This document shows, piece by piece, positions 1 through 64,000 of a DNA stretch of 64,000 nucleotides. The translations under genes were made by a program, and so were the position numbers. The DNA is from Candidatus Cloacimonetes bacterium HGW-Cloacimonetes-3 (GTDB lineage: Bacteria; Cloacimonadota; Cloacimonadia; Cloacimonadales; Cloacimonadaceae). Where the stretch lies: positions 124,001 through 188,000 of the forward strand of contig PHBO01000003.1 in NCBI GenBank assembly GCA_002840645.1, written 5' to 3'. Under the pieces are notes generated by a model. It did not search any database and had not been told where the DNA came from. It saw nothing but the letters and a program-made list of their open reading frames with translations. Position 1 is the stretch's first letter. Every line of letters starts with the position of its first letter.

Positions 1-1140
1 CCGGAGAATGTCGATTTTGACAAAGCGTCCTATTCACGCAACTACGGCAAATTTGAAATCGGTCCTCTGGAACCGGGATTTGGTACCACGCTGGGTAACA
101 CTCTGCGCAGGGTACTGCTATCCTCCATCCAGGGTGCTGCGGTTCGTTTCATTCGGATTGAAGGACTGCATCACGAATTCTTGCCTATCCCGGGTACAAA
201 CTCAGATTATATTGATCTGATCTTGCGGATAAAGCAACTTGTGATTCTCTCCAATTCTGTGGAAGAAATCCCTATCGTTCTGGAACACAAGGGTAAAGGT
301 TTAATCACCGCATCCCTGATCCAGGAAAACGCCAACATCAAAATCATCAATAAAGACCTTTACCTCCTTGAGGTGGTGGAAGATATTGATTTTAAGATCG
401 AAATGATTGTTGGCATTGGTAGAGGCTATGTGTCCTCAGACCGTCAGAATCCAGAAGGTAAAGCTGTCGGCTTTATTCCTATCGATTCCATATATTCGCC
501 CATTCTGAAGGTTAACTTTAGTGTTACCCATCAACGGGTGAAAGAAAGAATGAACTTCGACCGCCTAATCCTGGAAATCCATTCCAATGGTGCGATTGAG
601 CCACAAATTGCCTTGTTCTTGGCTGCTAAGATTCTCAAAGATATGGCAGCAAAGATATCCTTGTTCGAAACAGAACCGGAATATATACGCGATATTGAGC
701 TTGATCCGGACTTGGAAGAAAAGGAACGCATTCTCCGCATGAGTGTTCGCGAGATCGAACTTACAGTTCGTGCCGCAAATTGTCTCTCCGGAGCGAAAAT
801 TGAAACAATAGGCGAACTCGTATCCAAATCCGAGGCAGAAATGCTGAAGTTCAGAAACTTCGGTAAGAAATCCCTCGAAGAGATCGTCCTTAAACTAAAA
901 AAATATGATCTGGATCTTGGTATGGATGTAGAAGGTATCTACCGGAAGATCAGAGAAGCCAGAAGCCGTGGGGTTCTTCCTCCTGAAGACAAGGCAGCAC
1001 CTGCACCTGAAAAGGTGAAAGCTGTTGCACAGGAAGCCGCTCCTATGGAAACTGAAGATTCTGAGCCGGTTGCCACATCCACACCCCGTAAACCCATTCC
1101 AGCCCCTAAAAAGAAGGTGAAAAATGCGACACAGACTTGA
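1..1140 (+). CDS. rpoA: RNA polymerase alpha subunit (5' truncated by window)
   Basis: The reading frame is already open at base 1, so the true start lies upstream. The first visible residues include GNTLRRVLLSS, the alpha N-terminal dimerisation motif that nucleates assembly of core RNA polymerase. The C-terminal domain is clear: SVREIELTVRAANCL, TIGELV and FRNFGKKSLEEI form the DNA- and activator-binding alphaCTD. After the usual end of the family (around DLGMDVEG) there are roughly 70 more residues, rich in Ala, Pro, Glu and Lys, ending in a basic stretch; this tail is not part of the standard fold. The gene overlaps rplQ by 17 bp, the usual end of the ribosomal-protein/alpha operon. Identity is certain; the function of the tail is unknown. 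Confidence 0.97.
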   Translation, partial: PENVDFDKASYSRNYGKFEIGPLEPGFGTTLGNTLRRVLLSSIQGAAVRFIRIEGLHHEFLPIPGTNSDYIDLILRIKQLVILSNSVEEIPIVLEHKGKGLITASLIQENANIKIINKDLYLLEVVEDIDFKIEMIVGIGRGYVSSDRQNPEGKAVGFIPIDSIYSPILKVNFSVTHQRVKERMNFDRLILEIHSNGAIEPQIALFLAAKILKDMAAKISLFETEPEYIRDIELDPDLEEKERILRMSVREIELTVRAANCLSGAKIETIGELVSKSEAEMLKFRNFGKKSLEEIVLKLKKYDLDLGMDVEGIYRKIREARSRGVLPPEDKAAPAPEKVKAVAQEAAPMETEDSEPVATSTPRKPIPAPKKKVKNATQT

Positions 1141-1531
1141 AGGTAGAAAATTCGGCCGTGAAATGGATGCCAGACGCCTGATGATGAGAAACCTCGTCAA
1201 ATCTATGGTAGAACACGGACAGCTTAACACAACCCTTGCCAAAGCCAAAGAAATGAGAGGACATGTTGATCGTGTTATCACTTATGGAAAGGCTAACACT
1301 GTCCATGCCAGAAGATTAGCATATAGTGTGCTTGGCGATCGCGCCTTGGTTAAGAAGCTGTTTGATGAAATTGCCCCGGCATTCCAGGGACGTAACGGTG
1401 GTTACACCCGTGTACTGAAAGCCGGTTTCCGTAAAGGCGATTCCGCTCCTATGGCAATTATCCAGTTCGTGGAAGAATCTACGATTAAACCCAAAAAAGA
1501 CGCCATAAAAGCGAAAGACCTGAATAAGTAA
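1124..1531 (+). CDS. rplQ: 50S ribosomal protein L17
   Basis: Large-subunit ribosomal protein bL17, 135 aa. The N-terminus MRHRLEGRKFGRE and the helix RRLMMRNLVKSMVEHG are family hallmarks, and the C-terminal NGGYTRVLKAGFRKGDSAPMA is typical. The ATG at 1124 lies inside the end of rpoA, so translation is probably coupled to it. It is the last gene of the operon and is followed 19 bp later by a strong terminator hairpin. A Lys-rich tail of about 20 residues follows the core, as in many bacteria. Confidence 0.97.
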   Translation: MRHRLEGRKFGREMDARRLMMRNLVKSMVEHGQLNTTLAKAKEMRGHVDRVITYGKANTVHARRLAYSVLGDRALVKKLFDEIAPAFQGRNGGYTRVLKAGFRKGDSAPMAIIQFVEESTIKPKKDAIKAKDLNK

Positions 1532-1550
1532 ATCTATCGCTTCATATAGT

Positions 1551-1580
1551 AAAAGCGGGAAGACATCTTCCCGCTTTTTT
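1551..1580 (+). terminator. Intrinsic terminator of the rpoA-rplQ operon
   Basis: A hairpin with arms built on AGCGGGAAG and CTTCCCGCT around a 4-nt loop, followed directly by a T run. It lies just downstream of the rplQ stop. Confidence 0.9.
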
Positions 1581-1754
1581 ACATGCATTCAATAAACGTG
1601 GGTATTCCTGTACTTGCAAAACAGATTTCTGGTCTGTTGAGCCTCTCCTGCCATCCTGGTAAGTACCATGCAACCATTACAGTAACAGCATTTCAGAAAT
1701 CCTTAACATCCCTGTTGGCACCAAACTTCAACCATGCTGCTATCTTTAGTCTAG

Positions 1755-1815
1755 CCATAACAATTCCCTAACGATTCCCTAACGCCGTTAGGGAATCGTT
1801 AGGGAATTGTTATGG
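1755..1815. repeat. 61-bp perfect palindrome in a convergent intergenic gap
   Basis: Two 30-nt arms are perfect reverse complements around a single central C. Each arm contains the 11-mer unit ATTCCCTAACG-like twice, so the element is both tandem and inverted. It sits in the otherwise empty 1581-1879 gap between rplQ (+) and mltG (-). It has no T run on either side, so it is not a typical terminator. Similar but different palindromes occur in other gaps of this window. Confidence 0.9.
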
Positions 1816-1879
1816 AAGTATTAGAGAAACAAGCAAGGGCAGTGTGGGATCTAAGAAGGTGGGAGTGAGGTGATGATTC

Positions 1880-2875
1880 TTAATTGATGTGTTTTAGATA
1901 TTGCCTTTGCTTTCGTAGATGCTCTTCGTAACTGCGGGAGAAGATGTTCTTCCCTTTGCGGTCGGCAAAGAAATACAGGTAAGAGCTATACTCCGGGTTC
2001 AGCACGGCTTTTATAGATTCCAGGCTCGGATTAGCTATGGGGGTAGGGGGCAAGCCAGCGCTCATATAAGTATTGTAAGGAGAGGGGATTTGTGTCTCAT
2101 TGTAGCTCAATACCTCTCGTTTAATTCCTTTGGGCTCCAGGATATAATCCACCGTGGGACATGATTGTAAGCGCATCCCGCGTGTAATGCGGTTCATAAA
2201 CACTCCGGCGATAATCTCTCTCTCTCCCGTGGGACCTGATTCTTTTTCCACGATGGAAGCAAGGATTAGCTTGTTATAGAAACCGTGAATATTTACAGGG
2301 ACTATGCCTGCTGCATGCACTCGCTTAAAGAATTCAGCCGTTTGTAAGGCAAGGATAGAATCTGCGCTCATATCTATAGAAAAGCGATATGTTTCAGGAT
2401 ACAGGAACCCCTCCAGCGAAGGGAGATCAAAGCCTGTTAAGCGTTTTATCAAAGCGGGATTTGTGGCAGAAGCATAGAGGCTGTCGTATGGCATCAGCCC
2501 GCTGCGGTCTATCTTTTGCAGAGTTTTATACATAGACATACCTTCAGGGAAAGTGATAACGATTGCCTCGCTTTTTCCGTCCCGCAGGCTGCTAACGGTC
2601 TGCCACAGATTTGCCCTGCCTCCGAAGATGTAGCTGCCGGGTTTCAGGTTACGGTCGGCAGAGCGCAATTTAGTAACCAGCAGGAACATTGTTTTGCTGT
2701 GGATAATATTGGCTTCAGAAAGCTTATCAGCTATCCCGTGTGCGCTCGCTCCGGGGCGGATGTTCACGATTGTTTTTTCGGTAAAGGTGGGAATCAGGAT
2801 CAGGTAGGTAATCGTGGCTATAAGCAGACTGAGGAATACTGCTGCAACCAGCAGAACGCGTTTGAGATGTGTCAT
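1880..2875 (-). CDS. mltG: Endolytic murein transglycosylase MltG
   Basis: YceG/MltG family, 331 aa. It cleaves nascent glycan strands at the inner membrane and sets chain length. There is one N-terminal membrane helix (about residues 7-29), a LysM-like region with NLKPGSYIF near 76-84 and SLRDGKSEAIVITFPEG near 96-112, then the catalytic domain. ASIVEKESG (about 206-214) carries the catalytic Glu, followed by MNRITRGMRLQSCPTVDYIL and SPYNTYMSAGLPPTPIANP, all diagnostic. The ATG directly abuts the ruvX stop, so it is the distal gene of the 4423-to-1880 minus-strand operon. Confidence 0.95.
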   Translation of the reverse strand: MTHLKRVLLVAAVFLSLLIATITYLILIPTFTEKTIVNIRPGASAHGIADKLSEANIIHSKTMFLLVTKLRSADRNLKPGSYIFGGRANLWQTVSSLRDGKSEAIVITFPEGMSMYKTLQKIDRSGLMPYDSLYASATNPALIKRLTGFDLPSLEGFLYPETYRFSIDMSADSILALQTAEFFKRVHAAGIVPVNIHGFYNKLILASIVEKESGPTGEREIIAGVFMNRITRGMRLQSCPTVDYILEPKGIKREVLSYNETQIPSPYNTYMSAGLPPTPIANPSLESIKAVLNPEYSSYLYFFADRKGKNIFSRSYEEHLRKQRQYLKHIN

Positions 2876-3292
2876 TTAGCTATCCAAAAACTCTTTTAAA
2901 AACATGCAGGCAGCCATGGCATCTTTCACCTTTTTGGCTTCCTGCCAGGTGTAGCCCATTCTTTTCAGTTCATCATCCGCATCGCAGGTGGAATAACGCT
3001 CATCAAAGCCCAGAACTGGTACGCTTAGTGCTCCGGCAAGTTCTTCTGCAAAAGCCTTTGTCTCCTGTGTTTTGGGCGTATCGCTGCCATCTATGGCAAA
3101 AGGCATGCCTACTAATACCAGGCTTACCGAGTGTAATGAAATCAAGCTCTCCAGCTCTGTGATTGTGTGCTGCAATCCGCTGTTAAGCAAAACAGATAGT
3201 GGTTTGGCAAACATGCGCATAGGATCGCTTAATGCCAGCCCGATGCGTTTTTCGCCATAATCCACCGCAAGTATTCTGCCCTCGTTCATCAT
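2876..3292 (-). CDS. ruvX: YqgF/RuvX-type RNase H-fold nuclease
   Basis: 138 aa, the standard size for the YqgF family (putative Holliday-junction resolvase; also implicated in pre-16S rRNA 5' processing). The RNase H-fold motifs are visible: AVDYGEKRIGLALSD near the N-terminus (acidic residue D11), VGMPFAIDG in the middle, FDERYST (about 97-103) and KVKDAMAACMFLKEFL at the end with the last acidic residue. It overlaps the upstream lipoprotein stop by 4 bp and abuts mltG downstream; the ruvX-mltG pairing is a common genomic neighbourhood. Confidence 0.93.
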   Translation of the reverse strand: MMNEGRILAVDYGEKRIGLALSDPMRMFAKPLSVLLNSGLQHTITELESLISLHSVSLVLVGMPFAIDGSDTPKTQETKAFAEELAGALSVPVLGFDERYSTCDADDELKRMGYTWQEAKKVKDAMAACMFLKEFLDS

Positions 3293-3876
3293 ATATAAGA
3301 TTCATCTCTCCATACAGCGATATACCAGCGATTATCCACGGGTCTTAGATAAAAACTTGCTTTTCCGCTGGCATTAAATGAGGAATTGCTGGCAAAATAG
3401 CTTAAGATAAGATCGAAGCTGCAAGTAATAACAATCCAATCTTCATGTCCTATCGCCGGGTCTTTTTCCCACTTATCCTGCGGGGGTATCTGCAAGCGCA
3501 GGCTTATGTCGTCCGGAGGGGGGTATAAACCATCGCTGGAGCCATTAATGAACATTCCGGTAGTAAACTCCCGCTCTTGCTCGTAGCCCCACCATGCGTC
3601 CGGGATATCATCACCATTCCAATCTATGCCAATTTGCCCTATTTCACTTGCGATCAGCTCAAAGCGGAATTCGGGGTGTAGTAATGACAAATACAAGTCT
3701 ATGTTCATTTCCTGATAAGCTCTTTCCAAATTTCGCAATAGCTTTTCTGGTGTACTGTTCAGCATATCCGTATCGGTACCGGACACATCCACCAATTTGG
3801 GTCGGAAAGGATTTGTGCAACTGCTAAGCAGCAGCAATGCAAGCACTAACAGCAGGAGATGCTTAAGAGTTTTCAT
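3289..3876 (-). CDS. Lipoprotein, NTF2-like fold suspected
   Basis: 195 aa beginning with a lysine-containing n-region, a Leu-rich core and the lipobox LLSSC, so it is very likely a lipid-anchored envelope protein. The mature part contains a helical segment (LLRNLERAYQEMNIDLYLSL) followed by LHPEFRFEL and ends in strands with YLRPVDNRWYIAVWRDE. This layout resembles small NTF2/SnoaL-like domains, but that is inference. It is a paralogue of the upstream gene (3863-4423) with the same architecture. It overlaps that gene by 14 bp and ruvX by 4 bp, so the four genes form one operon. The function is not known. Confidence 0.8.
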   Translation of the reverse strand: MKTLKHLLLLVLALLLLSSCTNPFRPKLVDVSGTDTDMLNSTPEKLLRNLERAYQEMNIDLYLSLLHPEFRFELIASEIGQIGIDWNGDDIPDAWWGYEQEREFTTGMFINGSSDGLYPPPDDISLRLQIPPQDKWEKDPAIGHEDWIVITCSFDLILSYFASNSSFNASGKASFYLRPVDNRWYIAVWRDESYI

Positions 3877-4423
3877 GTTTTAGCTTACCCCAGGTGCTGC
3901 CACTTGCGCTACGGTAATCATACCAATGTTCGATATACCAATAACCGGAAATCCGGCGGAAATGCAGTTCCATATTACCGTTTGCCAGTATGATGGAGCG
4001 TGTTTCCCCTCTGCGGGATACTCCGCGAATCGTGTATGAGCTATAGAATTGTGCTTCGTTTTCTCCCAACTGATCATCGGCATTAATTAGTAAGGAATCC
4101 ATTTCTATATGCATATAGCGGTTGTGAAAAAGCTGGATCATATCCTGTTCCTGGTTTCTGTTCCAGGTGGGTTCGATAGAGAAATCACTTATATCCTGCG
4201 GGGCAAAATGAAACACATAGTTGTCTGTAAACAACCCGGCATAGTGGATTTTATTACGGCTGTCCGTGTAGCAATAGCCAAGATTCTGCAATGCTTGCGC
4301 TAATTCATAGGTGTGATCGTTCCATGGGGGAGGTTCCCCCGGGGGCTCGGACTCACGAACCTTGAAAAGGTCGCAACTGCTAAGCAGTAGCATTGCAATC
4401 AGAACTAAGCATATATTTCTCAT
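3863..4423 (-). CDS. Lipoprotein, paralogue of the next gene
   Basis: About 186 aa from the ATG at 4423; an in-frame TTG at 4438 is possible but adds residues ahead of a good signal peptide. The N-terminus MRNICLVLIAMLLLSSC is a type II signal with a clear lipobox. The mature protein has the same plan as its neighbour: a helix-rich start (ELAQALQNLGYCYTDS), an aromatic strand (YVFHFAPQDISDF) and a closing GNMELHFRRISGYWYIEHWYD. The pair probably arose by duplication. This is the first gene of the operon leading to ruvX and mltG. No named family recognised. Confidence 0.8.
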   Translation of the reverse strand: MRNICLVLIAMLLLSSCDLFKVRESEPPGEPPPWNDHTYELAQALQNLGYCYTDSRNKIHYAGLFTDNYVFHFAPQDISDFSIEPTWNRNQEQDMIQLFHNRYMHIEMDSLLINADDQLGENEAQFYSSYTIRGVSRRGETRSIILANGNMELHFRRISGYWYIEHWYDYRSASGSTWGKLKHENS

Positions 4424-4493
4424 AGTCTCATGTTGCAAAGATAGCTTGAATTTGTCAATGAAAAGTTGTGATCAACGCTTCGTCTCGCTTGGG

Positions 4494-4826
4494 TCATTTA
4501 ATCTTAGGTTTCTTCTTTTTAGGAATAGCCAACTCCGGTGCAGTTATTCTTATTAGTTCGGTTAGCCACATTTCATCGTCCCAATCATCTTCCGGGATCA
4601 GATACCAGTTCTTGGCACCGGGATAGGGAGGGGCTTCTTCAGGCTCTCCAAGGTATTCCTTGCCTGCAAGTGTTGGTTTCACAAAAAGCTGATCATCTGC
4701 GACTAATGCCACCATCTTCTCATCGCAATAAACTCCATATTCCCCAAACATCTTTTTCGCTCTTACCACTCCCGTATTCTGGATACGGGAAAGGATGTAA
4801 TCCATGGTTTCTTGTTTAGTAGCCAT
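4494..4826 (-). CDS. TfoX N-terminal-domain protein
   Basis: About 110 aa from the ATG at 4826, chosen because GGAG lies 5 nt upstream. It matches the TfoX_N family: KKMFGEYGVYCDEKMVALVADDQLFVKP is the family core and DDEMWLTELIRI the C-terminal helix. In Haemophilus and Vibrio this domain belongs to a competence regulator, but stand-alone TfoX_N proteins are widespread and mostly uncharacterised. The TfoX C-terminal domain is absent. It lies 22 bp downstream of the YgjP-type gene on the same strand, likely co-transcribed. Ends with a basic tail KKKKPKIK. Confidence 0.85.
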   Translation of the reverse strand: MATKQETMDYILSRIQNTGVVRAKKMFGEYGVYCDEKMVALVADDQLFVKPTLAGKEYLGEPEEAPPYPGAKNWYLIPEDDWDDEMWLTELIRITAPELAIPKKKKPKIK

Positions 4827-4848
4827 TGTTGCTCCTTCTAAAACATTC

Positions 4849-5550
4849 TTATGCAAATGCTTGCTTTTCGTTCAATTCTGCCTTTCTGGTTCTCCAGTCG
4901 GGCAAAAAGCCGTCCATCAGGGCTTTGAATATGCTATTATGTGATGCTTCCAGCAAGTGCACAAGCTCATGCACTACCAAGTATTCCAGCAGGCGATCGG
5001 ACTTCTTGGCAAGCTCCAGACTTACCCAGATGTTTCCTTTTCTGGTATTGCAGCTGCCCCATCTGCTCTTCATCTTTTTGATGCCCCATTTGCTTACCTG
5101 TACACCCATGGAAACAGCCCATTTGTCTATCATTGAGGCTGTTCTATGGGCTAATCTTGCGCGATACCAAGTATCCATAAGTATTTCTCGATGCTTGCAG
5201 GTAGAGCCGGGCATTACCCTCAGTTCAATAATGTCGCCCGCTGCGAGGCTGATTCTATTTACAGAGCAGTTCTCTATCACCCTAAGCTGATAAGCGATAC
5301 CTTCAAGAAAGTGCTGTTCTCCGCTGATGTACTCGCATTGCTGCTGCTTGCCTTTTGCTTCGAATAATGCCACATGTTTCTCTATCCAAGGTAGCTTTGG
5401 CTGCACAAATTGCTTTATCAGAGCTTCGCTAACACCTATTGGTGCGGACACTGTTATCCTTCCGGTTGCAGCATTGTATGTGAGGCGGATGTGTTTCATT
5501 TTCCTGTGAATCAGGCATATCTGATACTTGCCAATTGTTATATGATTCAT
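4849..5550 (-). CDS. YgjP-type (SprT-like) zinc metallopeptidase domain protein
   Basis: 233 aa. The zinc site is clear: HELVH at residues 194-198 with a third ligand H204 (EASHN), the pattern of the YgjP/DUF45 family. The preceding KWGIKKMKSRWGSCNTRKGNIW block and the LEYLVVHELVHL helix are also family signatures. There is no signal peptide, so it acts in the cytoplasm; substrates are unknown. The ATG at 5550 follows GAGGGG. Downstream TfoX_N is 22 bp away. The assignment to family is strong; biological role unknown. Confidence 0.9.
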   Translation of the reverse strand: MNHITIGKYQICLIHRKMKHIRLTYNAATGRITVSAPIGVSEALIKQFVQPKLPWIEKHVALFEAKGKQQQCEYISGEQHFLEGIAYQLRVIENCSVNRISLAAGDIIELRVMPGSTCKHREILMDTWYRARLAHRTASMIDKWAVSMGVQVSKWGIKKMKSRWGSCNTRKGNIWVSLELAKKSDRLLEYLVVHELVHLLEASHNSIFKALMDGFLPDWRTRKAELNEKQAFA

Positions 5551-5672
5551 TATCCCCTCAGCCGATTAAAAAAGCCATATAAGCATGAGTGTATCAGGCA
5601 GCCGGGGGTGGAGAGGAAGCTTGTTTGTGTGCAGCACTCTATCTCGTGATTACCTCATTGAAACAGTTTTTT

Positions 5673-5703
5673 ACAAAAAAAGGGGAAAGCCGATGCCTTC
5701 CCC
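5673..5703 (-). terminator. Terminator after the ileS / FGE-like gene pair
   Basis: On the minus strand GGGGAAGGC and GCTTTCCCC (one mismatch) form a 9-bp stem around a 4-nt loop, followed by a run of seven T. It lies 15 bp past the stop of the minus-strand gene ending at 5718. Confidence 0.85.
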
Positions 5704-5717
5704 GGGAAAACTAATGC

Positions 5718-7730
5718 TTAACTGCTTCTAACCAGCCTGAAACCAACGTACTGATATCCACGGTTAGGGTCACCTTTTTCACGCCAGAGGATGTTCAGGT
5801 TGCGTCCTTCTCCATTGTTTGCACTACCACCGCGAATGGTTTTCAAGGTTCCCATTTCAGGACCGTTAGGATTGATGAACGTTGGCAGGGAGCGGATGTA
5901 ATTGGCATCATACCAATCCCAGCACCATTCTGCTACATTGCCTGTCATATCATATAAACCCATACTATTGGGGCTTTTGTTTCCGGGAGAGTGGATTTTG
6001 CCTCCGCTGTTTTCGCGGTACCAGGCAACTTCATCAGGGTAATCTGAGCCGCTATAGTTATACAGTTGCCCTCCTTTAGCTGCTAACTCCCACTCTGCCT
6101 CCGTGGGTAAACGGTAGCCATTGGCTTTGAAATCGCAGGTAACCACGCGGGACGCACCAACGCCCCTTATTTTGTAAGCAGGAGTAAGGCTTTCCGCTTC
6201 ACTGCGACCATTGCAATAAATGGCAATGTCAAACCAGCTTACATTGTCAACCGGCAGATTATCCCCAAAGGTGGAGCAATTAGCAGGCTTCATGAACCGG
6301 CTCCATTCTGCTTGGGTTACTTCCTGACGGCTGATGTAGAACGCAGATAAAGACACATTGTGATGCAGGTTTTCGTTCAATCTGCCAAAGCCAAGGGTGC
6401 TGGCTTCAATATACGCCATGTTCACCGGGTGCTTTGGCTTGGATTCCTGGGGAGTTGCAGTTCCGGACTTCGTAAACGGTACCGGCATGTTCCGGCGGAA
6501 ATCCGGTCTATCAGTACCGGTGCCGGATTTCAGGTCTCCATAGGACGTTCTGAGCGGACTTCCGCTACGCTGAATATCACCGGCAGCATCACCACTCAGG
6601 CTGTCTCGGGAATCTGCCCTGTTGATTATGCCGATATATTGGAGAGTTTCACCTTTGCCACCGAACAGAACGCTGAATATATTGGTGCTGAACAGAACCG
6701 TCAGCATCGCTAAAATTAGGATTATGATAATCCAGAAGCTAAATTCAATACGAGTTTTGGGCTTTTCCACTTTATTCACTGCTTCCATCTGGGCAAAGCT
6801 TGTCTTTTCCTGAACCGTCCACAATTCGTCATTCTCCACCGGTGGTAAAGCCTCTATGGCGGAAAGGAAATCCTCTAAACTGAGATATCGTTGCATGATG
6901 TTTCGATGCAGGCATTCGCCTAACACACGGTTCATGGAGTTGCTCACTCCGGCGATGTAAACAAACTTCTGCGCAGTTAAACGTTCGGTGCTGTAGATTG
7001 TCTTGTACAGGGTATTGTGAGATAGCGTTTGTGCCAGGATAGCTCCCAACAGAAACAGGTCTTCACGCTCGTCCCTTACCTCGAATGTGATAGCGGAAGA
7101 TAGGATTATTGCATCATCCTTATCATCTATCATAATCCCGGTAAGAGTAAGGTTTGTAAGAGTTAGCTCATGCTTACGAATCACAATGGCAGTCCTGATA
7201 AGCTGGGGAGCTATGTGTCTGATAAACTCCTCACTCAACTTTTCGGGATTGTGCTGCTTTATATGCGCCAATGATACACCGTGGATATATTCTGCAACCA
7301 TATAAGCCGGATCATGATGCGGATTTACTTCTACAACCTTGGCGGTATGCTTGTCTTTCAGATGGTTCAGCTTCTTAAGCCTCATCTGTAAGCCAAACAG
7401 CGAATCCATATTATGCATGCTGGATTTAAAGAATATCTTCAGTACATATTGGCGGTCTGCTTTCTGGGCGATGTACTTGATTCCTTCCGTTTCTTTGTTC
7501 ATAAGCCGGACGATTTTGTAGCCTTTAAAATCACTGCCGGGCTCAAGCAGCCTGTAATAATGACTATTCAATAAAGAAGGGGTGGGCTCTGAACTATGGA
7601 TTTCTTGCTTACTGGTATCGGGTGTAGCCGCAACTTCTGCTTCTCCAAGCTGGATGTTTTCTCCGCAGAAAGGGCAGAACTTCGCCTTTTCCGGCACCAG
7701 TTTCCCACAGTTTAAACAATAGTGTGCTAT
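5718..7730 (-). CDS. Zinc-ribbon / pseudokinase / TM / FGE-like domain protein
   Basis: About 670 aa if translation begins at the ATA at 7730; the first conventional start is GTG at 7697. The upstream residues complete a double-CxxC zinc ribbon (CLNCGKLVPEKAKF then CPFCG), and GGAGGG ends 4 nt before the ATA. Next is a protein-kinase-like domain (about 60-300): the VAIK lysine seems kept (YVLKIFF), but the HRD-to-Asn loop reads LTNLTLTGIMID and the DFG position reads LSSA, so it is probably inactive. One membrane helix (WIIIILILAMLTVLF) leads to an external FGE/SUMF1-type domain with RLPTEAEWELAAKGG, MTGNVAEWCWDW and RGGSANNGE. The active-site cysteines of true formylglycine-generating enzymes are missing. 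It follows ileS by 27 bp. Role: possibly a sensor or scaffold; unproven. Confidence 0.85.
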   Translation of the reverse strand: MAHYCLNCGKLVPEKAKFCPFCGENIQLGEAEVAATPDTSKQEIHSSEPTPSLLNSHYYRLLEPGSDFKGYKIVRLMNKETEGIKYIAQKADRQYVLKIFFKSSMHNMDSLFGLQMRLKKLNHLKDKHTAKVVEVNPHHDPAYMVAEYIHGVSLAHIKQHNPEKLSEEFIRHIAPQLIRTAIVIRKHELTLTNLTLTGIMIDDKDDAIILSSAITFEVRDEREDLFLLGAILAQTLSHNTLYKTIYSTERLTAQKFVYIAGVSNSMNRVLGECLHRNIMQRYLSLEDFLSAIEALPPVENDELWTVQEKTSFAQMEAVNKVEKPKTRIEFSFWIIIILILAMLTVLFSTNIFSVLFGGKGETLQYIGIINRADSRDSLSGDAAGDIQRSGSPLRTSYGDLKSGTGTDRPDFRRNMPVPFTKSGTATPQESKPKHPVNMAYIEASTLGFGRLNENLHHNVSLSAFYISRQEVTQAEWSRFMKPANCSTFGDNLPVDNVSWFDIAIYCNGRSEAESLTPAYKIRGVGASRVVTCDFKANGYRLPTEAEWELAAKGGQLYNYSGSDYPDEVAWYRENSGGKIHSPGNKSPNSMGLYDMTGNVAEWCWDWYDANYIRSLPTFINPNGPEMGTLKTIRGGSANNGEGRNLNILWREKGDPNRGYQYVGFRLVRSS

Positions 7731-7734
7731 TATG

Positions 7735-7740
7735 CCCTCC
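7735..7740 (-). promoter_or_regulatory. Ribosome binding site pointing to a non-AUG start
   Basis: GGAGGG on the minus strand, followed by C then ATA ATA GCA CAC. It sits 37 nt from the GTG at 7697, too far to serve it, but correctly placed for the ATA codons at 7733 or 7730. There is no ATG, GTG or TTG between the in-frame stop at 7746-7748 and 7697. Confidence 0.6.
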
Positions 7741-7757
7741 CAAGCTTAACGAGGTTG

Positions 7758-10700
7758 TTACGCATCTGCTTTCCTTATTCCCAGATACACTTCATGACCG
7801 TTGATATCAACAGATTGCATCCATTCAGCAGGCTTTTCTGCAATATCAAACTGGGTACAAAGCGTCTCACTTAGAATATAATCGCGATGCTCTTGCAGGG
7901 CATTAACAATTTCGGTGCCGGCTACCAAAACAAGGGTGATATTATCCATAATCTCCAGCCCCAGGTCTTTACGGGTAAACTGGATCTTGTTTATCAGCTC
8001 ACGAGCATAGCCCTCTTTGATGAGTGCATCTGTCATGCGGGTATCCAATGCCACAAAGATATCCTTCTGATTGGCAAAAACATAGCCTTCGCGGGGAAGG
8101 ATATGGACTACCAGGTCTTCAGGCAGCAGGTTCAGGCTTTCACCATCAATGGGTAAAGCAAAGAAGCCCTTGCTTTGAAAGTCCTGCAACGCTACAGCAC
8201 CGGATACATTGCTAAGAGCGGCACCAATTGCCTTCATCAGCTTGCCATACTTTGGTCCCATAACCTTGAAGTCTGGTTTCAGCTCATACTGAACGAAGCC
8301 GTCTTCTTCACGCACAAAGCTTATCTTGTGGATGTTCACTTCTTCCTTCACTAATTCCAGCATGTCAGCCAAAGCAGGTTCAAGCTTAGCGGGGACGAAC
8401 ATCTCACCCAGGGGCTGGCGTGTCTTTATCTGGCAATCATTACGTGCGGCACGCCCAAGCGACACAACGTCTATCACGCTCTGCATCTTATTCTCAAGCT
8501 GTGTATCAATATAGGCAGGGTTACTTTCAGGGAACATCTCCAGATGTACGCTTTCACCGCCACCCAGGCTAAGGAAAAGCTCTTCCGCAAGGTGTGGGGT
8601 ATAGGGTGCTATCAGCTTGCTAACTTCCAGCATAACCTGATACAGGGTTCGATAGGCGGCAACCTTATCTTCGGTTAGTTCAAACGCCCAGAATCTGCGT
8701 CTGCTGCGCCGTACATACCAATTGGACACTTCGTCCATCACGAAGCCCTGGATAGCTCTGACAGCTTTGGTAAATTCGTAAACATCTGTCCACGCACGCA
8801 CGTCTCTTATCAGGCTATGCAGGCGGGAGATTATCCAGCGGTCTATTTCTGCGCTGCGTTCCCAATCGTAGGGATACTTAGCCGCATCGAAACTATCTAT
8901 ATTTGCATAGGTTGCGTAGAATGAATAAACGTTTTTCAGGGTTCCGACAAACTTGCCCAATATCTCCTTCACACCTTCCACATCGAAGCGGGTAGGCACC
9001 CAGGGTGGGCTCACTTCCAGCAGATACCAGCGTATAGCGTCTGCACCGAAGTCCTGCATCAAGCCTATGGGTTCTACAGAGTTGCCCTTGGTTTTACTCA
9101 TCTTCTGTCCGTTTTTATCCAGAATCATATCATTCACCAGGCAGCTTTTATAGCTGGACACACCCTTGAACAAGGTAGCTATGGTCAGCATGGAATTGAA
9201 CCACCCACGGGTTTGATCAATGCCTTCAGAAATAAAATCAGCCGGGAAAAGCTCTGTATCAAAGCGTTCCGCATTCTCGAAAGGATAATGCCACTGGGCA
9301 AAGGGCATAGCGCCGCTATCGAACCAGCAGTCTATCACTTCCGGAGTACGGCTCATGCTTCCGCCACAGGCGCAGGTTAGCTTTATATCGTCCACATAAG
9401 GACGGTGCAGTTCAATACTATCCGGTACATGCGAACCGTCGGCAAGCTTACCTTCGGTTTTAAGCTGTTCTATGGAGCCAATAGAGCGTTTCACTCCGCA
9501 GCTTTCGCAAACCCAGATATTTAGCGGTGTGCCCCAAAAGCGGTCACGGGATAAAGCCCAGTCCACATTGTTTTCCAGCCAGTCGCCAAAACGTTTCTCT
9601 CCCACAAAGGACGGATACCATGCTATCTTGCGGTTATTGTCCACAAGTTGTTGTCTAAATTCTGTCGTGCGGATATACCAGCTTTCTCGTGCATAATAGA
9701 TTAGGGGATTATCACAGCGCCAGCAATGCGGGTAGCTGTGTTTCACCTGTTCGCGGCGGTAAAGGTTACCATTGTCTTTCAGGTGACGGATAATATCTTT
9801 ATCTGCGGATTTTACGAATACTCCTGCCCATGGCGTAACTGCAGAAGTGAACTTACCAGCAGCATCCACCGGCTGGACGAAGGGTAAGTCATACTTGCGT
9901 CCCAGGCTATAGTCATCCTGACCGAATGCCGGTGCAGTATGCACAATGCCGGTGCCATCACTCATGGTAACGTAATCTGCAAGCCCGATATACCAAGCAG
10001 GTTTATCGGTTTCTATAAAAGTAAACAAGGGTTGGTAAGCTCTGCGTTCCAGCTCTTTGCCAAGGAACTCAGATAGTATCTCTACTTCCTCACCCAGCAC
10101 AGACAGTCTGGCTTTTGCCAGAATAAGTTGCTGTTCCTGATGCATTACTTTTACATAAAGCTCTTCAGGATTAACTGCCAAAGCCACATTGGATATCAAA
10201 GTCCAGGGTGTGGTTGTCCAGGCAAGGTAATAGGTGTTATCCTCGTCTAAAGCTTTAAACTTAACGAACACGGAGGGGTCTTCCACATCTTTGTAGCCTT
10301 GCGCTACTTCATGCGAGGACAGCGGAGTTCCGCATCTGGGACAATATGGCAGGATTTTGTGTGCTTTATAGATCAAGCCACGGTTAAAAAAGTCATTCAG
10401 AATCCACCAAACGGACTCGATATAGTTATTACTAAGGGTTATGTAAGGGTCATCCATATCCAGCCAATAGCCCATCAGTTCGGTCATTTCGCGCCAGAGC
10501 TTCTCGTAGCTGAATACAGATTCACGGCATTTCTTGTTGAATTTCTCAACCCCATATTCTTCAATACCGCGTTTATCTTCCAAGCCAAGTATCTTTTCCA
10601 CTTCAATTTCCACGGGTAATCCGTGGGTATCCCATCCGGCTTTGCGCTTCACCTGGAAGCCGTTCATGGTCTTGTAGCGGCACACAACGTCTTTAAGGGT

Positions 10701-10886
10701 GCGAGCCATCACATGGTGTATTCCTGGCTTACCATTCGCGGTGGGTGGTCCTTCGTAGAACACGAACTGCGGGCTGCCTTCACGCACAGCGATGCTTTTC
10801 CGGGCAAGGTCGTGTAGCTGCCAGTATTCTCTGATGCGCTGTTCCAGAAGGCGGGGGCTTTCTTTCAAATCTATAGTTTTATACAT
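7758..10886 (-). CDS. ileS: Isoleucyl-tRNA synthetase, class IleRS2 with GIHH signature
   Basis: 1042 aa, full length. It charges tRNA-Ile with isoleucine and edits valine. The first signature motif (residues 55-58, bases 10713-10724) reads GIHH within NGKPGIHHVMART instead of HxGH. The KMSKS loop is intact as KMSKTKGN, and the editing domain includes TTTPWTLISN and GTGIVHTAPAFGQDD. The eukaryote-like C-terminal extension identifies IleRS type 2. The ATG at 10886 follows AGGATT. Type 2 enzymes are known for natural mupirocin resistance, and the GxHH swap is reported to strengthen it. No T-box leader is visible upstream. The next gene, 27 bp downstream, is the pseudokinase/FGE-like gene. Confidence 0.97.
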   Translation of the reverse strand: MYKTIDLKESPRLLEQRIREYWQLHDLARKSIAVREGSPQFVFYEGPPTANGKPGIHHVMARTLKDVVCRYKTMNGFQVKRKAGWDTHGLPVEIEVEKILGLEDKRGIEEYGVEKFNKKCRESVFSYEKLWREMTELMGYWLDMDDPYITLSNNYIESVWWILNDFFNRGLIYKAHKILPYCPRCGTPLSSHEVAQGYKDVEDPSVFVKFKALDEDNTYYLAWTTTPWTLISNVALAVNPEELYVKVMHQEQQLILAKARLSVLGEEVEILSEFLGKELERRAYQPLFTFIETDKPAWYIGLADYVTMSDGTGIVHTAPAFGQDDYSLGRKYDLPFVQPVDAAGKFTSAVTPWAGVFVKSADKDIIRHLKDNGNLYRREQVKHSYPHCWRCDNPLIYYARESWYIRTTEFRQQLVDNNRKIAWYPSFVGEKRFGDWLENNVDWALSRDRFWGTPLNIWVCESCGVKRSIGSIEQLKTEGKLADGSHVPDSIELHRPYVDDIKLTCACGGSMSRTPEVIDCWFDSGAMPFAQWHYPFENAERFDTELFPADFISEGIDQTRGWFNSMLTIATLFKGVSSYKSCLVNDMILDKNGQKMSKTKGNSVEPIGLMQDFGADAIRWYLLEVSPPWVPTRFDVEGVKEILGKFVGTLKNVYSFYATYANIDSFDAAKYPYDWERSAEIDRWIISRLHSLIRDVRAWTDVYEFTKAVRAIQGFVMDEVSNWYVRRSRRRFWAFELTEDKVAAYRTLYQVMLEVSKLIAPYTPHLAEELFLSLGGGESVHLEMFPESNPAYIDTQLENKMQSVIDVVSLGRAARNDCQIKTRQPLGEMFVPAKLEPALADMLELVKEEVNIHKISFVREEDGFVQYELKPDFKVMGPKYGKLMKAIGAALSNVSGAVALQDFQSKGFFALPIDGESLNLLPEDLVVHILPREGYVFANQKDIFVALDTRMTDALIKEGYARELINKIQFTRKDLGLEIMDNITLVLVAGTEIVNALQEHRDYILSETLCTQFDIAEKPAEWMQSVDINGHEVYLGIRKADA

Positions 10887-11003
10887 AATCCTGTTTCTCG
10901 TTTTCGTTATTCTACATGTCCGGCTCTGTGCAAACCACAGCTAAGGGTATCACATATTCAATCTGCCGGGTATGGCAAGCAAGAGCTTAGGTAAGTGTTT
11001 ATC

Positions 11004-11369
11004 TTAACCTATTTTCTTAGTGTGACCTGTACGTCTTTGTCCCGGAGTGAAGAGCGGTTTTCCTGTGGGACCGGTTTTATGGTGATCGTGAAGTGTAGGT
11101 TTGGAAACAGCTTCCGTGCTTTCTTCCACCGGCTTCTCTTCAAACAGCTCGCTGAAGTGTTCTTTCAAATCTTCGTGTTCAGAGACGTATGCTTTCCATG
11201 CTTCCATAGCAGCATCCATTTCCACGCAGCGGGTGCAAAGCACCAACAGATTCTGTTCAGACACACCGATCCAGCCACGATCATAACATGCATCGCAGCT
11301 CTTTTTACGGCGATGTTCTTTAGCAATCAGTTGAGCGGCTTCCAAATGTTTTTCGTCCAGCTTAAACAT
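11004..11369 (-). CDS. Small zinc-ribbon-like protein, unknown function
   Basis: 121 aa, not recognised. Four cysteines in two CxxC pairs (C25/C28 and C45/C48, 16 residues apart) suggest a zinc ribbon near the N-terminus; the rest is an acidic helical region and a basic Gly/Pro/His-containing tail. The ATG at 11369 has AAGGAG 6 nt upstream, so the start is good. It lies upstream of ileS on the same strand with a 117-bp gap that shows nothing clear. Cytoplasmic. Confidence 0.75.
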   Translation of the reverse strand: MFKLDEKHLEAAQLIAKEHRRKKSCDACYDRGWIGVSEQNLLVLCTRCVEMDAAMEAWKAYVSEHEDLKEHFSELFEEKPVEESTEAVSKPTLHDHHKTGPTGKPLFTPGQRRTGHTKKIG

Positions 11370-11492
11370 AATATCTCCTTATTGCAGGCATAGTTACCCA
11401 AATAACGGATACCCTGCCCTATTTAGGCATTTTGTGCCATTCTTTTTATACAGCCAATTCTGTAAAAGGAAATTTTCTTCCCTTTGGTTTAG

Positions 11493-11999
11493 CTATGCCT
11501 TGGGGTTTCTTTTGGTCTTGGGTTTGGGGCTATCCACCGGCAATGCTGTAATCTCTACGATTGGTTCTGCCTCGGCAGTTTTCGGCTCGCTGAACTGCAT
11601 AGGGGAGGAGATCACCGTTTTCTTAAGCTCTACCTTTACGATAGGCTCTAAACGGTGTGTTACCACAAACAAGCTTTTCTGGCGGGACAGCGCAAGCTTT
11701 TCTTCCGCACTCATAGCTGTAATTTCGTTCAAGTTAACCACCCGCTCGATTTTGCCGGTGATCATGTCCACGATCTGGACAAAGGATTGTTTCTCTGCCA
11801 TGAAGTGAACCTCCATTTCATATTTATCTGGGAATTTCTTACAGATTTCAAGGATAAAGTTGAGGTATTCTTTAGCATGAAGATGGTGCCAGGCACGGAA
11901 GCTCTTGCATTTGAATATACGGGGGCAAACGGCACAATATGGAGGTGCCGGTTCACGGTAACGTTTCAGTTCACAAGAGTAGAGTCTGGCTTTTTTCAT
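11493..11999 (-). CDS. Hypothetical Cys-containing protein
   Basis: 168 aa, not recognised. The first 31 residues carry four cysteines (C9, C22, C25, C31) around an aromatic, basic segment (PRIFKCKSFRAWHHLHAK), possibly a metal site. The middle (about 45-110) looks like a small alpha/beta domain, and the last 50 residues are a low-complexity Pro/Lys/Glu tail. The ATG at 11999 is preceded only by a weak GGG. It is followed on the same strand by the 11004-11369 gene, also a small Cys-pair protein; a shared role is only a guess. Confidence 0.65.
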   Translation of the reverse strand: MKKARLYSCELKRYREPAPPYCAVCPRIFKCKSFRAWHHLHAKEYLNFILEICKKFPDKYEMEVHFMAEKQSFVQIVDMITGKIERVVNLNEITAMSAEEKLALSRQKSLFVVTHRLEPIVKVELKKTVISSPMQFSEPKTAEAEPIVEITALPVDSPKPKTKRNPKA

Positions 12000-12086
12000 C
12001 GTCGACCCTTATCCCAGAAGTTTGTTTTGCTGTCAAGAAAAGACTTGCGTTGCCCATGGCTGAAACAGAATAGGAACACGGATTTA

Positions 12087-12252
12087 GCAGATTGAGCGGA
12101 TTTACACGGATTGATTTGGCAAATTAGAGTATAATTGATGCAAAGGGATAGAGCAATGGCGGTATTTACTTATGACGTGAATCGGTGTTTCCCGATTACA
12201 GTCCATTTATCAAATTTTATCCGTGTAAATCCGCCCAATTCGCCCAATCTGC
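12087..12252. repeat. Inverted repeat with GGATTTACACGGAT-type arms
   Basis: The left arm (12087-12111) contains CGGATTTACACGGAT and the right arm (12219-12252) contains its complement ATCCGTGTAAATCCG, extended by two CGCCCAAT-like units. About 107 bp separate them. This sequence type recurs as intergenic repeats in many bacterial genomes. It fills most of the 291-bp gap 12000-12290, where I see no gene. Confidence 0.7.
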
Positions 12253-12290
12253 GTCCCAATTACCTAAATCCGAACAAGGAGATAAGCAGC

Positions 12291-13562
12291 TTAGAAGTAT
12301 CTAATCCAGATATATAGCGTGGCTATTATTAGGGAATTAAGCGTATAGATCAACCCGATTTTCGTGAAGTCCTTAAAGGAGATATGGAATCCATTTCTAT
12401 TAGCAATTCCTACGGAAACGATATTCGCTGAGGCACCTATCAAGGTTCCGTTTCCGCCCAGACATGCGCCTAAGGACAAAGACCACCACACAGGGTGCAT
12501 AAGTTCCCTCGGGATGCCGGCTCCTATCTTCTGGATCAAAGGTATCATCGTAGCCACAAAGGGCACGTTATCCACGATTGCAGAAAAGATACCGGAGAAC
12601 CACAGAATAATAAACGACGTAGTTTTCAGGTTACCCCCGGTGGAACTGATAATCTTCTTGGCTGCGATGTCCATAACCCCGGTAGCGATAAGGCTTTCCA
12701 CGATCATAAACAAGCCAATGAAAAACAGGATAGTTGCCCAATCTATATCATGGATTAATACAGAATCCACTTTCTTACGGTTGTTGATTATCAGCAGTAC
12801 CAAGCCTGCAAGCATTGCAATGGTAGAGATTTCCATCTTAAGCCGGGATTGAAAGAGAAAGGCTGTAAGCATTATGCCCACAACCACCAAAACTCTGTGC
12901 AGCAGTTTTCTGTTTCTGATCAGATTATCTTCGCTAAACTCCATCAATCTGGCTTTATTTTCGTTGGTAACCGTCATTTTTTTACGAAAAAGCAGATAAG
13001 TTAGCCCCAAACTGCTGATCATGATTATAATAATTACCGGTGTCAAGTGGTAGATAAAGTCTGTAAACGTATAATCTGTAGCGCTTCCGATCATGATATT
13101 AGGCGGATCGCCCACCATCGTAGCCGTGCCACCTATGTTTGAGGCAATTGCCATCGTGATAATAAACGGCACCGGGCTTATCTTAAGTTCGCTTGCTATC
13201 AGCAAAGCTATGGGAATCAGCATCATCACTGTGGTCACATTATCCAGTATTGCCGAGATAAAGGCTGTTACGGCAAACATAAACAGCATTATGCGGATTG
13301 GCTTTGCCTTCGCTGCTTTAGCTGTTTTGATCGCCACATACTGAAATACCCCGGTTTCTTTTAACACAGACATCACCATCATCATCCCGATCAGCAGGAA
13401 GATAACATTCCAATCCACAGCACCAAAAGCACGTTCTTGCCCCACCAGTCGGAGCGTTACAACCACAAAGCCACCCAATAGGGCAGCAGTCATTTTATTT
13501 ACCCATTCGGTCATTATCAGCACATAGGTAAAGCCGAAAATCAAGATTGAAATTAGCATCAT
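12291..13562 (-). CDS. ArsB/NhaD/SLC13-type membrane permease (copy 1)
   Basis: 423 aa with about 11 membrane helices and no signal peptide. It belongs to the ion-transporter superfamily (ArsB/CitMHS/SLC13): two inverted halves are visible, each with a substrate-loop motif, TMVGDPPNIMIGSA in the first half and NGTLIGASANIV in the second, plus ILDNVTTVMM and IVDNVPFVATMIP. The ion or acid carried cannot be read from sequence. It is 5 bp downstream of the EIIA-CBS gene, so the two are one transcription unit. A close paralogue is encoded at 15019-16299. Confidence 0.88.
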   Translation of the reverse strand: MMLISILIFGFTYVLIMTEWVNKMTAALLGGFVVVTLRLVGQERAFGAVDWNVIFLLIGMMMVMSVLKETGVFQYVAIKTAKAAKAKPIRIMLFMFAVTAFISAILDNVTTVMMLIPIALLIASELKISPVPFIITMAIASNIGGTATMVGDPPNIMIGSATDYTFTDFIYHLTPVIIIIMISSLGLTYLLFRKKMTVTNENKARLMEFSEDNLIRNRKLLHRVLVVVGIMLTAFLFQSRLKMEISTIAMLAGLVLLIINNRKKVDSVLIHDIDWATILFFIGLFMIVESLIATGVMDIAAKKIISSTGGNLKTTSFIILWFSGIFSAIVDNVPFVATMIPLIQKIGAGIPRELMHPVWWSLSLGACLGGNGTLIGASANIVSVGIANRNGFHISFKDFTKIGLIYTLNSLIIATLYIWIRYF

Positions 13563-13567
13563 AGCGG

Positions 13568-14467
13568 TTATGCTTTAAACACCTTTTTAAATACGTCCAT
13601 AGCGGTAATCACACCTACCAGCTTGCCATTATCCACCACCGAGAACAACCTCTTTTTATGCTGGATCATCTCAAATACTGCTTCAATAATGGAGTCGCTG
13701 GATTTCAGCGGTTCATCCTCGGTGGACATAATATCTTTCACTGTTTTGACGTCCTGGGTGGCAAAAAGCTTCTCAAGAGGCTCAAAGTTGCTCAGAAACC
13801 CAAGATGATCCATCATCAGCATATAATCCGGGATGCCCACCTTCAGCAAGTTCAAAACATCCACTTCGCCTTTGTAATTCATCTCTTTATCCACCACCGG
13901 CATACCGGCCACTTTGTGCTCACTCATCAGATTGCTAAGCTCTCTCAAAGTTGCTTCAGGCAAAACACTAACCGGTTTGGCTATCATGATATCGCCAATC
14001 GTAACCTTATCCTTCACAGTTATATTCAGTTGTTTCAGCGTTTGTATTATTCCGTGCCCATCTTTCACCTGATTCAGCTTGGCTATTGCTTCGGTATCTT
14101 TAGATAACTTCAACAGTGCGGACACGATATTCAGATAAAGCTTTGAGGAAGATGTATCCGTAATTATCAATATTACCAGCTTGATGGGTATTCCATCATG
14201 ATCTATCGGGTTGCTAAGGAAACACATCGATATCAATGTATCATTAAAACCATCCATGCGCACATGAGGAATGGAAATGCCTGTAGCATACGCTGTGGTA
14301 GATACGGCATCGCGTGCCAGAATCATATCCAATAGCTTTTTACCGCAAGAGGGTAGCTTATGGATGCGGCATATTCTGCTAACCATTTCGCTATAAACTT
14401 CTTCTTTTGTCTTAGGAGAAGCTTCGAAGTATATCGTCTGTGCGTCCAAGTAACTTGATAGTAACAT
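13568..14467 (-). CDS. PTS EIIA-2 domain fused to paired CBS domains
   Basis: 299 aa from the ATG at 14467, preferred because AGGAG lies 6 nt upstream and the EIIA fold begins right there; an in-frame ATG at 14548 would add 27 polar residues. Residues about 1-145 are a PTS EIIA type 2 domain with the phosphorylatable His68 in GISIPHVR. Residues about 165-299 are two CBS units (IGDIMIAKPVSVLPEATLR and VKDIMSTEDEPLKSSDSI) that usually bind adenine nucleotides. Directly upstream of permease copy 1 and divergent from copy 2, it probably couples phosphorylation and energy state to transport. No EI or HPr gene is in the window. Confidence 0.88.
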   Translation of the reverse strand: MLLSSYLDAQTIYFEASPKTKEEVYSEMVSRICRIHKLPSCGKKLLDMILARDAVSTTAYATGISIPHVRMDGFNDTLISMCFLSNPIDHDGIPIKLVILIITDTSSSKLYLNIVSALLKLSKDTEAIAKLNQVKDGHGIIQTLKQLNITVKDKVTIGDIMIAKPVSVLPEATLRELSNLMSEHKVAGMPVVDKEMNYKGEVDVLNLLKVGIPDYMLMMDHLGFLSNFEPLEKLFATQDVKTVKDIMSTEDEPLKSSDSIIEAVFEMIQHKKRLFSVVDNGKLVGVITAMDVFKKVFKA

Positions 14468-15018
14468 ATTAATCTCCTGAGTGTCTTCAGTCTGGCGCAT
14501 AGTAATTTCTTTTGTTTTATGGTCAAGCAATTTCTGCTTTCTGCTCATTCTTACTCTTTCCTACCTCAAGGCAAATTATCTCATCTCTAATCATCCTTTA
14601 GTCATTCTTTAATGATTCCTTAATCAGATTAGGGAATAGCTACAGTTTTATTAGAGGAGAATTAGATATCATATAGTATGCCAAAAGACGGGCTTTTAGG
14701 TTTATCGGCAAGTGAGTTAAGTGAAAAAACAAGTTAGTAAGCAAGGTGAATCGGCAACTTCGGGACATTTCAATCTGGGAAATGGAGGGTTGTAAACCAA
14801 CAAGTCGCTTGACAGATTAGCCATTTCTACAGCTTTGTGAATAAACTTCATACTAAAAGAGGTAAGAATGTACCGTATCTTGGTGAAAATGCTGCTTGAT
14901 GCTAACAAGGAACGGGGCTTTTGTGTAAACAGTTGCCAGAGCATATTCAGGCGAAAAAACTGCATAGATTCCCACTTGATTTCGTGGACACAATCATGAA
15001 AGAGGTTTGGGCTAAAGC
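14468..15018. other. Divergent control region between the two permease units
   Basis: 551 bp with no gene I can support. It must hold the promoters of EIIA-CBS (-) and permease copy 2 (+). At 14591-14637 there is a degenerate array of about 11-bp units ending in a palindrome. A TTGACA at 14811 has no convincing -10 partner. Only weak AGAGG lies upstream of 15019. Confidence 0.5.
14615..14637. repeat. Short imperfect palindrome, degenerate relative of 1755-1815
   Basis: ATTCCTTAATC and GATTAGGGAAT pair with one mismatch around a single A. The preceding 25 bp look like imperfect 11-bp copies of the same unit, giving the tandem-plus-inverted layout seen at 1755-1815. Confidence 0.6.
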
Positions 15019-16299
15019 ATGCATTTAATGCTACTTGCATTGGCTGTTTTTGCTGCTACCTATATATTTATCATCACCGAATGGATAAATAAAATGCTTG
15101 CCGCCATGATTGGTGGCTTTATCATCGTACTGCTTGGCATCGTTAATCAGCATACCGCTTTTGCTGCTATAGACTGGAATGTGATCTTCTTCCTGATCGG
15201 GATGATGTTGGTAATATCGGTGATGCGGGAAACAGGGCTGTTTATGTATATTGCCATCAAGACAGCCAAGCTCGCACAGGGTAAGCCGTTGCGGATTATG
15301 CTATTTATGTTTGTTACAACAGCAGTTGTTTCGGCGTTTTTAGGCAGTGTAACTACGATTATGATTCTGGTGCCGATTGTGATGTTGATAACGGCAGAAT
15401 TGAAGATAAACTCTGCTCCCTTTGTGATAACCATGGTGCTGGCTTCCAATATGGGTGGTGCTGCCACGATGATTGGCGATCCGCCTAACATCCTGATAGG
15501 TAGTGCCACGGATTATAGTTTTTTGGATTTTGTAATAAACCTTACTCCTCCCGTGCTGATGATTGTTAGCAGCAGCCTGTTGCTGATTTACCTGCTTTAC
15601 CGCAAAAACATGAAGGTAAGCAACGAAAGCCGGGCAAAGCTGATGGAATACAGCGAGAATAACCTGATTAAAAACAAACGTTTGCTGTATTTTTCCCTGT
15701 TTGTGTTGGTGCTGATGCTGCTGGCATTTAGCATGCAAACGGTGTTGGGGCTGGAAACAGCTACTATCGCCATGGCAGCAGGATTAACCCTGGTAGCGGT
15801 TGGCAGCCGTAAGAAAGTGGAAAAAGTGCTTACGCATGATATAGATTGGATTACGATATTCTTCTTCATAGGCTTGTTTATGATAGTGGAATCGCTTGTG
15901 GAAACAGGGTTTATAGATATCATTGCAGGCAGCGTAATGAAGATAACCAAAGGCGAACCGAGAGCTACGTCCATGGTGGTGCTGTGGGTATCAGGCATTT
16001 TCTCCGCCATAATAGATAATGTCCCCTTTGTGGCTGCCATGATTCCTATGATAGAGAAGCTGTCCGTATATATCGGAGATCCTGCTAAGATGCACCCCTT
16101 GTGGTGGTCTTTGTCCTTAGGAACCTGCCTGGGAGGCAACGGAACCCTTATCGGTGCTTCTGCCAATATCGTTGCGATAGGGATAGCCAATCATAATGGG
16201 CTTAATATCTCATTTAAGGATTTTACCAAAGTGGGGGTAGTGTTTACCCTTAACTCTATGCTGCTATCCACCTTATACATTTGGTTCAGGTACTATTAA
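15019..16299 (+). CDS. ArsB/NhaD/SLC13-type membrane permease (copy 2)
   Basis: 426 aa, about 11 membrane helices, clearly paralogous to copy 1 over its full length: FIITEWINKMLAAMIGGF at the N-terminus, TMIGDPPNILIGSATDY in the first half-loop and NGTLIGASANIVAIGIAN in the second. Substrate unknown; anions such as carboxylates or arsenite, or sodium/proton exchange, are possible for the superfamily. ATGs at 15019 and 15028 are both possible; the first gives a complete first helix. It is transcribed away from EIIA-CBS across a 551-bp region and converges on the GNAT gene 13 bp from its stop. Confidence 0.87.
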   Translation: MHLMLLALAVFAATYIFIITEWINKMLAAMIGGFIIVLLGIVNQHTAFAAIDWNVIFFLIGMMLVISVMRETGLFMYIAIKTAKLAQGKPLRIMLFMFVTTAVVSAFLGSVTTIMILVPIVMLITAELKINSAPFVITMVLASNMGGAATMIGDPPNILIGSATDYSFLDFVINLTPPVLMIVSSSLLLIYLLYRKNMKVSNESRAKLMEYSENNLIKNKRLLYFSLFVLVLMLLAFSMQTVLGLETATIAMAAGLTLVAVGSRKKVEKVLTHDIDWITIFFFIGLFMIVESLVETGFIDIIAGSVMKITKGEPRATSMVVLWVSGIFSAIIDNVPFVAAMIPMIEKLSVYIGDPAKMHPLWWSLSLGTCLGGNGTLIGASANIVAIGIANHNGLNISFKDFTKVGVVFTLNSMLLSTLYIWFRYY

Positions 16300-16312
16300 T
16301 CTATCCTGCTGA

Positions 16313-17146
16313 TTAGTCCTTTTTTAGTACCAGCATGTTTTCCACGGGCTTGCTCTCCTTATCCCAGAACTTGAAGCCTGCTTTGTGTAAGCTGGGTAAG
16401 TAACGCTTGAATTGGGTGGGGACTATTAGAACATAGTGCTTGAAAGGGCTGAAGAAATACTGGAAATAGGCTAATTCCGCTTGTAAGTTCTTTGGGGGAG
16501 GGGATAGCAGGATAATGCACCTTTCTGTGATACCGCCTGCTAAATACATTGCCTGAGGGGTTTGGAACATCACTGCTCTTTCTTTCAGGAAGTTCAGGGA
16601 TTCCGGGCAATTGTGCACTGTTTGCCATCCACAGGGTATGTAGCTTGGATAAGCCCGGAACTGGGACATATCAACATCTATTATCACAGGCTTGGTTTGC
16701 CTTTTAACGCCATGCTTGTCTAAAGCATAGAAGCCTTGCACTTGTTTGAACCCCTGTTTCCTGGTTAAGTGTAAGCTCTCCACATTCTGGTAATAAGTGC
16801 AGAATTCGAAGCTAAGCAGGGGGTCTTTTGCTTGTAACTTTGCGGCAAAACGGAACATTTCACGGTTCATCAGAGAAGCCACTCCCATGCCTTGAAAGCG
16901 GTTCAGCACGCGCAAGCCTTCGAACCACAACACATGATCGGGGAACATGCTAAGCTTTATACACGCTATCGCCCTGCCTTCATACTCACACACAAAGAAA
17001 TATGGCTCGGAAAGCCAGCGGGGTAATAACTTAGGCAGGTAATCACTCCCTCCCCAGATACCGCGTGCTATTGCCAACAGATCATCGGTATCTGCCTCTG
17101 TGGCAAGACGGATGATGCACTCTGCAAGGTTTAGTGAAGCTTTCAT
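16313..17146 (-). CDS. GNAT-family acetyltransferase
   Basis: 277 aa from the ATG at 17146, which has AAGGA at suitable spacing; the TTG at 17155 would sit on the ribosome site. Residues about 10-150 form a GNAT fold with the acetyl-CoA loop RFQGMGVASLM (R/QxxGxG/A type) and a following strand/helix pair (SFEFCTYYQNVESLHLTRKQGFK). The C-terminal 130 residues (from about 150) may be a second, degenerate half. Substrate unknown. No clear operon partner; it converges with permease copy 2. Confidence 0.82.
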   Translation of the reverse strand: MKASLNLAECIIRLATEADTDDLLAIARGIWGGSDYLPKLLPRWLSEPYFFVCEYEGRAIACIKLSMFPDHVLWFEGLRVLNRFQGMGVASLMNREMFRFAAKLQAKDPLLSFEFCTYYQNVESLHLTRKQGFKQVQGFYALDKHGVKRQTKPVIIDVDMSQFRAYPSYIPCGWQTVHNCPESLNFLKERAVMFQTPQAMYLAGGITERCIILLSPPPKNLQAELAYFQYFFSPFKHYVLIVPTQFKRYLPSLHKAGFKFWDKESKPVENMLVLKKD

Positions 17147-17267
17147 ATTATTCAATCCTTTTTACCAAGTATCAAGTAGGACTTAGTTCCATAACTACTT
17201 GCACTATAATCGGGTCAAGGGAAATCTGAAAAAGCTATATTGCAAACAGAGATAGAAAGACACGTAG

Positions 17268-17296
17268 GAAAAAAAGACCCGGCATGAAGCCGGGTC
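17268..17296 (-). terminator. Terminator, minus strand
   Basis: A perfect 8-bp stem GACCCGGC/GCCGGGTC with a 5-nt loop, followed on the minus strand by seven T. It lies 31 bp past the stop of the secreted protein gene at 17327. Confidence 0.9.
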
Positions 17297-17326
17297 GTTA
17301 AGCTATTAGAATTGGTTAGTAGTATG

Positions 17327-19111
17327 TTATTTTAGTACGACTGCTTTGCGAATACTGCTTTCGTATCCTGCAATCATTTTAATGTAGTAGATACCGGTGG
17401 AGCAGCTTTTGCCATTAGCGTCTTTGCCATCCCAACTGGTATTCCATTTTCCATCAGTTTTGAAGCCTTCATTGAAGCTGTTTACAATCTGTCCACGAGA
17501 ATTGTAAACAACAAACCTAACTTCAGCACCTTTGTTGATAACATAGCTTATTACCGATGCAGGTGTGATAGGGTTAGGATAAATAGACCTGATGCCGGTT
17601 GCGGGAGAGACTGCCGGAACATCTGTCTGCTCGGTGGTAGTGGTGAAATTAACTGCAGTAGGACCATGGAACGCTTCAGAGCCATCCATTTCAGCAACTT
17701 GCAGCCAGTAGTAGTACACGCCCTCTTGATCCAGACTGTTATCGGTATAGAGATAATGTTGTGTCTGGGAAGTATTTGTTGGATCAATCAGCCCTGATAT
17801 TTGGATTGCATTGCTGATTTCGCTGGTTTCATTGCGATACAGGTAGAATCCGCTCAGGTTCGTTTCGGTTTGTGTTGTCCACTGGATGCTTACATAGTTT
17901 TCTGAGGTCATTGCTGCCGAGAAAGTAGTAAGTTCCACGGGTAGAACTTCATCTTCACCCTGAACGATTATCGGGATGTCGGACTTTGCTCCGGTGAAGG
18001 GAACATTCGAAAACACTATTGTACCAGGACCTGTTACAGGGAATACATCCGCTTGGTGCCATGCAAGTGAGTAGTAAATCCATCCTCTCCATATGCCCGC
18101 TCCCACTGGAAGATTAACGGTTTGAGTTCCATCTTCGGGATATGTTGCAAAGTATGCGGATAAATTGGGAGTAGTTTCTAACAAGCCTGCTGGTAATCCG
18201 GGGCCAGACACCACTACATTCAAATCTTGAGGAGTGATAGTGAGAGTAGCTACTGCGCCAGTGGCATTGTAATAGAATATCACCCAGTCCAGCCAGTCTA
18301 TACCGTCGTTATTGCCATAAGCACCATCATAATCGTAGCCTTCGCGGTCGAATCTTCCGGTTTGAGCATATAGCACTCCATCGCCTGCATTGATGCCAAC
18401 TGTTGCGGGAGTGCCATACGCTACTTCAACTGGCCAATCTGCAGTCCAGCCCAGGCCGCCGATACCGCCTGAAGCAGACCCGGTAGTCCATGCAAGATCA
18501 CCATAGCTGAACGCAACGTTGTTGCCCAGCCCAATTAAGGGATCAGTTCCATCGGTAAAGATAACCTGGAAGGTGTTAAGTCTATCCACCGCACTGTTAT
18601 AGTAACCGACATGATCCCAGGTTACGATAACACGATTGGCTTCAATTTTGTACCAAACAGAACCAGTTCCCCTGGTATCCACATCAGCAAAGAATGGAGC
18701 AAGCATGGGTGCTCCGGCAATTGGGAAACCCCAAGGTGTGTAAGAGGAATAGCCTGTGTCAAAGGTTACATTCCCATTGTTGTTTATCCAAAAGGAATTG
18801 TAGTTGAAACCGAACAAATTAAAAGTGAAAGGCAGAGGTAGCTCAGCGGTATATCCATCATCATTAGCATCAAAAGCCAGGGTGTAAGAACCATCCAATG
18901 GGAAGAGAAGAGACCCATCCCTGGACTGGCTTCTTACTGTGGTGAATTCCAATGAAGGCTGAGTTGGTGGGATTACTACTTCCGGGGTATAAACCTGATT
19001 CCGTTTGTAGGCGTCATAATCAGGTGAATCTGGTGATACAATTTGGTTCAATGCAAATGCACTTGTTAAAGCAAGGCACAGCATTACCATGAATAGCAAG
19101 TATTTTTTCAT
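17327..19111 (-). CDS. Secreted nidogen-domain protein with FlgD-like sorting tail
   Basis: 594 aa from the ATG at 19111 (AGGAG upstream), starting with a signal peptide MKKYLLFMVMLCLALTSAFA. Residues about 75-235 match a NIDO (nidogen-like) domain: FTFNLFGFNYNSFWINNNG, APMLAPFFADVDTRG and VIVTWDHVGYYN, with the internal NTFQVIFTDG. A fibronectin-type-III-like module follows (about 395-490; ELTTFSAAMTSENYVSIQW). The last 80 residues carry YPNPITPASVISY, VYNSRGQIV and GIYYIKM, a FlgD/T9SS-type-A-like tail. It is probably exported to the cell surface. A terminator follows. Function unknown, perhaps adhesion. Confidence 0.88.
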   Translation of the reverse strand: MKKYLLFMVMLCLALTSAFALNQIVSPDSPDYDAYKRNQVYTPEVVIPPTQPSLEFTTVRSQSRDGSLLFPLDGSYTLAFDANDDGYTAELPLPFTFNLFGFNYNSFWINNNGNVTFDTGYSSYTPWGFPIAGAPMLAPFFADVDTRGTGSVWYKIEANRVIVTWDHVGYYNSAVDRLNTFQVIFTDGTDPLIGLGNNVAFSYGDLAWTTGSASGGIGGLGWTADWPVEVAYGTPATVGINAGDGVLYAQTGRFDREGYDYDGAYGNNDGIDWLDWVIFYYNATGAVATLTITPQDLNVVVSGPGLPAGLLETTPNLSAYFATYPEDGTQTVNLPVGAGIWRGWIYYSLAWHQADVFPVTGPGTIVFSNVPFTGAKSDIPIIVQGEDEVLPVELTTFSAAMTSENYVSIQWTTQTETNLSGFYLYRNETSEISNAIQISGLIDPTNTSQTQHYLYTDNSLDQEGVYYYWLQVAEMDGSEAFHGPTAVNFTTTTEQTDVPAVSPATGIRSIYPNPITPASVISYVINKGAEVRFVVYNSRGQIVNSFNEGFKTDGKWNTSWDGKDANGKSCSTGIYYIKMIAGYESSIRKAVVLK

Positions 19112-19867
19112 GTTAGCTCCTATTTTTAGTTGTTGGTGGGTTGTTAAGAAACACAATACTTCAACCTTTTAGGCGGTTTCCGTAATAACAGAAAAACACC
19201 TTTGGCTTCAGGGTTCAGTTACTTAACACTTCTAACTATACACACAAACACAAGTGAAAACGAAATAATCATCGTCTCCATTACTCAATTAATAGAGTTA
19301 GAAAAAAAGCGACCTTAACCAACTCCACCAATATGATAGAATAATCAACTAAATCCCGATGCCAATATAAATATTTACAGCTACCTGAAATGCATATTCA
19401 CCTTTAAGCTTATCATTAGTTGATGCCTGAATTCTTTGTACTTAAGAAAGCATAAAACATATTCGGAACTCTTTCTATATCAGCGGCTTGGCGAGAATGC
19501 TGCATGGTTGGCCAACGTATCCAGCCATGCTTGTAGGATAGTGCTTGGAGATTATCTGCAAAGATATTTCTTTGTATCTGCGGTTAACTATCCCATAACC
19601 CTCCCGTATCGCGATATGGGAGGGTTATGGGAGGCAAACGGCTAAAACGTTAGTATCAATCAGGGTTGAAGATAGTGAAGACGGCGTGGATTAGAAGCAT
19701 TCCGGGAAAGCGGGTAATGTTATTGTAACAGAAGCTCACTTCACGGTAATTGGTTTCGCTAAACACAAACTAATTTGAAAATTCAGTTGACAAATAAATG
19801 CACTAATTCCCTCATGAACGTAGAGGAAAAAAGGTTGTAATCACTTAAGCAACACTTTGGAGGAACA
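19112..19867. other. 756-bp divergent intergenic region
   Basis: No gene supported. It separates a minus-strand secreted protein from the plus-strand TlpA-like gene and contains the palindrome 19591-19632. A TTGACA at 19787-19792 could be a -35 box for the plus-strand gene, but I see no good -10 match at normal spacing. The region is AT-rich near 19240-19400. Confidence 0.5.
19591..19632. repeat. 42-bp near-perfect palindrome
   Basis: Arms beginning TCCCATAACCCTCCC and ending GGGAGGGTTATGGGA pair over 21 bp with a single G-T wobble. There is no flanking T run. Same general type as the element at 1755-1815 but a different sequence. Confidence 0.85.
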
Positions 19868-21346
19868 GTGTACAGATACTTTATCACGGTGTTAATACTC
19901 ATGGCATCGTTTGCAGCATCGAATCTGCAAGCAGCAGCGATAGACGATTTTAAAACTCAGGTATCCAAAGCGGATAGCGAAATTGCGGTTAAGGCGGTTA
20001 TTCAGGATTATCTGCCCCGTTTGAAGACTGTGGATGAACTGCGGGAATTGCAAAACGTATGGCAACAGGTTGATCCTGATGGTAGCGTAGCTTATTTCCG
20101 CAATGCGGCAGCTAAAGAACCCAATTCACCCATTTACCAATACCTTGTTCTGCGCTTTGAAGAAAACAGGGTAGTTCAGATGGATGGAGCGCGTAAGCTG
20201 TGTAAACAGCATCCTGATTTCTATTGGGGTTATCGGTTGCTATCGGTGAACCTATCTGAAGAACTGATAAAAACAGAAAAAGACGATAGCAATGCATTTG
20301 CTGATCAAGAAGCGGTGTTTGCTTTGGTGGAAAATGGGCTTAAACACTTTCCTGAAGATGCTTATCTCAATCTGTGTATGTTCCATCGCTATCGTATAGC
20401 TAAGGATGATAAGAAAGCCGGGGCATATTTATTGAAAGTAAATGATCCCACAGCTCTGTATTCTAACTGGGCGATAATAAAAGGTTTCATTATCGACACA
20501 GGCAACATGAGTATCTTTGAAACGGTTTTCAAGAAGATACTTGCCGATGCAGTAGCAAAGGGGCAATATACACCTGAAGAAAGCCATTCCATTGCCAACA
20601 GCCAGAGATTGGAACTATACGAGAGCATGGAGAATTGGGATGCTATTGCGGGATTGTTTTCTGCTAATGAAATGCTGAAGGACGATCCAAGCTGTTCCGT
20701 GTTCTACGAAAAGCTGCTGCTAAAGCGCAACAATCACGCTGCCTTGCTGGACATCCTTAATGCCGGTCTGGAAAAGGGCGATATAACAGTGAATGACCTG
20801 CAGAATGAAGCACGCTACAAGCCTTTGTACCCAAACCCACGCTGGAATACTCTGCTGAAAAAAGCTGAGCAGAAGTGGCTTGCCGGAGAACCTCTGCGTA
20901 AGTCCGAAGCCCTGAAAGACCGCATTGGCACTCCTGCCCCGCTGTGGGAGCTTCCCGATGCAAACGGCAAGATGGTAAAGCTAACTGACTTGAAGGGACA
21001 AATAGTGGTGCTGGATTTCTGGGCTACCTGGTGCGGTCCCTGCCGCATGGCGATGCCTGCTTTGGATGGCTGGATGAAGACCAAGATGCCTGCCAATGTG
21101 AAAGTATTCTCCATAAACGTGTGGGAGAATGCCCCCGATAAAGCAAGGCAGTATTTTAGCGATAACGCCTTTGCCATGACCCTGCTATTCGCCGAGAACA
21201 GTATATCCAAAGATTACGGCTTCAATGGCATCCCCTATATTTGCGTGATAGATAAGAAGGGTAATGTTGCTTATGCTCAATCCGGTTATAGCGAAACTCT
21301 GGAAGATAACCTTGGCTATTGGGTGGAAGCCCTAACAAAGGAATAG
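19868..21346 (+). CDS. TlpA-like thioredoxin-fold protein with helical N-terminal region
   Basis: 492 aa. The GTG start has GGAGG 5 nt upstream and gives a signal peptide (MYRYFITVLILMASFAAS), so the product is exported. About 330 residues of helical, TPR-like sequence follow. The C-terminal 140 residues are a TlpA/ResA-type thioredoxin domain with WCGPC (Cys389 and Cys392), preceded by IGTPAPLWELPDANGK and LKGQIVVLDFWATW and followed by the cis-Pro region FNGIPYICVIDKKG. It likely reduces disulfides in the periplasm; the helical part may bind a partner. Two base pairs separate it from the thioesterase gene, so they share an operon. Confidence 0.88.
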   Translation: MYRYFITVLILMASFAASNLQAAAIDDFKTQVSKADSEIAVKAVIQDYLPRLKTVDELRELQNVWQQVDPDGSVAYFRNAAAKEPNSPIYQYLVLRFEENRVVQMDGARKLCKQHPDFYWGYRLLSVNLSEELIKTEKDDSNAFADQEAVFALVENGLKHFPEDAYLNLCMFHRYRIAKDDKKAGAYLLKVNDPTALYSNWAIIKGFIIDTGNMSIFETVFKKILADAVAKGQYTPEESHSIANSQRLELYESMENWDAIAGLFSANEMLKDDPSCSVFYEKLLLKRNNHAALLDILNAGLEKGDITVNDLQNEARYKPLYPNPRWNTLLKKAEQKWLAGEPLRKSEALKDRIGTPAPLWELPDANGKMVKLTDLKGQIVVLDFWATWCGPCRMAMPALDGWMKTKMPANVKVFSINVWENAPDKARQYFSDNAFAMTLLFAENSISKDYGFNGIPYICVIDKKGNVAYAQSGYSETLEDNLGYWVEALTKE

Positions 21347-21348
21347 CC

Positions 21349-21744
21349 ATGGAAGAGCTTCGTTTCGACACCTGTTTTGCCTGTGGCAAGCATAATGAGC
21401 ATGGTTTGAAGCTGAAGTTTAGCTATTATGAAGGGAAGGCGGTGGCGGAATTCGCTTCTCCTGCCTGCTATGAAGGCTATCCCGGCGTTATTCACGGCGG
21501 TATAATCAGCACTCTGATGGATGAAGCTATGGCAAAAGCCATTCTGATGTCAGGTAATTCAGCGGTTACAGCTCAGCTTACCTCGCATTTCCGTAAACCC
21601 CTGAGAACCGGGATAAAGGTGCTGGTTAGCGGCTGGATAACCGAAGCAAAAAGCAGAACTATCAAGGCTGCTGCACAAATAGCCGATGCTACAGGCACAA
21701 TAATAGCGACCGCAGAGGCAGTGTTTATCATTTCGGGAGGCTGA
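21349..21744 (+). CDS. PaaI-type hotdog thioesterase
   Basis: About 131 aa from the ATG at 21349, just after the upstream stop. The hotdog-fold motif GVIHGGIISTLMDEAMA is the acyl-CoA thioesterase signature, and the N-terminal CFACGKHNEHGLKLKF is common in 4HBT/PaaI-like proteins. The next strand pair TAQLTSHFRKPLRTGIKVLV fits. It probably hydrolyses acyl-CoA thioesters; the substrate is unknown. It ends 1 bp before the ComEA-like gene. Confidence 0.88.
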   Translation: MEELRFDTCFACGKHNEHGLKLKFSYYEGKAVAEFASPACYEGYPGVIHGGIISTLMDEAMAKAILMSGNSAVTAQLTSHFRKPLRTGIKVLVSGWITEAKSRTIKAAAQIADATGTIIATAEAVFIISGG

Positions 21745-21745
21745 A

Positions 21746-22405
21746 GTGAAGCTAAGTAACCCCTTGCGTAATTATCTCACCCCCAGCGAACAACGTATAT
21801 TACTCTTCTTTGCCGGCTTGATAATCCTGGGCTGTTGGCTGGATATCAGCGGTTGGGCACCGCTGCAAGCCAAAAAAACCGATCTGGACAGCTTAAAACA
21901 AGTAGTTGAGGTGGATGCACCCTTAAATCTGGATATTCGCACCGCAGGTCTGGAAGAGCTGATGACGCTTAGCGGGATAGGCGAAAAGAGAGCTAAGGAT
22001 ATCATAGCCTATCGGGAGAAGAAGCCCTTCACGTCTGTAAACCAACTGTTGCAGATCAAAGGCATTGGTGCCAAAACTTATGCTAATATCCTGCCGGACT
22101 TGCTGGTGTTTGGAGACAGCACGAATGTAGAAACCATTGCCAAAACCGCTCCAAAGACAAAAAGTAAAGCCGGAAGCACTACAAACACCCCCAAGAGCGA
22201 GCTGAATAATATCGTGAACCTCAATACCGCATCCGTACAAGAGCTGTGCACCCTCGTGGGGATAGGCGAAGTGAAAGCTAAAGCCATTATTGCCTGGCGG
22301 CAGGAAAACGGCTCGTTCAACAGCATTGAAGATTTCACGTGTGTAAAAGGTATTGGTGAAAAGACACTTGAGAAGAACAGGCACAGATTATGCGTGGGGA
22401 AGTAA
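21746..22405 (+). CDS. ComEA-like protein with two helix-hairpin-helix modules
   Basis: 219 aa, GTG start with GGAGG 5 nt upstream. One membrane helix (about 19-36) is followed by two ComEA-type HhH modules, LNLDIRTAGLEELMTLSGIG (about 58-105) and VNLNTASVQELCTLVGIG (about 152-200). A Lys/Thr/Ser linker of some 40 residues joins them. ComEA domains bind DNA at the cell surface during uptake. No comEC is nearby, so a role in competence is plausible but not shown. Duplicated HhH modules after one membrane anchor are less common than the single module. Confidence 0.85.
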   Translation: MKLSNPLRNYLTPSEQRILLFFAGLIILGCWLDISGWAPLQAKKTDLDSLKQVVEVDAPLNLDIRTAGLEELMTLSGIGEKRAKDIIAYREKKPFTSVNQLLQIKGIGAKTYANILPDLLVFGDSTNVETIAKTAPKTKSKAGSTTNTPKSELNNIVNLNTASVQELCTLVGIGEVKAKAIIAWRQENGSFNSIEDFTCVKGIGEKTLEKNRHRLCVGK

Positions 22406-22461
22406 GCTCTGTCTTCAGCACTTTAGCACGCTATCAACCCGGTACCTGCTAAACAAAGAGA

Positions 22462-22489
22462 TTGACATAAATAGCCCATGTCCTACCAT
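22462..22489 (+). promoter_or_regulatory. Candidate sigma-70-type promoter
   Basis: TTGACA (22462-22467), a 16-nt spacer and TACCAT (22484-22489), upstream of the gene starting at 22523. The -35 is perfect, the -10 matches 4 of 6. Promoter consensus in this phylum is not established. Confidence 0.4.
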
Positions 22490-22522
22490 GACTCTCAGCA
22501 AGATTTGTTATCGGGAGAAATA

Positions 22523-23095
22523 ATGAAAACTAACGAACGTAGCTGGCAACCAACCCTCACCTTAGCCAAGCTTTTTGAAGAGCAGAATCAGTTTTACGAT
22601 GCCCTGGCAGCCTATGAACTGATCAGCCAGAATGATGCCTCTCCGGCAGTGCGGGAAAGGATAGAATCTCTGCATCTGCGCATCTTAAGCGATCCTAACA
22701 ACCGCTACGATCCCCGCATTGAAAAGCTGTTCTCTCCCGAAGAACTTGCCTATCTTAAGATACTACATCACCAGGGTTTTGACAACATGGCAAAGACCAT
22801 AGAAAAGCTAAACGAGGGTATGCAAGGCTCCGAGCTTATCTTTGATGCCGTCCCCGAAGATGTGCTGGCTGACGAAAGCGAAATGGACACTTTGGCAGAA
22901 ATGCTGAAGGAGATAGAACAACAGGCACAGCTGAACCTTATCACGGAAGCAGGCGACTTCACCGACTACCGCATTCAGGACTTAATGATAGCAATATTGG
23001 CTCGGTTCGATAAAACTCAAAGGCTTAGCGAGGTGAAGCTTAGCGATCTTGTGTCGCTGTTCCTGGAAATGCAAAACCTTAAAAACATGCGTTAA
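22523..23095 (+). CDS. Hypothetical acidic helical protein
   Basis: 190 aa from the ATG at 22523, chosen because GGGAG lies 6 nt upstream; the ATG at 22478 lacks a site. The sequence is acidic and mostly helical. Residues 8-60 (TLTLAKLFEEQNQFYDALAAYELIS) resemble a TPR helix pair, and a Glu-rich region leads to a C-terminal helical part (YRIQDLMIAILARFDKTQRL). No family recognised. Its stop codon overlaps the next small gene as TAATG, which itself overlaps rsmD, so the three are translationally coupled. Confidence 0.75.
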   Translation: MKTNERSWQPTLTLAKLFEEQNQFYDALAAYELISQNDASPAVRERIESLHLRILSDPNNRYDPRIEKLFSPEELAYLKILHHQGFDNMAKTIEKLNEGMQGSELIFDAVPEDVLADESEMDTLAEMLKEIEQQAQLNLITEAGDFTDYRIQDLMIAILARFDKTQRLSEVKLSDLVSLFLEMQNLKNMR

Positions 23096-23271
23096 TGAAA
23101 TCCAAACAACCTGCTAACCCCAATTCCATCTGCCGTCGTTGCACGCGCAAGTGCAAACAGCCGGACTCCGTGAGTTTGCTTGTTTGCCCGAAGTTCGATG
23201 CCATCCCGGTGCAGCTTGAGATCAAGTTTCCCGGCTTAAGAAAAACCCGCAAGAAAAGCCTCCCCGCATAA
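23095..23271 (+). CDS. 58-aa basic Cys-rich protein
   Basis: A 58-codon frame that fits precisely between two genes: ATG in TAATG with the upstream stop, and its own TAA in TAATG with rsmD. Cysteines at 13, 16, 20 and 31 (ICRRCTRKCKQPD and LLVCPKFD) suggest a zinc site. The product is strongly basic, so nucleic-acid binding is plausible. Both start and stop couplings argue it is translated. No family recognised. Comparison across related genomes would settle it. Confidence 0.7.
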   Translation: MKSKQPANPNSICRRCTRKCKQPDSVSLLVCPKFDAIPVQLEIKFPGLRKTRKKSLPA

Positions 23272-23804
23272 TGCGTATTATCACCGGTGCTCATAAGGGC
23301 AGAAATCTACATCTCGTTCCGGGTAAAAGCACTCGTCCCACCACCTCTTTCAATCGTGAAATGATCTTCAGCGTGCATCAGGATTATGATGCTAAACGCG
23401 TGCTTGATCTCTATGCCGGAACCGGTTCCTTCGGACTGGAAGCCATATCCCGCGGAGCAAGCTGGGTGGATTTCGTGGAGTTTGCCCCTGCTGCCATGGG
23501 GACAATACTAAAGAACATTTCCTTGCTTGGATGTGGGGATAGCTGCCATCTGTGGCGCAAGAAAGTGGATGCATACTTAAAGGGCTGCACAGATACCTAT
23601 GACATAATCTTTATGGACCCACCCTACCAAAAGAACCTCGTGAACCCCACTCTCAAACTGATTATTGACCGAGGCTTGCTTAATTCCGGTGGCTTAATTG
23701 TGGTGGAGCACTCTCCCAAAGAAGCTGTAGCAGAGGATTTACCCCTTGTACTGGTTAAACAGAAAGGCAGTAAAAGCTCCAGCTTTAGCTGGCTAACCAT
23801 CTAA
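23271..23804 (+). CDS. rsmD: 16S rRNA (guanine966-N2)-methyltransferase RsmD
   Basis: 177 aa, normal RsmD length. It methylates G966 of 16S rRNA using SAM. The motif I SAM-binding loop is DLYAGTGSFGLEAIS (46-60) and the catalytic motif IV is DPPY (116-119). The N-terminal RIITGAHKGRNL and STRPTTSFNREMIFS are family-specific. The ATG overlaps the stop of the preceding small gene. A bidirectional terminator hairpin follows at 23830. Confidence 0.94.
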   Translation: MRIITGAHKGRNLHLVPGKSTRPTTSFNREMIFSVHQDYDAKRVLDLYAGTGSFGLEAISRGASWVDFVEFAPAAMGTILKNISLLGCGDSCHLWRKKVDAYLKGCTDTYDIIFMDPPYQKNLVNPTLKLIIDRGLLNSGGLIVVEHSPKEAVAEDLPLVLVKQKGSKSSSFSWLTI

Positions 23805-23829
23805 GAGAGTACCTTTTTCGCTTAAATCA

Positions 23830-23857
23830 AAAAGGCATCCCGTAAGGGATGCCTTTT
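23830..23857. terminator. Bidirectional terminator between rsmD and the OM-protein gene
   Basis: A perfect 12-bp stem AAAAGGCATCCC / GGGATGCCTTTT with a 4-nt loop GTAA. The A/T-ended stem can serve both the plus-strand rsmD and the minus-strand gene ending at 23880. Confidence 0.9.
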
Positions 23858-23879
23858 GTTATTGGTTCAGGGAGTTTAA

Positions 23880-25052
23880 TTAATAATTGTAGTTAATGGA
23901 AACCATGCTGGCAAGACCGTTGGATTTGCCACCGATGAAGTTTGGTCCATCGTGCAAAAGGGTTCTGCTAAGCACTGTATCGATAGTGAAATTGCCGATT
24001 TCGAAGGCAAGTCCCATGTCGGCAGTAAAGTTTGACTGGTAATCTGCATCTTCATCAACATTTACTCCATCTGGATCATAGGATTCAGCATGGAAGGCAT
24101 AGTTTTGAGTTGCACCGATTCTTCCGGTTAACCAGGGTTTGATCTGGGATTCGAGACCAATGGTGTAAGTGGGTATGTACATCCAGGCTTCTCCACCCTT
24201 ATCTTCTCCGGTAACGTTAGTAACAGATTCCGTCCAGCTTTCGGTTTTTATCCGCAGGGGTTTGAATCCGAAGATGAGCTTGTTGTTTTCGTCGAACTTA
24301 TAGTTCATGCCCACACCAAGATCAAAATTGATTCCGGACATGTCTGTGGTGGATGTTGTGGCAGCAGATGCTTTGTACTCGTTTGAGCCGGTGTGTATCA
24401 TGAGGTTGGCAGCACCGACGAGATCAAAATAGTCGCTTTCCATAACGAAATAACGCCCATTAGCACTGAAGCCAAAGCCGCCCATAGAGTTTTCTACAAC
24501 GTCGAAATCGTTAGTATTACCGGCACCAAAGATAGCAATAGCAGCACCAACGTCTAATTTCTCATCGCTCATACCACCGCTGATTTCGAAATATGTGGCA
24601 CCCATTTCAGCCTGTTTATCAGGATTGTCGGCAAAGTCTTCCACTTTACTGTCGATAGCCATGCCAAAACCAACCCCAAACTTCTCCATGAAGCCATAAT
24701 AGAATTGGATTTTCTTGCTGATGTTCAAATCACCAGTGTTATAGTGGTTCATACCATTTTGGAAATACATATCCACATTAACATCGGTATCTGTGTTCAG
24801 ATACACGCCTAAGACGTTATTCATGAAAGGAAGATTGGCACCAAGTTTCCAACTGGAACCGGACATGCCAAGTTCTGCACGGAGGTTACGTTCATACTGG
24901 TTAATCACACCAGGATAGGCAGAAATGTCTGTGTTATCCCGGATAAAACCAAAGGGATTGCCCAATGCAGCCATTCTGCTTTCTGTGGCGAAAATGCTGC
25001 TTGCAAATAATGCAAGCACTACGAATAACAGGAGCAATGCTTTGCGATTCAT
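23880..25052 (-). CDS. Probable outer-membrane beta-barrel protein
   Basis: 390 aa with a signal peptide MNRKALLLLFVVLALFASSIFA. The mature part has alternating hydrophobic/polar strands rich in Gly, Tyr and Asn (for example FGVGFGMAIDSKVE and FDLGVGMNYKFDENNKLIFGF) and ends with an aromatic residue (SINYNY), as barrels do. No specific family is recognised; it may be a porin-like or PorV-unrelated barrel. The ATG at 25052 follows AGAGGATT. A terminator lies 23 bp beyond its stop. No substrate can be assigned. Confidence 0.75.
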   Translation of the reverse strand: MNRKALLLLFVVLALFASSIFATESRMAALGNPFGFIRDNTDISAYPGVINQYERNLRAELGMSGSSWKLGANLPFMNNVLGVYLNTDTDVNVDMYFQNGMNHYNTGDLNISKKIQFYYGFMEKFGVGFGMAIDSKVEDFADNPDKQAEMGATYFEISGGMSDEKLDVGAAIAIFGAGNTNDFDVVENSMGGFGFSANGRYFVMESDYFDLVGAANLMIHTGSNEYKASAATTSTTDMSGINFDLGVGMNYKFDENNKLIFGFKPLRIKTESWTESVTNVTGEDKGGEAWMYIPTYTIGLESQIKPWLTGRIGATQNYAFHAESYDPDGVNVDEDADYQSNFTADMGLAFEIGNFTIDTVLSRTLLHDGPNFIGGKSNGLASMVSINYNY

Positions 25053-25651
25053 AAGAATCCTCTCATATTTTATTTGCCTAATCCTGATGCATAAAGCATC
25101 TAAGTCAGGCTGAATTCATATTAATGTGAAGCCAATAAACCTGTCAATCATTTTTTTTGTAGAAATACACATTTAGCTCTTTACCACAAAGAGCTACAGC
25201 CTATACAGGCATGAATAATACTGAGTTGCATGAAATATCAAGTATTGCGTAAAGCACAGCAGTGCAATGTTATAGATGTAATATTGTCATCTAATCTTAT
25301 CACAATATGGACATGTTGAAAAAAGTGAAATCGCTAAAATTATGGTGTAAAAAAAGTTCTGACTCTACTTCAGAAATCTCAAAAATAGCATCCGGCATTC
25401 TTATTTACTACCACAAAACCAGATGCCGATTTCATGCAAAATTCACTCTTTCTGCATGCTTCTTCCCTGCTTGAATTACTTATGCAATACGCATGAAATA
25501 CGGATGGGATGCGTAATGCATCCGTAATTCTATGGCAATTGATGCTTGGGAGTGGAAAAGTAAGCTGCTGGATGAAGAAAGATATTGACGAAAAACCGCT
25601 TGTGCAAACTATTACAATTAGTGGATAATAGCTTATACCACAGGAGATTAG
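25053..25651. other. 599-bp divergent intergenic region
   Basis: Separates the outer-membrane-protein gene (-) and the mtnA operon (+). No gene supported. It contains the palindromic repeat at 25474-25531. No purine or SAM riboswitch is recognisable by eye. A TTGACG near 25587 could be part of the mtnA promoter, weakly. Confidence 0.5.
25474..25531. repeat. Dispersed palindromic repeat, copy A
   Basis: The first 32 bp match 41454-41485 at 31 of 32 positions. The second half is an inverted copy (TACGGATG facing CATCCGTA, TACGCAT facing ATGCGTA), with an extra 13 bp compared with copy B. Confidence 0.85.
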
Positions 25652-26686
25652 ATGCAGATTAACGGAAATGACTACCGCTCGGTTTGGTTCGAACACCATC
25701 GGGTGAAAATGATAGATCAGAACAAGCTTCCGCACACTTTTGCCATAGCGGAATACAGTAATTATCTGGAAGTGGCTGCTGCCATACGCTCGATGACGGT
25801 GCGCGGTGCCCCGGCAATTGGAGCAGCAGGAGCTTATGCCATGGCACTTGCTGTGCTGAATGCTCCGGATGAGAAGTTCAGAGCTTATATGCGCTCCGCG
25901 AAAGCAGAGCTTATTGCCACCCGTCCCACGGCGATAGACCTGAACAACGGTGTAAGCTACGTGTATGAACACACCTTGAAGTTTATTCCCGATTACACTC
26001 ATGCACGTCAAGTGGCGATATTGGCTGCCAGAGAATTCGCCAATAAAAGTGCCGAGGACTGCCATCAGATAGGGATTGTGGGTGCGGAAGTTGTCCCGCA
26101 TGGTGCCAGGATTTTAACCCACTGTAACGCCGGAGCTTTGGCAACGGTGGATTGGGGAACGGCATTAGCTGTGATACGCATGGCGCATAAGCAGAAGAAG
26201 GACATCTTTGTGTATGTGGATGAAACCCGTCCCCGTTTCCAGGGCGCACGCTTGACCGCCTGGGAGCTGGAGCAGGAAGGGATTCCGCATGCCATCATAA
26301 CTGACAGTGCGGCGGGTTTCTATTTCTGGAAAAAGGAGATAGACCTGGTGATCACCGGTACGGACAGAGTTTGTCTTAATGGCGATATAGCCAACAAAAT
26401 AGGCACTTACGAGAAGGCAATTATGGCGCATGAGCACCGGATTCCCTTTTACATCGCAGCTCCGCTTACCACCTTTGATTTTACCTGCAAAGAAGGTACC
26501 GATATTCCTATCGAAATTCGCGAAGAAGAGGAGATCAAGTGCATAAACGGAAATTGTATCGCAAATCCGGGAAGCCCGGCTCTGAACCCCTCTTTTGATA
26601 TCACACCAGCCAAATACATCACGGGGATCATAACCAACAAAGGGATATTTAAGCCCAGAGACGCCGCCCAGAAGGTGCAGGGATGA
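25652..26686 (+). CDS. mtnA: Methylthioribose-1-phosphate isomerase
   Basis: 344 aa, normal length. It converts 5-methylthioribose-1-phosphate to methylthioribulose-1-phosphate. Catalytic Cys158 (LTHCNAGALAT) and Asp238 (ITGTDRVCLNGD) are both present, and TVRGAPAIGAAGAYAMA near the N-terminus is a family signature. The ATG follows AGGAG. It overlaps the deaminase gene by 4 bp (ATGA). Its partners for full methionine salvage are not in the window, so the pathway may be incomplete or use another exit such as the DHAP-shunt type. Confidence 0.95.
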   Translation: MQINGNDYRSVWFEHHRVKMIDQNKLPHTFAIAEYSNYLEVAAAIRSMTVRGAPAIGAAGAYAMALAVLNAPDEKFRAYMRSAKAELIATRPTAIDLNNGVSYVYEHTLKFIPDYTHARQVAILAAREFANKSAEDCHQIGIVGAEVVPHGARILTHCNAGALATVDWGTALAVIRMAHKQKKDIFVYVDETRPRFQGARLTAWELEQEGIPHAIITDSAAGFYFWKKEIDLVITGTDRVCLNGDIANKIGTYEKAIMAHEHRIPFYIAAPLTTFDFTCKEGTDIPIEIREEEEIKCINGNCIANPGSPALNPSFDITPAKYITGIITNKGIFKPRDAAQKVQG

Positions 26687-27999
26687 AGTTTGACCTTGTA
26701 ATTGAAGGTGGCTGCATCGTTTGCATGGATGCCCGGTACACGATTCTGGAAGAGCATTGTATTGGCATTATCGATGGCAGGATAGAAGCTATCTTTCCGC
26801 GCGGGAGTTCTGCATATTCTGTGGCAAAGCGCATCGATGCCAGCAATTGTCTGGTAATCCCCGGCATGATAAACGCCCATTCTCACCTGCCGATGACCTA
26901 TTTCCGCGGCTTGGCGGATGATCTGCCGCTGCACCAATGGCTTCAGGAGTATATCTGGCCACTGGAAGCAAAACTGGTAAACCCCGCTTTTGTGTTCGAT
27001 GCCACCCTGCACGGCGCAGCAGAGATGATCCAGAACGGGATAAGCTGCACGAACGACATGTATTTCCACATGGCTTCCATCGCCGATGCCTGTACGCAGG
27101 CAGGCTTGAGGGTGGTGATCGGCGAAGCTTTGATCGACCCCATGGGTAGCCAGCCTATAGATAACAAAATAATCGGCAGCAAGGTTAAGGAGCTTAAACA
27201 GCAGTATCAAGCCAATCCTTTGGTGGATTTCAGCCTTGCTCCGCACTCCATATACACCTGCCGCAAGGCTACTTTGGAGCAATGTGCCAAGGTAGCGGCG
27301 GAGAACGGCTTCATGGTGCATATGCATCTGTCGGAATCGGAGAAAGAAGTTCAGGACTGTATCCACGAGCATGGCAAGACCCCTGTTGCCTACCTGCAAT
27401 CGCTTGGCATGCTGGATGCTCTCACTGTATTTGCACACGGCATCTGGGTGGATGAAAGCGAAATGGAACTATTGGCTAAGCATGGTAACAGCAGCATCGC
27501 AGTGTGCACAGAGAGTAACCTGAAGCTGATCTCCGGTTTTGCACCGCTAAAAAGCTATACTGCGCACGGGATAAACCTGTGCCTTGCCACAGATGGAGTA
27601 GCAAGCAACAACAATCTGGACTTGCTAAGCGAGCTTTCGCTGACAGCCAAGCTTCATAAAGCGCTTAATAATGATACCGGTTTCCTTAGTGCCAGGGATG
27701 CTTTTTCCATGGTTACCATAAACGCTGCCAAAGCCTTAGGCAGGCAGCAGGACATCGGCTCTCTGGAAGTTGGTAAACTGGCGGATATTGCTATCTTATC
27801 TGTAAGCGAACTGGAAAACCTGCCTATGTATAACCCATACTCGCATCTGGCATATGCCACCACCAGCAGAAGCGTGCGGGATATGGTGATTCAGGGTAAG
27901 CCCGTGATGCTGGACAGAAAGCTGTGCCTGGTGGATGAAAGCCTGATTATAAATAAAGCCAGCGAGTATAAAACGATGATACTAAAAGAGATTAAATAA
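26683..27999 (+). CDS. mtaD: MTA/SAH deaminase-type amidohydrolase
   Basis: 438 aa of the amidohydrolase superfamily. The metal motif INAHSHLP has His66 and His68, HMHLSESEKE gives His215, and LATDGVASNNNLD gives Asp304. The segment MTYFRGLADDLPLHQWLQEYIWPLE is typical of 5-methylthioadenosine/S-adenosylhomocysteine deaminases. It deaminates MTA to methylthioinosine and SAH to S-inosylhomocysteine. Position next to mtnA supports MTA as a substrate. It overlaps mtnA (ATGA) and smpB (TAATG). Another amidohydrolase specificity is possible but less likely. Confidence 0.88.
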   Translation: MKFDLVIEGGCIVCMDARYTILEEHCIGIIDGRIEAIFPRGSSAYSVAKRIDASNCLVIPGMINAHSHLPMTYFRGLADDLPLHQWLQEYIWPLEAKLVNPAFVFDATLHGAAEMIQNGISCTNDMYFHMASIADACTQAGLRVVIGEALIDPMGSQPIDNKIIGSKVKELKQQYQANPLVDFSLAPHSIYTCRKATLEQCAKVAAENGFMVHMHLSESEKEVQDCIHEHGKTPVAYLQSLGMLDALTVFAHGIWVDESEMELLAKHGNSSIAVCTESNLKLISGFAPLKSYTAHGINLCLATDGVASNNNLDLLSELSLTAKLHKALNNDTGFLSARDAFSMVTINAAKALGRQQDIGSLEVGKLADIAILSVSELENLPMYNPYSHLAYATTSRSVRDMVIQGKPVMLDRKLCLVDESLIINKASEYKTMILKEIK

Positions 28000-28436
28000 T
28001 GAAATCAATAAAGAACCGCAGGGCGATGCACGAATACTTCATTATCCAAAAGTATGAAGCAGGAATATCTCTGACAGGTACTGAAATCAAGTCCATCCGG
28101 GCGGGAATGGTGAACTTCAAGGATAGCTTTGCCAAGATAGACGATGGAGAGTGCTGGCTGCAGAACTTCCATATCAGTCCCTGGGAGAAGGCTTCATTCT
28201 TTAACCACCAGGCAGAGCGTCCCCGCAGGTTGCTGATGCACAAAAGCGAGATTAAACGCCTCAGAGCTAAAGTGGATGAACAGGGCATGACCCTTATTCC
28301 GCTTGAGATATATATTAACGACAAAGGATTTTGTAAAGTGAGCCTGGCACTGGCGAAGGGCAAGAAGTTCTTCGATAAACGGGACACACTGCAAAAGAAA
28401 GACCTCGAGCGCGAGAAAGCCCGGGAAGAAAAGTAA
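27999..28436 (+). CDS. smpB: SsrA-binding protein SmpB
   Basis: 145 aa. SmpB binds tmRNA and delivers it to stalled ribosomes. Signatures: NRRAMHEYFI, GISLTGTEIKSIRAG, and the basic C-terminal tail after FFDKRDTLQKKD. It starts in TAATG at the upstream stop and lies inside a purine-metabolism operon, an unusual partner set. No tmRNA (ssrA) gene is evident within the window. Confidence 0.96.
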   Translation: MKSIKNRRAMHEYFIIQKYEAGISLTGTEIKSIRAGMVNFKDSFAKIDDGECWLQNFHISPWEKASFFNHQAERPRRLLMHKSEIKRLRAKVDEQGMTLIPLEIYINDKGFCKVSLALAKGKKFFDKRDTLQKKDLEREKAREEK

Positions 28437-28447
28437 GGGAGGAATGT

Positions 28448-29926
28448 ATGCAGGATAAATTGAAATCAAAGGCAGATGAATTGGTTAACCGCATAACTTT
28501 TTATTTAAACGGAAAACTCGTTACAGAGACAATACCTGCCGGATTAAGCACTCTGGATTGGCTGAACCAAACCAAGCATATGTTCGGCACCAAATGCAGT
28601 TGCAATGAAGGCGATTGCGGAGCTTGCACGGTAGTGCTTGCGTATCCGCGGGACGGAAGTATCGTTTACGAAGCGATAAACTCCTGCCTGTATCCTGCCG
28701 CCAAACTGCATGGCAGGCACCTGATAACCATCGAAGCGGTGGGAGAGCCGGATAAGCTGCACCCCATTCAACAAGCTTTGCTGGAGCATCACGGCACCCA
28801 GTGCGGTTATTGCACTCCCGGCTTTGTGATGAGCATGTTTGCCATGTTTGCCACCATTACACATCCTGATAAAGAGACTATCTTCTCTGCTCTGGAAGGC
28901 AATCTGTGCCGTTGCACGGGTTATCAATCCATCCTAGAGGCTGCTGAAGAAGTATCTGAGGGTCACACTCCCCAAGATATCGTGCCTGAGTGGTGCCGAC
29001 AGGTGGAAGAGCAGCTAATTAGCTTTAAAGAACCAGCTGAAATGCAAGTCATCAATACTCCTTCGCCGAGGTTGGTGCAGAGGTATCTTGTTCCAGAGGA
29101 CTTTAACAGACTATTCGATTATTTTGCCATGGAACCCGAAGCTGTGTTCATTGCAGGAGGCACAGACATTATGGTGCAGATGAACATCAGCCGCAAAGCC
29201 TTTCCCGTGCTGATAGACCTTTCCCGCATCCCGCATCTGCAACGTCTATACCTGCAAAAGGACGGACTGCATATCGGAGCGGGGATAACTTACAGCCAAT
29301 TGCTTGATTCCGGCATTGTGAAATCCGATTACCCTATGCTGCACCACCTGATAAGCCAAATTGCCTCCCAACAAATACGCAACTTCGGCACTCTGGCAGG
29401 CAATATAGCCAATGCTTCGCCCATAGGTGACAGCCTGCCTGCCCTGCTGGCGATGGATGCCACCTTGAGTCTGCAAAGTGAACTGGAAGTACGCAGTATT
29501 CCCTTAAGGGAGTTCTTCTTAGGTTATAGGCAGACCGCCCTGCGCAAGGGCGAGATCATCCGCGAGGTTATCCTTCCTGTGATGCCTGCAGGTGCTTATT
29601 TGAACTGCCTCAAGAGTGCCAAGCGTAAGTCCGTGGATATCTCTGCGGTGATTACTGCTATCAAAGTGGAAGCTTCCGGGGGAGTTATCAGCTCTGCCGT
29701 GCTTGCATTGGGCGGAGTTGCTGCCACACCTGTGATTTCGAAGCTTTTCCCCGGCTTGGTTCAGGGACATGAGACACATAATCTCGACATTCAGGCTATT
29801 GCCAGAGTTGTGGCGGGTGAGTTTATACCTATATCTGATGTACGGGGTGGTGCTGAATACCGCTCTACTCTTATTGCGAAGCACATAGAGATATATCTGG
29901 AAGAACTGAAAGGGGGGCAAGCATGA
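28448..29926 (+). CDS. Xanthine-dehydrogenase-type subunit, [2Fe-2S] and FAD domains
   Basis: 492 aa. Residues about 15-90 are a plant-type ferredoxin with CSCNEGDCGACTV; about 100-165 hold the second cluster (TQCGYCTPG and GNLCRCTGYQSIL); from about 205 follows the FAD-binding domain (FIAGGTDIMVQM and TLAGNIANASPIGDSLPALLA) and a CO dehydrogenase flavoprotein C-terminal part. It carries electrons from a molybdenum site to FAD. It overlaps the next gene (ATGA), which encodes the molybdenum subunit. The ATG has GGAGG upstream. Family: XdhA-like, substrate likely hypoxanthine/xanthine given context. Confidence 0.92.
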   Translation: MQDKLKSKADELVNRITFYLNGKLVTETIPAGLSTLDWLNQTKHMFGTKCSCNEGDCGACTVVLAYPRDGSIVYEAINSCLYPAAKLHGRHLITIEAVGEPDKLHPIQQALLEHHGTQCGYCTPGFVMSMFAMFATITHPDKETIFSALEGNLCRCTGYQSILEAAEEVSEGHTPQDIVPEWCRQVEEQLISFKEPAEMQVINTPSPRLVQRYLVPEDFNRLFDYFAMEPEAVFIAGGTDIMVQMNISRKAFPVLIDLSRIPHLQRLYLQKDGLHIGAGITYSQLLDSGIVKSDYPMLHHLISQIASQQIRNFGTLAGNIANASPIGDSLPALLAMDATLSLQSELEVRSIPLREFFLGYRQTALRKGEIIREVILPVMPAGAYLNCLKSAKRKSVDISAVITAIKVEASGGVISSAVLALGGVAATPVISKLFPGLVQGHETHNLDIQAIARVVAGEFIPISDVRGGAEYRSTLIAKHIEIYLEELKGGQA

Positions 29927-32193
29927 AAAGCACCCATCACTTAAGCGGGAAGCTCCATCTTACCGGCAGATCGCATTTCATAGCCGATGAAGCACCTGTT
30001 GCCGGCATGCTTCACGCTAAGTTATTATTTTCTCCCATAGCCCACGCACGCATTATTAATCTGGATATCAGCAAAGCGCTTGCCTATCCGGGAGTGCACA
30101 GAGTCCTTGGTGCTAAGGACATTCCCGGTCCCAACCAGATCGGGCATGTGATAAAGGACGAGCCTTTGTTCCCTGCTGAAATCATTATGTATGCCTGGCA
30201 ACCACTGGCGATGGTGCTGGCAGAAGATGAGCAGGCAGCGGAAGCAGCGGTTAAGCTGATAACACTTGAATACGAAGAGCTTCCTCCCATTCTGGATGAA
30301 GAGACCGCAGATGCCGCCAAAGAGTGGTATGTACCGGAGCGCAGCATCGAGAGTGGCGATGTGGACAGCATTTTTGCCAGTGCACCACATATCATGGAAG
30401 GTAAAACAAAGAATGCCGGACAAGAGCATTTTTACATGGAAGGTCAGCGCTGCCGTGCCATTCCTTTTGAAGACAGCCGGTTGTTGCTGCATTGTGCCAC
30501 GCAGAGCACCATGGAAGTGCAGGAAGTGGTTTCTCACTTGCTTGGCATACCCGCGCATGACATTGTGGTGGATGTTCCCCGCCTGGGTGGTGCCTTTGGC
30601 GGTAAAGAACGCGCAGCCACCATTTGGGCTTGCATGGCTGCATTAGGTGCATTTGTATGCCGCAAACCGGTGCAAGTTAAGCTGAACCGCGACGAGGATA
30701 TGCGTGCCACCGGCAAACGCCACCCCTTCACCAGCCTGTGGAAAGTAGCATACGACAATGACGGCAGGATACTTGCCTATGACATCCAATTGCTTGCCAA
30801 TGGAGGTGCTTATGCTGACCTATCGGTAGCCATTCTGGAACGTGCCATGTTCCATGCGGAAAACACTTATCACATCCCCAACGCCCGCATCAGAGGCAGA
30901 GCCTGCCGGACAAACCTCCCTCCCAATACTGCTTTCCGTGGTTTTGGCGCTCCCCAGGGCATCTTTGTGATAGAAAGCGTTATCCAACAAATCGCCAAGG
31001 AACTTGCTCTTGATCCCATTGCCATTCGTATGCTGAATGCTTACCACAATGGCGATAAAACCCCCTACGATCAGGAGATAAAAGAGTGCCAAATCTCCGC
31101 TATTTACGATAAACTGGCTGAAAAAGCCGCTTATGATAAATTAAAAGCCGATGTAGCACAGTTCAACGCCAGCCATAAGAACCATAAACGCGGGCTTGGT
31201 ATAATGCCCGTTAAGTTTGGTATTTCCTTCACCACTGCATTGCTTAATCAAGGTTCTGCCTTGGTTTGGGTGTATATAGACGGCAGTGTTTCCGTCAGCA
31301 CAGGTGGCGTGGAAATGGGGCAGGAGCTTAGCACCAAGGTTGCCGTCGTGGTTTCCCGCGTGCTGGGTATCCGTGTGGAGCAAATACGCGTGGAAAGCAG
31401 CAATACCCAGAGGGTGGGGAATGCCTCGCCCACAGCGGCATCCACAGGTAGCGATATCAATGGCAATGCTGCCCGCATCGCTGCTGAAAAAGTACGTGAA
31501 CAGCTTCGCGAGCCAGCGGCAAAACTGCTGGAACAGAACAGCGGCACAGCTGTTAGTCCTGAAGACCTTGTTTTTTCCGAGGGCAAAGTGTATTTGCTCT
31601 CCAATCCGCAGAGCAGCGTTTCTTTTCAAGACCTAATCGGCTTTGCTTATGTAGAGCGGGTTCCCTTGGGAGCTTACGGATATTACCGCACTCCCGATCT
31701 GTGGTTCAACCGCGAGATTGGCAAGGGGCGTCCATTTCACTATTACGTTTACGGCGCAGCCCTGGCAGAAGTGGAACTGGATTGCAGAATGGGTGAACAT
31801 ACTTTAAAACAATTATTTATCATCCACGAAAACGGGCAAAGCCTGCATACAGAGATAGATATGGGGCAGGTGATTGGTGCCGCCGTGCAGGGCTATGGCT
31901 GGTGCACGATGGAGGATTTGGTTTGGGATGATAAGGGACGCTACACAAGCGCTAACCCATCTACATATAAAATCCCCGGCATACGCGATTTACCGGAGAA
32001 CTTTCAGGTTGAACTGCTGCCGTCACAATCCAAAGAAGCCAGTGTGTTCGGCTCTAAAGCTACCGGAGAGCCACCTTTGATCTATGGGCTGGCAGTGTTC
32101 TTTGCCCTACAGGAAGCAGTTCGTGAAGTTAAACCGGATGCTGTATTAAGCTTCCCCGCCACTCCCGAAGCCCTGCTGCTATCCTTAAAATAG
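29923..32193 (+). CDS. Xanthine-dehydrogenase-type molybdopterin-binding subunit
   Basis: 756 aa, the XdhB-type catalytic subunit. Motifs: GQEHFYMEGQ, GGAFGGKE (Gly-rich molybdopterin loop), FRGFGAPQG, GGVEMGQELSTK and TGEPPLIYG near the C-terminus, whose Glu is the presumed catalytic base. It has no signal peptide and no membrane helix. With the Fe-S/FAD subunit it would hydroxylate hypoxanthine or xanthine in the cytoplasm. Molybdenum insertion genes are not nearby. It closes the five-gene operon; a palindrome follows 48 bp later. Substrate inferred from family and neighbours only. Confidence 0.92.
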   Translation: MKSTHHLSGKLHLTGRSHFIADEAPVAGMLHAKLLFSPIAHARIINLDISKALAYPGVHRVLGAKDIPGPNQIGHVIKDEPLFPAEIIMYAWQPLAMVLAEDEQAAEAAVKLITLEYEELPPILDEETADAAKEWYVPERSIESGDVDSIFASAPHIMEGKTKNAGQEHFYMEGQRCRAIPFEDSRLLLHCATQSTMEVQEVVSHLLGIPAHDIVVDVPRLGGAFGGKERAATIWACMAALGAFVCRKPVQVKLNRDEDMRATGKRHPFTSLWKVAYDNDGRILAYDIQLLANGGAYADLSVAILERAMFHAENTYHIPNARIRGRACRTNLPPNTAFRGFGAPQGIFVIESVIQQIAKELALDPIAIRMLNAYHNGDKTPYDQEIKECQISAIYDKLAEKAAYDKLKADVAQFNASHKNHKRGLGIMPVKFGISFTTALLNQGSALVWVYIDGSVSVSTGGVEMGQELSTKVAVVVSRVLGIRVEQIRVESSNTQRVGNASPTAASTGSDINGNAARIAAEKVREQLREPAAKLLEQNSGTAVSPEDLVFSEGKVYLLSNPQSSVSFQDLIGFAYVERVPLGAYGYYRTPDLWFNREIGKGRPFHYYVYGAALAEVELDCRMGEHTLKQLFIIHENGQSLHTEIDMGQVIGAAVQGYGWCTMEDLVWDDKGRYTSANPSTYKIPGIRDLPENFQVELLPSQSKEASVFGSKATGEPPLIYGLAVFFALQEAVREVKPDAVLSFPATPEALLLSLK

Positions 32194-32241
32194 CTTATCC
32201 CATCCTTGCTGTCCGTTGCCTTATCGATACTGCATTCATCG

Positions 32242-32284
32242 GGGGTTCATCGGGCTTTTGCCCGTTCAATGCCCGATGAACCCC
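32242..32284. repeat. Hairpin repeat with 14-bp perfect arms
   Basis: GGGGTTCATCGGGC and GCCCGATGAACCCC are perfect reverse complements separated by 15 nt. There is no T run, so it is not a classical terminator, though it lies between two transcription units on the same strand. Confidence 0.8.
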
Positions 32285-32379
32285 GGTTCTGTTCAGGTTC
32301 GGCCTGTAAGTTTGCTGCACTGATAAAGTTAGTGATTCTTAGATGAATTCAGGTTTTTTTTAACCACATAAGGAATATT

Positions 32380-34317
32380 GTGAAAAAAAAAGAGCTAACT
32401 CAGGAACAATTATCCGGCATGGTGGGTCCTTTGATCCAGAAAGCCTATCAGGTGATGACATCCGATCCGGAGGAATGTATCAATCTCGGCGGACAAGCCT
32501 TAAAAATTGCAAAACAGCACAACTTCGCGTTTGGCATGGCTTATGCCTATGTGCATATAGGATTGGGTCATTATCATCAGGGTGAACTTGCCGGGGCTAT
32601 GGAGAATTATAAAAAGGCAGAAACTATCTTTCTGGCTACCAACAACATTCATGGTCTGAGAACCGTATATAATAATATCGGCATAGTTTACGACGACTGG
32701 CAGGATTGCGACAAGGCTCTGCAATACTATCAAATGAATCTGGATTTACAACAGGAGGGTGACGACCCCAAGGTTAAATGTAATATTTTGATCAATATCG
32801 GGATTATTCATTACGATTCTGGGGATTATCAAGCTGCCCGGCAATGTTTTCAGGCTGCCCTGGATTTGTCCCGCAGCATTGGTTCTGCATATAGTGAAAG
32901 CAATGCTTTACATCAGCTGGGCAAAATCCTGCTGAAAGAGAACGATTTTGAGGCAGCCTTGTCTCTTTTCCGGCAGGCAATCCCGATAGCCGAGCAGGAT
33001 AACCTAACCAGTAGGGTAATTTGTATCCTGGGTAGCATTGCCAACGCTTATCATCAGCACCGGGATTATCCGCTGGCGATCAATTACTACAGCCTGGCAA
33101 AGGAAAAAGCCACCACAATAAATGATAAACAATCCCTGTCTCTGATTGCTTTGAAGTTTGCCGGTATCTACCGGGAAACCGGCGACCTGGCGCAGCAAAA
33201 AACCAATCTGGAGCTGTGTTTATCGCTTGCTCTGCCGGAGCAATACAGAGCAGTTGCCGTAATTGCCTTAATGGAGCTTGCCAAAATATATGAAAGCGAA
33301 GGTAATTACCAGAAAGCATTGGAGTTATATTGGCATTACCAGGATCTAAATAATTACCTTACGGACAAATCCAGAAACAATTATATTCAGCAGCTAAGGG
33401 TGCAGATGCAGGTGGCAGAGAAAGAACGCGAGATGGAACTGATCCGCTGCACGAACCAAACCTTGGAAAAGCAGAGTAAGCTGATTACACGGCAGAAAAA
33501 TAAGCTGGAAAAAGCTGAAAAAGCCTTGATAAAATGGAATCAGACCCTGGAAACACGGGTACATGACGAGATAAAGAAAAGGCAGCTACAAGAGCAAATC
33601 GTAATCCAGAAATCCAAGCTGGAATCATTGGGTAGCCTGGCAGCGGGTATTGCGCACGAGATAAACCAGCCCCTCGGGATGATAAATATAGGAATCCAGA
33701 ATCTGTTCAACAAGCTAAATGCCGGTACGGTCACCAAAGAATACACAGCGGAAAAAGCCCGGTATTTCGCGGAAAACATTGATCGTATCCGTAAGATTAT
33801 AGATCACATCAGGGTGTTTTCCCGCGATCAGCAAAGCGAAACCCCGGAAAAAACCGATGCCAGGGAAATCATCACCGATGCGCTATCGATGCTGCAAGCT
33901 CAATGTAAAGAGCACAACATAAGCATAGATATTGATCTGCCTGACCAGCCGATGCCCGTTTTCGGGAACAAATACAGGCTGGAACAGGTGATCTTAAACC
34001 TGCTTGCCAATGCCAAAGACGCGGTGGAGGAAAAGTATGACAGCTATGATGATACTAAACGGATTGCGATCAGAATCTACCGGACTAAGCAGAAGATATG
34101 CATCGAAGTGGAAGATAATGGCAGCGGTATCAGCACTGAAAACATAGACCGGATATTCGAGCCGTTCTTCACCACAAAAAGCGAGAGCATGGGCACCGGG
34201 CTTGGGCTGGCTATCTGCTATGGAATAATACATGATATGGATGGTACTATTAGCTGCCGCAGTGATAAAAACAGCGGTACCGTGATGACTATCGAATTAC
34301 CTGCTTGCATATTATAA
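32380..34317 (+). CDS. Soluble TPR histidine kinase
   Basis: 645 aa, GTG start with AAGGA 5 nt upstream. No membrane helix or signal peptide, so cytoplasmic. Residues about 10-335 are tetratricopeptide repeats (LGHYHQGELAGAMENYKKAE, GIVYDDWQDCDKALQYY and similar). A coiled coil (about 345-410) leads to the HisKA box with His426 in GIAHEINQPLG. The ATPase domain has NLLANAKDAVEE, VEDNGSGIS and GTGLGLAICYGI. Eight bp before the response regulator, it is its likely partner. TPR sensing suggests protein or peptide ligands. Confidence 0.93.
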   Translation: MKKKELTQEQLSGMVGPLIQKAYQVMTSDPEECINLGGQALKIAKQHNFAFGMAYAYVHIGLGHYHQGELAGAMENYKKAETIFLATNNIHGLRTVYNNIGIVYDDWQDCDKALQYYQMNLDLQQEGDDPKVKCNILINIGIIHYDSGDYQAARQCFQAALDLSRSIGSAYSESNALHQLGKILLKENDFEAALSLFRQAIPIAEQDNLTSRVICILGSIANAYHQHRDYPLAINYYSLAKEKATTINDKQSLSLIALKFAGIYRETGDLAQQKTNLELCLSLALPEQYRAVAVIALMELAKIYESEGNYQKALELYWHYQDLNNYLTDKSRNNYIQQLRVQMQVAEKEREMELIRCTNQTLEKQSKLITRQKNKLEKAEKALIKWNQTLETRVHDEIKKRQLQEQIVIQKSKLESLGSLAAGIAHEINQPLGMINIGIQNLFNKLNAGTVTKEYTAEKARYFAENIDRIRKIIDHIRVFSRDQQSETPEKTDAREIITDALSMLQAQCKEHNISIDIDLPDQPMPVFGNKYRLEQVILNLLANAKDAVEEKYDSYDDTKRIAIRIYRTKQKICIEVEDNGSGISTENIDRIFEPFFTTKSESMGTGLGLAICYGIIHDMDGTISCRSDKNSGTVMTIELPACIL

Positions 34318-34325
34318 AGGAGCGC

Positions 34326-35714
34326 ATGATGTTAAACATGAGAGTCTTGGTGGTGGATGATGAAAAGGGTTACCGGGATGAGATACAGGAATACTTAGTT
34401 GATAGCGGTTTCACTGTTTATACTGCCGGATCGCCCTCGGAAGCAATAGGGATAATAGAAAAAGACAGGATGGACATTGCAATTATTGACCTGCGCTTGC
34501 CGGAAATGAGCGGAATAGACCTGATGAAAAGAATCAGGGAGATTGATGAGCAAATCGGAGTAATCATGATAAGCGGGCATGGAGACATGGACAGTGTACT
34601 AACTGCCATGCGAGAGGGGGCAATAGACTTCTTTCCCAAACCCTTTGATCTGATCGATATCCGCTGTGCAATAGAACGCACCCGCAAATACATAGAGCTA
34701 AACAGCCGCTATAGTGCGATTCAGAATACCTGTGACAATCTGATAGAGGCTTTGAACAAGGACGGTGGGATTCCGCTAATCGGTGTGAGCCGCAGCATGA
34801 AAAACGTTGTTAAGCTGATCGAGAAGGTAAGCCCGAATCCCAATACGGACGTGCTGATAACCGGAGAAAGCGGAACGGGTAAGGAAATTGTTGCCCGGGC
34901 TATTCACAATCTCGATTCGAGGGGCAAGAAAGCGTTTTTTGACGTAAACTGCACGGCAATTCCCGAAGCCTTGTTCGAGAGCGAGTTCTTTGGGCATACC
35001 CGGAATGCCTTTACCGGCGCTATGACCGATAAAAAAGGTTGGTTCGAAATAGCCAATGGCGGTACGCTGTTTTTGGACGAAATAGGAGATTTGCCTCTTA
35101 CGATGCAGGCAAAGCTGCTCCGGGTGCTGGAAGAGCGGAAGATACGGCGGGTGGGCTCTTCAACAGATATCCCCCTGAATATCAGGATCATCGCTTCTAC
35201 CAACAGGGATCTGGAAACCATGATCGAACAACAGCAGTTTAGAAATGACCTGTTCTACCGCTTGAACCGCTTCCCCATCTACATTGAACCCTTGAGAGAC
35301 CGCAAAAAGGACATTCCTGTGCTGCTGGAATTTTACAACCGACACTACTCATCATCCATGAAGAAACCTTTGAAGCCCTTCTCTAAAAAAGCAATGGAAA
35401 GCCTGTTGGGCTATTCCTATCCGGGTAATGTGCGAGAACTGAAAAACATGGTGGAAAAAGCAATCATTCTTAGCGATAAGCAAAGTAAGGAACTGAACTT
35501 AAACGTCTTTCCCGAGCTGCAAATGATCTGCAAGGCAAATGTGCCGATACCCGAAGATGATCTTGATCTCTCCTGCCTGGAGCAAATAGAGAAAGAAATG
35601 ATAAAATGCGCCATGCAAAAAGCCGGCAACAACAAGACAAACGCAGCAAAGGCACTAAACATCACCCGGACAAGCCTTAACCGCAGAATCGAGAAGCACG
35701 GGCTGGAATTCTAA
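34326..35714 (+). CDS. NtrC-family sigma-54-dependent response regulator
   Basis: 462 aa from the ATG at 34326 (AAAGGAG upstream). Receiver domain with Asp55 (IIDLRLPE) and Lys (FFPKPFD), AAA+ domain with Walker A GESGTGKE (180-187) and Walker B GGTLFLDEIGDL, and a Fis-type HTH (NAAKALNITRTSLNRRI). The sigma-54 contact loop reads NAFTGA (227-232) instead of GAFTGA. It is paired with the TPR kinase 8 bp upstream and sits before a run of secreted proteins it may control. No sigma-54 promoter (GG-N10-GC) is recognisable in the following gaps. Confidence 0.94.
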   Translation: MMLNMRVLVVDDEKGYRDEIQEYLVDSGFTVYTAGSPSEAIGIIEKDRMDIAIIDLRLPEMSGIDLMKRIREIDEQIGVIMISGHGDMDSVLTAMREGAIDFFPKPFDLIDIRCAIERTRKYIELNSRYSAIQNTCDNLIEALNKDGGIPLIGVSRSMKNVVKLIEKVSPNPNTDVLITGESGTGKEIVARAIHNLDSRGKKAFFDVNCTAIPEALFESEFFGHTRNAFTGAMTDKKGWFEIANGGTLFLDEIGDLPLTMQAKLLRVLEERKIRRVGSSTDIPLNIRIIASTNRDLETMIEQQQFRNDLFYRLNRFPIYIEPLRDRKKDIPVLLEFYNRHYSSSMKKPLKPFSKKAMESLLGYSYPGNVRELKNMVEKAIILSDKQSKELNLNVFPELQMICKANVPIPEDDLDLSCLEQIEKEMIKCAMQKAGNNKTNAAKALNITRTSLNRRIEKHGLEF

Positions 35715-35790
35715 GGTCTTGTTACTCACCTAAGTAGCGACATTCACGCTTACAGAACGAAAGCGTTCAATACGCTGAACGTTTATGGGC

Positions 35791-35922
35791 ACTCAATTAA
35801 AGTGTTGGCAAGCACCAACATATAAAGATATATTCCCCAATCCGGCTGCAACCAAGCTGCACGATTACGTTCACCTGGAATATGGGGGGCTTACCCTATT
35901 GATACTATTAACAAGCGTTTAG
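35791..35922 (+). pseudogene. Possible remnant of a sorting-tail gene
   Basis: An open, start-less 43-codon stretch that includes IFPNPAATKLHDYVHL and then Gly/Leu-rich sequence, resembling the YPNPA..KL opening of T9SS-type-A tails. It is too short and degraded to be sure. It lies between the NtrC gene and the receiver-like gene, upstream of genuine secreted proteins. Confidence 0.25.
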
Positions 35923-35973
35923 CGGCTTAGGCAGCTTTGGCTCATGCCTTGCTATATATAGGGATGAGGTACA

Positions 35974-36306
35974 ATGGAAAACGTAATCGTATATCAAGCG
36001 ACACTGCCTGAAAATAATGAACTGGTAGAACACTTTAACCATCTTGGTTATGATCCTCTAATTGTAAACAAGCGCTCAACCCTGCTCTCCGCATGTAGCA
36101 GTGAAGATTATCAGAAAGTGTTTGTGGAAGTAAGCAACTTTTCCGACATCCTGCTGATAAACTCTATTCGTAACATAAACAGCGCTGCGAACATAGTTCT
36201 GATAGTAAAACCCGGGCTAAAGGAGATAATTGGCGCACTGCAAAGCAACGACTATCAGATAATCAATAGTATTATGAACGTGTCTCCCGGTAACCAGAAT
36301 CAATGA
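35974..36306 (+). CDS. 110-aa protein, possible degenerate receiver-like fold
   Basis: The ATG at 35974 has GAGG 5 nt upstream. The order of hydrophobic strands and helices (VIVYQATLP, YQKVFVEVSNFSDIL, AANIVLIVKPGLKEIIGAL) resembles a response-regulator receiver, but the phospho-Asp position and switch residues are not recognisable, so it could be unrelated. It lies between the TPR kinase/NtrC pair and the large secreted repeat proteins, all on the plus strand. No family recognised. Could modulate the kinase or regulator; this is only a guess. Confidence 0.6.
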   Translation: MENVIVYQATLPENNELVEHFNHLGYDPLIVNKRSTLLSACSSEDYQKVFVEVSNFSDILLINSIRNINSAANIVLIVKPGLKEIIGALQSNDYQIINSIMNVSPGNQNQ

Positions 36307-36398
36307 GTAACATAAACCTGCCTTTAATCGACTGCCTGAGATATCTACCAGATTTCTTGGGATACATAATCTAAAACATCTAACAACAGGAGTATAAA

Positions 36399-38573
36399 AT
36401 GAAAACGAACCTAAAGTTGCTGTGTACCCTACTGTTCCTGATTGCAGCAGTTTTACCTGTTTTTGCTGTTTTCCCGGATAGCAAGCCCCAAGAACAGATC
36501 CAGGCAAGCGAACTTAGCTCTGAAAACAGAGAGCCTACCCGCGTGAATCAGGACATCTATGAACCGGATAACACTGCCACAGACGCAACTTCGTTAGGGG
36601 CAAATGAAGCTCCCCAGATCCAACATCATACTATGCACGTGGAAAGTGACGTGGACTGGTATGTCCTGGGGGGTAATTTGGGCGATAAGTTTCATATATA
36701 TACCACTACTGTCTATCCCTCTGTGGTTAGAATGTGCGTAAATGTATACAGGCGAGCTTATAATGGAACCTACACGAGTGTCAATTACGAGGGTATAGGT
36801 TACGGAGAAAGAATTGATATCACCATAACCCACGAAGGTAATTGTGGCTACTTGATTGAGCTGTTAAGCTCATATGGAGGGGAGGCGGGGTCTTATGAGT
36901 TCTGGTACCAAACAATACAACCGGACAGCTATGAACCGGATAACTCCGCCAGCCAATTCACAACAATATCGCCCAGTAGGGATCTCCAGATTGAGAATCA
37001 CACCCTGCACACCTACACAGACAATGACTGGTACCGCTTTTATGGTTATGCCGGTGTGAGCTATCTTTTCTACTCCACCGGTCCCGTGGACATTGACTTG
37101 GGCGTGTTTGGGGATGATGGAACCACCGATCTAACGCATGACTATGATAGCGGGGACGACTACAATTTCAGGAAGGTCTTTACCCCCACTGCTGATGCTT
37201 ACTACAAACTTTGGGTGAAAAGCTGTTGGGGCCTCGAACACAGCTTCTCAACCCCAATTGGTTATTATGGGTTCTGCTACTCCTTAAATCCAATTTCTGA
37301 TGACTATGAGCCGGATAATTCCGCCACTCAGTTTACCGTCATCCCTGTCTCGACCAACAACCAGACCCAGAACCACACCCTACACAGCAACGACGACCAG
37401 GATTGGTATAGGTTTTATGGCTATGCCGACAGGATATACCAATTCTATTCCACCTCTACCACCGATACCCAGATATATCTGTATGATGATTATGGCACAC
37501 TGATAGATTGGGACGACAATGACGGGGATGGCAACAACTTCTACCTTCGGTCATCGCTTCCCGGAGATGGCTTTTACAAGGTGAAAGTGGTGGGTAATGC
37601 AGGAGCCACTGGATTTTATTGGTTTAGTTACTCCGAAGTACCAGCTCAGGACATCGACGAACCCGATAATTCTGCCACTCAGTTTACCGTCATCGGTGTC
37701 AGTTCCCTCAACCAGACCCAAGACCACACCCTGCACACCAACACCGACCAGGATTGGTTCAGAATCTATGGATATACTGACAGGCTCTACCGATTTTGGT
37801 CTACCTCTACCATCGATACCCAGATCTATCTGTATGATGATTATGGCACACTGCTCGATTGGGACGATAATGATGGGACTGGCAGCAACTTCTATCTTCA
37901 GTTCTCGGTACCCGAAAATGGCTACTACAAGCTGAAAGTTGTAGGTAGTTCAGGGGCCACCGGTTACTATACCTTAAATTGGAATTACGGACTCTTTCCT
38001 GATAATTTTGAGCCCGATGATTCCGCCACTCAATACACAGCAATATCCGTGTCTTCCACCCTCCAATCCCAAATCCACAACTTCCACAATGCTGGTGAAC
38101 AAGACTGGTTCCGGTTCTATGGAACAGCAGGACTGACCTACAACTTCTTTTCTACAGGGAATTCCGACACCCGCATCTATCTCTATGAAGACAATGGAAG
38201 CTCTCAACTGGATTGGAACGATAACGACGGGGAAGACTGGAACTACAGCCTTCAATTCACTCCCACCACCAATAACTATTATAAATTGAAGGTAAATGGC
38301 TATCCCACTCAGGTGGGTACTTATGTCTTTAATTACTTGTATAATGCTGATCTCTCTACCCCTGCCAATGTCAATCTCAGCATCGTCGGGACTTCGCTGA
38401 CCATCACTTGGGATGAGGTAGCTGGGGCAGTAAGCTATCAAATAGAAGCTTCTGCTGATCCTTATTCAGGTTTTGCGGTGATCGGCACGACAGGCTCTAC
38501 CTCCTGGACAGGCACAATCACCTTAGACCGCGGATTCTACCGCATCAGAGCTACAGATACCCCCGTGCCCTGA
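36399..38573 (+). CDS. Secreted protein with five PPC-like repeats
   Basis: 724 aa with a signal peptide MKTNLKLLCTLLFLIAAVLPVFA. Five repeats of about 115-125 residues follow, each with EPDNSATQFT-like entry and QDWYRFYGY-like core, starting near bases 36552, 36924, 37302, 37650 and 38001; these are bacterial pre-peptidase C-terminal (PPC)-like beta domains. Repeats three and four are nearly identical at DNA level. The last 75 residues look like a fibronectin-III module (NLSIVGTSLTITWDEV). No sorting tail. Extracellular or surface; probably binding, no catalytic domain seen. The ATG follows AGGAG. Confidence 0.88.
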   Translation: MKTNLKLLCTLLFLIAAVLPVFAVFPDSKPQEQIQASELSSENREPTRVNQDIYEPDNTATDATSLGANEAPQIQHHTMHVESDVDWYVLGGNLGDKFHIYTTTVYPSVVRMCVNVYRRAYNGTYTSVNYEGIGYGERIDITITHEGNCGYLIELLSSYGGEAGSYEFWYQTIQPDSYEPDNSASQFTTISPSRDLQIENHTLHTYTDNDWYRFYGYAGVSYLFYSTGPVDIDLGVFGDDGTTDLTHDYDSGDDYNFRKVFTPTADAYYKLWVKSCWGLEHSFSTPIGYYGFCYSLNPISDDYEPDNSATQFTVIPVSTNNQTQNHTLHSNDDQDWYRFYGYADRIYQFYSTSTTDTQIYLYDDYGTLIDWDDNDGDGNNFYLRSSLPGDGFYKVKVVGNAGATGFYWFSYSEVPAQDIDEPDNSATQFTVIGVSSLNQTQDHTLHTNTDQDWFRIYGYTDRLYRFWSTSTIDTQIYLYDDYGTLLDWDDNDGTGSNFYLQFSVPENGYYKLKVVGSSGATGYYTLNWNYGLFPDNFEPDDSATQYTAISVSSTLQSQIHNFHNAGEQDWFRFYGTAGLTYNFFSTGNSDTRIYLYEDNGSSQLDWNDNDGEDWNYSLQFTPTTNNYYKLKVNGYPTQVGTYVFNYLYNADLSTPANVNLSIVGTSLTITWDEVAGAVSYQIEASADPYSGFAVIGTTGSTSWTGTITLDRGFYRIRATDTPVP

Positions 38574-38619
38574 ACCTGCGGGAAACTCATGATATATATA
38601 AAACTATAGGAGTTAAAAA

Positions 38620-41271
38620 ATGAAAACCAAGCTTACACTTCTCTTTTCCGTGTTGTTGCTGCTTGTAGTAGCAATGCCTGTTTTTGCGTCCGTTCAGGAT
38701 AGATGCCTCAATTTTGAGGAGGGTGATTATGTAACGTGTTCCGGCATACCCAGTTCTACTTCCCTGACTATCGAGGGCTGGATCAAACATTCCGATTTAA
38801 GCGCGGAAATCCAGAATTACGTTAACATCCCTAACTTCTTTGCTGGAATTCGCAAGAATGGGAACCAGGTAGATTTCTACGTTAAGCAATTCACGGGAAG
38901 TATGACTGCATCTGTATTTCATGTTTACGGAGGAACCCTGTCAGCCGGAGAGTGGACCCATGTTGCAGGAACATATGCGGGATCCATGCTGAAATTATAC
39001 GTGAACGGCATTTTAGTAAACCAAGCGGCTACTCCTGCAGGGGAGTTAGTTCCTAACACAGGCAGCTTCCTAATCAGTAATAGCGTTGAATCCATGCACG
39101 GCAAAATTGACGATGTCCGGCTGTGGAATACCGCGCGTTCACAAGCACAAATTGCAGATAACCGCTTCAATGAGCTTACCGGCACAGAAACAGGCTTGGT
39201 TTCCTACTGGAAATTCAATGAGGGCAGCGGAACTGTAGCCAATGACGTCAAAGGCACTTCCCATGGAACTCTGGTTAATATGACTGATGCAAACTGGGTT
39301 GTTTCTGGACCCGAAGGCGAATGGCTATGGGCTAAGCAAGGTGGAGGTACAAGCGAGGATTATGTTCGGGATATTGCCAAGGACAGCAACGGGAACACTT
39401 ATGTGGTAGGGAATTTCTATGGCACTGCAACTTTTGGCTCTTTTACGGTCAGCAGTTTTACAGCTTCTGCGCCGGCAGGGCAGGAATATTCCAATAACAT
39501 TTATGTTGCTAAACTGGATGCCGATGGTAACTACCTCTGGGCAACCGAAGCTGGAGGGTACCTATTTGAAAGTGGCTACTGTATCGCTACGGACACAGAT
39601 AGTAACGTTTATATAACGGGTATTTTCAACGGACAAGCCGATTTTGGATCAATATCGCTAACAAGTAGCGGAAGTAGTGACATCTTTATCGCCAAGCTGG
39701 GTACCAACGGCAATTGGATGTGGGCAAAGCAAGCCGGGGGCACAGGTGCAGATATCGGCACCAGCATTGCCATCAGCACCATGAACATCGTCTATGTAAC
39801 TGGTGCTTATACCGGTACTGCCACTTTTGGCACACAATCGCTAACCAGCAGTGGTGGGGACGATATCTTTATTGCCAGGATAAACAACAATGGAAGTTGG
39901 GGATGGGCAAGGAGTGCCGGGGGCACCGGTACTGACCGAGGCTACGGTATAGCCGTTTACGGTGACAACAGTATTTGTGTTACAGGCAGTTTTGCCGGCA
40001 CAGCCACTTTTGGCACCACACAACTCATCAGTAATGGGAGTAATGATGTCTTTATTGTTAAGCTGAATAGCAATGGCAGTTGGGATTCGCATCTTCTTCA
40101 GCAATGCGGTGGTTCCGGGAGTGACATTAGTTACGGTATAGACTGCGACAGCAGCGGGAATTTCTATGTGACAGGAACATTTAATGGCACAGCCACTTTT
40201 GGCGCATTCACGCTAACCAGCAATGGAAATGAGGATATCTTTGTTATTAAGCTGGGCTTCGCTGGCAACTGCCTATGGGCAAAGCAAGCCGGGGGCACAA
40301 GCAATGATAACGGCTATGGCATTGCTTCCGGCAGAGATGGAAGTTGCTATATTACAGGGCCTTTCACCGGCAGCGCCACTTTTGGTGCCAAACAGCTCAG
40401 CAGCTTGGGTAGCAGTGATATCTATATCGCCAGGCTGGATAGCAATGGCAACTGGCTATGGGCAATAAAAGCCGGAAGCTCATCCGCTGATTTTGGTTAC
40501 GGTATTACCTCGGACACAGATGGTTATGCCTATGCTACGGGGACTTTTAAAGAAACCGTTTCCTTTGGTTCTTCTTCACTCACCAGTGGCGGGCAAAGTG
40601 ACGTGTTTATCGCCAAGATAGATCAGGATCATCCATTTTTGGCAATTAAAGGTTTATCAGTTGCTTTCGGTATCGGCTATCTTGGCGATACTACAACCCA
40701 TAACTTATGGCTAAAGAACGGCGGATATGATGAATCACTTAGAGTGGAATCCTTTGCTTTTGGACAACCAGGCTCCCCCTTCGATGTAGTAGGGCATATA
40801 CCCTGCGAGATTGCCCCGGGAGATAGTGTTTCTTTTCAAATCCGCTTCACGCCGGTAGTCTCAGGTGCAGTTTCTGACATACTGAACATATACAATAATT
40901 CGGGTAATCTGCCCATATTAGAAATCAGCTTAAGTGGAACGGGGGAATCCGTGGAGCCACTACAGCCACCCTTGAATGTATGCATCACTATGAATGGGAA
41001 TGATGCGCAAATAAGCTGGGATGCGGTATCAGAGCCCATTGTGCCGGATTATTATCTGGTGTTCTTTAATGGATCGGCAGATATAAATGCAGATTTCTAC
41101 TATCATGGGGCAACTACGGGTTTGCAATATACGCATTATCTGGTGGGCTTGCATTCTGCCCATATTTTTTACCGCATAATAGCCTATAAATCCGGTGGCA
41201 GAAACGCACCGGACTTAGCAGAACTGAGACAGGGAATGAGCGAAGCTGAAGTGCTAAGAATCCTTAGATGA
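38620..41271 (+). CDS. Secreted LamG / SBBP-propeller / choice-of-anchor protein
   Basis: 883 aa with a signal peptide (MKTKLTLLFSVLLLLVVAMPVFA). Residues about 28-225 are a LamG/concanavalin-like module (LTIEGWIKHSD, VAGTYAGSMLKLYVNG). Residues about 235-665 hold seven SBBP-type beta-propeller repeats of about 60 aa, each with WLWAKQAGGT-like opening and FGTATFG plus DIFIAKL elements. A choice-of-anchor / ASPM-like domain follows (LAIKGLSVAFGIGYLGD, FTPVVSGAVSD), then a short FN3-like end. It has no sorting tail. Likely surface or extracellular carbohydrate- or matrix-binding. The ATG at 38620 has AGGAG. Confidence 0.88.
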   Translation: MKTKLTLLFSVLLLLVVAMPVFASVQDRCLNFEEGDYVTCSGIPSSTSLTIEGWIKHSDLSAEIQNYVNIPNFFAGIRKNGNQVDFYVKQFTGSMTASVFHVYGGTLSAGEWTHVAGTYAGSMLKLYVNGILVNQAATPAGELVPNTGSFLISNSVESMHGKIDDVRLWNTARSQAQIADNRFNELTGTETGLVSYWKFNEGSGTVANDVKGTSHGTLVNMTDANWVVSGPEGEWLWAKQGGGTSEDYVRDIAKDSNGNTYVVGNFYGTATFGSFTVSSFTASAPAGQEYSNNIYVAKLDADGNYLWATEAGGYLFESGYCIATDTDSNVYITGIFNGQADFGSISLTSSGSSDIFIAKLGTNGNWMWAKQAGGTGADIGTSIAISTMNIVYVTGAYTGTATFGTQSLTSSGGDDIFIARINNNGSWGWARSAGGTGTDRGYGIAVYGDNSICVTGSFAGTATFGTTQLISNGSNDVFIVKLNSNGSWDSHLLQQCGGSGSDISYGIDCDSSGNFYVTGTFNGTATFGAFTLTSNGNEDIFVIKLGFAGNCLWAKQAGGTSNDNGYGIASGRDGSCYITGPFTGSATFGAKQLSSLGSSDIYIARLDSNGNWLWAIKAGSSSADFGYGITSDTDGYAYATGTFKETVSFGSSSLTSGGQSDVFIAKIDQDHPFLAIKGLSVAFGIGYLGDTTTHNLWLKNGGYDESLRVESFAFGQPGSPFDVVGHIPCEIAPGDSVSFQIRFTPVVSGAVSDILNIYNNSGNLPILEISLSGTGESVEPLQPPLNVCITMNGNDAQISWDAVSEPIVPDYYLVFFNGSADINADFYYHGATTGLQYTHYLVGLHSAHIFYRIIAYKSGGRNAPDLAELRQGMSEAEVLRILR

Positions 41272-41981
41272 GGCTTTATTGCGGGATATATAGCCTAGAA
41301 CCGGAGAACAGGTTCTAATTAATAGACTGATAGTCCTTTTTTTCTGTAGGATGGGGTACGGGAAGTTTAGCTGGACGCATGCTAAGCTTCCCTGATATCT
41401 CCTTTTCCTAACCATGTATCAACTTATTTAGGACGGGTCAGCTTCCTTGCTCCAATTACTTATGCATTACGCATGAAATACGGATCGCATCCGTAATTCA
41501 TGCGTAATGATAGCGTATCTGTAGCAGGCAATACTTATTCAATAAAATGCCGAAATCCAAGCTCAGCTTGACTTTAAAAAAGCCAGTTCCATAATCTGGG
41601 CATTATTTACTTTTCACACAGTGGCTATATTTGAGTTAAACTGTGGTACGCATTGGTATCAGACTCTTTATGTGCGAATTTTTAACCCGCTGTTTTTTAC
41701 TTTCAATACCGGCTGGACAAGTATAAGGACAGCATTGATCTGGTTAAGGATAATTGAAAGAAAAAAAAGAAGTTAAGTTCTGCTCGTTTGATGAAAATTG
41801 CCTGCTGTAAGGTTCTGGAATAATTTGTTTGACGTGATATCGATGCTTTCTATTGTGGGTGCCGTCTCTTAGTAAGCACAGAAACGGTGTTCGATTATAA
41901 GCTTTGAACACTTTCTGGGCAATGTATTGAACGCTAAAGCATTGATAGTGAGGCATGCTTAGATAAACGGGAGAATGTAAT
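41272..41981. other. 710-bp intergenic region
   Basis: No gene supported. It separates two plus-strand secreted-protein genes. It contains the repeat copy B at 41454-41509. A 5-bp hairpin GAACC/GGTTC near 41297 is too weak to call a terminator. Confidence 0.5.
41454..41509. repeat. Dispersed palindromic repeat, copy B
   Basis: Bases 41465-41509 are a 45-bp imperfect palindrome (CATTACGCATGAAATACGGAT facing its complement with one mismatch) around a 3-nt centre. Bases 41454-41485 match copy A (25474-25505) at 31 of 32 positions. Confidence 0.85.
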
Positions 41982-43682
41982 ATGGACAATCCGCTGAAGG
42001 TTGCATTATTTGTGGTAGTGCTGTTTTGGTCATTACGCCTATATGGTCAGTTTTCTGCAGGTACGGGAACTCAATCAGACCCTTACATTGTTACTACTGC
42101 TACGGAACTGGATAGTGTCCGTTTCCACTTGGACTCATGTTTCCTACAAGTTGCCGACATTGATCTTGGGAGTGTTCAATACACTTCGAGTATCGGCTGG
42201 CAACCTCTGGCAAGCTACAGTGTTTTCGGAGCATTTACCGGTTCCTATGATGGTAATGGACATACAATAGCGAATCTTACGATAAACAACGAAGCAGCAG
42301 GCTATCTGAGTTTGTTTGGGGAGATTGATAGCGCCACGATAAAGAATGTATCGTTAGAAAACATAGATATCAGAGCGGGTGGTTCATCTGGTGGACTGGT
42401 TGGTTACGCTGTGAATTCAGAGATAATCAACTGTTTTGTAGTAGGAACAATGAGAGCGTCTGATAACTGCGGGGGAATAGTGGGTAGCGCTTTGTTTTCT
42501 ACTATCCAAGAATGCAGTGCTACAATTTCGATACTTGGACGGGAAAATGTGGGGTGCATAGCCGGAATTATCTATAGCAGCAATATTGTAAGATCACATG
42601 CTGTAGCCTCTATTGCACAAGCAAGAATGGCTTTAGGAGGGATTTGCGGTAATTCATCGGGAGATAGTGAAATAGGAGTTAGTGAAATAGTAGATTGCAC
42701 TGCAAGTGGCTCTCTTTACAGCACAGACAATAGCGGCGGAATAGTGGGATTTGCTAGGAAAACCCTTATAGAGCGTTGCAGCAGCGAATTTGATATCATC
42801 TGGGGTTCAATGCGTTCCGGTGGAATTCTTGCTGAAAGCTGGTATCTTGTAACTATCCGAGATTGCCATGCGGTTGCTTCAGTAGAAGGGCAGGATGCTG
42901 TAGGGGGTATCGCTGGAACAATAAGTGGACAATCCAACATCACCCGAAGTTACTTCACTGGTAATGTAATGGGAGTAAGACTTGTAGGGGGAGTAGCTGG
43001 TGGGGTTTCTCAAAGCGAAATATTTGATTGCTTTGCTAATGCTACTGTGTCTGGATCGGACATTGTTGGTGGTTTTGCAGGTTCAGCCAGCTATTCTTAT
43101 ATTTACGATTGCTATTCTACGGGTTTGGTAACCTGTACCGATGGGCAGATTGGAGGTTTTATTTCATCCGGGCAGAATTTATCTACTAGTAATTGCTATT
43201 GGGACATGGATACTTCGCAAACAACAGTCTCATATGCAGGGAACGGCAGAAATACGTCTCAAATGACATTCCCTTATGACAATAACACTTATCTCAATTG
43301 GGACTTTACCCAGTATTGGGCTAATGACACGGGTTTGACTAATGGAGGCTATCCCATCTTGATCGCGCCAACGGTTGCAAACCAAGATGAGTACATCACT
43401 CCTGCCGTAACAATCAGCTTGCGTGCTTACCCCAATCCATTTATTGGGTCATTGAATCTGGCAATAACCGGATTGAAGGGAAGGGAGACGCAAGTGAATA
43501 TATATAATATCCGGGGTCAACTGGTGAAAAAGCAGTTTATTAACAGCCCCATGGATGGCAAAACCAGCTTCGCATGGGATGGTAAGGACGAGTTCGGTAA
43601 AGATACAACAGCAGGAGTATACATAATAAAGGTTCAGAGTGGGGGAGAATCGGTAGTTTTAAGAGGAATAAAAATACATTAG
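41982..43682 (+). CDS. Secreted GLUG-repeat protein with FlgD-like sorting tail
   Basis: 566 aa with a signal-like N-terminus (KVALFVVVLFWSLRLYGQF). Residues about 120-410 hold many copies of the GLUG-type motif, such as GGLVGYAVNSEI, GGIVGSALFSTI, GGIVGFARKTLI and GGVAGGVSQSEI, giving a solenoid-like or stacked-beta fold; these repeats occur in surface adhesins and peptidases. The C-terminal 80 residues carry YPNPFIGSLNLAITG, VNIYNIRGQLVKKQF and GVYIIKVQSGGE: a FlgD/T9SS-type-A-like tail. Probably exported to the surface. Unlike the two genes before it, it carries the tail. Confidence 0.88.
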   Translation: MDNPLKVALFVVVLFWSLRLYGQFSAGTGTQSDPYIVTTATELDSVRFHLDSCFLQVADIDLGSVQYTSSIGWQPLASYSVFGAFTGSYDGNGHTIANLTINNEAAGYLSLFGEIDSATIKNVSLENIDIRAGGSSGGLVGYAVNSEIINCFVVGTMRASDNCGGIVGSALFSTIQECSATISILGRENVGCIAGIIYSSNIVRSHAVASIAQARMALGGICGNSSGDSEIGVSEIVDCTASGSLYSTDNSGGIVGFARKTLIERCSSEFDIIWGSMRSGGILAESWYLVTIRDCHAVASVEGQDAVGGIAGTISGQSNITRSYFTGNVMGVRLVGGVAGGVSQSEIFDCFANATVSGSDIVGGFAGSASYSYIYDCYSTGLVTCTDGQIGGFISSGQNLSTSNCYWDMDTSQTTVSYAGNGRNTSQMTFPYDNNTYLNWDFTQYWANDTGLTNGGYPILIAPTVANQDEYITPAVTISLRAYPNPFIGSLNLAITGLKGRETQVNIYNIRGQLVKKQFINSPMDGKTSFAWDGKDEFGKDTTAGVYIIKVQSGGESVVLRGIKIH

Positions 43683-43804
43683 CTTGCTCGACTATGAGCA
43701 GGGTATTGTGTGGTGATTATTACCACTACAAAAACATAAGAAATTGGTTGACTTATCCCAAGGTATAAAAAACCATGTTCTTTACATAAATATTCGGTGA
43801 GATC

Positions 43805-44278
43805 ATGAGTAAACTATTCAAACCAGACTTGGTAAAAATTGTCGATAAATTCGACACAAAGGGCGAATGCCTGGACTTTATGGCAGCGATGCTGTCCACA
43901 AGCGGGTGCCTAAGTTTTCCGGATCGGTTCCTTGCCGCGGTTAAGGGACGTGAGGAGATAATGAGCACCGGTATCGGACGCGGGATTGCTATACCTCATG
44001 CCAGAGACCTTACGGTGAACAGCTTGCGGATTGCGGTCTGCATGGTTAAACAAGAGATGGAGTTCAATAGTGTGGATAGCTTGCCGGTGCGCGTAGTGTT
44101 TATGATAGCAGTGCCTCAAAGCTCAAACCAGGACTACATGAAAATATTACGCTCACTCTCGGAATACTTAAGGCGGGAAGAAAACCGTGAAAACCTATTT
44201 AATGCGGGTAGCGAAGGTGATTTATATGATAAAGTTAATAAACTTGAGGATGTTATCCGTCCTCATCTCAGCGTGTAG
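43805..44278 (+). CDS. PTS EIIA type-2 (PtsN-like) protein
   Basis: 157 aa, a stand-alone PTS EIIA-2/nitrogen-PTS-like domain with the phosphorylatable His65 in GIAIPHARD. It has no CBS or other extra domain. Such proteins are phosphorylated by EI/HPr-type carriers and regulate transporters and kinases. It overlaps the downstream PorV-like gene by 53 bp, but no sugar permease is adjacent. A second EIIA lies at 13568-14467. The ATG at 43805 is preceded by GGTGAG. Confidence 0.88.
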   Translation: MSKLFKPDLVKIVDKFDTKGECLDFMAAMLSTSGCLSFPDRFLAAVKGREEIMSTGIGRGIAIPHARDLTVNSLRIAVCMVKQEMEFNSVDSLPVRVVFMIAVPQSSNQDYMKILRSLSEYLRREENRENLFNAGSEGDLYDKVNKLEDVIRPHLSV

Positions 44279-45200
44279 CCTGCTCTTAGCAGTACCGCTG
44301 TTTGCCCAACACCAGGATGCCGGAACCACCGGCTTCTCTAATTTGAAGCTGATCTATTCCGCACGGGCAAATGGGATGGGACAGGCGATGACAGGCAGAG
44401 TGCAGAACTATGATGGGATGCAGTTCAACCCTTCCTCAATTATGAGGGTACCGGGGAAAAGCGTTTCCAGCACTTTCATGGATCATTTTGTGGGCAGTGG
44501 GGGAGGCTCTGTACAATACGTAATCCCCAAGAATATCTATGTGACCTATGGAGCTTTTATAAATTACTGGAATTCCGGTACTATAGACCGCACCGAGATA
44601 AGCAGCAACTTCGATCTGGTGGAAACAGGTGATACCTTTGGATCACAGAATATAATTGCCGGCGTTACCTACGCCAAATTTATTAGTCCGGCAGTAGATT
44701 TTGGAGTCACAGTAAAAGGGATGTTGGATCAGATAGATAACAGTTCCGCCAGTGCCGCATTGGTAGATCTGGGGATTATGCATCACACTGTGAACGAGAA
44801 GATAAAAGTGGGGCTGGCAATCCGCAATCTGGGTGCTCAGCTAAGCTATTACAGCGACACCAAATATAAAGAAACCCTACCAACCACGTACCTTGTCGGT
44901 ATGGGGATGGATTTATCTGCGGATTCACATGCCAATCTGGATATCGTGAAAGCCACGGGAGAAAACTTTGTGGGCAAGCTGGGCGTGGAACACCGAATCC
45001 ACCCATCATTTGTCTTGCGAGGTGGATTCCGAAGTAATGCAGGAGACTATTACAATGGAGGCGTTTTGGCTTTTACCTCCGGATTGAGCCTTGGTTTGGG
45101 CTGGGATTGGAAAAGCTGGGTGGTGGACTACTCCATCTCCTCCTATGGTGATCTTGGATTAGCCAATCAGCTTGGCATTAGATATAATTTCGGTAACTAA
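44226..45200 (+). CDS. PorV-like / UPF0164-type outer-membrane barrel (copy 1)
   Basis: 324 aa from the ATG at 44226, preferred over 44187 because GAAGGTG lies upstream and it gives a good signal peptide (MIKLINLRMLSVLISACS). The N-terminal SARANGMGQAMTGRVQNYDGMQFNPSS is the PorV/UPF0164 signature. Repeated beta strands with Gly and aromatic residues follow to the terminal IRYNFGN. PorV-type barrels shuttle or receive secreted T9SS-like substrates at the outer membrane. It overlaps the EIIA gene by 53 bp and precedes glyS by 22 bp. Confidence 0.85.
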   Translation: MIKLINLRMLSVLISACSLLLAVPLFAQHQDAGTTGFSNLKLIYSARANGMGQAMTGRVQNYDGMQFNPSSIMRVPGKSVSSTFMDHFVGSGGGSVQYVIPKNIYVTYGAFINYWNSGTIDRTEISSNFDLVETGDTFGSQNIIAGVTYAKFISPAVDFGVTVKGMLDQIDNSSASAALVDLGIMHHTVNEKIKVGLAIRNLGAQLSYYSDTKYKETLPTTYLVGMGMDLSADSHANLDIVKATGENFVGKLGVEHRIHPSFVLRGGFRSNAGDYYNGGVLAFTSGLSLGLGWDWKSWVVDYSISSYGDLGLANQLGIRYNFGN

Positions 45201-45222
45201 AAAAAAGAAGCCTGAGGGTTAT

Positions 45223-47319
45223 TTGGAAAAGCGACCTTTTTTACTGGAACTGGGATGCGAAGAGCTTCCCGAAAAGCAACTTGATATAGCAATAGAAACT
45301 GTCAGAGAAGCGTTTGGCAAGTTTCTTGGGGATAATAATCTTTCCTGCGATACTTATCAGGTGAGTGGAACTCCCCGCCGGATATTTATTCTTAGCGAAG
45401 CAATGGATGACAAACAGGCAGATGTGGAAGTGCAAAAGCTTGGTCCCGCGGTTGGTATTGCCTACACTGCCGAGGGAAAGCTTGGTCCCGCCGGGCTTGG
45501 CTTTCTAAAGAAAAGCGGTGGCTCGGAAAGCGATAGCTTTGTGCTGGAGAACGAAAGGGGCAAGTTTCTGGCGGTTAAATTCCTGCAAAGAGGGAAAACC
45601 ACTCCTGAATTGCTGAAGCCTTGGATAACAGAACTGGTTTCGCAGATACCCTTTACCAAGAAGATGATTTGGAACGATGCTACGTTTAGTTTTTCGCGTC
45701 CTCTGCGCTGGATTTTAGCCTTGTGGAATAGCGAACTGCTGGATTTACAAATAGGCGGTATTAGCAGCAAGCGGATTAGTTTTGCTAACCGCTATTTAGG
45801 CATGGATACGGAGATACCTGTGCATGAAGCCGGCCATTACCTTAGTGCTTTGAAGACGCATAAAGTACTGGCAAATATCGAAGACCGTAAACAGGTTCTC
45901 ACAGAACAGCTTGCCGGGATATTCCCTTCTGGTAGCTACCATGTAGTAGAAGATTTACGCTTGGTGGATACGGTTACTAATTTAGTGGAAAGTCCCTATG
46001 CTGTAGTAGGTGAATTCGAAGCTAAATATCTGATATTGCCGGAGAAGATAATAATCAGCACCATCAGCCAGAACCAGAAATACTTTTCTGTTACTGATAG
46101 CGACATGAAGCTTGCGAACAAGTTTGTGTTTATCAGTAATGGTGATCCCTCCTATTCCGATTTGATCAGAAAGGGTAATGAGAAAGTGGTGAATGCCCGC
46201 TTAGCAGATGCCCTCTGGTATTACACTGAAGACACAAAACACCCTCTGGATAGTTTCGTACCCCGCCTGAAGGATGTGGTTTTCCAATCCAAGCTTGGCA
46301 CCATGGCAGAAAAAACAGAGCGGGTAAAAACTCTGTGTGCGGGAATAGCAGATGAGCTTAGGCTTAGTGCTGAAGAAGCGGTAAAAGTGCAGAGATGCGC
46401 AACGCTTTGCAAGGCAGATCTGGTAACCACGATGTTAGGTGAGAAGGAATTTACCAAGCTACAGGGTTATATAGGAAAACAATATGCCTTGGCTACCGGA
46501 GAGGATGCAGATATCGCTGAAGGTATCTACGAACACTACATGCCTCGCGGCAGTGCTGATATGTTGCCTACTACTTTATGCGGAAGCGTGGTGGCAGTAG
46601 CGGACAAAATGGATACCGTAGCCGGGATTATCAGCATTGGGATGATGCCTACCGGCAGTGGAGATCCCTTTGCCCTGCGCCGTGCCGCTAACGGCATTGT
46701 GCAGATAATCAATCAGCGGGCATGGGATATAGATTTGTTCCGTATCGCAGATGCGGCATTGGTGACTGTAATGCAAAATAACATTACCACCCCGCAAGCA
46801 AGAGAAAACATCCATGCTTTTTTAGACCAGCGGGTGGTTTGGTTACTTAAACAACAAGATATTGCCTACGACGTTATAGAAAGTGTGATGCATATCGATA
46901 AATCTCATATTAACGATCTGGAAAAGCGCGCTCGTGCTTTAAACCGGCTAAAATCAGAAACAGATTTTATCAAGCTGGTGATAGGTTTCAAACGTGTTGC
47001 CAATATCATTGCTGAAACAAAAGTGTTTAGTGGCTTACAAGAGCAACTTTTGCAAGAGCCGGCAGAGAAGGAAATCCATAATAGCCTGCAACGCCTGCAT
47101 CAGGAGATTGATACTGTCTTAAGCGTTAAGGACTATCACCTGGCATTGCAGCATTTGATAGTATTTGGCAAAGCTATAGATGCTTTCTTTGATGCGGTGC
47201 TGGTTAATTGCCCTGATGAAGACTTGCGCAGCAACAGACATGCCCTCCTTATGGAGATAAAAAAAGAATTTTTACGCGTTGCAGACCTGTCTTTGATAGT
47301 TCTGGAAAGCGATGTATAG
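45223..47319 (+). CDS. glyS: Glycyl-tRNA synthetase beta subunit
   Basis: About 698 aa, normal for the beta subunit. It binds tRNA-Gly, with a HD-like and an anticodon-binding region: LLELGCEELPEKQL at the N-terminus, HYMPRGSADMLPTTLCGSVVAVADKMDTVAG in the middle. The TTG at 45223 is chosen because GAGG lies 6 nt upstream and it starts at the family N-terminus. The alpha subunit (glyQ) is not adjacent, which is unusual. It follows the PorV-like gene by 22 bp and precedes pta by 12 bp. Confidence 0.95.
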   Translation: MEKRPFLLELGCEELPEKQLDIAIETVREAFGKFLGDNNLSCDTYQVSGTPRRIFILSEAMDDKQADVEVQKLGPAVGIAYTAEGKLGPAGLGFLKKSGGSESDSFVLENERGKFLAVKFLQRGKTTPELLKPWITELVSQIPFTKKMIWNDATFSFSRPLRWILALWNSELLDLQIGGISSKRISFANRYLGMDTEIPVHEAGHYLSALKTHKVLANIEDRKQVLTEQLAGIFPSGSYHVVEDLRLVDTVTNLVESPYAVVGEFEAKYLILPEKIIISTISQNQKYFSVTDSDMKLANKFVFISNGDPSYSDLIRKGNEKVVNARLADALWYYTEDTKHPLDSFVPRLKDVVFQSKLGTMAEKTERVKTLCAGIADELRLSAEEAVKVQRCATLCKADLVTTMLGEKEFTKLQGYIGKQYALATGEDADIAEGIYEHYMPRGSADMLPTTLCGSVVAVADKMDTVAGIISIGMMPTGSGDPFALRRAANGIVQIINQRAWDIDLFRIADAALVTVMQNNITTPQARENIHAFLDQRVVWLLKQQDIAYDVIESVMHIDKSHINDLEKRARALNRLKSETDFIKLVIGFKRVANIIAETKVFSGLQEQLLQEPAEKEIHNSLQRLHQEIDTVLSVKDYHLALQHLIVFGKAIDAFFDAVLVNCPDEDLRSNRHALLMEIKKEFLRVADLSLIVLESDV

Positions 47320-47331
47320 GAGCCTACTGTA

Positions 47332-48339
47332 ATGAACATTCTTGATACCTTAAAAGACCGTGCTAAGAAAGTAGGGGGGACTATAGTCCTGCCTGAGACA
47401 GGTGATTCCAGAACCTTAAAAGCAGCTGCATTGATTGCCGGAGAAGGATTTGCCAAAGTGATCCTTTTGGGCGATCACACTCATGTGATAGCCGAAGCAA
47501 AGAAACTTGGGCTTGATTTTAATGATACCAAATACTCCTCTATCAGGATTATAAACCCACAGGAATCTCCTGATTTACCCCGCTTTGCGGAGTATTTTTA
47601 TAATAGACGCAAGGAGAAAGGAGTTAATGAAGCCCAGGCTTTGGATACGATGAAAAACCCGTTGTACTTCGGAGCTTGCATGGTAAAACATGGCTTGGCG
47701 AGTGGCATGGTTGCGGGTGCAGCCAATACCACCGCAGATGTCTTGAAAGCTGCCTTACAGGTTGTTGGGGTTCTCCCGGGCTTGAAAACCGTTTCCAGCA
47801 CGTTTATCATGGTGGTACCCGATTTTATGGGGGAAGATAAAGTGTTTCTGTTCGCAGATTGTGCCGTGGTGCCAAATCCTACCGCGGAGCAGCTGGCAGA
47901 TATTGCCTCCAGCACAGCATTCACACGTAGAGCTATTATAGGTGATGAACCCAAGGTAGCACTGCTGTCATTCTCCACGATGGGTAGTGCTTCGCACGAA
48001 CTGGTGGAGAAAGTTACCCAGGCAAAAGCGATTCTGGATGCAAGGAAGGTGGATTTTGCCTATGATGGTGAACTTCAGCTTGATGCCGCAATAGTTCCTT
48101 CGATAGCAAAAAGCAAAGCACCGAACAGCAGCGTTGCAGGAGAGGCAAATACCCTGATATTCCCTGATTTGCAAGCAGGTAACATCGGCTACAAGCTGGT
48201 ACAAAGAATGGCAAAAGCAGAAGCAATTGGCCCCATAATTCAGGGACTTGCTGAACCTGTTTGTGATTTATCACGCGGTTGCTCGGTGGAAGATATTGTT
48301 AACACCGCAGTACTTGTGCTGCTGATGTCACAAAAGTAA
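47332..48339 (+). CDS. pta: Phosphate acetyltransferase (short form)
   Basis: 335 aa, the short Pta without the N-terminal regulatory domains. It interconverts acetyl-CoA and acetyl phosphate. Signatures: TIVLPETGDSRTL, GMVAGAANTTADVL, and NTLIFPDLQAGNIGYKLVQR near the C-terminus. No acetate kinase gene (ackA) is nearby. It sits between glyS and an aminotransferase gene, a fermentation-type setting. The start ATG at 47332 follows AGGAG. Confidence 0.93.
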   Translation: MNILDTLKDRAKKVGGTIVLPETGDSRTLKAAALIAGEGFAKVILLGDHTHVIAEAKKLGLDFNDTKYSSIRIINPQESPDLPRFAEYFYNRRKEKGVNEAQALDTMKNPLYFGACMVKHGLASGMVAGAANTTADVLKAALQVVGVLPGLKTVSSTFIMVVPDFMGEDKVFLFADCAVVPNPTAEQLADIASSTAFTRRAIIGDEPKVALLSFSTMGSASHELVEKVTQAKAILDARKVDFAYDGELQLDAAIVPSIAKSKAPNSSVAGEANTLIFPDLQAGNIGYKLVQRMAKAEAIGPIIQGLAEPVCDLSRGCSVEDIVNTAVLVLLMSQK

Positions 48340-48374
48340 GGATTTCATATCACTAATCTAAAATATAGGGGGAT

Positions 48375-49586
48375 ATGATGGCTATAAAGCTATCCAACCG
48401 CTGCAAACTGATTAAACCTTCGCCCACCTTAAGCCTTTCGGCAAAGGCTGCGAGTATGAAAGAAGCCGGGATAGACGTAATAAGCTTTGGTGTGGGAGAA
48501 CCCGATTTCAATACTCCGGAATATATCAAGGTTGCTGCTCACAAAGCCCTTGATGCAAATTTCACCCGTTATACCGCCAATGCAGGAATCATGGAACTAA
48601 GGCAGGCAATCTGCGAGAAACTGGCTCGAGATAATGACTTACAATACGCTCCCAAAGAGATTCTTGTATCTCCGGGAGCAAAGGCTTCGATCCTAAATGT
48701 ACTTATTGCCGTATGCGATGGGATGGATCAGGTGTTAATGCCCTCGCCTTATTGGGTTAGCTATCCCTACCAAACAATGCTGGCAAATGCAGAGCCCGTA
48801 TATATCCCTACCGAAGAAAGCAGTTCTTATAAAATCAATGGAGACTCTTTACAAGCTGCTATTGTAGAGAATCCATGTGCAAAGGTATTAATCTTAAACT
48901 CCCCCAGCAACCCCACCGGATCAGTGTATTCACGGGAAGAATTAGCAGCAATTGCAGAGGTTTGTGTAGAACACAACATCCTTGTGATCTCGGACGAAAT
49001 CTACGAAAGGCTGGTTTATGACGGCGTTAAACATGTATCCATAGCAAGCATTAGCCCGGAAATAAAAGAACGCTGTGTGGTGGTAAACGGAGTATCCAAA
49101 GCTTATGCTATGACAGGATGGCGCTTGGGTTATGCTGCCGGGCCTGCCCATATTATTGCCGCAGCAGGAAGAGTGCAGGAACATGCTACTTCGTGTGTGA
49201 ATTCAATTACTCAGAAGGCTTGTGTTACTGCATTGCGTGAAGAAGATGATTCCATAGAGAACATGCGGATTGAATTCAGCAGTCGCCGTGACTACCTGTA
49301 TGAAGAACTGGTAAAAATTCCTCATCTAACCTGTTTCAAACCTCAGGGCGCCTTTTATATTATGCCCGGAATTAAGTGGTTCTTGGAGAACAATACAATG
49401 GGCATAGACAATGCAGATAAATTCTGCGATGTGTTGTTGGAGAAATACCATGTAGCATTAGTATCCGGAGGTTCTTTTGGAATGGAGGGTACGGTACGCT
49501 TCTCATACGCAAACAGTATAGCTAATATCAAGGAAGGGGTGAAACGCTTTGCCACATTCCTGGATGAATTAGCCTCATCGGAGTAA
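48375..49586 (+). CDS. Class I aminotransferase, probably aspartate aminotransferase
   Basis: 403 aa, fold type I PLP enzyme. The Schiff-base lysine is Lys242 in NGVSKAYAMTGWRLGYAAGP; SPSNPTG and ISDEIYERLVYDG are typical of the AAT I-gamma/AspB-type group. It transfers the amino group between aspartate or another amino acid and 2-oxoglutarate; exact specificity cannot be read. Two adjacent ATGs (48375/48378) are used interchangeably here. A 68-aa membrane protein gene follows by 2 bp. Confidence 0.92.
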   Translation: MMAIKLSNRCKLIKPSPTLSLSAKAASMKEAGIDVISFGVGEPDFNTPEYIKVAAHKALDANFTRYTANAGIMELRQAICEKLARDNDLQYAPKEILVSPGAKASILNVLIAVCDGMDQVLMPSPYWVSYPYQTMLANAEPVYIPTEESSSYKINGDSLQAAIVENPCAKVLILNSPSNPTGSVYSREELAAIAEVCVEHNILVISDEIYERLVYDGVKHVSIASISPEIKERCVVVNGVSKAYAMTGWRLGYAAGPAHIIAAAGRVQEHATSCVNSITQKACVTALREEDDSIENMRIEFSSRRDYLYEELVKIPHLTCFKPQGAFYIMPGIKWFLENNTMGIDNADKFCDVLLEKYHVALVSGGSFGMEGTVRFSYANSIANIKEGVKRFATFLDELASSE

Positions 49587-49588
49587 AC

Positions 49589-49795
49589 ATGGACGACTTT
49601 GAAGATAGAATTAAAGAACGATGGAAAGAGCGCCGGAAGAAAGCTTATAACTGGCAGAAACTATTGCTGATGGTTTTGGTAGTTGTGGCAATATTTTATA
49701 CCATGGGGCGTTTGCAAAACACCGGCAATATAGTAAGCCAGCCGGCAGCAAGTGTTGTGGACACTCTTGCTGCCGAAACGGAACTAAAACCTTGA
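49589..49795 (+). CDS. 68-aa single-helix membrane protein
   Basis: Starts 2 bp after the aminotransferase stop. A basic N-terminal part (KERWKERRKKAYNW) precedes one membrane helix (LLLMVLVVVAIFYTMG), then a short polar tail. The next gene begins in its stop codon (TTGA overlap), so it lies within a tight operon. Function not known. Confidence 0.7.
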   Translation: MDDFEDRIKERWKERRKKAYNWQKLLLMVLVVVAIFYTMGRLQNTGNIVSQPAASVVDTLAAETELKP

Positions 49796-50685
49796 GCCTT
49801 GTAATTGTTGGTTCTATTGGATTAGATACAATTTCTACGCCTGCAGGGGATGTGGTGGATGCGCTTGGAGGCTCAGCTATCTACGGAGCTTTGGCAGGAT
49901 CATATTTTTGCCCCGTAAACATTGTAGGTGTTCTGGGTTCCGATTTTCCGGAAACAGGTTTGGAACTGTTGAAAAATCATGGTGTTAATCTGGAGGGGCT
50001 GGATTTCAAAGATGGGAAGACTTTTCGCTGGAGTGGCAGATATAACTCCTGGAATCGTGCTGAAACCCTCTTAACTGAGCTGAATGTTTTTGGAGATTTC
50101 TCTCCTCAGCTCCCTGATTCGTATAAAGCATGCAATAGTTTGTTGCTTGGCAATATACATCCCCAATTGCAGTTACAGGTGTTAAGCCAGATAAGCTCAA
50201 GTGCGCATCTTGCTTGTGACACAATGAATTATTGGATAAACCTGTGTCCTGATGAATTAACAAAAGTAGTGCAAAGCGTAAACATCGTTTTCATGAATGA
50301 AGATGAAGTTAGAGATTTTACAGGGAAACAGGATATCTTTTCTGCCGCAAGAGCGGTGTTGGATATGGGGCCAGAATGGGTGGTAGTAAAAAGAGGCGAA
50401 TACGGCTCTATAGCAGTATCTGTCGATGACATGTTTTTTGCTCCGGCTTATCCCGTAGAAACAGTGAAGGATCCCACCGGTGCAGGCGATTGCTTTGCCG
50501 GTGCATTTATGGCTTATATAGCAAATTATCCTGTTCTAAATTCATCCCATATTCGGGATGCCATTCGCTACGGAACTGTTTTGGCAGCGATGAATGTGCA
50601 GGATTTCAGTGTGCAGGGAATAGTTGGGAAAAATAGATCTAATATAGATGCGTGCAGGGAGCGTTTAGTAAGATGGACAAGATGA
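49792..50685 (+). CDS. PfkB-family carbohydrate kinase
   Basis: 297 aa, ribokinase/PfkB fold. TTG start overlaps the previous stop by 4 bp. The C-terminal ATP/anion-hole motif KDPTGAGDCFAGAFMAY contains the catalytic Asp, and GGSAIYGALAGSYF near the N-terminus matches the sugar-binding region. Substrate unknown; nucleoside or sugar kinases in this family are possible. It overlaps purM by 13 bp, suggesting a role near purine or ribose metabolism. Confidence 0.88.
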   Translation: MSLVIVGSIGLDTISTPAGDVVDALGGSAIYGALAGSYFCPVNIVGVLGSDFPETGLELLKNHGVNLEGLDFKDGKTFRWSGRYNSWNRAETLLTELNVFGDFSPQLPDSYKACNSLLLGNIHPQLQLQVLSQISSSAHLACDTMNYWINLCPDELTKVVQSVNIVFMNEDEVRDFTGKQDIFSAARAVLDMGPEWVVVKRGEYGSIAVSVDDMFFAPAYPVETVKDPTGAGDCFAGAFMAYIANYPVLNSSHIRDAIRYGTVLAAMNVQDFSVQGIVGKNRSNIDACRERLVRWTR

Positions 50686-51710
50686 AAGAGGGTATTTCAT
50701 ATTCCGATTCAGGTGTTAACATCGCAGCCGGAGAAGCAGCGGTTAAAGCAATTAAAAACAAAGTAAGAAGCACATATAACGCTAATGTACTTAGTGATTT
50801 GGGTAGCTTTGGCGGATTGTATAAATTCGATAAAGAAAAGTGGGAAACCCCTGTCCTGGTTTCCAGTACGGACGGAGTGGGAACGAAACTACGCGTAGCT
50901 ATCATGGCTAAACGCTTTAATACTATTGGTCAGGACCTGGTAAACCACTGTGTTAATGATATTCTTGTTCAAGGGGCAATACCGCAGTTTTTCCTGGACT
51001 ACATCGGGGTGGGAAAGCTCGATCCTGAGATGATAGAACAAGTAATAGACGGGCTAATTATTGCCTGTACCGAGAATTCCTGTGCTTTGATAGGCGGGGA
51101 AATGGCTGAAATGCCCGGCATCTATCATAATGAAGATTTTGATCTCGCCGGAACTATAGTAGGGATGGTGGAGCAAAATGCACTACTGCCAAGAGATAGC
51201 ATGTGCGTTGGAGATCAGTTAGTTGGTTTACCGAGTAGTGGATTACATACAAATGGATACTCTCTGGTTCGCAGGATAGTATTCGATACATTAAACTTAA
51301 GCTTGGATACATATATACCCGAGTGTGAAGCGTATCTTTCTGATTTGCTTCTGGCTGTGCACCGCAGTTATTTGGGAGTATTGAAGCCATATCTTGATAA
51401 TCCGGCATTACGAGGACTTGCACATATCACGGGGGGAGGAATAGGCGGTAACTTACGCAGAATATTACCTGAAACTCTTGGTGCTAAAGTGCGATTGGGC
51501 AGAGATGATATTCCTCCATTTTTTCATTGGCTAAGGGATTCAGGAAACATAAGCAACGAAGAGATGCAGCGAACTTTCAACTTGGGTATTGGGATGATCT
51601 GTGTAGTTGATCCCCAATATACTTCAGATTTTATAGCTCAAACCGGAGGTCTTCAAATTGGGGAGCTGTGCCATTTATCTTCGGTTGCACAGAAAGTAGT
51701 GTTTGAGTGA
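50673..51710 (+). CDS. purM: Phosphoribosylformylglycinamidine cyclo-ligase
   Basis: 345 aa from the ATG at 50673; ATG 50682 is an alternative. PurM makes aminoimidazole ribonucleotide in de novo purine synthesis, using ATP. Signatures: GISYSDSGVNIAAGE, STDGVGTKLRVA, LIGGEMAEMPGIY, GLPSSGLHTNGYSL and AHITGGGIGGNL. It overlaps the PfkB-like gene by 13 bp and a small ORF by 4 bp. Identity is clear. Confidence 0.96.
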   Translation: MDKMKEGISYSDSGVNIAAGEAAVKAIKNKVRSTYNANVLSDLGSFGGLYKFDKEKWETPVLVSSTDGVGTKLRVAIMAKRFNTIGQDLVNHCVNDILVQGAIPQFFLDYIGVGKLDPEMIEQVIDGLIIACTENSCALIGGEMAEMPGIYHNEDFDLAGTIVGMVEQNALLPRDSMCVGDQLVGLPSSGLHTNGYSLVRRIVFDTLNLSLDTYIPECEAYLSDLLLAVHRSYLGVLKPYLDNPALRGLAHITGGGIGGNLRRILPETLGAKVRLGRDDIPPFFHWLRDSGNISNEEMQRTFNLGIGMICVVDPQYTSDFIAQTGGLQIGELCHLSSVAQKVVFE

Positions 51711-51871
51711 AAAGGTTCAAAAGGCTTGATTTAGGGGAACTTTTATCAGATTCAAAGCGTGTAAACCCAGCCAAACAGAAAAAACATCTTGACTATTTTT
51801 GTGCATCTGATACAAGAGATTTCAGTGGTGAAGTCCTTATGCTTTTGGGAATGAGACTTGCTATTAAATAA
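51707..51871 (+). CDS. Possible 54-aa protein coupled to purM
   Basis: GTG overlaps the purM stop (GTGA); TAA at 51869. Basic N-terminal half (MKRFKRLDLGELL, VNPAKQKKHLDYF), no membrane segment. Composition looks protein-like, but the ribosome site is weak, and a TTGACT-like box of the following TonB-receptor promoter may lie within it (51789). No family recognised. Confidence 0.4.
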   Translation: MKRFKRLDLGELLSDSKRVNPAKQKKHLDYFCASDTRDFSGEVLMLLGMRLAIK

Positions 51872-51918
51872 GTATATTGATTTAACGATAATAACCCAGG
51901 ATGAAGGGAGGTTTGTCG

Positions 51919-54900
51919 ATGCGTAAACATGCATTGATCCTGCTAATTGTAATGCTCCTTGGGGCTGCATTTCTTGATGCTGCCACAACCGGGCGTTTAG
52001 CTGTTCGTGTTCGTGATGGACAGGGGCGATCTGTCGAATTTGTCAACATCGTAGTGATGCAAGGCTCACAGCGCATAACCGGTGGTCAAACCAACGAAAA
52101 AGGGACAGCGATCATTATCAACATCCCTCCGGGCCAATATACTGTAAAATTCACTTTGATCGGTTTCGCAGAAGTTGTTTACAGAGATGTTAGGATACAA
52201 GTAGATCAAACTGCCAGTCTTTCTCCTATTATGGAGAAGGCAAGTATTAGATTGAATACTATCTCGGTTGTTGCAACCGACGACAAAGTTGAGAAAGATA
52301 GAGTGGGTTCTGCGCGTCAGATTGAAATGGATAAAATGTCTGATACTGCAGTGGGCAACATTGCCGGCATTATATCTCTTCAAGCTGGAGTAACGAATAT
52401 TGGTGGCGAGCTTCACATCCGCGGTGGACGTTCGAACGAAGTGAATTACACTGTTGACGGAATGAGTGTGTCCGATCCTGTTGATGGTGGGGCTACTTTG
52501 CAGGTGGATACAGATGCCATAAGCGACATGAAGGTTATGACTGGTGGATTTCCTGCAGAATATGGTAACGCTCAATCCGGAGTTGTGAACATTGTAACTA
52601 AAGATGGAGATTCATTCTTCTCGGGTAAGCTTGAGTATCAAACAGATCACCTCTATAAAGAGAATAGAAATTCTGATGTTTTCAAATTTGCCATTGGTGG
52701 ACCTGTTATCCCCTTCGCTGCTCCCGAATTGAAGGAGAAGTTCACATTCTACTTAAATGGAGCAGGTGAATGGCTTGATGGGCGCATGAAAGACTATTAC
52801 ATTTCAGACCCGAATGCGGACTTTACTTTTAATGGAAGATCTCTTCTTGATGCTAAGTACGAGCCCTATAATCCCTATGAAGGAAGAGAAGACATAGTTG
52901 GTATTGACATCGGAAACCGTAATTATAACTCTTACAATGTGAACCTCAAAAGTAAGTATGTTATCAGTTCCGGGCAGAACTTAACCTTCGCAGCACGTGG
53001 CGACAGAAGCTATAGTCAGCTATTTGGCGAGGGTGGAACAGACTACAGCTGGCGTTATGCAAATCAGCATTTCGCAGAAGATGAAACCGTCCAGAAGCAG
53101 TTTATCACAACTTATGACCATGTTTTCAACTCTACGATGAACCTGAAGGTGAAAGCCAGCTATTACCAAAAAGATAGCTATACAGGGCCCAAGGGTATCG
53201 ATAGAAATAATTATTTTTACTGGGTAATTGATCCGAATGATCCCCCGTCTGACTATGCTGAAATGGTTAAGCAAGAAAGATATGGGTTTAATAGTATTGA
53301 CAACAACCGCGATGGCATCTATGATTATGGTTTCTGGGGTAGTTCTTCCTGGGTTTATGGATTGCAAGGGCTTGAAGTTCCCCGTGCTATTACAGGATTC
53401 AAAGCTCCCGGTACTATTTATACCAGTTTTGTGGATGACCAAACATCTACAATCAGTGCCAGAGGTGATTTTGAGTGGCAGATAAACGAAACACATCTTG
53501 GCAAGACCGGGCTGGAGATTATCAAGCATAGCATCAAGAAGAACCAATTGCAGAGCTTCCTTACAATATATGAGGATAGACGGCAGAACTACTTGAGAAG
53601 TGTATTTGATATGAGAACATACGACTTTGCAGATTATCAAGCTTACCTAAATGGAACCGGACAGCTCCCATCTCAGCTTTACACTATATTACCGAAGGAA
53701 GATGATCCCACATCTAATGCTGATCTTGTGGCGATTTACAAGCCGGAATATTACTTTGAAGCAGCAAAGGCTGCAGCAGGGAAAAGAGACGGCTACCAAG
53801 CTGATCCATGGCAAATGGCGTATTACGTCCAGGATAGAATGGAATGGGAAGGGATGATAGTGAACGCAGGCTTGCGTTTCGACTTCTGGTATCTTGGGAA
53901 AGAGTATTCCATCGCCCAGGATAATGGAACCTTCTCTCCCAGGGGTTTTGACACTAAAGATCGTTTCCAGATGATGGTGTCTCCTCGTTTGGGAGTATCT
54001 CACCCCATAACCGAAAGAGATGTGTTGCGTTTTGCATACAATTATCAGAATCAACTGCCCCAAATGCAATACATATTTACAAGTAAGACACCTCAAGATG
54101 CCAATTTGCAGGGTGCCATTAATGTCGGCAACCCCAGCCTTGAACCGCAGATCACAGTTACCTACGAGGTAGGTTTATCGCATCAGCTTAATGATGACTA
54201 TGTGGTTGATATGACTGCTTATTATAAGAACCTTTATAACTATGTTAGCACTAAAAAGGAAAGAAAAGTTGGCGAGGAATCAATCACATGGTACAAATAC
54301 ATCTCTGAAGACTACGGTTCTGCCCGTGGTATAGATATGCAATTGGAAAAACTACTCTCGAATTTCAATACCTGGAGTGTGGCATATTCACTTGCCTGGG
54401 CTCAGGGAAATAACTCTTACACCGTAATCCAAGATGAGGCAACTAACTTAAGGGAATTTCCCTTAGATTGGGATGTTCGCCACAATGTGAGTGTTAATTA
54501 CACATTCCGTATTGGTCGGGGGGAAGAATTCTTTGTTCCCTTCACCGATTTTATCTTGCCCATAGATGACGTTGTAGCTAATCTTACTTGGAGCTATGCT
54601 TCCGGTTCTCCCTACACTCCTCAGAGTTATGAAGGAAACAATAACTTCCTTGATACTAATAGTAAGCGTAAGGCACCGACTCACTCCGCTAATCTAAGAG
54701 TTACCAAGGGCTTCCGCCTACCTAATAAATCCAGTATGAGAGTGTATATGGAAGTGGAAAACCTGTTTAAGAAAACAAATATTTACGATGTGTATTCCAA
54801 AACCGGATCACCCTATTTTGATGGGGCAGATCTGGAAGATTCACAACTTGGCTATGTTTTCCCTGAAGTGGAATACACTTATAACTTAGCCGTCAACAAC

Positions 54901-54957
54901 CCAACTTATGTAAATAGCTTCCGGGGTATCACCTTGGGCGTTATATTCAACTTCTAA
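51919..54957 (+). CDS. TonB-dependent receptor with carboxypeptidase-like N-terminal domain
   Basis: 1012 aa from the ATG at 51919, chosen because AAGGGAGG lies 6 nt upstream; ATG 51901 has no site. Signal peptide (MRKHALILLIVMLLGAAFLDA), then a CarboxypepD_reg-like domain (VEFVNIVVMQGSQRITGG, IPPGQYTVKFTLIGF), a plug domain (GELHIRGGRSNEVNYTVDGMSV, GGFPAEYGNAQSGVVNIVT) and a 22-strand barrel ending in ITLGVIFNF. It imports an unknown large ligand. It is the first gene of an operon with its own motor genes 24 bp downstream. Confidence 0.94.
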   Translation: MRKHALILLIVMLLGAAFLDAATTGRLAVRVRDGQGRSVEFVNIVVMQGSQRITGGQTNEKGTAIIINIPPGQYTVKFTLIGFAEVVYRDVRIQVDQTASLSPIMEKASIRLNTISVVATDDKVEKDRVGSARQIEMDKMSDTAVGNIAGIISLQAGVTNIGGELHIRGGRSNEVNYTVDGMSVSDPVDGGATLQVDTDAISDMKVMTGGFPAEYGNAQSGVVNIVTKDGDSFFSGKLEYQTDHLYKENRNSDVFKFAIGGPVIPFAAPELKEKFTFYLNGAGEWLDGRMKDYYISDPNADFTFNGRSLLDAKYEPYNPYEGREDIVGIDIGNRNYNSYNVNLKSKYVISSGQNLTFAARGDRSYSQLFGEGGTDYSWRYANQHFAEDETVQKQFITTYDHVFNSTMNLKVKASYYQKDSYTGPKGIDRNNYFYWVIDPNDPPSDYAEMVKQERYGFNSIDNNRDGIYDYGFWGSSSWVYGLQGLEVPRAITGFKAPGTIYTSFVDDQTSTISARGDFEWQINETHLGKTGLEIIKHSIKKNQLQSFLTIYEDRRQNYLRSVFDMRTYDFADYQAYLNGTGQLPSQLYTILPKEDDPTSNADLVAIYKPEYYFEAAKAAAGKRDGYQADPWQMAYYVQDRMEWEGMIVNAGLRFDFWYLGKEYSIAQDNGTFSPRGFDTKDRFQMMVSPRLGVSHPITERDVLRFAYNYQNQLPQMQYIFTSKTPQDANLQGAINVGNPSLEPQITVTYEVGLSHQLNDDYVVDMTAYYKNLYNYVSTKKERKVGEESITWYKYISEDYGSARGIDMQLEKLLSNFNTWSVAYSLAWAQGNNSYTVIQDEATNLREFPLDWDVRHNVSVNYTFRIGRGEEFFVPFTDFILPIDDVVANLTWSYASGSPYTPQSYEGNNNFLDTNSKRKAPTHSANLRVTKGFRLPNKSSMRVYMEVENLFKKTNIYDVYSKTGSPYFDGADLEDSQLGYVFPEVEYTYNLAVNNPTYVNSFRGITLGVIFNF

Positions 54958-54981
54958 ATTATTCCAAGGAGGAATTATAAA

Positions 54982-55722
54982 ATGAGAAAATTCTCGTTGA
55001 TTATGCTGATAGTGTTGATGAGCCTTGTATTTTCGAGTCTTGCATACGCTGTGGAACAAGCCGCTCCTGTTACCGGTGGTGGAATGGAAAGCTTTGCTGA
55101 ACTGGTTTTTGGCAGTGGGTTGGTAAAATGGTTTAAAGATGGTGGCTGGGCAATGTGGCCTATCCTTATCGTTACTATTTATGGTTTAGCCTACGTTATC
55201 TGGAAGTTTATTGCCCTTTTAACTGGTAAGCTTAATCTGAATAATTTCCTTGGGAAAGTGATTCCACTAATCAAGGACAAGAAATATAAAGAAGCACTTG
55301 CGATAGCTCAGAAAGCAAAGGGACCGGTTGCTGCTGTCGTTTATGCAGGTTTACTGAAGGCCGACAAGGGCATTGTAGCTGTGGAAAAAGCCATTGAGAA
55401 TGCTGCTATGATAGAAATGAGTTTCTTAGAAAAAGGCTTCCTGGAGCTTTCTACAGCAATAACCCTTGCTCCTATGTTAGGATTTTTGGGAACCGTGTCC
55501 GGTATGATTAGTGCATTTGATGCCATTGCCGCAGCTCGTGCGGTTGATGCAACTATTGTCGCAAGTGGAATCAAAATTGCTCTTATAACAACACAGGCAG
55601 GTTTGATTGTTGCAATACCTGTGCAGTTCTTCAACAATATATTCGTTACCATGGTAGATCGCCAGGTTATAGACATGCAACGCGCTTCCGAGAAAGTAAT
55701 TGAAGCCCTGCTTGAAGCATAG
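54982..55722 (+). CDS. ExbB/TolQ-type proton-channel protein
   Basis: 246 aa with three membrane helices, and a signal-like segment at the N-terminus, a feature of some ExbB proteins. The MotA/TolQ/ExbB core is GFLELSTAITLAPMLGFLGTVSGMISAFDAIA with the conserved second helix and VDATIVASGIKIALITTQAGLIVAIPVQFF. It forms the proton-driven motor with ExbD proteins. GGAGG precedes the ATG; the ExbD gene is 9 bp downstream. Confidence 0.92.
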   Translation: MRKFSLIMLIVLMSLVFSSLAYAVEQAAPVTGGGMESFAELVFGSGLVKWFKDGGWAMWPILIVTIYGLAYVIWKFIALLTGKLNLNNFLGKVIPLIKDKKYKEALAIAQKAKGPVAAVVYAGLLKADKGIVAVEKAIENAAMIEMSFLEKGFLELSTAITLAPMLGFLGTVSGMISAFDAIAAARAVDATIVASGIKIALITTQAGLIVAIPVQFFNNIFVTMVDRQVIDMQRASEKVIEALLEA

Positions 55723-55731
55723 GGGGATTAG

Positions 55732-56157
55732 ATGAAAATCGGTCGAAAACGGAAGGGAAAAGCTGAGATACCGACATCGTCGATGTCCGACATCGCCTTC
55801 CTGTTGATTATCTTCTTTATGGCGACAACTAAGTTCGACGTCAAAGAAGGGATTAAATTAGTGCTGCCTCAGGCAACAGAGAAGCAAGAAGGAGAAGTTC
55901 AGTCTCTTACTCTTACTGAGAAGGAGATGACTCGCTTGCAGATCACTGGTGACGGGCAGATAATGGTGAACAAGGAAGCTCCACGCGTTATTGAAAGCGG
56001 TGAACTTGATACCTTGATTCAGAAGAAAGTAAAAGAAAATCAGGATATGATTTTTAAAGTTATCACCGATCGTGAAGCAAAGTATAGCGAGATGGTGAGG
56101 GTGGTTGACCGCCTGAAAGCTGCGAAAATCGAGAAGATATCCTTATCTACGAATTAG
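55732..56157 (+). CDS. ExbD/TolR-type protein (copy 1)
   Basis: 141 aa: short basic N-terminus (KIGRKRKGKAEIP), one membrane helix containing the proton-path Asp in SSMSDIAFLLIIFFM, and a periplasmic ExbD/TolR domain (QSLTLTEKEMTRLQITGDGQIMV). It works with ExbB and TonB to convert proton-motive force. The next ExbD gene follows in 9 bp, so this is a two-ExbD cluster. Confidence 0.93.
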   Translation: MKIGRKRKGKAEIPTSSMSDIAFLLIIFFMATTKFDVKEGIKLVLPQATEKQEGEVQSLTLTEKEMTRLQITGDGQIMVNKEAPRVIESGELDTLIQKKVKENQDMIFKVITDREAKYSEMVRVVDRLKAAKIEKISLSTN

Positions 56158-56166
56158 AAGGTAAAA

Positions 56167-56601
56167 ATGGCGATTATTAAAACTAAGAAAAACCGTGAAG
56201 CCGTTATCCCGACTAGTTCGATGTCTGATATTGCTTTCCTCTTATTGCTGTTTTTCATGGTATCTACTGTGTTCGTCCAAGAAAAGAAGTTTTGGGTGGA
56301 ACGCGAACGATGGCCTATAGCTGAAAGTATTGAACGAATCCCAAGAAATCACACGACTACGATATATGTTATGCGTGATGAAACGATCCTTATAGATGAT
56401 GTTCCTACAAGGATAGAATCTGCAGAGGATGTGTTTGTTTCCACTACTTTGGTACGTAAGAAAACAGACGATCCTGATCTAGTAGTATGCTTTCGTACTG
56501 ATCGTGAAACAAAGTATGGCGTGATGTCTGATGTAATGAGGCAATTGCAGGATGCTAACACTTTAGTAGTTGCCTTTGAAACTCAACAACGGAAGGATTA
56601 G
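56167..56601 (+). CDS. ExbD/TolR-type protein (copy 2)
   Basis: 144 aa, same layout as copy 1: SSMSDIAFLLLLFFM with the conserved Asp in the membrane helix and a periplasmic domain with TTIYVMRDETILIDDV. Divergence between the two outside the helix suggests non-identical roles, perhaps a hetero-dimer. It is followed by the TonB gene 11 bp later. Confidence 0.92.
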   Translation: MAIIKTKKNREAVIPTSSMSDIAFLLLLFFMVSTVFVQEKKFWVERERWPIAESIERIPRNHTTTIYVMRDETILIDDVPTRIESAEDVFVSTTLVRKKTDDPDLVVCFRTDRETKYGVMSDVMRQLQDANTLVVAFETQQRKD

Positions 56602-56612
56602 AGGCGGTTAAA

Positions 56613-57245
56613 ATGAATATGAATACGAACGATTGGAAGGATATTGCCAATGCACAATTTGGTAAAGCCCTCGCCTTATCATTAACCCTGCTGATCTTTG
56701 GCATGATGGTTACTCCTAAGATAGAAGTACGAAAGCAAGTGTTTAAGGCAGATCAGATGGAGCTTGTGGATATCCCTATGGAAGAACGGGAGAAAATTGA
56801 ACCCCCGGAACCAGAGGTGAATATTGATGTAAGCTTCGAGATTGCCGATGATCTTGGAACTCAAGATGTGGACATGAAGGCTTACGAGGATGCTATCTCT
56901 AAGATAGGCAACATCTATAGTACAACTGCTTCTTCGTCTTCTGTTGTGGATGACAGACCAGTTAATTTTGTGCCGTACGATGATCCACCTGTCGTGATAG
57001 GAACAATAGCTCCTGAATACCCTGATTTTGCTAAAAGAGCAAAACAACAAGGAACAGTGGTTCTGGAAGTTGAAGTTCTGAAAGATGGAAGTATCCGTAA
57101 TATTATTGTGAAACGTTCAGTCCCAGGTGGTTTGGACGACGCTGCAATTGCGGCAGTTCGCAAGGTGAAGTTTCAACCCGGTCGCAGTAGCGGACAACCA
57201 GTAGATTGTCTGGTTATTATACCCGTAGAATTTAAGATTAACTAA
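56613..57245 (+). CDS. TonB-family energy transducer
   Basis: 210 aa: one N-terminal membrane helix (LALSLTLLIFGMMV), a short acidic linker (about 50-120) and the TonB C-terminal domain (PEYPDFAKRAKQQGTVVLEVEVLKDGSI and VRKVKFQPG). The linker is short and only weakly proline-rich, unlike classical TonB. It transfers energy from the ExbB/ExbD motor to the receptor encoded upstream. The large secreted protein gene starts 14 bp downstream. Confidence 0.93.
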   Translation: MNMNTNDWKDIANAQFGKALALSLTLLIFGMMVTPKIEVRKQVFKADQMELVDIPMEEREKIEPPEPEVNIDVSFEIADDLGTQDVDMKAYEDAISKIGNIYSTTASSSSVVDDRPVNFVPYDDPPVVIGTIAPEYPDFAKRAKQQGTVVLEVEVLKDGSIRNIIVKRSVPGGLDDAAIAAVRKVKFQPGRSSGQPVDCLVIIPVEFKIN

Positions 57246-57259
57246 GTTGGGAGTGTTTC

Positions 57260-60200
57260 ATGAAGTTGAATAAAACCGGAATCTGCCTTAGCTTACTGCT
57301 TATATTGTTGGTAAGCTCTGCACATGCAAGAATGGCAGTCCCATCAACTGGAACCAAGAAATTGGACTTATCCAAGTTCCATAATGTCGGTAATATTTGG
57401 TTGCGGGTTAGCAACTACGGTTTCTTCGGCTCTGGTGACGACGTCATTCCTCAGTATCCCTCTCTGGAGTATCCGGGTGGTAGCGGTACAGACTATCTGT
57501 ATCAGGGGGCTTTGTGGTTTGGAGCAAAGAAACAACGACGCGATATTCAGGGTAAGAAAATGTACTGGCCTGTATATCCGCCTACAGCCACAACGGTTGC
57601 GATTTCTGAAGACAGTCCTTTGTGGAATAACACGATGACTGCTGTCCTCGATACATTAGTAACAGTTGGTTTTGATGGTGATGCTGATCTATATGAGTTT
57701 TTACCTGCATACAATCCTTTGTTAGTATCTAATCCGGATTTGACCGCTGCTTATGATATTTATAATCCCCTGGATGGGGTGGCTTATGCCTCCACCAGAT
57801 TTCATAGACGGGGTGTGGATGATGATGGAGACGGAAAGGTTGACGAAGATTTTGTCGGCTATACTTTCCCATTGCGGCAGAGCAACGAATTACCCGAAGA
57901 ATTTGTCGATTTCGGTGGTAGTTTTTTGCACAACTTAAGCGCAAATGTTTTTGGACAACTGAATGATCCTGCTAATCTGGAAATATGGTTTCCATTAGGT
58001 TTCCAGGAACTTGCTTTTGATAATTTCCCACTCCAATACCCTCTTGACACGCCACTTAATTATGCCTTCACCAACCCTCGGGATGATGATGGAGATGGCA
58101 GAATTGATGAAGACGGAGCTCCCGTATCTGAACAGGACTTTATTGCCTACTATTATGACTACTGTCCTTTTGGTTCCGAGGGGGAACGCGATCATGGCTC
58201 TTCCAAAACATCAAGCACTCACATTCCTCTTGATGTAAGAGTTCGTCAAATGAGCTATCAATGGAGTTTCGAATACATCAAGAACTTAGTATATATAGAA
58301 TTCAATATTACGAACATGCACAAAGAGGACACTTTGGTAGATTGTGCTATGGGTATATATATGGATGCCGACGTAGGTCCCCAAACATGGGGTGCTGAAA
58401 AAGCTGCTGATGACAAATCCGGTTACGTTAAAGGTTCCGGATTTGAATTTGCCTACACGTTTGATGCAGATTTTGATGGTGGACTAAGCCCTGGCTACGT
58501 GGGTGCCAGAGTTTGTACTCCAGATCCTGAGAAACTTAAATTTCACTGCTGGTACTGGGTTGTTGGCAAGGGTCCTAATGATGAAGATCCTCTGGACCGT
58601 GCTACTACCAACAAAACTGCCAATGAGAAATACTGGCTGTTAACCGGCAGAAACCCCAATAATGATAATTACAAAGCTCTGCGTCCCGAATTAGACAGCG
58701 AAACAGAGTATGTACAACCAAGCGCAAATGATACTCGTTTCTTGTTTGCTTTTTATGGCAATCCGACGGGTTCAGATGCAGCTATTGCAAATCCTGAAAC
58801 TGTTTGGAATCTTGAACCGGGCAAAACCATGAAGATTGTAGTAGCAGTTTTTCCCGGTGATACCCTCCCCGAGTTAAAGCGTTCTGCTGCCTGGGCTAAG
58901 GAAATCTATGGACAGGCTCAGGATCTCCTCAGTGTTGTTAAACCGGATATCTTCACTCACTATGACCCTCCGGAACCACCGGAAATTCCTAAATTGTATG
59001 CCGAAATAGCCGAGGATGGTGATTTCAGGATAGATTTGTATTGGGATAACAGAAGTGAGTTCTATCAGGATGTAAAAACTGTTCCTTCAGCAGTAATTGG
59101 ATGGCAGTTCCCGGAAACTCCGCGCGTTAGTGGACTGGATAGTGATCCAAATCTCTATCTACCCAGTTGGGATGGTATCCCTGAGGAATTCAGACCTGAT
59201 GAAACCCTACCTCTGGAGCGAAGATATAATAACCAAGCTCTGGTGAATCCATACACTGCTTACAGGTTACGCCACGATTTCCAAGGTTACACAATTTGGG
59301 GTCGCAGTGGCAGCGGTAGCAGAGAAGATTGGGAAATGGTTAACCGTTGGGATAAGATTGAGACTCAGCAGGACAAGGATGATTATAACGTGAACAATAA
59401 CTTCCCTGCAGATTATCGTAATTTCGGTGGTTACAGGGGTATTGACACAGACCTTCCCAACAAAAATGCTTGGGCAAATACAAGTGAATACACTGATTTC
59501 TACCATTATACGGACAAATATGACCTTGAGCAGTTAACTGCAACAGACCATTTCTATGGCTATCCTATTTATGATCCTGTAAAGGATTATAATGACCCGG
59601 TGCTTATTGCTGCAGCTAATAATATAGATACAGCTTATCCCGGCGCAGATCAATTCCAATATCGGCAAATGCTGAAAGCTCGTTTATTCAAACATAGCAG
59701 CATTCGTACCGCAGTTTTTGATGAGCTCTATGATGCTAAACTGATACCTTTAAATGGTATGGGTTTTGCTGTTGGGGTTACTCCTACTGATTCTGAAGTT
59801 GATCTGCTAAAAAGGCAAAGATTAGCCCGTCGTTGTTACAGATCAAGTATCCTGTACCCCAGAAAGGGAGTAGAGTATTATGTAGCTGTAACAGCTTATG
59901 ATAGAGGTATTCCATCTGTTGATCTTGATTATCTCGAATCCGGACGCGATGCCGATGCTAACATGAAGGTGTTTTTCCCCGGCAGCGTAGCCAAAGAGAA
60001 GATGGATAACATCATGGTTATTCCCAATCCTTATATCGGGCGAAGCAAATTTGACGGACGTCTTGAAAACGATGAGAAGGGCGATAAAAGCCGCAGATTG
60101 TGGTTTGTGAATCTACCTACAAGCTGCACAATTCGCATTTACACCTTGGCGGGTGACCTTGTAAAAGAGCTGGATCACGAAGGTGCTACACAAACGGATA

Positions 60201-60373
60201 TCATTACTATTTCCAAAGCAAGCCCATATAAAGGTATGTCTGCCTCTGGTATGCATTCATGGAATCTACTGTCCAAAAACAATCAGATCATAGCCCCCGG
60301 CGTGTATCTGTTCTCCGTAGAAAATAAAACCGACAGTAAAATCAAAGTCGGTAAATTCGTCGTTGTGAAGTAA
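57260..60373 (+). CDS. Large secreted protein with EF-hand-like loops and sorting-like tail
   Basis: 1037 aa with a signal peptide (MKLNKTGICLSLLLILLVSSAHA). No enzymatic family recognised; a long mixed beta region includes two DDDGDGxxDED-type loops (bases 57818-57850 and 58082-58114), which look like calcium-binding sites. The last 115 residues carry IMVIPNPYIGRSKF, IRIYTLAGDLVKELD and GVYLFSVEN, a FlgD/T9SS-type-A-like tail. It is 14 bp downstream of TonB and 11 bp upstream of a PorV-like gene that carries similar loops, so it may be the dedicated cargo or partner of this system. Confidence 0.85.
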   Translation: MKLNKTGICLSLLLILLVSSAHARMAVPSTGTKKLDLSKFHNVGNIWLRVSNYGFFGSGDDVIPQYPSLEYPGGSGTDYLYQGALWFGAKKQRRDIQGKKMYWPVYPPTATTVAISEDSPLWNNTMTAVLDTLVTVGFDGDADLYEFLPAYNPLLVSNPDLTAAYDIYNPLDGVAYASTRFHRRGVDDDGDGKVDEDFVGYTFPLRQSNELPEEFVDFGGSFLHNLSANVFGQLNDPANLEIWFPLGFQELAFDNFPLQYPLDTPLNYAFTNPRDDDGDGRIDEDGAPVSEQDFIAYYYDYCPFGSEGERDHGSSKTSSTHIPLDVRVRQMSYQWSFEYIKNLVYIEFNITNMHKEDTLVDCAMGIYMDADVGPQTWGAEKAADDKSGYVKGSGFEFAYTFDADFDGGLSPGYVGARVCTPDPEKLKFHCWYWVVGKGPNDEDPLDRATTNKTANEKYWLLTGRNPNNDNYKALRPELDSETEYVQPSANDTRFLFAFYGNPTGSDAAIANPETVWNLEPGKTMKIVVAVFPGDTLPELKRSAAWAKEIYGQAQDLLSVVKPDIFTHYDPPEPPEIPKLYAEIAEDGDFRIDLYWDNRSEFYQDVKTVPSAVIGWQFPETPRVSGLDSDPNLYLPSWDGIPEEFRPDETLPLERRYNNQALVNPYTAYRLRHDFQGYTIWGRSGSGSREDWEMVNRWDKIETQQDKDDYNVNNNFPADYRNFGGYRGIDTDLPNKNAWANTSEYTDFYHYTDKYDLEQLTATDHFYGYPIYDPVKDYNDPVLIAAANNIDTAYPGADQFQYRQMLKARLFKHSSIRTAVFDELYDAKLIPLNGMGFAVGVTPTDSEVDLLKRQRLARRCYRSSILYPRKGVEYYVAVTAYDRGIPSVDLDYLESGRDADANMKVFFPGSVAKEKMDNIMVIPNPYIGRSKFDGRLENDEKGDKSRRLWFVNLPTSCTIRIYTLAGDLVKELDHEGATQTDIITISKASPYKGMSASGMHSWNLLSKNNQIIAPGVYLFSVENKTDSKIKVGKFVVVK

Positions 60374-60384
60374 GGGAGGAAAAT

Positions 60385-61416
60385 GTGAAGAAAGTACTTA
60401 TTCCACTGCTTGCCATAGCAATGGTCGTTTTACCGATGTTTCTTGCAGCAAAGCCGTTTGGAAAAACAGGAACAGTTGGGATGCAGTTTCTAAAGTTGGG
60501 GGTGGATGCCCGTGCAATAGGTATGGGCGAAGCTTTTACCGCTGTTACGGACGACATCTCTTCCGTATATTGGAATCCTGCCGGATTAGCTCCAGCGTAT
60601 CAAAACCAGGTGTTCTTCTCACATACAAACTGGCCTGCTGATATTATGCAGGAATTTGCTGCTGCTTCCTTAACCAATGGTGTATCTACTGTTGCCGTTT
60701 ATGGCTCTGTGTTACACATGGATGATATGGATGTAACAGATGAAGATACTTTTGATGTTACGGGGGAAAAGTTCACTAATAGCAGTATGGCAATGGGTGT
60801 TAACTACGCGCAGCAGTTCACAAACAAATTTTCTGCTGGGTTAGGGGTTAAGTACCTTAGAGAGAATCTCTATACTTATTCTGTGAACAGCTATGCTCTT
60901 GATCTTGGCTCCATATATAACACCGGTTGGAACAATATCAAAATCGGAATGGCTCTACGCAATTTCGGTCCGGACATTCGTTATCGTGTGGACGATGATG
61001 AAGATGGACAGATTGATGAAGACCCCTTCGATCTTTTTGATAATGACGGCGATGGCAGAACAGATGAAGATAATTCAGAGTTGGACAGTAAAATACCTAT
61101 GAGCTTCTCTCTGGGAATTAGTGGCGATATCAAGCGGGATGAGATGAACTATTGGATTGCTTCCTTGCAGCTTGATAATGTGATTGATCGTATGGAGACT
61201 TGGAATCTTGGCACAGAATACAAAATGGGAAACATTTTCTTCCGTGGAGGCTATCAGTTTAATTACGATACCAACGGTTTCAGTGCCGGCGTGGGTTGGC
61301 AAGTACCAACCAGCCTGGGTATTTTTAACGTTGATTATGCTTATACAGATATGGGATACCTCACTGAGAGCTTTGTAAAAAGTGCTCATAGAGTATCAGT
61401 TAAAATAAGGTATTAA
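60385..61416 (+). CDS. PorV-like outer-membrane barrel (copy 2) with calcium-like insertion
   Basis: 343 aa, GTG start preceded by GGGAGG; signal peptide MKKVLIPLLAIAMVVLPMFLA. The signature KLGVDARAIGMGEAFTAVTDDISSVYWNPAGLAP is PorV/UPF0164 family. An acidic loop after about residue 200 (DDDEDGQIDED, DNDGDGRTDED; bases 60991-61023 and 61039-61074) resembles calcium-binding loops of the upstream secreted protein. The rest is beta barrel up to VSVKIRY. PorV proteins shuttle T9SS-type cargo to the surface; placement between two tail-bearing secreted proteins fits this. Confidence 0.9.
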   Translation: MKKVLIPLLAIAMVVLPMFLAAKPFGKTGTVGMQFLKLGVDARAIGMGEAFTAVTDDISSVYWNPAGLAPAYQNQVFFSHTNWPADIMQEFAAASLTNGVSTVAVYGSVLHMDDMDVTDEDTFDVTGEKFTNSSMAMGVNYAQQFTNKFSAGLGVKYLRENLYTYSVNSYALDLGSIYNTGWNNIKIGMALRNFGPDIRYRVDDDEDGQIDEDPFDLFDNDGDGRTDEDNSELDSKIPMSFSLGISGDIKRDEMNYWIASLQLDNVIDRMETWNLGTEYKMGNIFFRGGYQFNYDTNGFSAGVGWQVPTSLGIFNVDYAYTDMGYLTESFVKSAHRVSVKIRY

Positions 61417-61426
61417 AGAGAATAAC

Positions 61427-61453
61427 ATGAAAAAAATCAGGAGAGAACAATGA
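61427..61453 (+). other. Candidate 8-codon leader ORF overlapping the next start
   Basis: ATG AAA AAA ATC followed by codons for RREQ and TGA, the TGA overlapping the ATG at 61450. The first 12 bases repeat exactly at the main start. This may be chance duplication of a start region or a translational leader. Confidence 0.3.
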
Positions 61454-63621
61454 AAAAAATCTTAATGTTAGCGATTTGTCTCAGCCTCTTGATCGGTGTC
61501 GTTTATGCAAATGACGTAATGAAATCGATCTCGAAAAAGGCAATCGAACAACCTCAAACTACGCGGATTGAGAGATCCCGCACCGCCCCAGAGTATATTT
61601 TTACCAAAACACCCACATCTCTGCTAACTTCCTATAATGACTATATGATTGGAAGCTATAACAGCTTACCTCTCCGTGTCATCCCGGAATCTGCAGGCGG
61701 CGGGTATTTCATGACCTACCATGGTCAACCTACCACTACTGGTACACGTCGTGTTTATTACGGGTATCTTAGCTCTACCGGAAACGTATTGAACAATAAC
61801 ACGATAACCCTGGATAATGTAAGAGAAGGTTTTCCCTCAATGTCTATTGATCCTGTTAGCGGAAAGCCAATGTACGCTTGGCACACTAATGCTGATGCAG
61901 ATGCAGTGCTTGAAGTAAAGTTTGTCTCTGATGCCTTCATCGAAGGTATCGACGGTCTTTGGAACGAGATTGATGTAGTAATTGATAACGGTGCGGGTTT
62001 CATCCCCACCCCAACTATCACTACTACTGATAATGAGTTCATCTGGCCCACAGTGCAGATAGGCCCCTCCAACGTTGAAGGCAAACGTCGCGTGTACGTG
62101 TCTGCCCGTAATGCAGTGAGCCATACTATTGATGCACTCCCTTCGGAAAACACTTATATTGCCTATGCCGATTTCAGTGGTTCTGATCTTGAAAACGGTG
62201 TTCCCATGAATTGGAATTACACAAGTATCCCTGTTCTGGATGGTTGGAACCACTCTCTCACCAGCTTCCGCCGTCCCAATCACGCCCTTGTCTGTGATGA
62301 TGCAGGCAGCATTTATTACATTGGTTACCACAGTGCTTCCGACACCGCTGATGTAGTAATTAACGAAGATGATTTTGATGTTTTCAAGCTCAGCAATTAT
62401 GGACAAGGTGAGTGGACACGTAGCACCTTCTCCGGCAATATTCCTACTTGGAATCCTCCGGATTCATTGGGTAGTGTTAATGGCTATTTTACTGATACTG
62501 ATAACGGTGACATACCTTATACCAATGATCAGCTCAGCTGGCAAATTGGTAATTCCAGCCATTTGAATGCAACTATCGATACAGGCGGAAAAATCCACGT
62601 TCCCGGATTATGGTCTATTACTACCGATAAAGGCTCTTACTACTACGGAATGCAGTTTGTGAAAGAGTTTGTGTACGACACAAATAGTAATACCGCTGTT
62701 GTTAAAGAAATCTATCCTAACAAAAATGATTACTTTGATGATTTCAACCAGGCTTTCACTCCATGGGATACGGAAGCACCTTTTGGTGTGGTAGATACCT
62801 TCTACGTTGATACCGCCGGAGATCCATTCCCCGGTATGGTTGGTGACTGGAACTTCCCCTATTGGAACGATGCTTCTCATGACAATGCAATGATGTTCCA
62901 TTGTGGAAATATGAAAATCACTGAAAAGAATGATCAGAACATGCTTGCATTAGTATGGCAGAATTCTCAGCGTGCCAGATGGTTTAATTCCAGCCAGATT
63001 GCAGAATATGCACCTTATGCCAATACACCGGAGATTTACATTGCCGTGTCTCAAGACAATGGTGGGCATTGGAGCGAACCTATCGTGATCAACAATCAGG
63101 AAACTCCTCAGTTTGCAGGCCTTAAACCCATGTGGGTTTATCCGGCAGATAAAGTGAAGTATGTTGGTATGCAAGGTAATCAAAAAGTTGGTAAACTTGG
63201 TATCATGTTCTACGACGACAACACCTGGGGTTCAAACTCCCATTCTCCCACAGAATTCCCGAATGATGGTGGCAGAGTTATGTTCACAGAAATTCAAATT
63301 ACCTTCCCCAGCGTGGCTAACGAAGATCCTACTGTTACTCCTGTAACCAGAATCCTCAACCAGAACTATCCCAACCCCTTCAATCCTGAAACAACTATCA
63401 GTTTTGATATGCCCAAAGCAGCTAATGCAAACCTTTCCGTTTACAACGTGAAGGGTCAGCTTGTTAAGACTCTTCTTAACGGCAGAGCTGATTTCGGCAG
63501 AAACAATCTGGTATGGAATGGTACCGATAACAGTGGTTCCAGTGTCAGCAGCGGTCTCTATTTCTATCGCCTGTCCACAGACGGAAAAGTAGAAACCCGC
63601 AAAATGATGTTGATGAAATAA
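61450..63621 (+). CDS. Secreted protein, sialidase-like beta-propeller suspected, with sorting tail
   Basis: 723 aa with a signal peptide (MKKILMLAICLSLLIGVVYA). Mid-section beta-rich repeats include SQDNGGHWSEP, which resembles a BNR/sialidase-type Asp box, and ITPNP-free long strands; no catalytic residues can be assigned. The C-terminus has LNQNYPNPFNPETTISF, SVYNVKGQLVKTL and GLYFYRLS, a classical FlgD/T9SS-type-A-like tail. It is the last gene of the TonB/PorV operon (33 bp after the PorV-like gene) and is followed by a terminator. Surface or released protein. Confidence 0.87.
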   Translation: MKKILMLAICLSLLIGVVYANDVMKSISKKAIEQPQTTRIERSRTAPEYIFTKTPTSLLTSYNDYMIGSYNSLPLRVIPESAGGGYFMTYHGQPTTTGTRRVYYGYLSSTGNVLNNNTITLDNVREGFPSMSIDPVSGKPMYAWHTNADADAVLEVKFVSDAFIEGIDGLWNEIDVVIDNGAGFIPTPTITTTDNEFIWPTVQIGPSNVEGKRRVYVSARNAVSHTIDALPSENTYIAYADFSGSDLENGVPMNWNYTSIPVLDGWNHSLTSFRRPNHALVCDDAGSIYYIGYHSASDTADVVINEDDFDVFKLSNYGQGEWTRSTFSGNIPTWNPPDSLGSVNGYFTDTDNGDIPYTNDQLSWQIGNSSHLNATIDTGGKIHVPGLWSITTDKGSYYYGMQFVKEFVYDTNSNTAVVKEIYPNKNDYFDDFNQAFTPWDTEAPFGVVDTFYVDTAGDPFPGMVGDWNFPYWNDASHDNAMMFHCGNMKITEKNDQNMLALVWQNSQRARWFNSSQIAEYAPYANTPEIYIAVSQDNGGHWSEPIVINNQETPQFAGLKPMWVYPADKVKYVGMQGNQKVGKLGIMFYDDNTWGSNSHSPTEFPNDGGRVMFTEIQITFPSVANEDPTVTPVTRILNQNYPNPFNPETTISFDMPKAANANLSVYNVKGQLVKTLLNGRADFGRNNLVWNGTDNSGSSVSSGLYFYRLSTDGKVETRKMMLMK

Positions 63622-63652
63622 TCTAAAGCATCCACAAAGACCCATACATATA

Positions 63653-63679
63653 AAGTGCCCCGGTTAATCCGGGGCACTT
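63653..63679 (+). terminator. Terminator of the TonB/PorV operon
   Basis: A perfect 11-bp stem AAGTGCCCCGG / CCGGGGCACTT with a 5-nt loop, followed by GTTTAA. It lies 31 bp past the stop of the last gene. Confidence 0.85.
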
Positions 63680-63811
63680 GTTTAATAACCTGTGATTTCA
63701 ATATCTGTGAGAAAGATGGAGATGAGTCAGACGACAAATCTAATATAATCTATTCCTGCATTATTCCGGCAATAAGCTTGTAATGATGTTGGTCGCGCTC
63801 GAAACATTCAC

Positions 63812-64000
63812 CTACGCTACATAGCATAATCCCTTTTTGTGCATGGGATAGCTTCCTGCTTGCAGGTTTTTACAGAGGTCTATAAACTCGAAATCGGTTA
63901 CCGGAAGAGGCTCATACTGCCGATGCTTGTAGGTTAGCTGAATTTGGATACGCTTTTGCAATTCACCATCAATGATTTGCACAACCGCTTTATCAGTTTG
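63812..64000 (-). CDS. C-terminal fragment of an unrecognised protein (runs off window)
   Basis: 62 codons on the minus strand, open to the window end and closed by TAG at 63814-63812. It includes VVQIIDGELQKRIQIQLTY, YEPLPVTDFEFIDLC and AGSYPMHKKG, protein-like in composition. No start inside the window, so identity cannot be judged. Confidence 0.5.
   Translation of the reverse strand, partial: QTDKAVVQIIDGELQKRIQIQLTYKHRQYEPLPVTDFEFIDLCKNLQAGSYPMHKKGLCYVA

Follow-up and report, generated by a model that had tools for sequence, protein, structure and literature searches.

Components of the phosphotransferase system (PTS) act on transporters in several described systems, and among those close to the one presented here is that of PtsN (EIIANtr) of Escherichia coli. 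Unphosphorylated PtsN is reported to bind and inhibit the K+/H+ antiporter YcgO (PMC11808508), and its control of K+ transport, which involves TrkA and KdpD, is the subject of a review (PMC13104625). EIIAGlc acts on LacY and MalK, and LacS of streptococci has an EIIA-type domain that is dedicated to one secondary transporter and is phosphorylated by HPr; this domain is a glucose-type IIA, located on the same chain as a GPH-family sugar transporter (PMC10710835). A further group of transporter regulators carries CBS pairs, as in MgtE, CorB/CorC and OpuA, and the same fold forms the stand-alone CBS proteins AcuB, CBSX2 and DarB. The protein described here, which is referred to as EC, has features of all of these. 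It has the EIIA fold of PtsN and, like it, would belong to a regulatory PTS branch acting on ion transport, but unlike PtsN it carries a CBS pair and shares its locus with a single permease of the ArsB/SLC13 fold. Dedication to a single secondary transporter would be shared with LacS; EC, however, is an ORF separate from that of the permease and combines PTS_EIIA_2 with CBS, so that the two functions are not found on the same polypeptide. From the CBS-pair regulators, with which it has the CBS-pair fold in common (Z about 17.5-18), it differs in joining that pair to a phospho-histidine domain. No description of an EIIA-CBS protein beside a permease was found in the titles and abstract openings of the literature searched, and the main text of PMC2405797 contains neither 'CBS' nor 'antiporter'.

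In the window (the whole stretch of DNA that was analysed, 64,000 nucleotides), EC is encoded on the minus strand at 13568..14467, giving 299 aa from the ATG at 14467. This start is preceded by AGGAG and appears likelier than that of the longest ORF (13568-14548, minus strand, 326 aa); ORFs of 297-303 aa in most EC relatives are close in length to the 299-aa version. Counted from this ATG the active-site histidine is residue 68, which matches the numbering in an earlier reading of this DNA (hereafter the sequence-only reading), and its codon, located from the sequence and the alignment, lies at 14264..14266 on the minus strand within the motif GISIPHVR. That reading had described an EIIA-2 domain with an intact His68 fused to two CBS modules. 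The first part agrees with the Pfam match to PTS_EIIA_2 (PF00359; E 8.8e-22, 78.1 bits against a cut-off of 27); the second needs amending, as there are indeed two CBS repeats (E 3.6e-20), but they form one CBS pair (a Bateman module) and not two modules. EC also scores well below the cut-offs of the PtsN/EIIANtr equivalogs, with 29.4 against 221 bits for NF008145 and 27.5 against 138.7 for TIGR01419. In the structure model (pLDDT 89.2) the N-terminal domain has the EIIANtr fold (2a0j, Z 20.0, rmsd 1.9, 143 residues aligned) and the C-terminal part the CBS-pair fold (AcuB, Z 18.1, 122-125 aligned; CBSX2, 17.7; DarB, 17.5), the top CBS folds matched including nucleotide-bound AcuB, CBSX2 and DarB.

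Two permeases of the ArsB/CitMHS/SLC13 (ion transporter) superfamily flank this gene. P2 (12291..13562, minus strand) starts 5 bp past the EC stop codon, as the sequence-only reading had proposed for an ArsB/SLC13-type permease, even though P2 itself lies outside the range which that reading covered. The second, back-to-back permease that it had described is P3 (15019..16299, plus strand), a divergent paralogue with 61% identity to P2, which starts 551 bp from the EC start on the opposite strand. P3 is outside the EC operon in the window, a point against the regulatory reading given below. A promoter and terminator scan of 12200-16400 returned 10 and 3 sites, respectively, against 10.7 and 3.3 expected from shuffled sequences; as these numbers are close to the expectation, the sites give nothing usable. 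Two small cysteine-containing ORFs, without a Pfam match, also lie near the permease on the minus strand (11493-11999 and 11004-11369), and kin of one window gene, apparently the ORF at 11493-11999, occur near EC in two other loci (L076 and L079).

Both permeases match CitMHS (PF03600) strongly, with E 1.6e-85 for P2 and 3.8e-85 for P3, and both also match ArsB (PF02040). As the Pfam ArsB match is above the cut-off, and the closest solved fold to the permease (P2) model (pLDDT 88.5) is ArsB 10tp with Z 47.3 (rmsd 2.4, 415 residues aligned), the locus could be taken for an arsenite/antimonite efflux system in which EC stands in for ArsA or ArsR as the regulator. This is very unlikely. The fold is common to the SLC13 citrate and sulfate transporters, with further matches of the model to NaCT (Z 39.5), to NaS1, and to VcINDY (Z about 34-36); CitMHS scores 287.6 bits against 78.8 for ArsB; and a Pfam scan of six window proteins showed none of them to be an ars accessory gene. 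The arsenic reading was rejected on the NCBIfam ArsB models, for which P2 and P3 score only 117.4 and 131.2 bits against a cut-off of 457. The two permeases are likewise below the NCBIfam cut-offs for dass (98.9 and 90.5 bits against 198.6) and MamN (175.4 and 187.8 against 500). P2 resembles ArsB and DASS (SLC13) in its fold, and the Asn at both of its re-entrant-loop motifs may correspond to those of the SNT-type motifs of DASS. P2 and P3 are unlike ArsB, DASS and MamN in these scores and in being linked to a phosphorelay protein, and the P3 type differs further in being without the first Asp-Asn.

Both Asp-Asn re-entrant-loop motifs are kept in P2 (LDNVTT and VDNVPF), and in an alignment with VcINDY the Asn of LDNVTT falls on the N of the first SNT motif. 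In P3 the first motif is changed to LGSVTT, with S at the Asn site, and the second is kept (IDNVPF). P2 and P3 may also be comparable to Oca2 (the P protein). In NaCT the matching Asn pair provides ligands of both Na+ and the substrate, and a model of Oca2 is described as keeping both Asn residues (PMC10372470). A tree of 82 permeases (L126, L127, L157 and L128 being left out) places P3 in a clade of 39 rows with support of 100/100, and the first Asp-Asn motif is lost throughout this clade (34 with GS and 5 with DS) while the second is kept. DN is present in both motifs in 36 of the 82, including P2 and the permeases of most Spirochaetota; the second Asp-Asn is lost instead in four, and three have other changes. 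The alignment used for these motifs is of permeases longer than 350 aa, without L126 and L127. From these substitutions it may be that ion coupling has changed in P3. In three related loci (L098, L052 and L057) the genes stand in the order P2-like, EC, P3-like on a single strand, L098, from UBA6081, having the highest identity in the genome scan. A three-gene unit that was rearranged locally would thus seem to account for the layout in the window, where P2 lies downstream of EC and P3 diverges from it.

The sequence-only reading had called for a survey of relatives for the same EIIA-CBS/permease pairing, and it proved to be near-strict and no chance arrangement. A permease lies directly downstream of EC in 80 of 85 loci from Cloacimonadota (50/53, with the window counted) and Spirochaetota (30/32); this count is without L126 and L127, which come from the same genomes as L145 and L154, and some of the permeases counted as paired are cut or frameshifted (L075, L128 and L160). 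The gap between the two genes is -4 to +16 bp in 74 of the 80 paired loci, with a median of 2. Among the 52 Cloacimonadota loci that were fetched, a same-strand permease adjoins EC in 50 and is downstream in 49, the permease of L063 being only upstream. In L092 and L093, from two genomes of one genus (G102 and G103), EC is found among other genes and the permease is on a different contig, and in the Spirochaetota loci L149 and L152 there is no permease downstream of EC. Directly before EC in the Spirochaetota locus L163, at 1056-1514, a separate ORF that appears CBS-like by eye overlaps the EC start.

At the level of genomes, EC occurs in 51 of 124 Cloacimonadota genomes, its own family having it in 45 of 49 (in one as a fragment), and a P2-like permease (E below 1e-60) occurs in 53. 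Both genes are present in 51 genomes, EC only in none, the permease only in two and neither in 71 (Fisher p 6e-33, uncorrected for kinship); since many of these genomes are closely related, they do not provide independent counts. In the two permease-only genomes (G038 and G104) any gene upstream would be missing, because the contig starts within the permease gene or 140 bases before it. A further genome (G059) was left uncounted: its permease match is weaker (1e-41), the gene upstream of that match is a different one, and the 4.2-kb contig carries no EC. As a control, all neighbouring ORFs of 120 aa or more were grouped by family: the permease family is found in 50 of the 53 Cloacimonadota loci and the next family in 11, so that the association, although the genomes are related, is specific and not only a matter of shared chromosome order.

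These data bear on whether EC and the permease could be operon partners that are needed together without contact, EC having its target elsewhere as proteobacterial PtsN does, be it a kinase, an enzyme or some other transporter. PtsN has several targets, KdpD and TrkA among them, as set out in the review of its role in K+ transport (PMC13104625), and in two genomes there is no linkage between EC and the permease. The genes, however, overlap or are at most 16 bases apart in nearly all of the paired loci, other neighbour families reach at most 11 of 53 loci, the permease is present in all 51 EC genomes, the two unlinked ones included, and more distant permeases also follow EC (L157 and L165). We consider partnership without contact unlikely, and favour a direct association of EC with its adjoining permease.

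The pair extends beyond one phylum. The genome scan returned at least 33 EC loci, 29 in Cloacimonadota and 4 in Spirochaetota, and a Spirochaetota search found EC in at least 29 of 392 genomes, the distinct loci considered in this phylum being 32; both spreads are lower bounds, since one peptide pattern served for the scan and no more than six candidates per genome were scored in the search of Spirochaetota. In L157 and L165 EC is followed by a far more divergent permease (25% and 29% identity, respectively), which in L165 is CitMHS by Pfam. A search of a plasmid collection gave one record from a third phylum, L166 of Fusobacterium vincentii (NZ_CP084075.1), with an EC at 27.7% identity and two tandem permeases 217 bp past it. 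This record is labelled as a plasmid and at 2.1 Mb is of chromosome size, and its permeases have a changed second loop motif (GNVANA).

Across Cloacimonadota and Spirochaetota, H68, R52 and P67 are present in all 84 ECs that cover these positions, and H68 and R52 are also kept in the Fusobacterium EC; proteins in which both are unchanged diverge to about 22-25% identity. This invariance makes phospho-acceptance by EC likely, with His68 as the predicted acceptor. The adenosine-site signature of CBS repeats is S/T-x-x-D. In this form it is well kept in CBS2 (S/T in 79 and D in 75 of 85 ECs) and missing from CBS1 in most (S/T in 28 and D in 41 of 85), so that nucleotide binding mainly at one site, CBS2, is plausible; the residue counts are again without L126 and L127. 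By analogy with the structurally similar DarB, the ligand could alternatively be c-di-AMP. EC might then be a sensor of nucleotide or c-di-AMP only, with its EIIA domain a structural remnant, a proposal consistent with the good conservation of CBS2 and with the many transporters that CBS pairs control (PMC10710835). A remnant domain would be expected to lose H68 and R52, and the fact that both are invariant in two phyla, and occur again in Fusobacterium, argues against this and makes it improbable.

Whether a phosphocarrier exists that might serve such a domain was examined in the window's assembly (2.68 Mb, 97.5% complete). It encodes one HPr, one EI and an HPr kinase, all in one cluster, which lies beside genes resembling raiA and rpoN. 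The EI and HPr genes that the sequence-only reading had suggested looking for are thus both present, with the kinase in addition, and EI was found in five of five further EC genomes tested. Neither of the outcomes that the sequence-only reading had named as refuting it, a lack of the pairing in relatives or of a phosphocarrier in the genome, was therefore observed. PTS sugar transporters are a different matter: EIIC (PF02378), EIIB (PF02302) and EII-Sor (PF03609) have no match in the whole assembly, which extends from the locus to the genome the earlier remark that none was visible, for these three families (PF03611, PF00358 and PF03610 being outside the search). A sugar-PTS reading of the locus was rejected on this result. 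It also bears on the idea that EC does not gate the permease but passes phosphate to a sugar-type EIIB or to a substrate in the manner of a true PTS, to which the retained His68 of the EIIA domain would lend itself. With those families lacking a match, and with the permease model matching structures of ArsB and SLC13 along its whole length, phosphate transfer of this kind is highly improbable.

Our preferred reading, which we hold to be probable, is that EC is a separate cytoplasmic regulatory subunit of the adjoining permease, itself predicted to carry an ion or anion, reading the state of the phosphorelay and probably that of the adenine nucleotides. EI and HPr would phosphorylate His68, whereby the EIIA domain would report the PEP/pyruvate and HPr state, and the CBS pair, mainly CBS2, would bind an adenine nucleotide and report energy charge (or c-di-AMP). 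Depending on both inputs, EC would either attach to the permease dimer at its cytosolic face and alter its activity or stay off it; by analogy with PtsN and YcgO, unphosphorylated EC would be the form that binds and restrains transport. As EC is a separate gene, its contact with the permease is read from gene order, and we likewise infer which nucleotide binds, in which direction control runs and what is transported. The proposal of the sequence-only reading that this is a regulator gating transport by energy status therefore fits the pairing and the relay genes, while gating, phosphorylation and nucleotide binding keep the standing of predictions. Taken as a whole, the comparison suggests that EC tunes the transporter to the energy state of the cell.

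EC is one of five EIIA domains in this genome. Another stands alone in the window (43805-44278, plus strand; PTS_EIIA_2, E 2.8e-33), and no obvious sugar-PTS gene was seen by eye among the ORFs around it at 38000-50000. A third is fused to an HTH_17 domain (L010, G000:C4, 6229-6930) and is possibly, judging by its domains, a phosphorelay-controlled DNA-binding protein. The remaining two are found with exchangers: in L011 (G000:C2, 7306-9030) a Na/H-exchanger-family protein has a C-terminal EIIA fused to it, and in L009 (G000:C27, 7075-8735) the last base of an EIIA gene overlaps the start of another exchanger gene, and the pair is followed by a protein of 105 aa that has no Pfam match. With EC, this means that three of the five EIIA domains are tied to transporters by gene order or fusion.

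Nine loci from genomes without EC (L179-L187), chosen by match length for their weaker EIIA matches of about 275-300 aa, were considered as possible missed EIIA-CBS proteins. This was rejected, as the C-terminal part differs and none of the six EIIA proteins scanned with Pfam has a CBS match. All nine instead encode an EIIA protein of about 275 aa with an exchanger-like gene directly beside it. Pfam confirmed six of the EIIA proteins (in L179, L180, L183, L185 and L187) and four exchanger-like neighbours (in L179, L180, L183 and L187), the rest being assigned by eye on sequence similarity. The C-terminal part of this type has no Pfam match and resembles the 105-aa protein of L009; for the three compared directly the identity is 24-29%, with E from 3e-11 to 8e-6. 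These pairs may represent a second type of EIIA-transporter unit.

The association of EC with its permease is best called a real and conserved pairing and a new form of PTS-dependent transporter regulation. More tentatively, and with rather less assurance than for EC itself, EIIA-CBS proteins could be an undescribed regulatory class for ArsB/SLC13-fold transporters with two inputs, histidine phosphorylation and nucleotide, present in at least three phyla; where the PTS moves no sugar, its relay would then have been redirected towards ion transport by attaching EIIA domains to several transporter families, and the two paralogous permeases, one of them without the first Asp-Asn site, would work as a pair that differs in ion coupling. 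Fusobacterium is a culturable genus, and as the pair occurs in one of its species the idea is open to laboratory tests. Together, the EC-permease pair, the exchanger-EIIA fusion and the EIIA-exchanger neighbours suggest that phosphorelay control of transporters is more widespread, and that some PTSs without sugar permeases exist for running ion balance.
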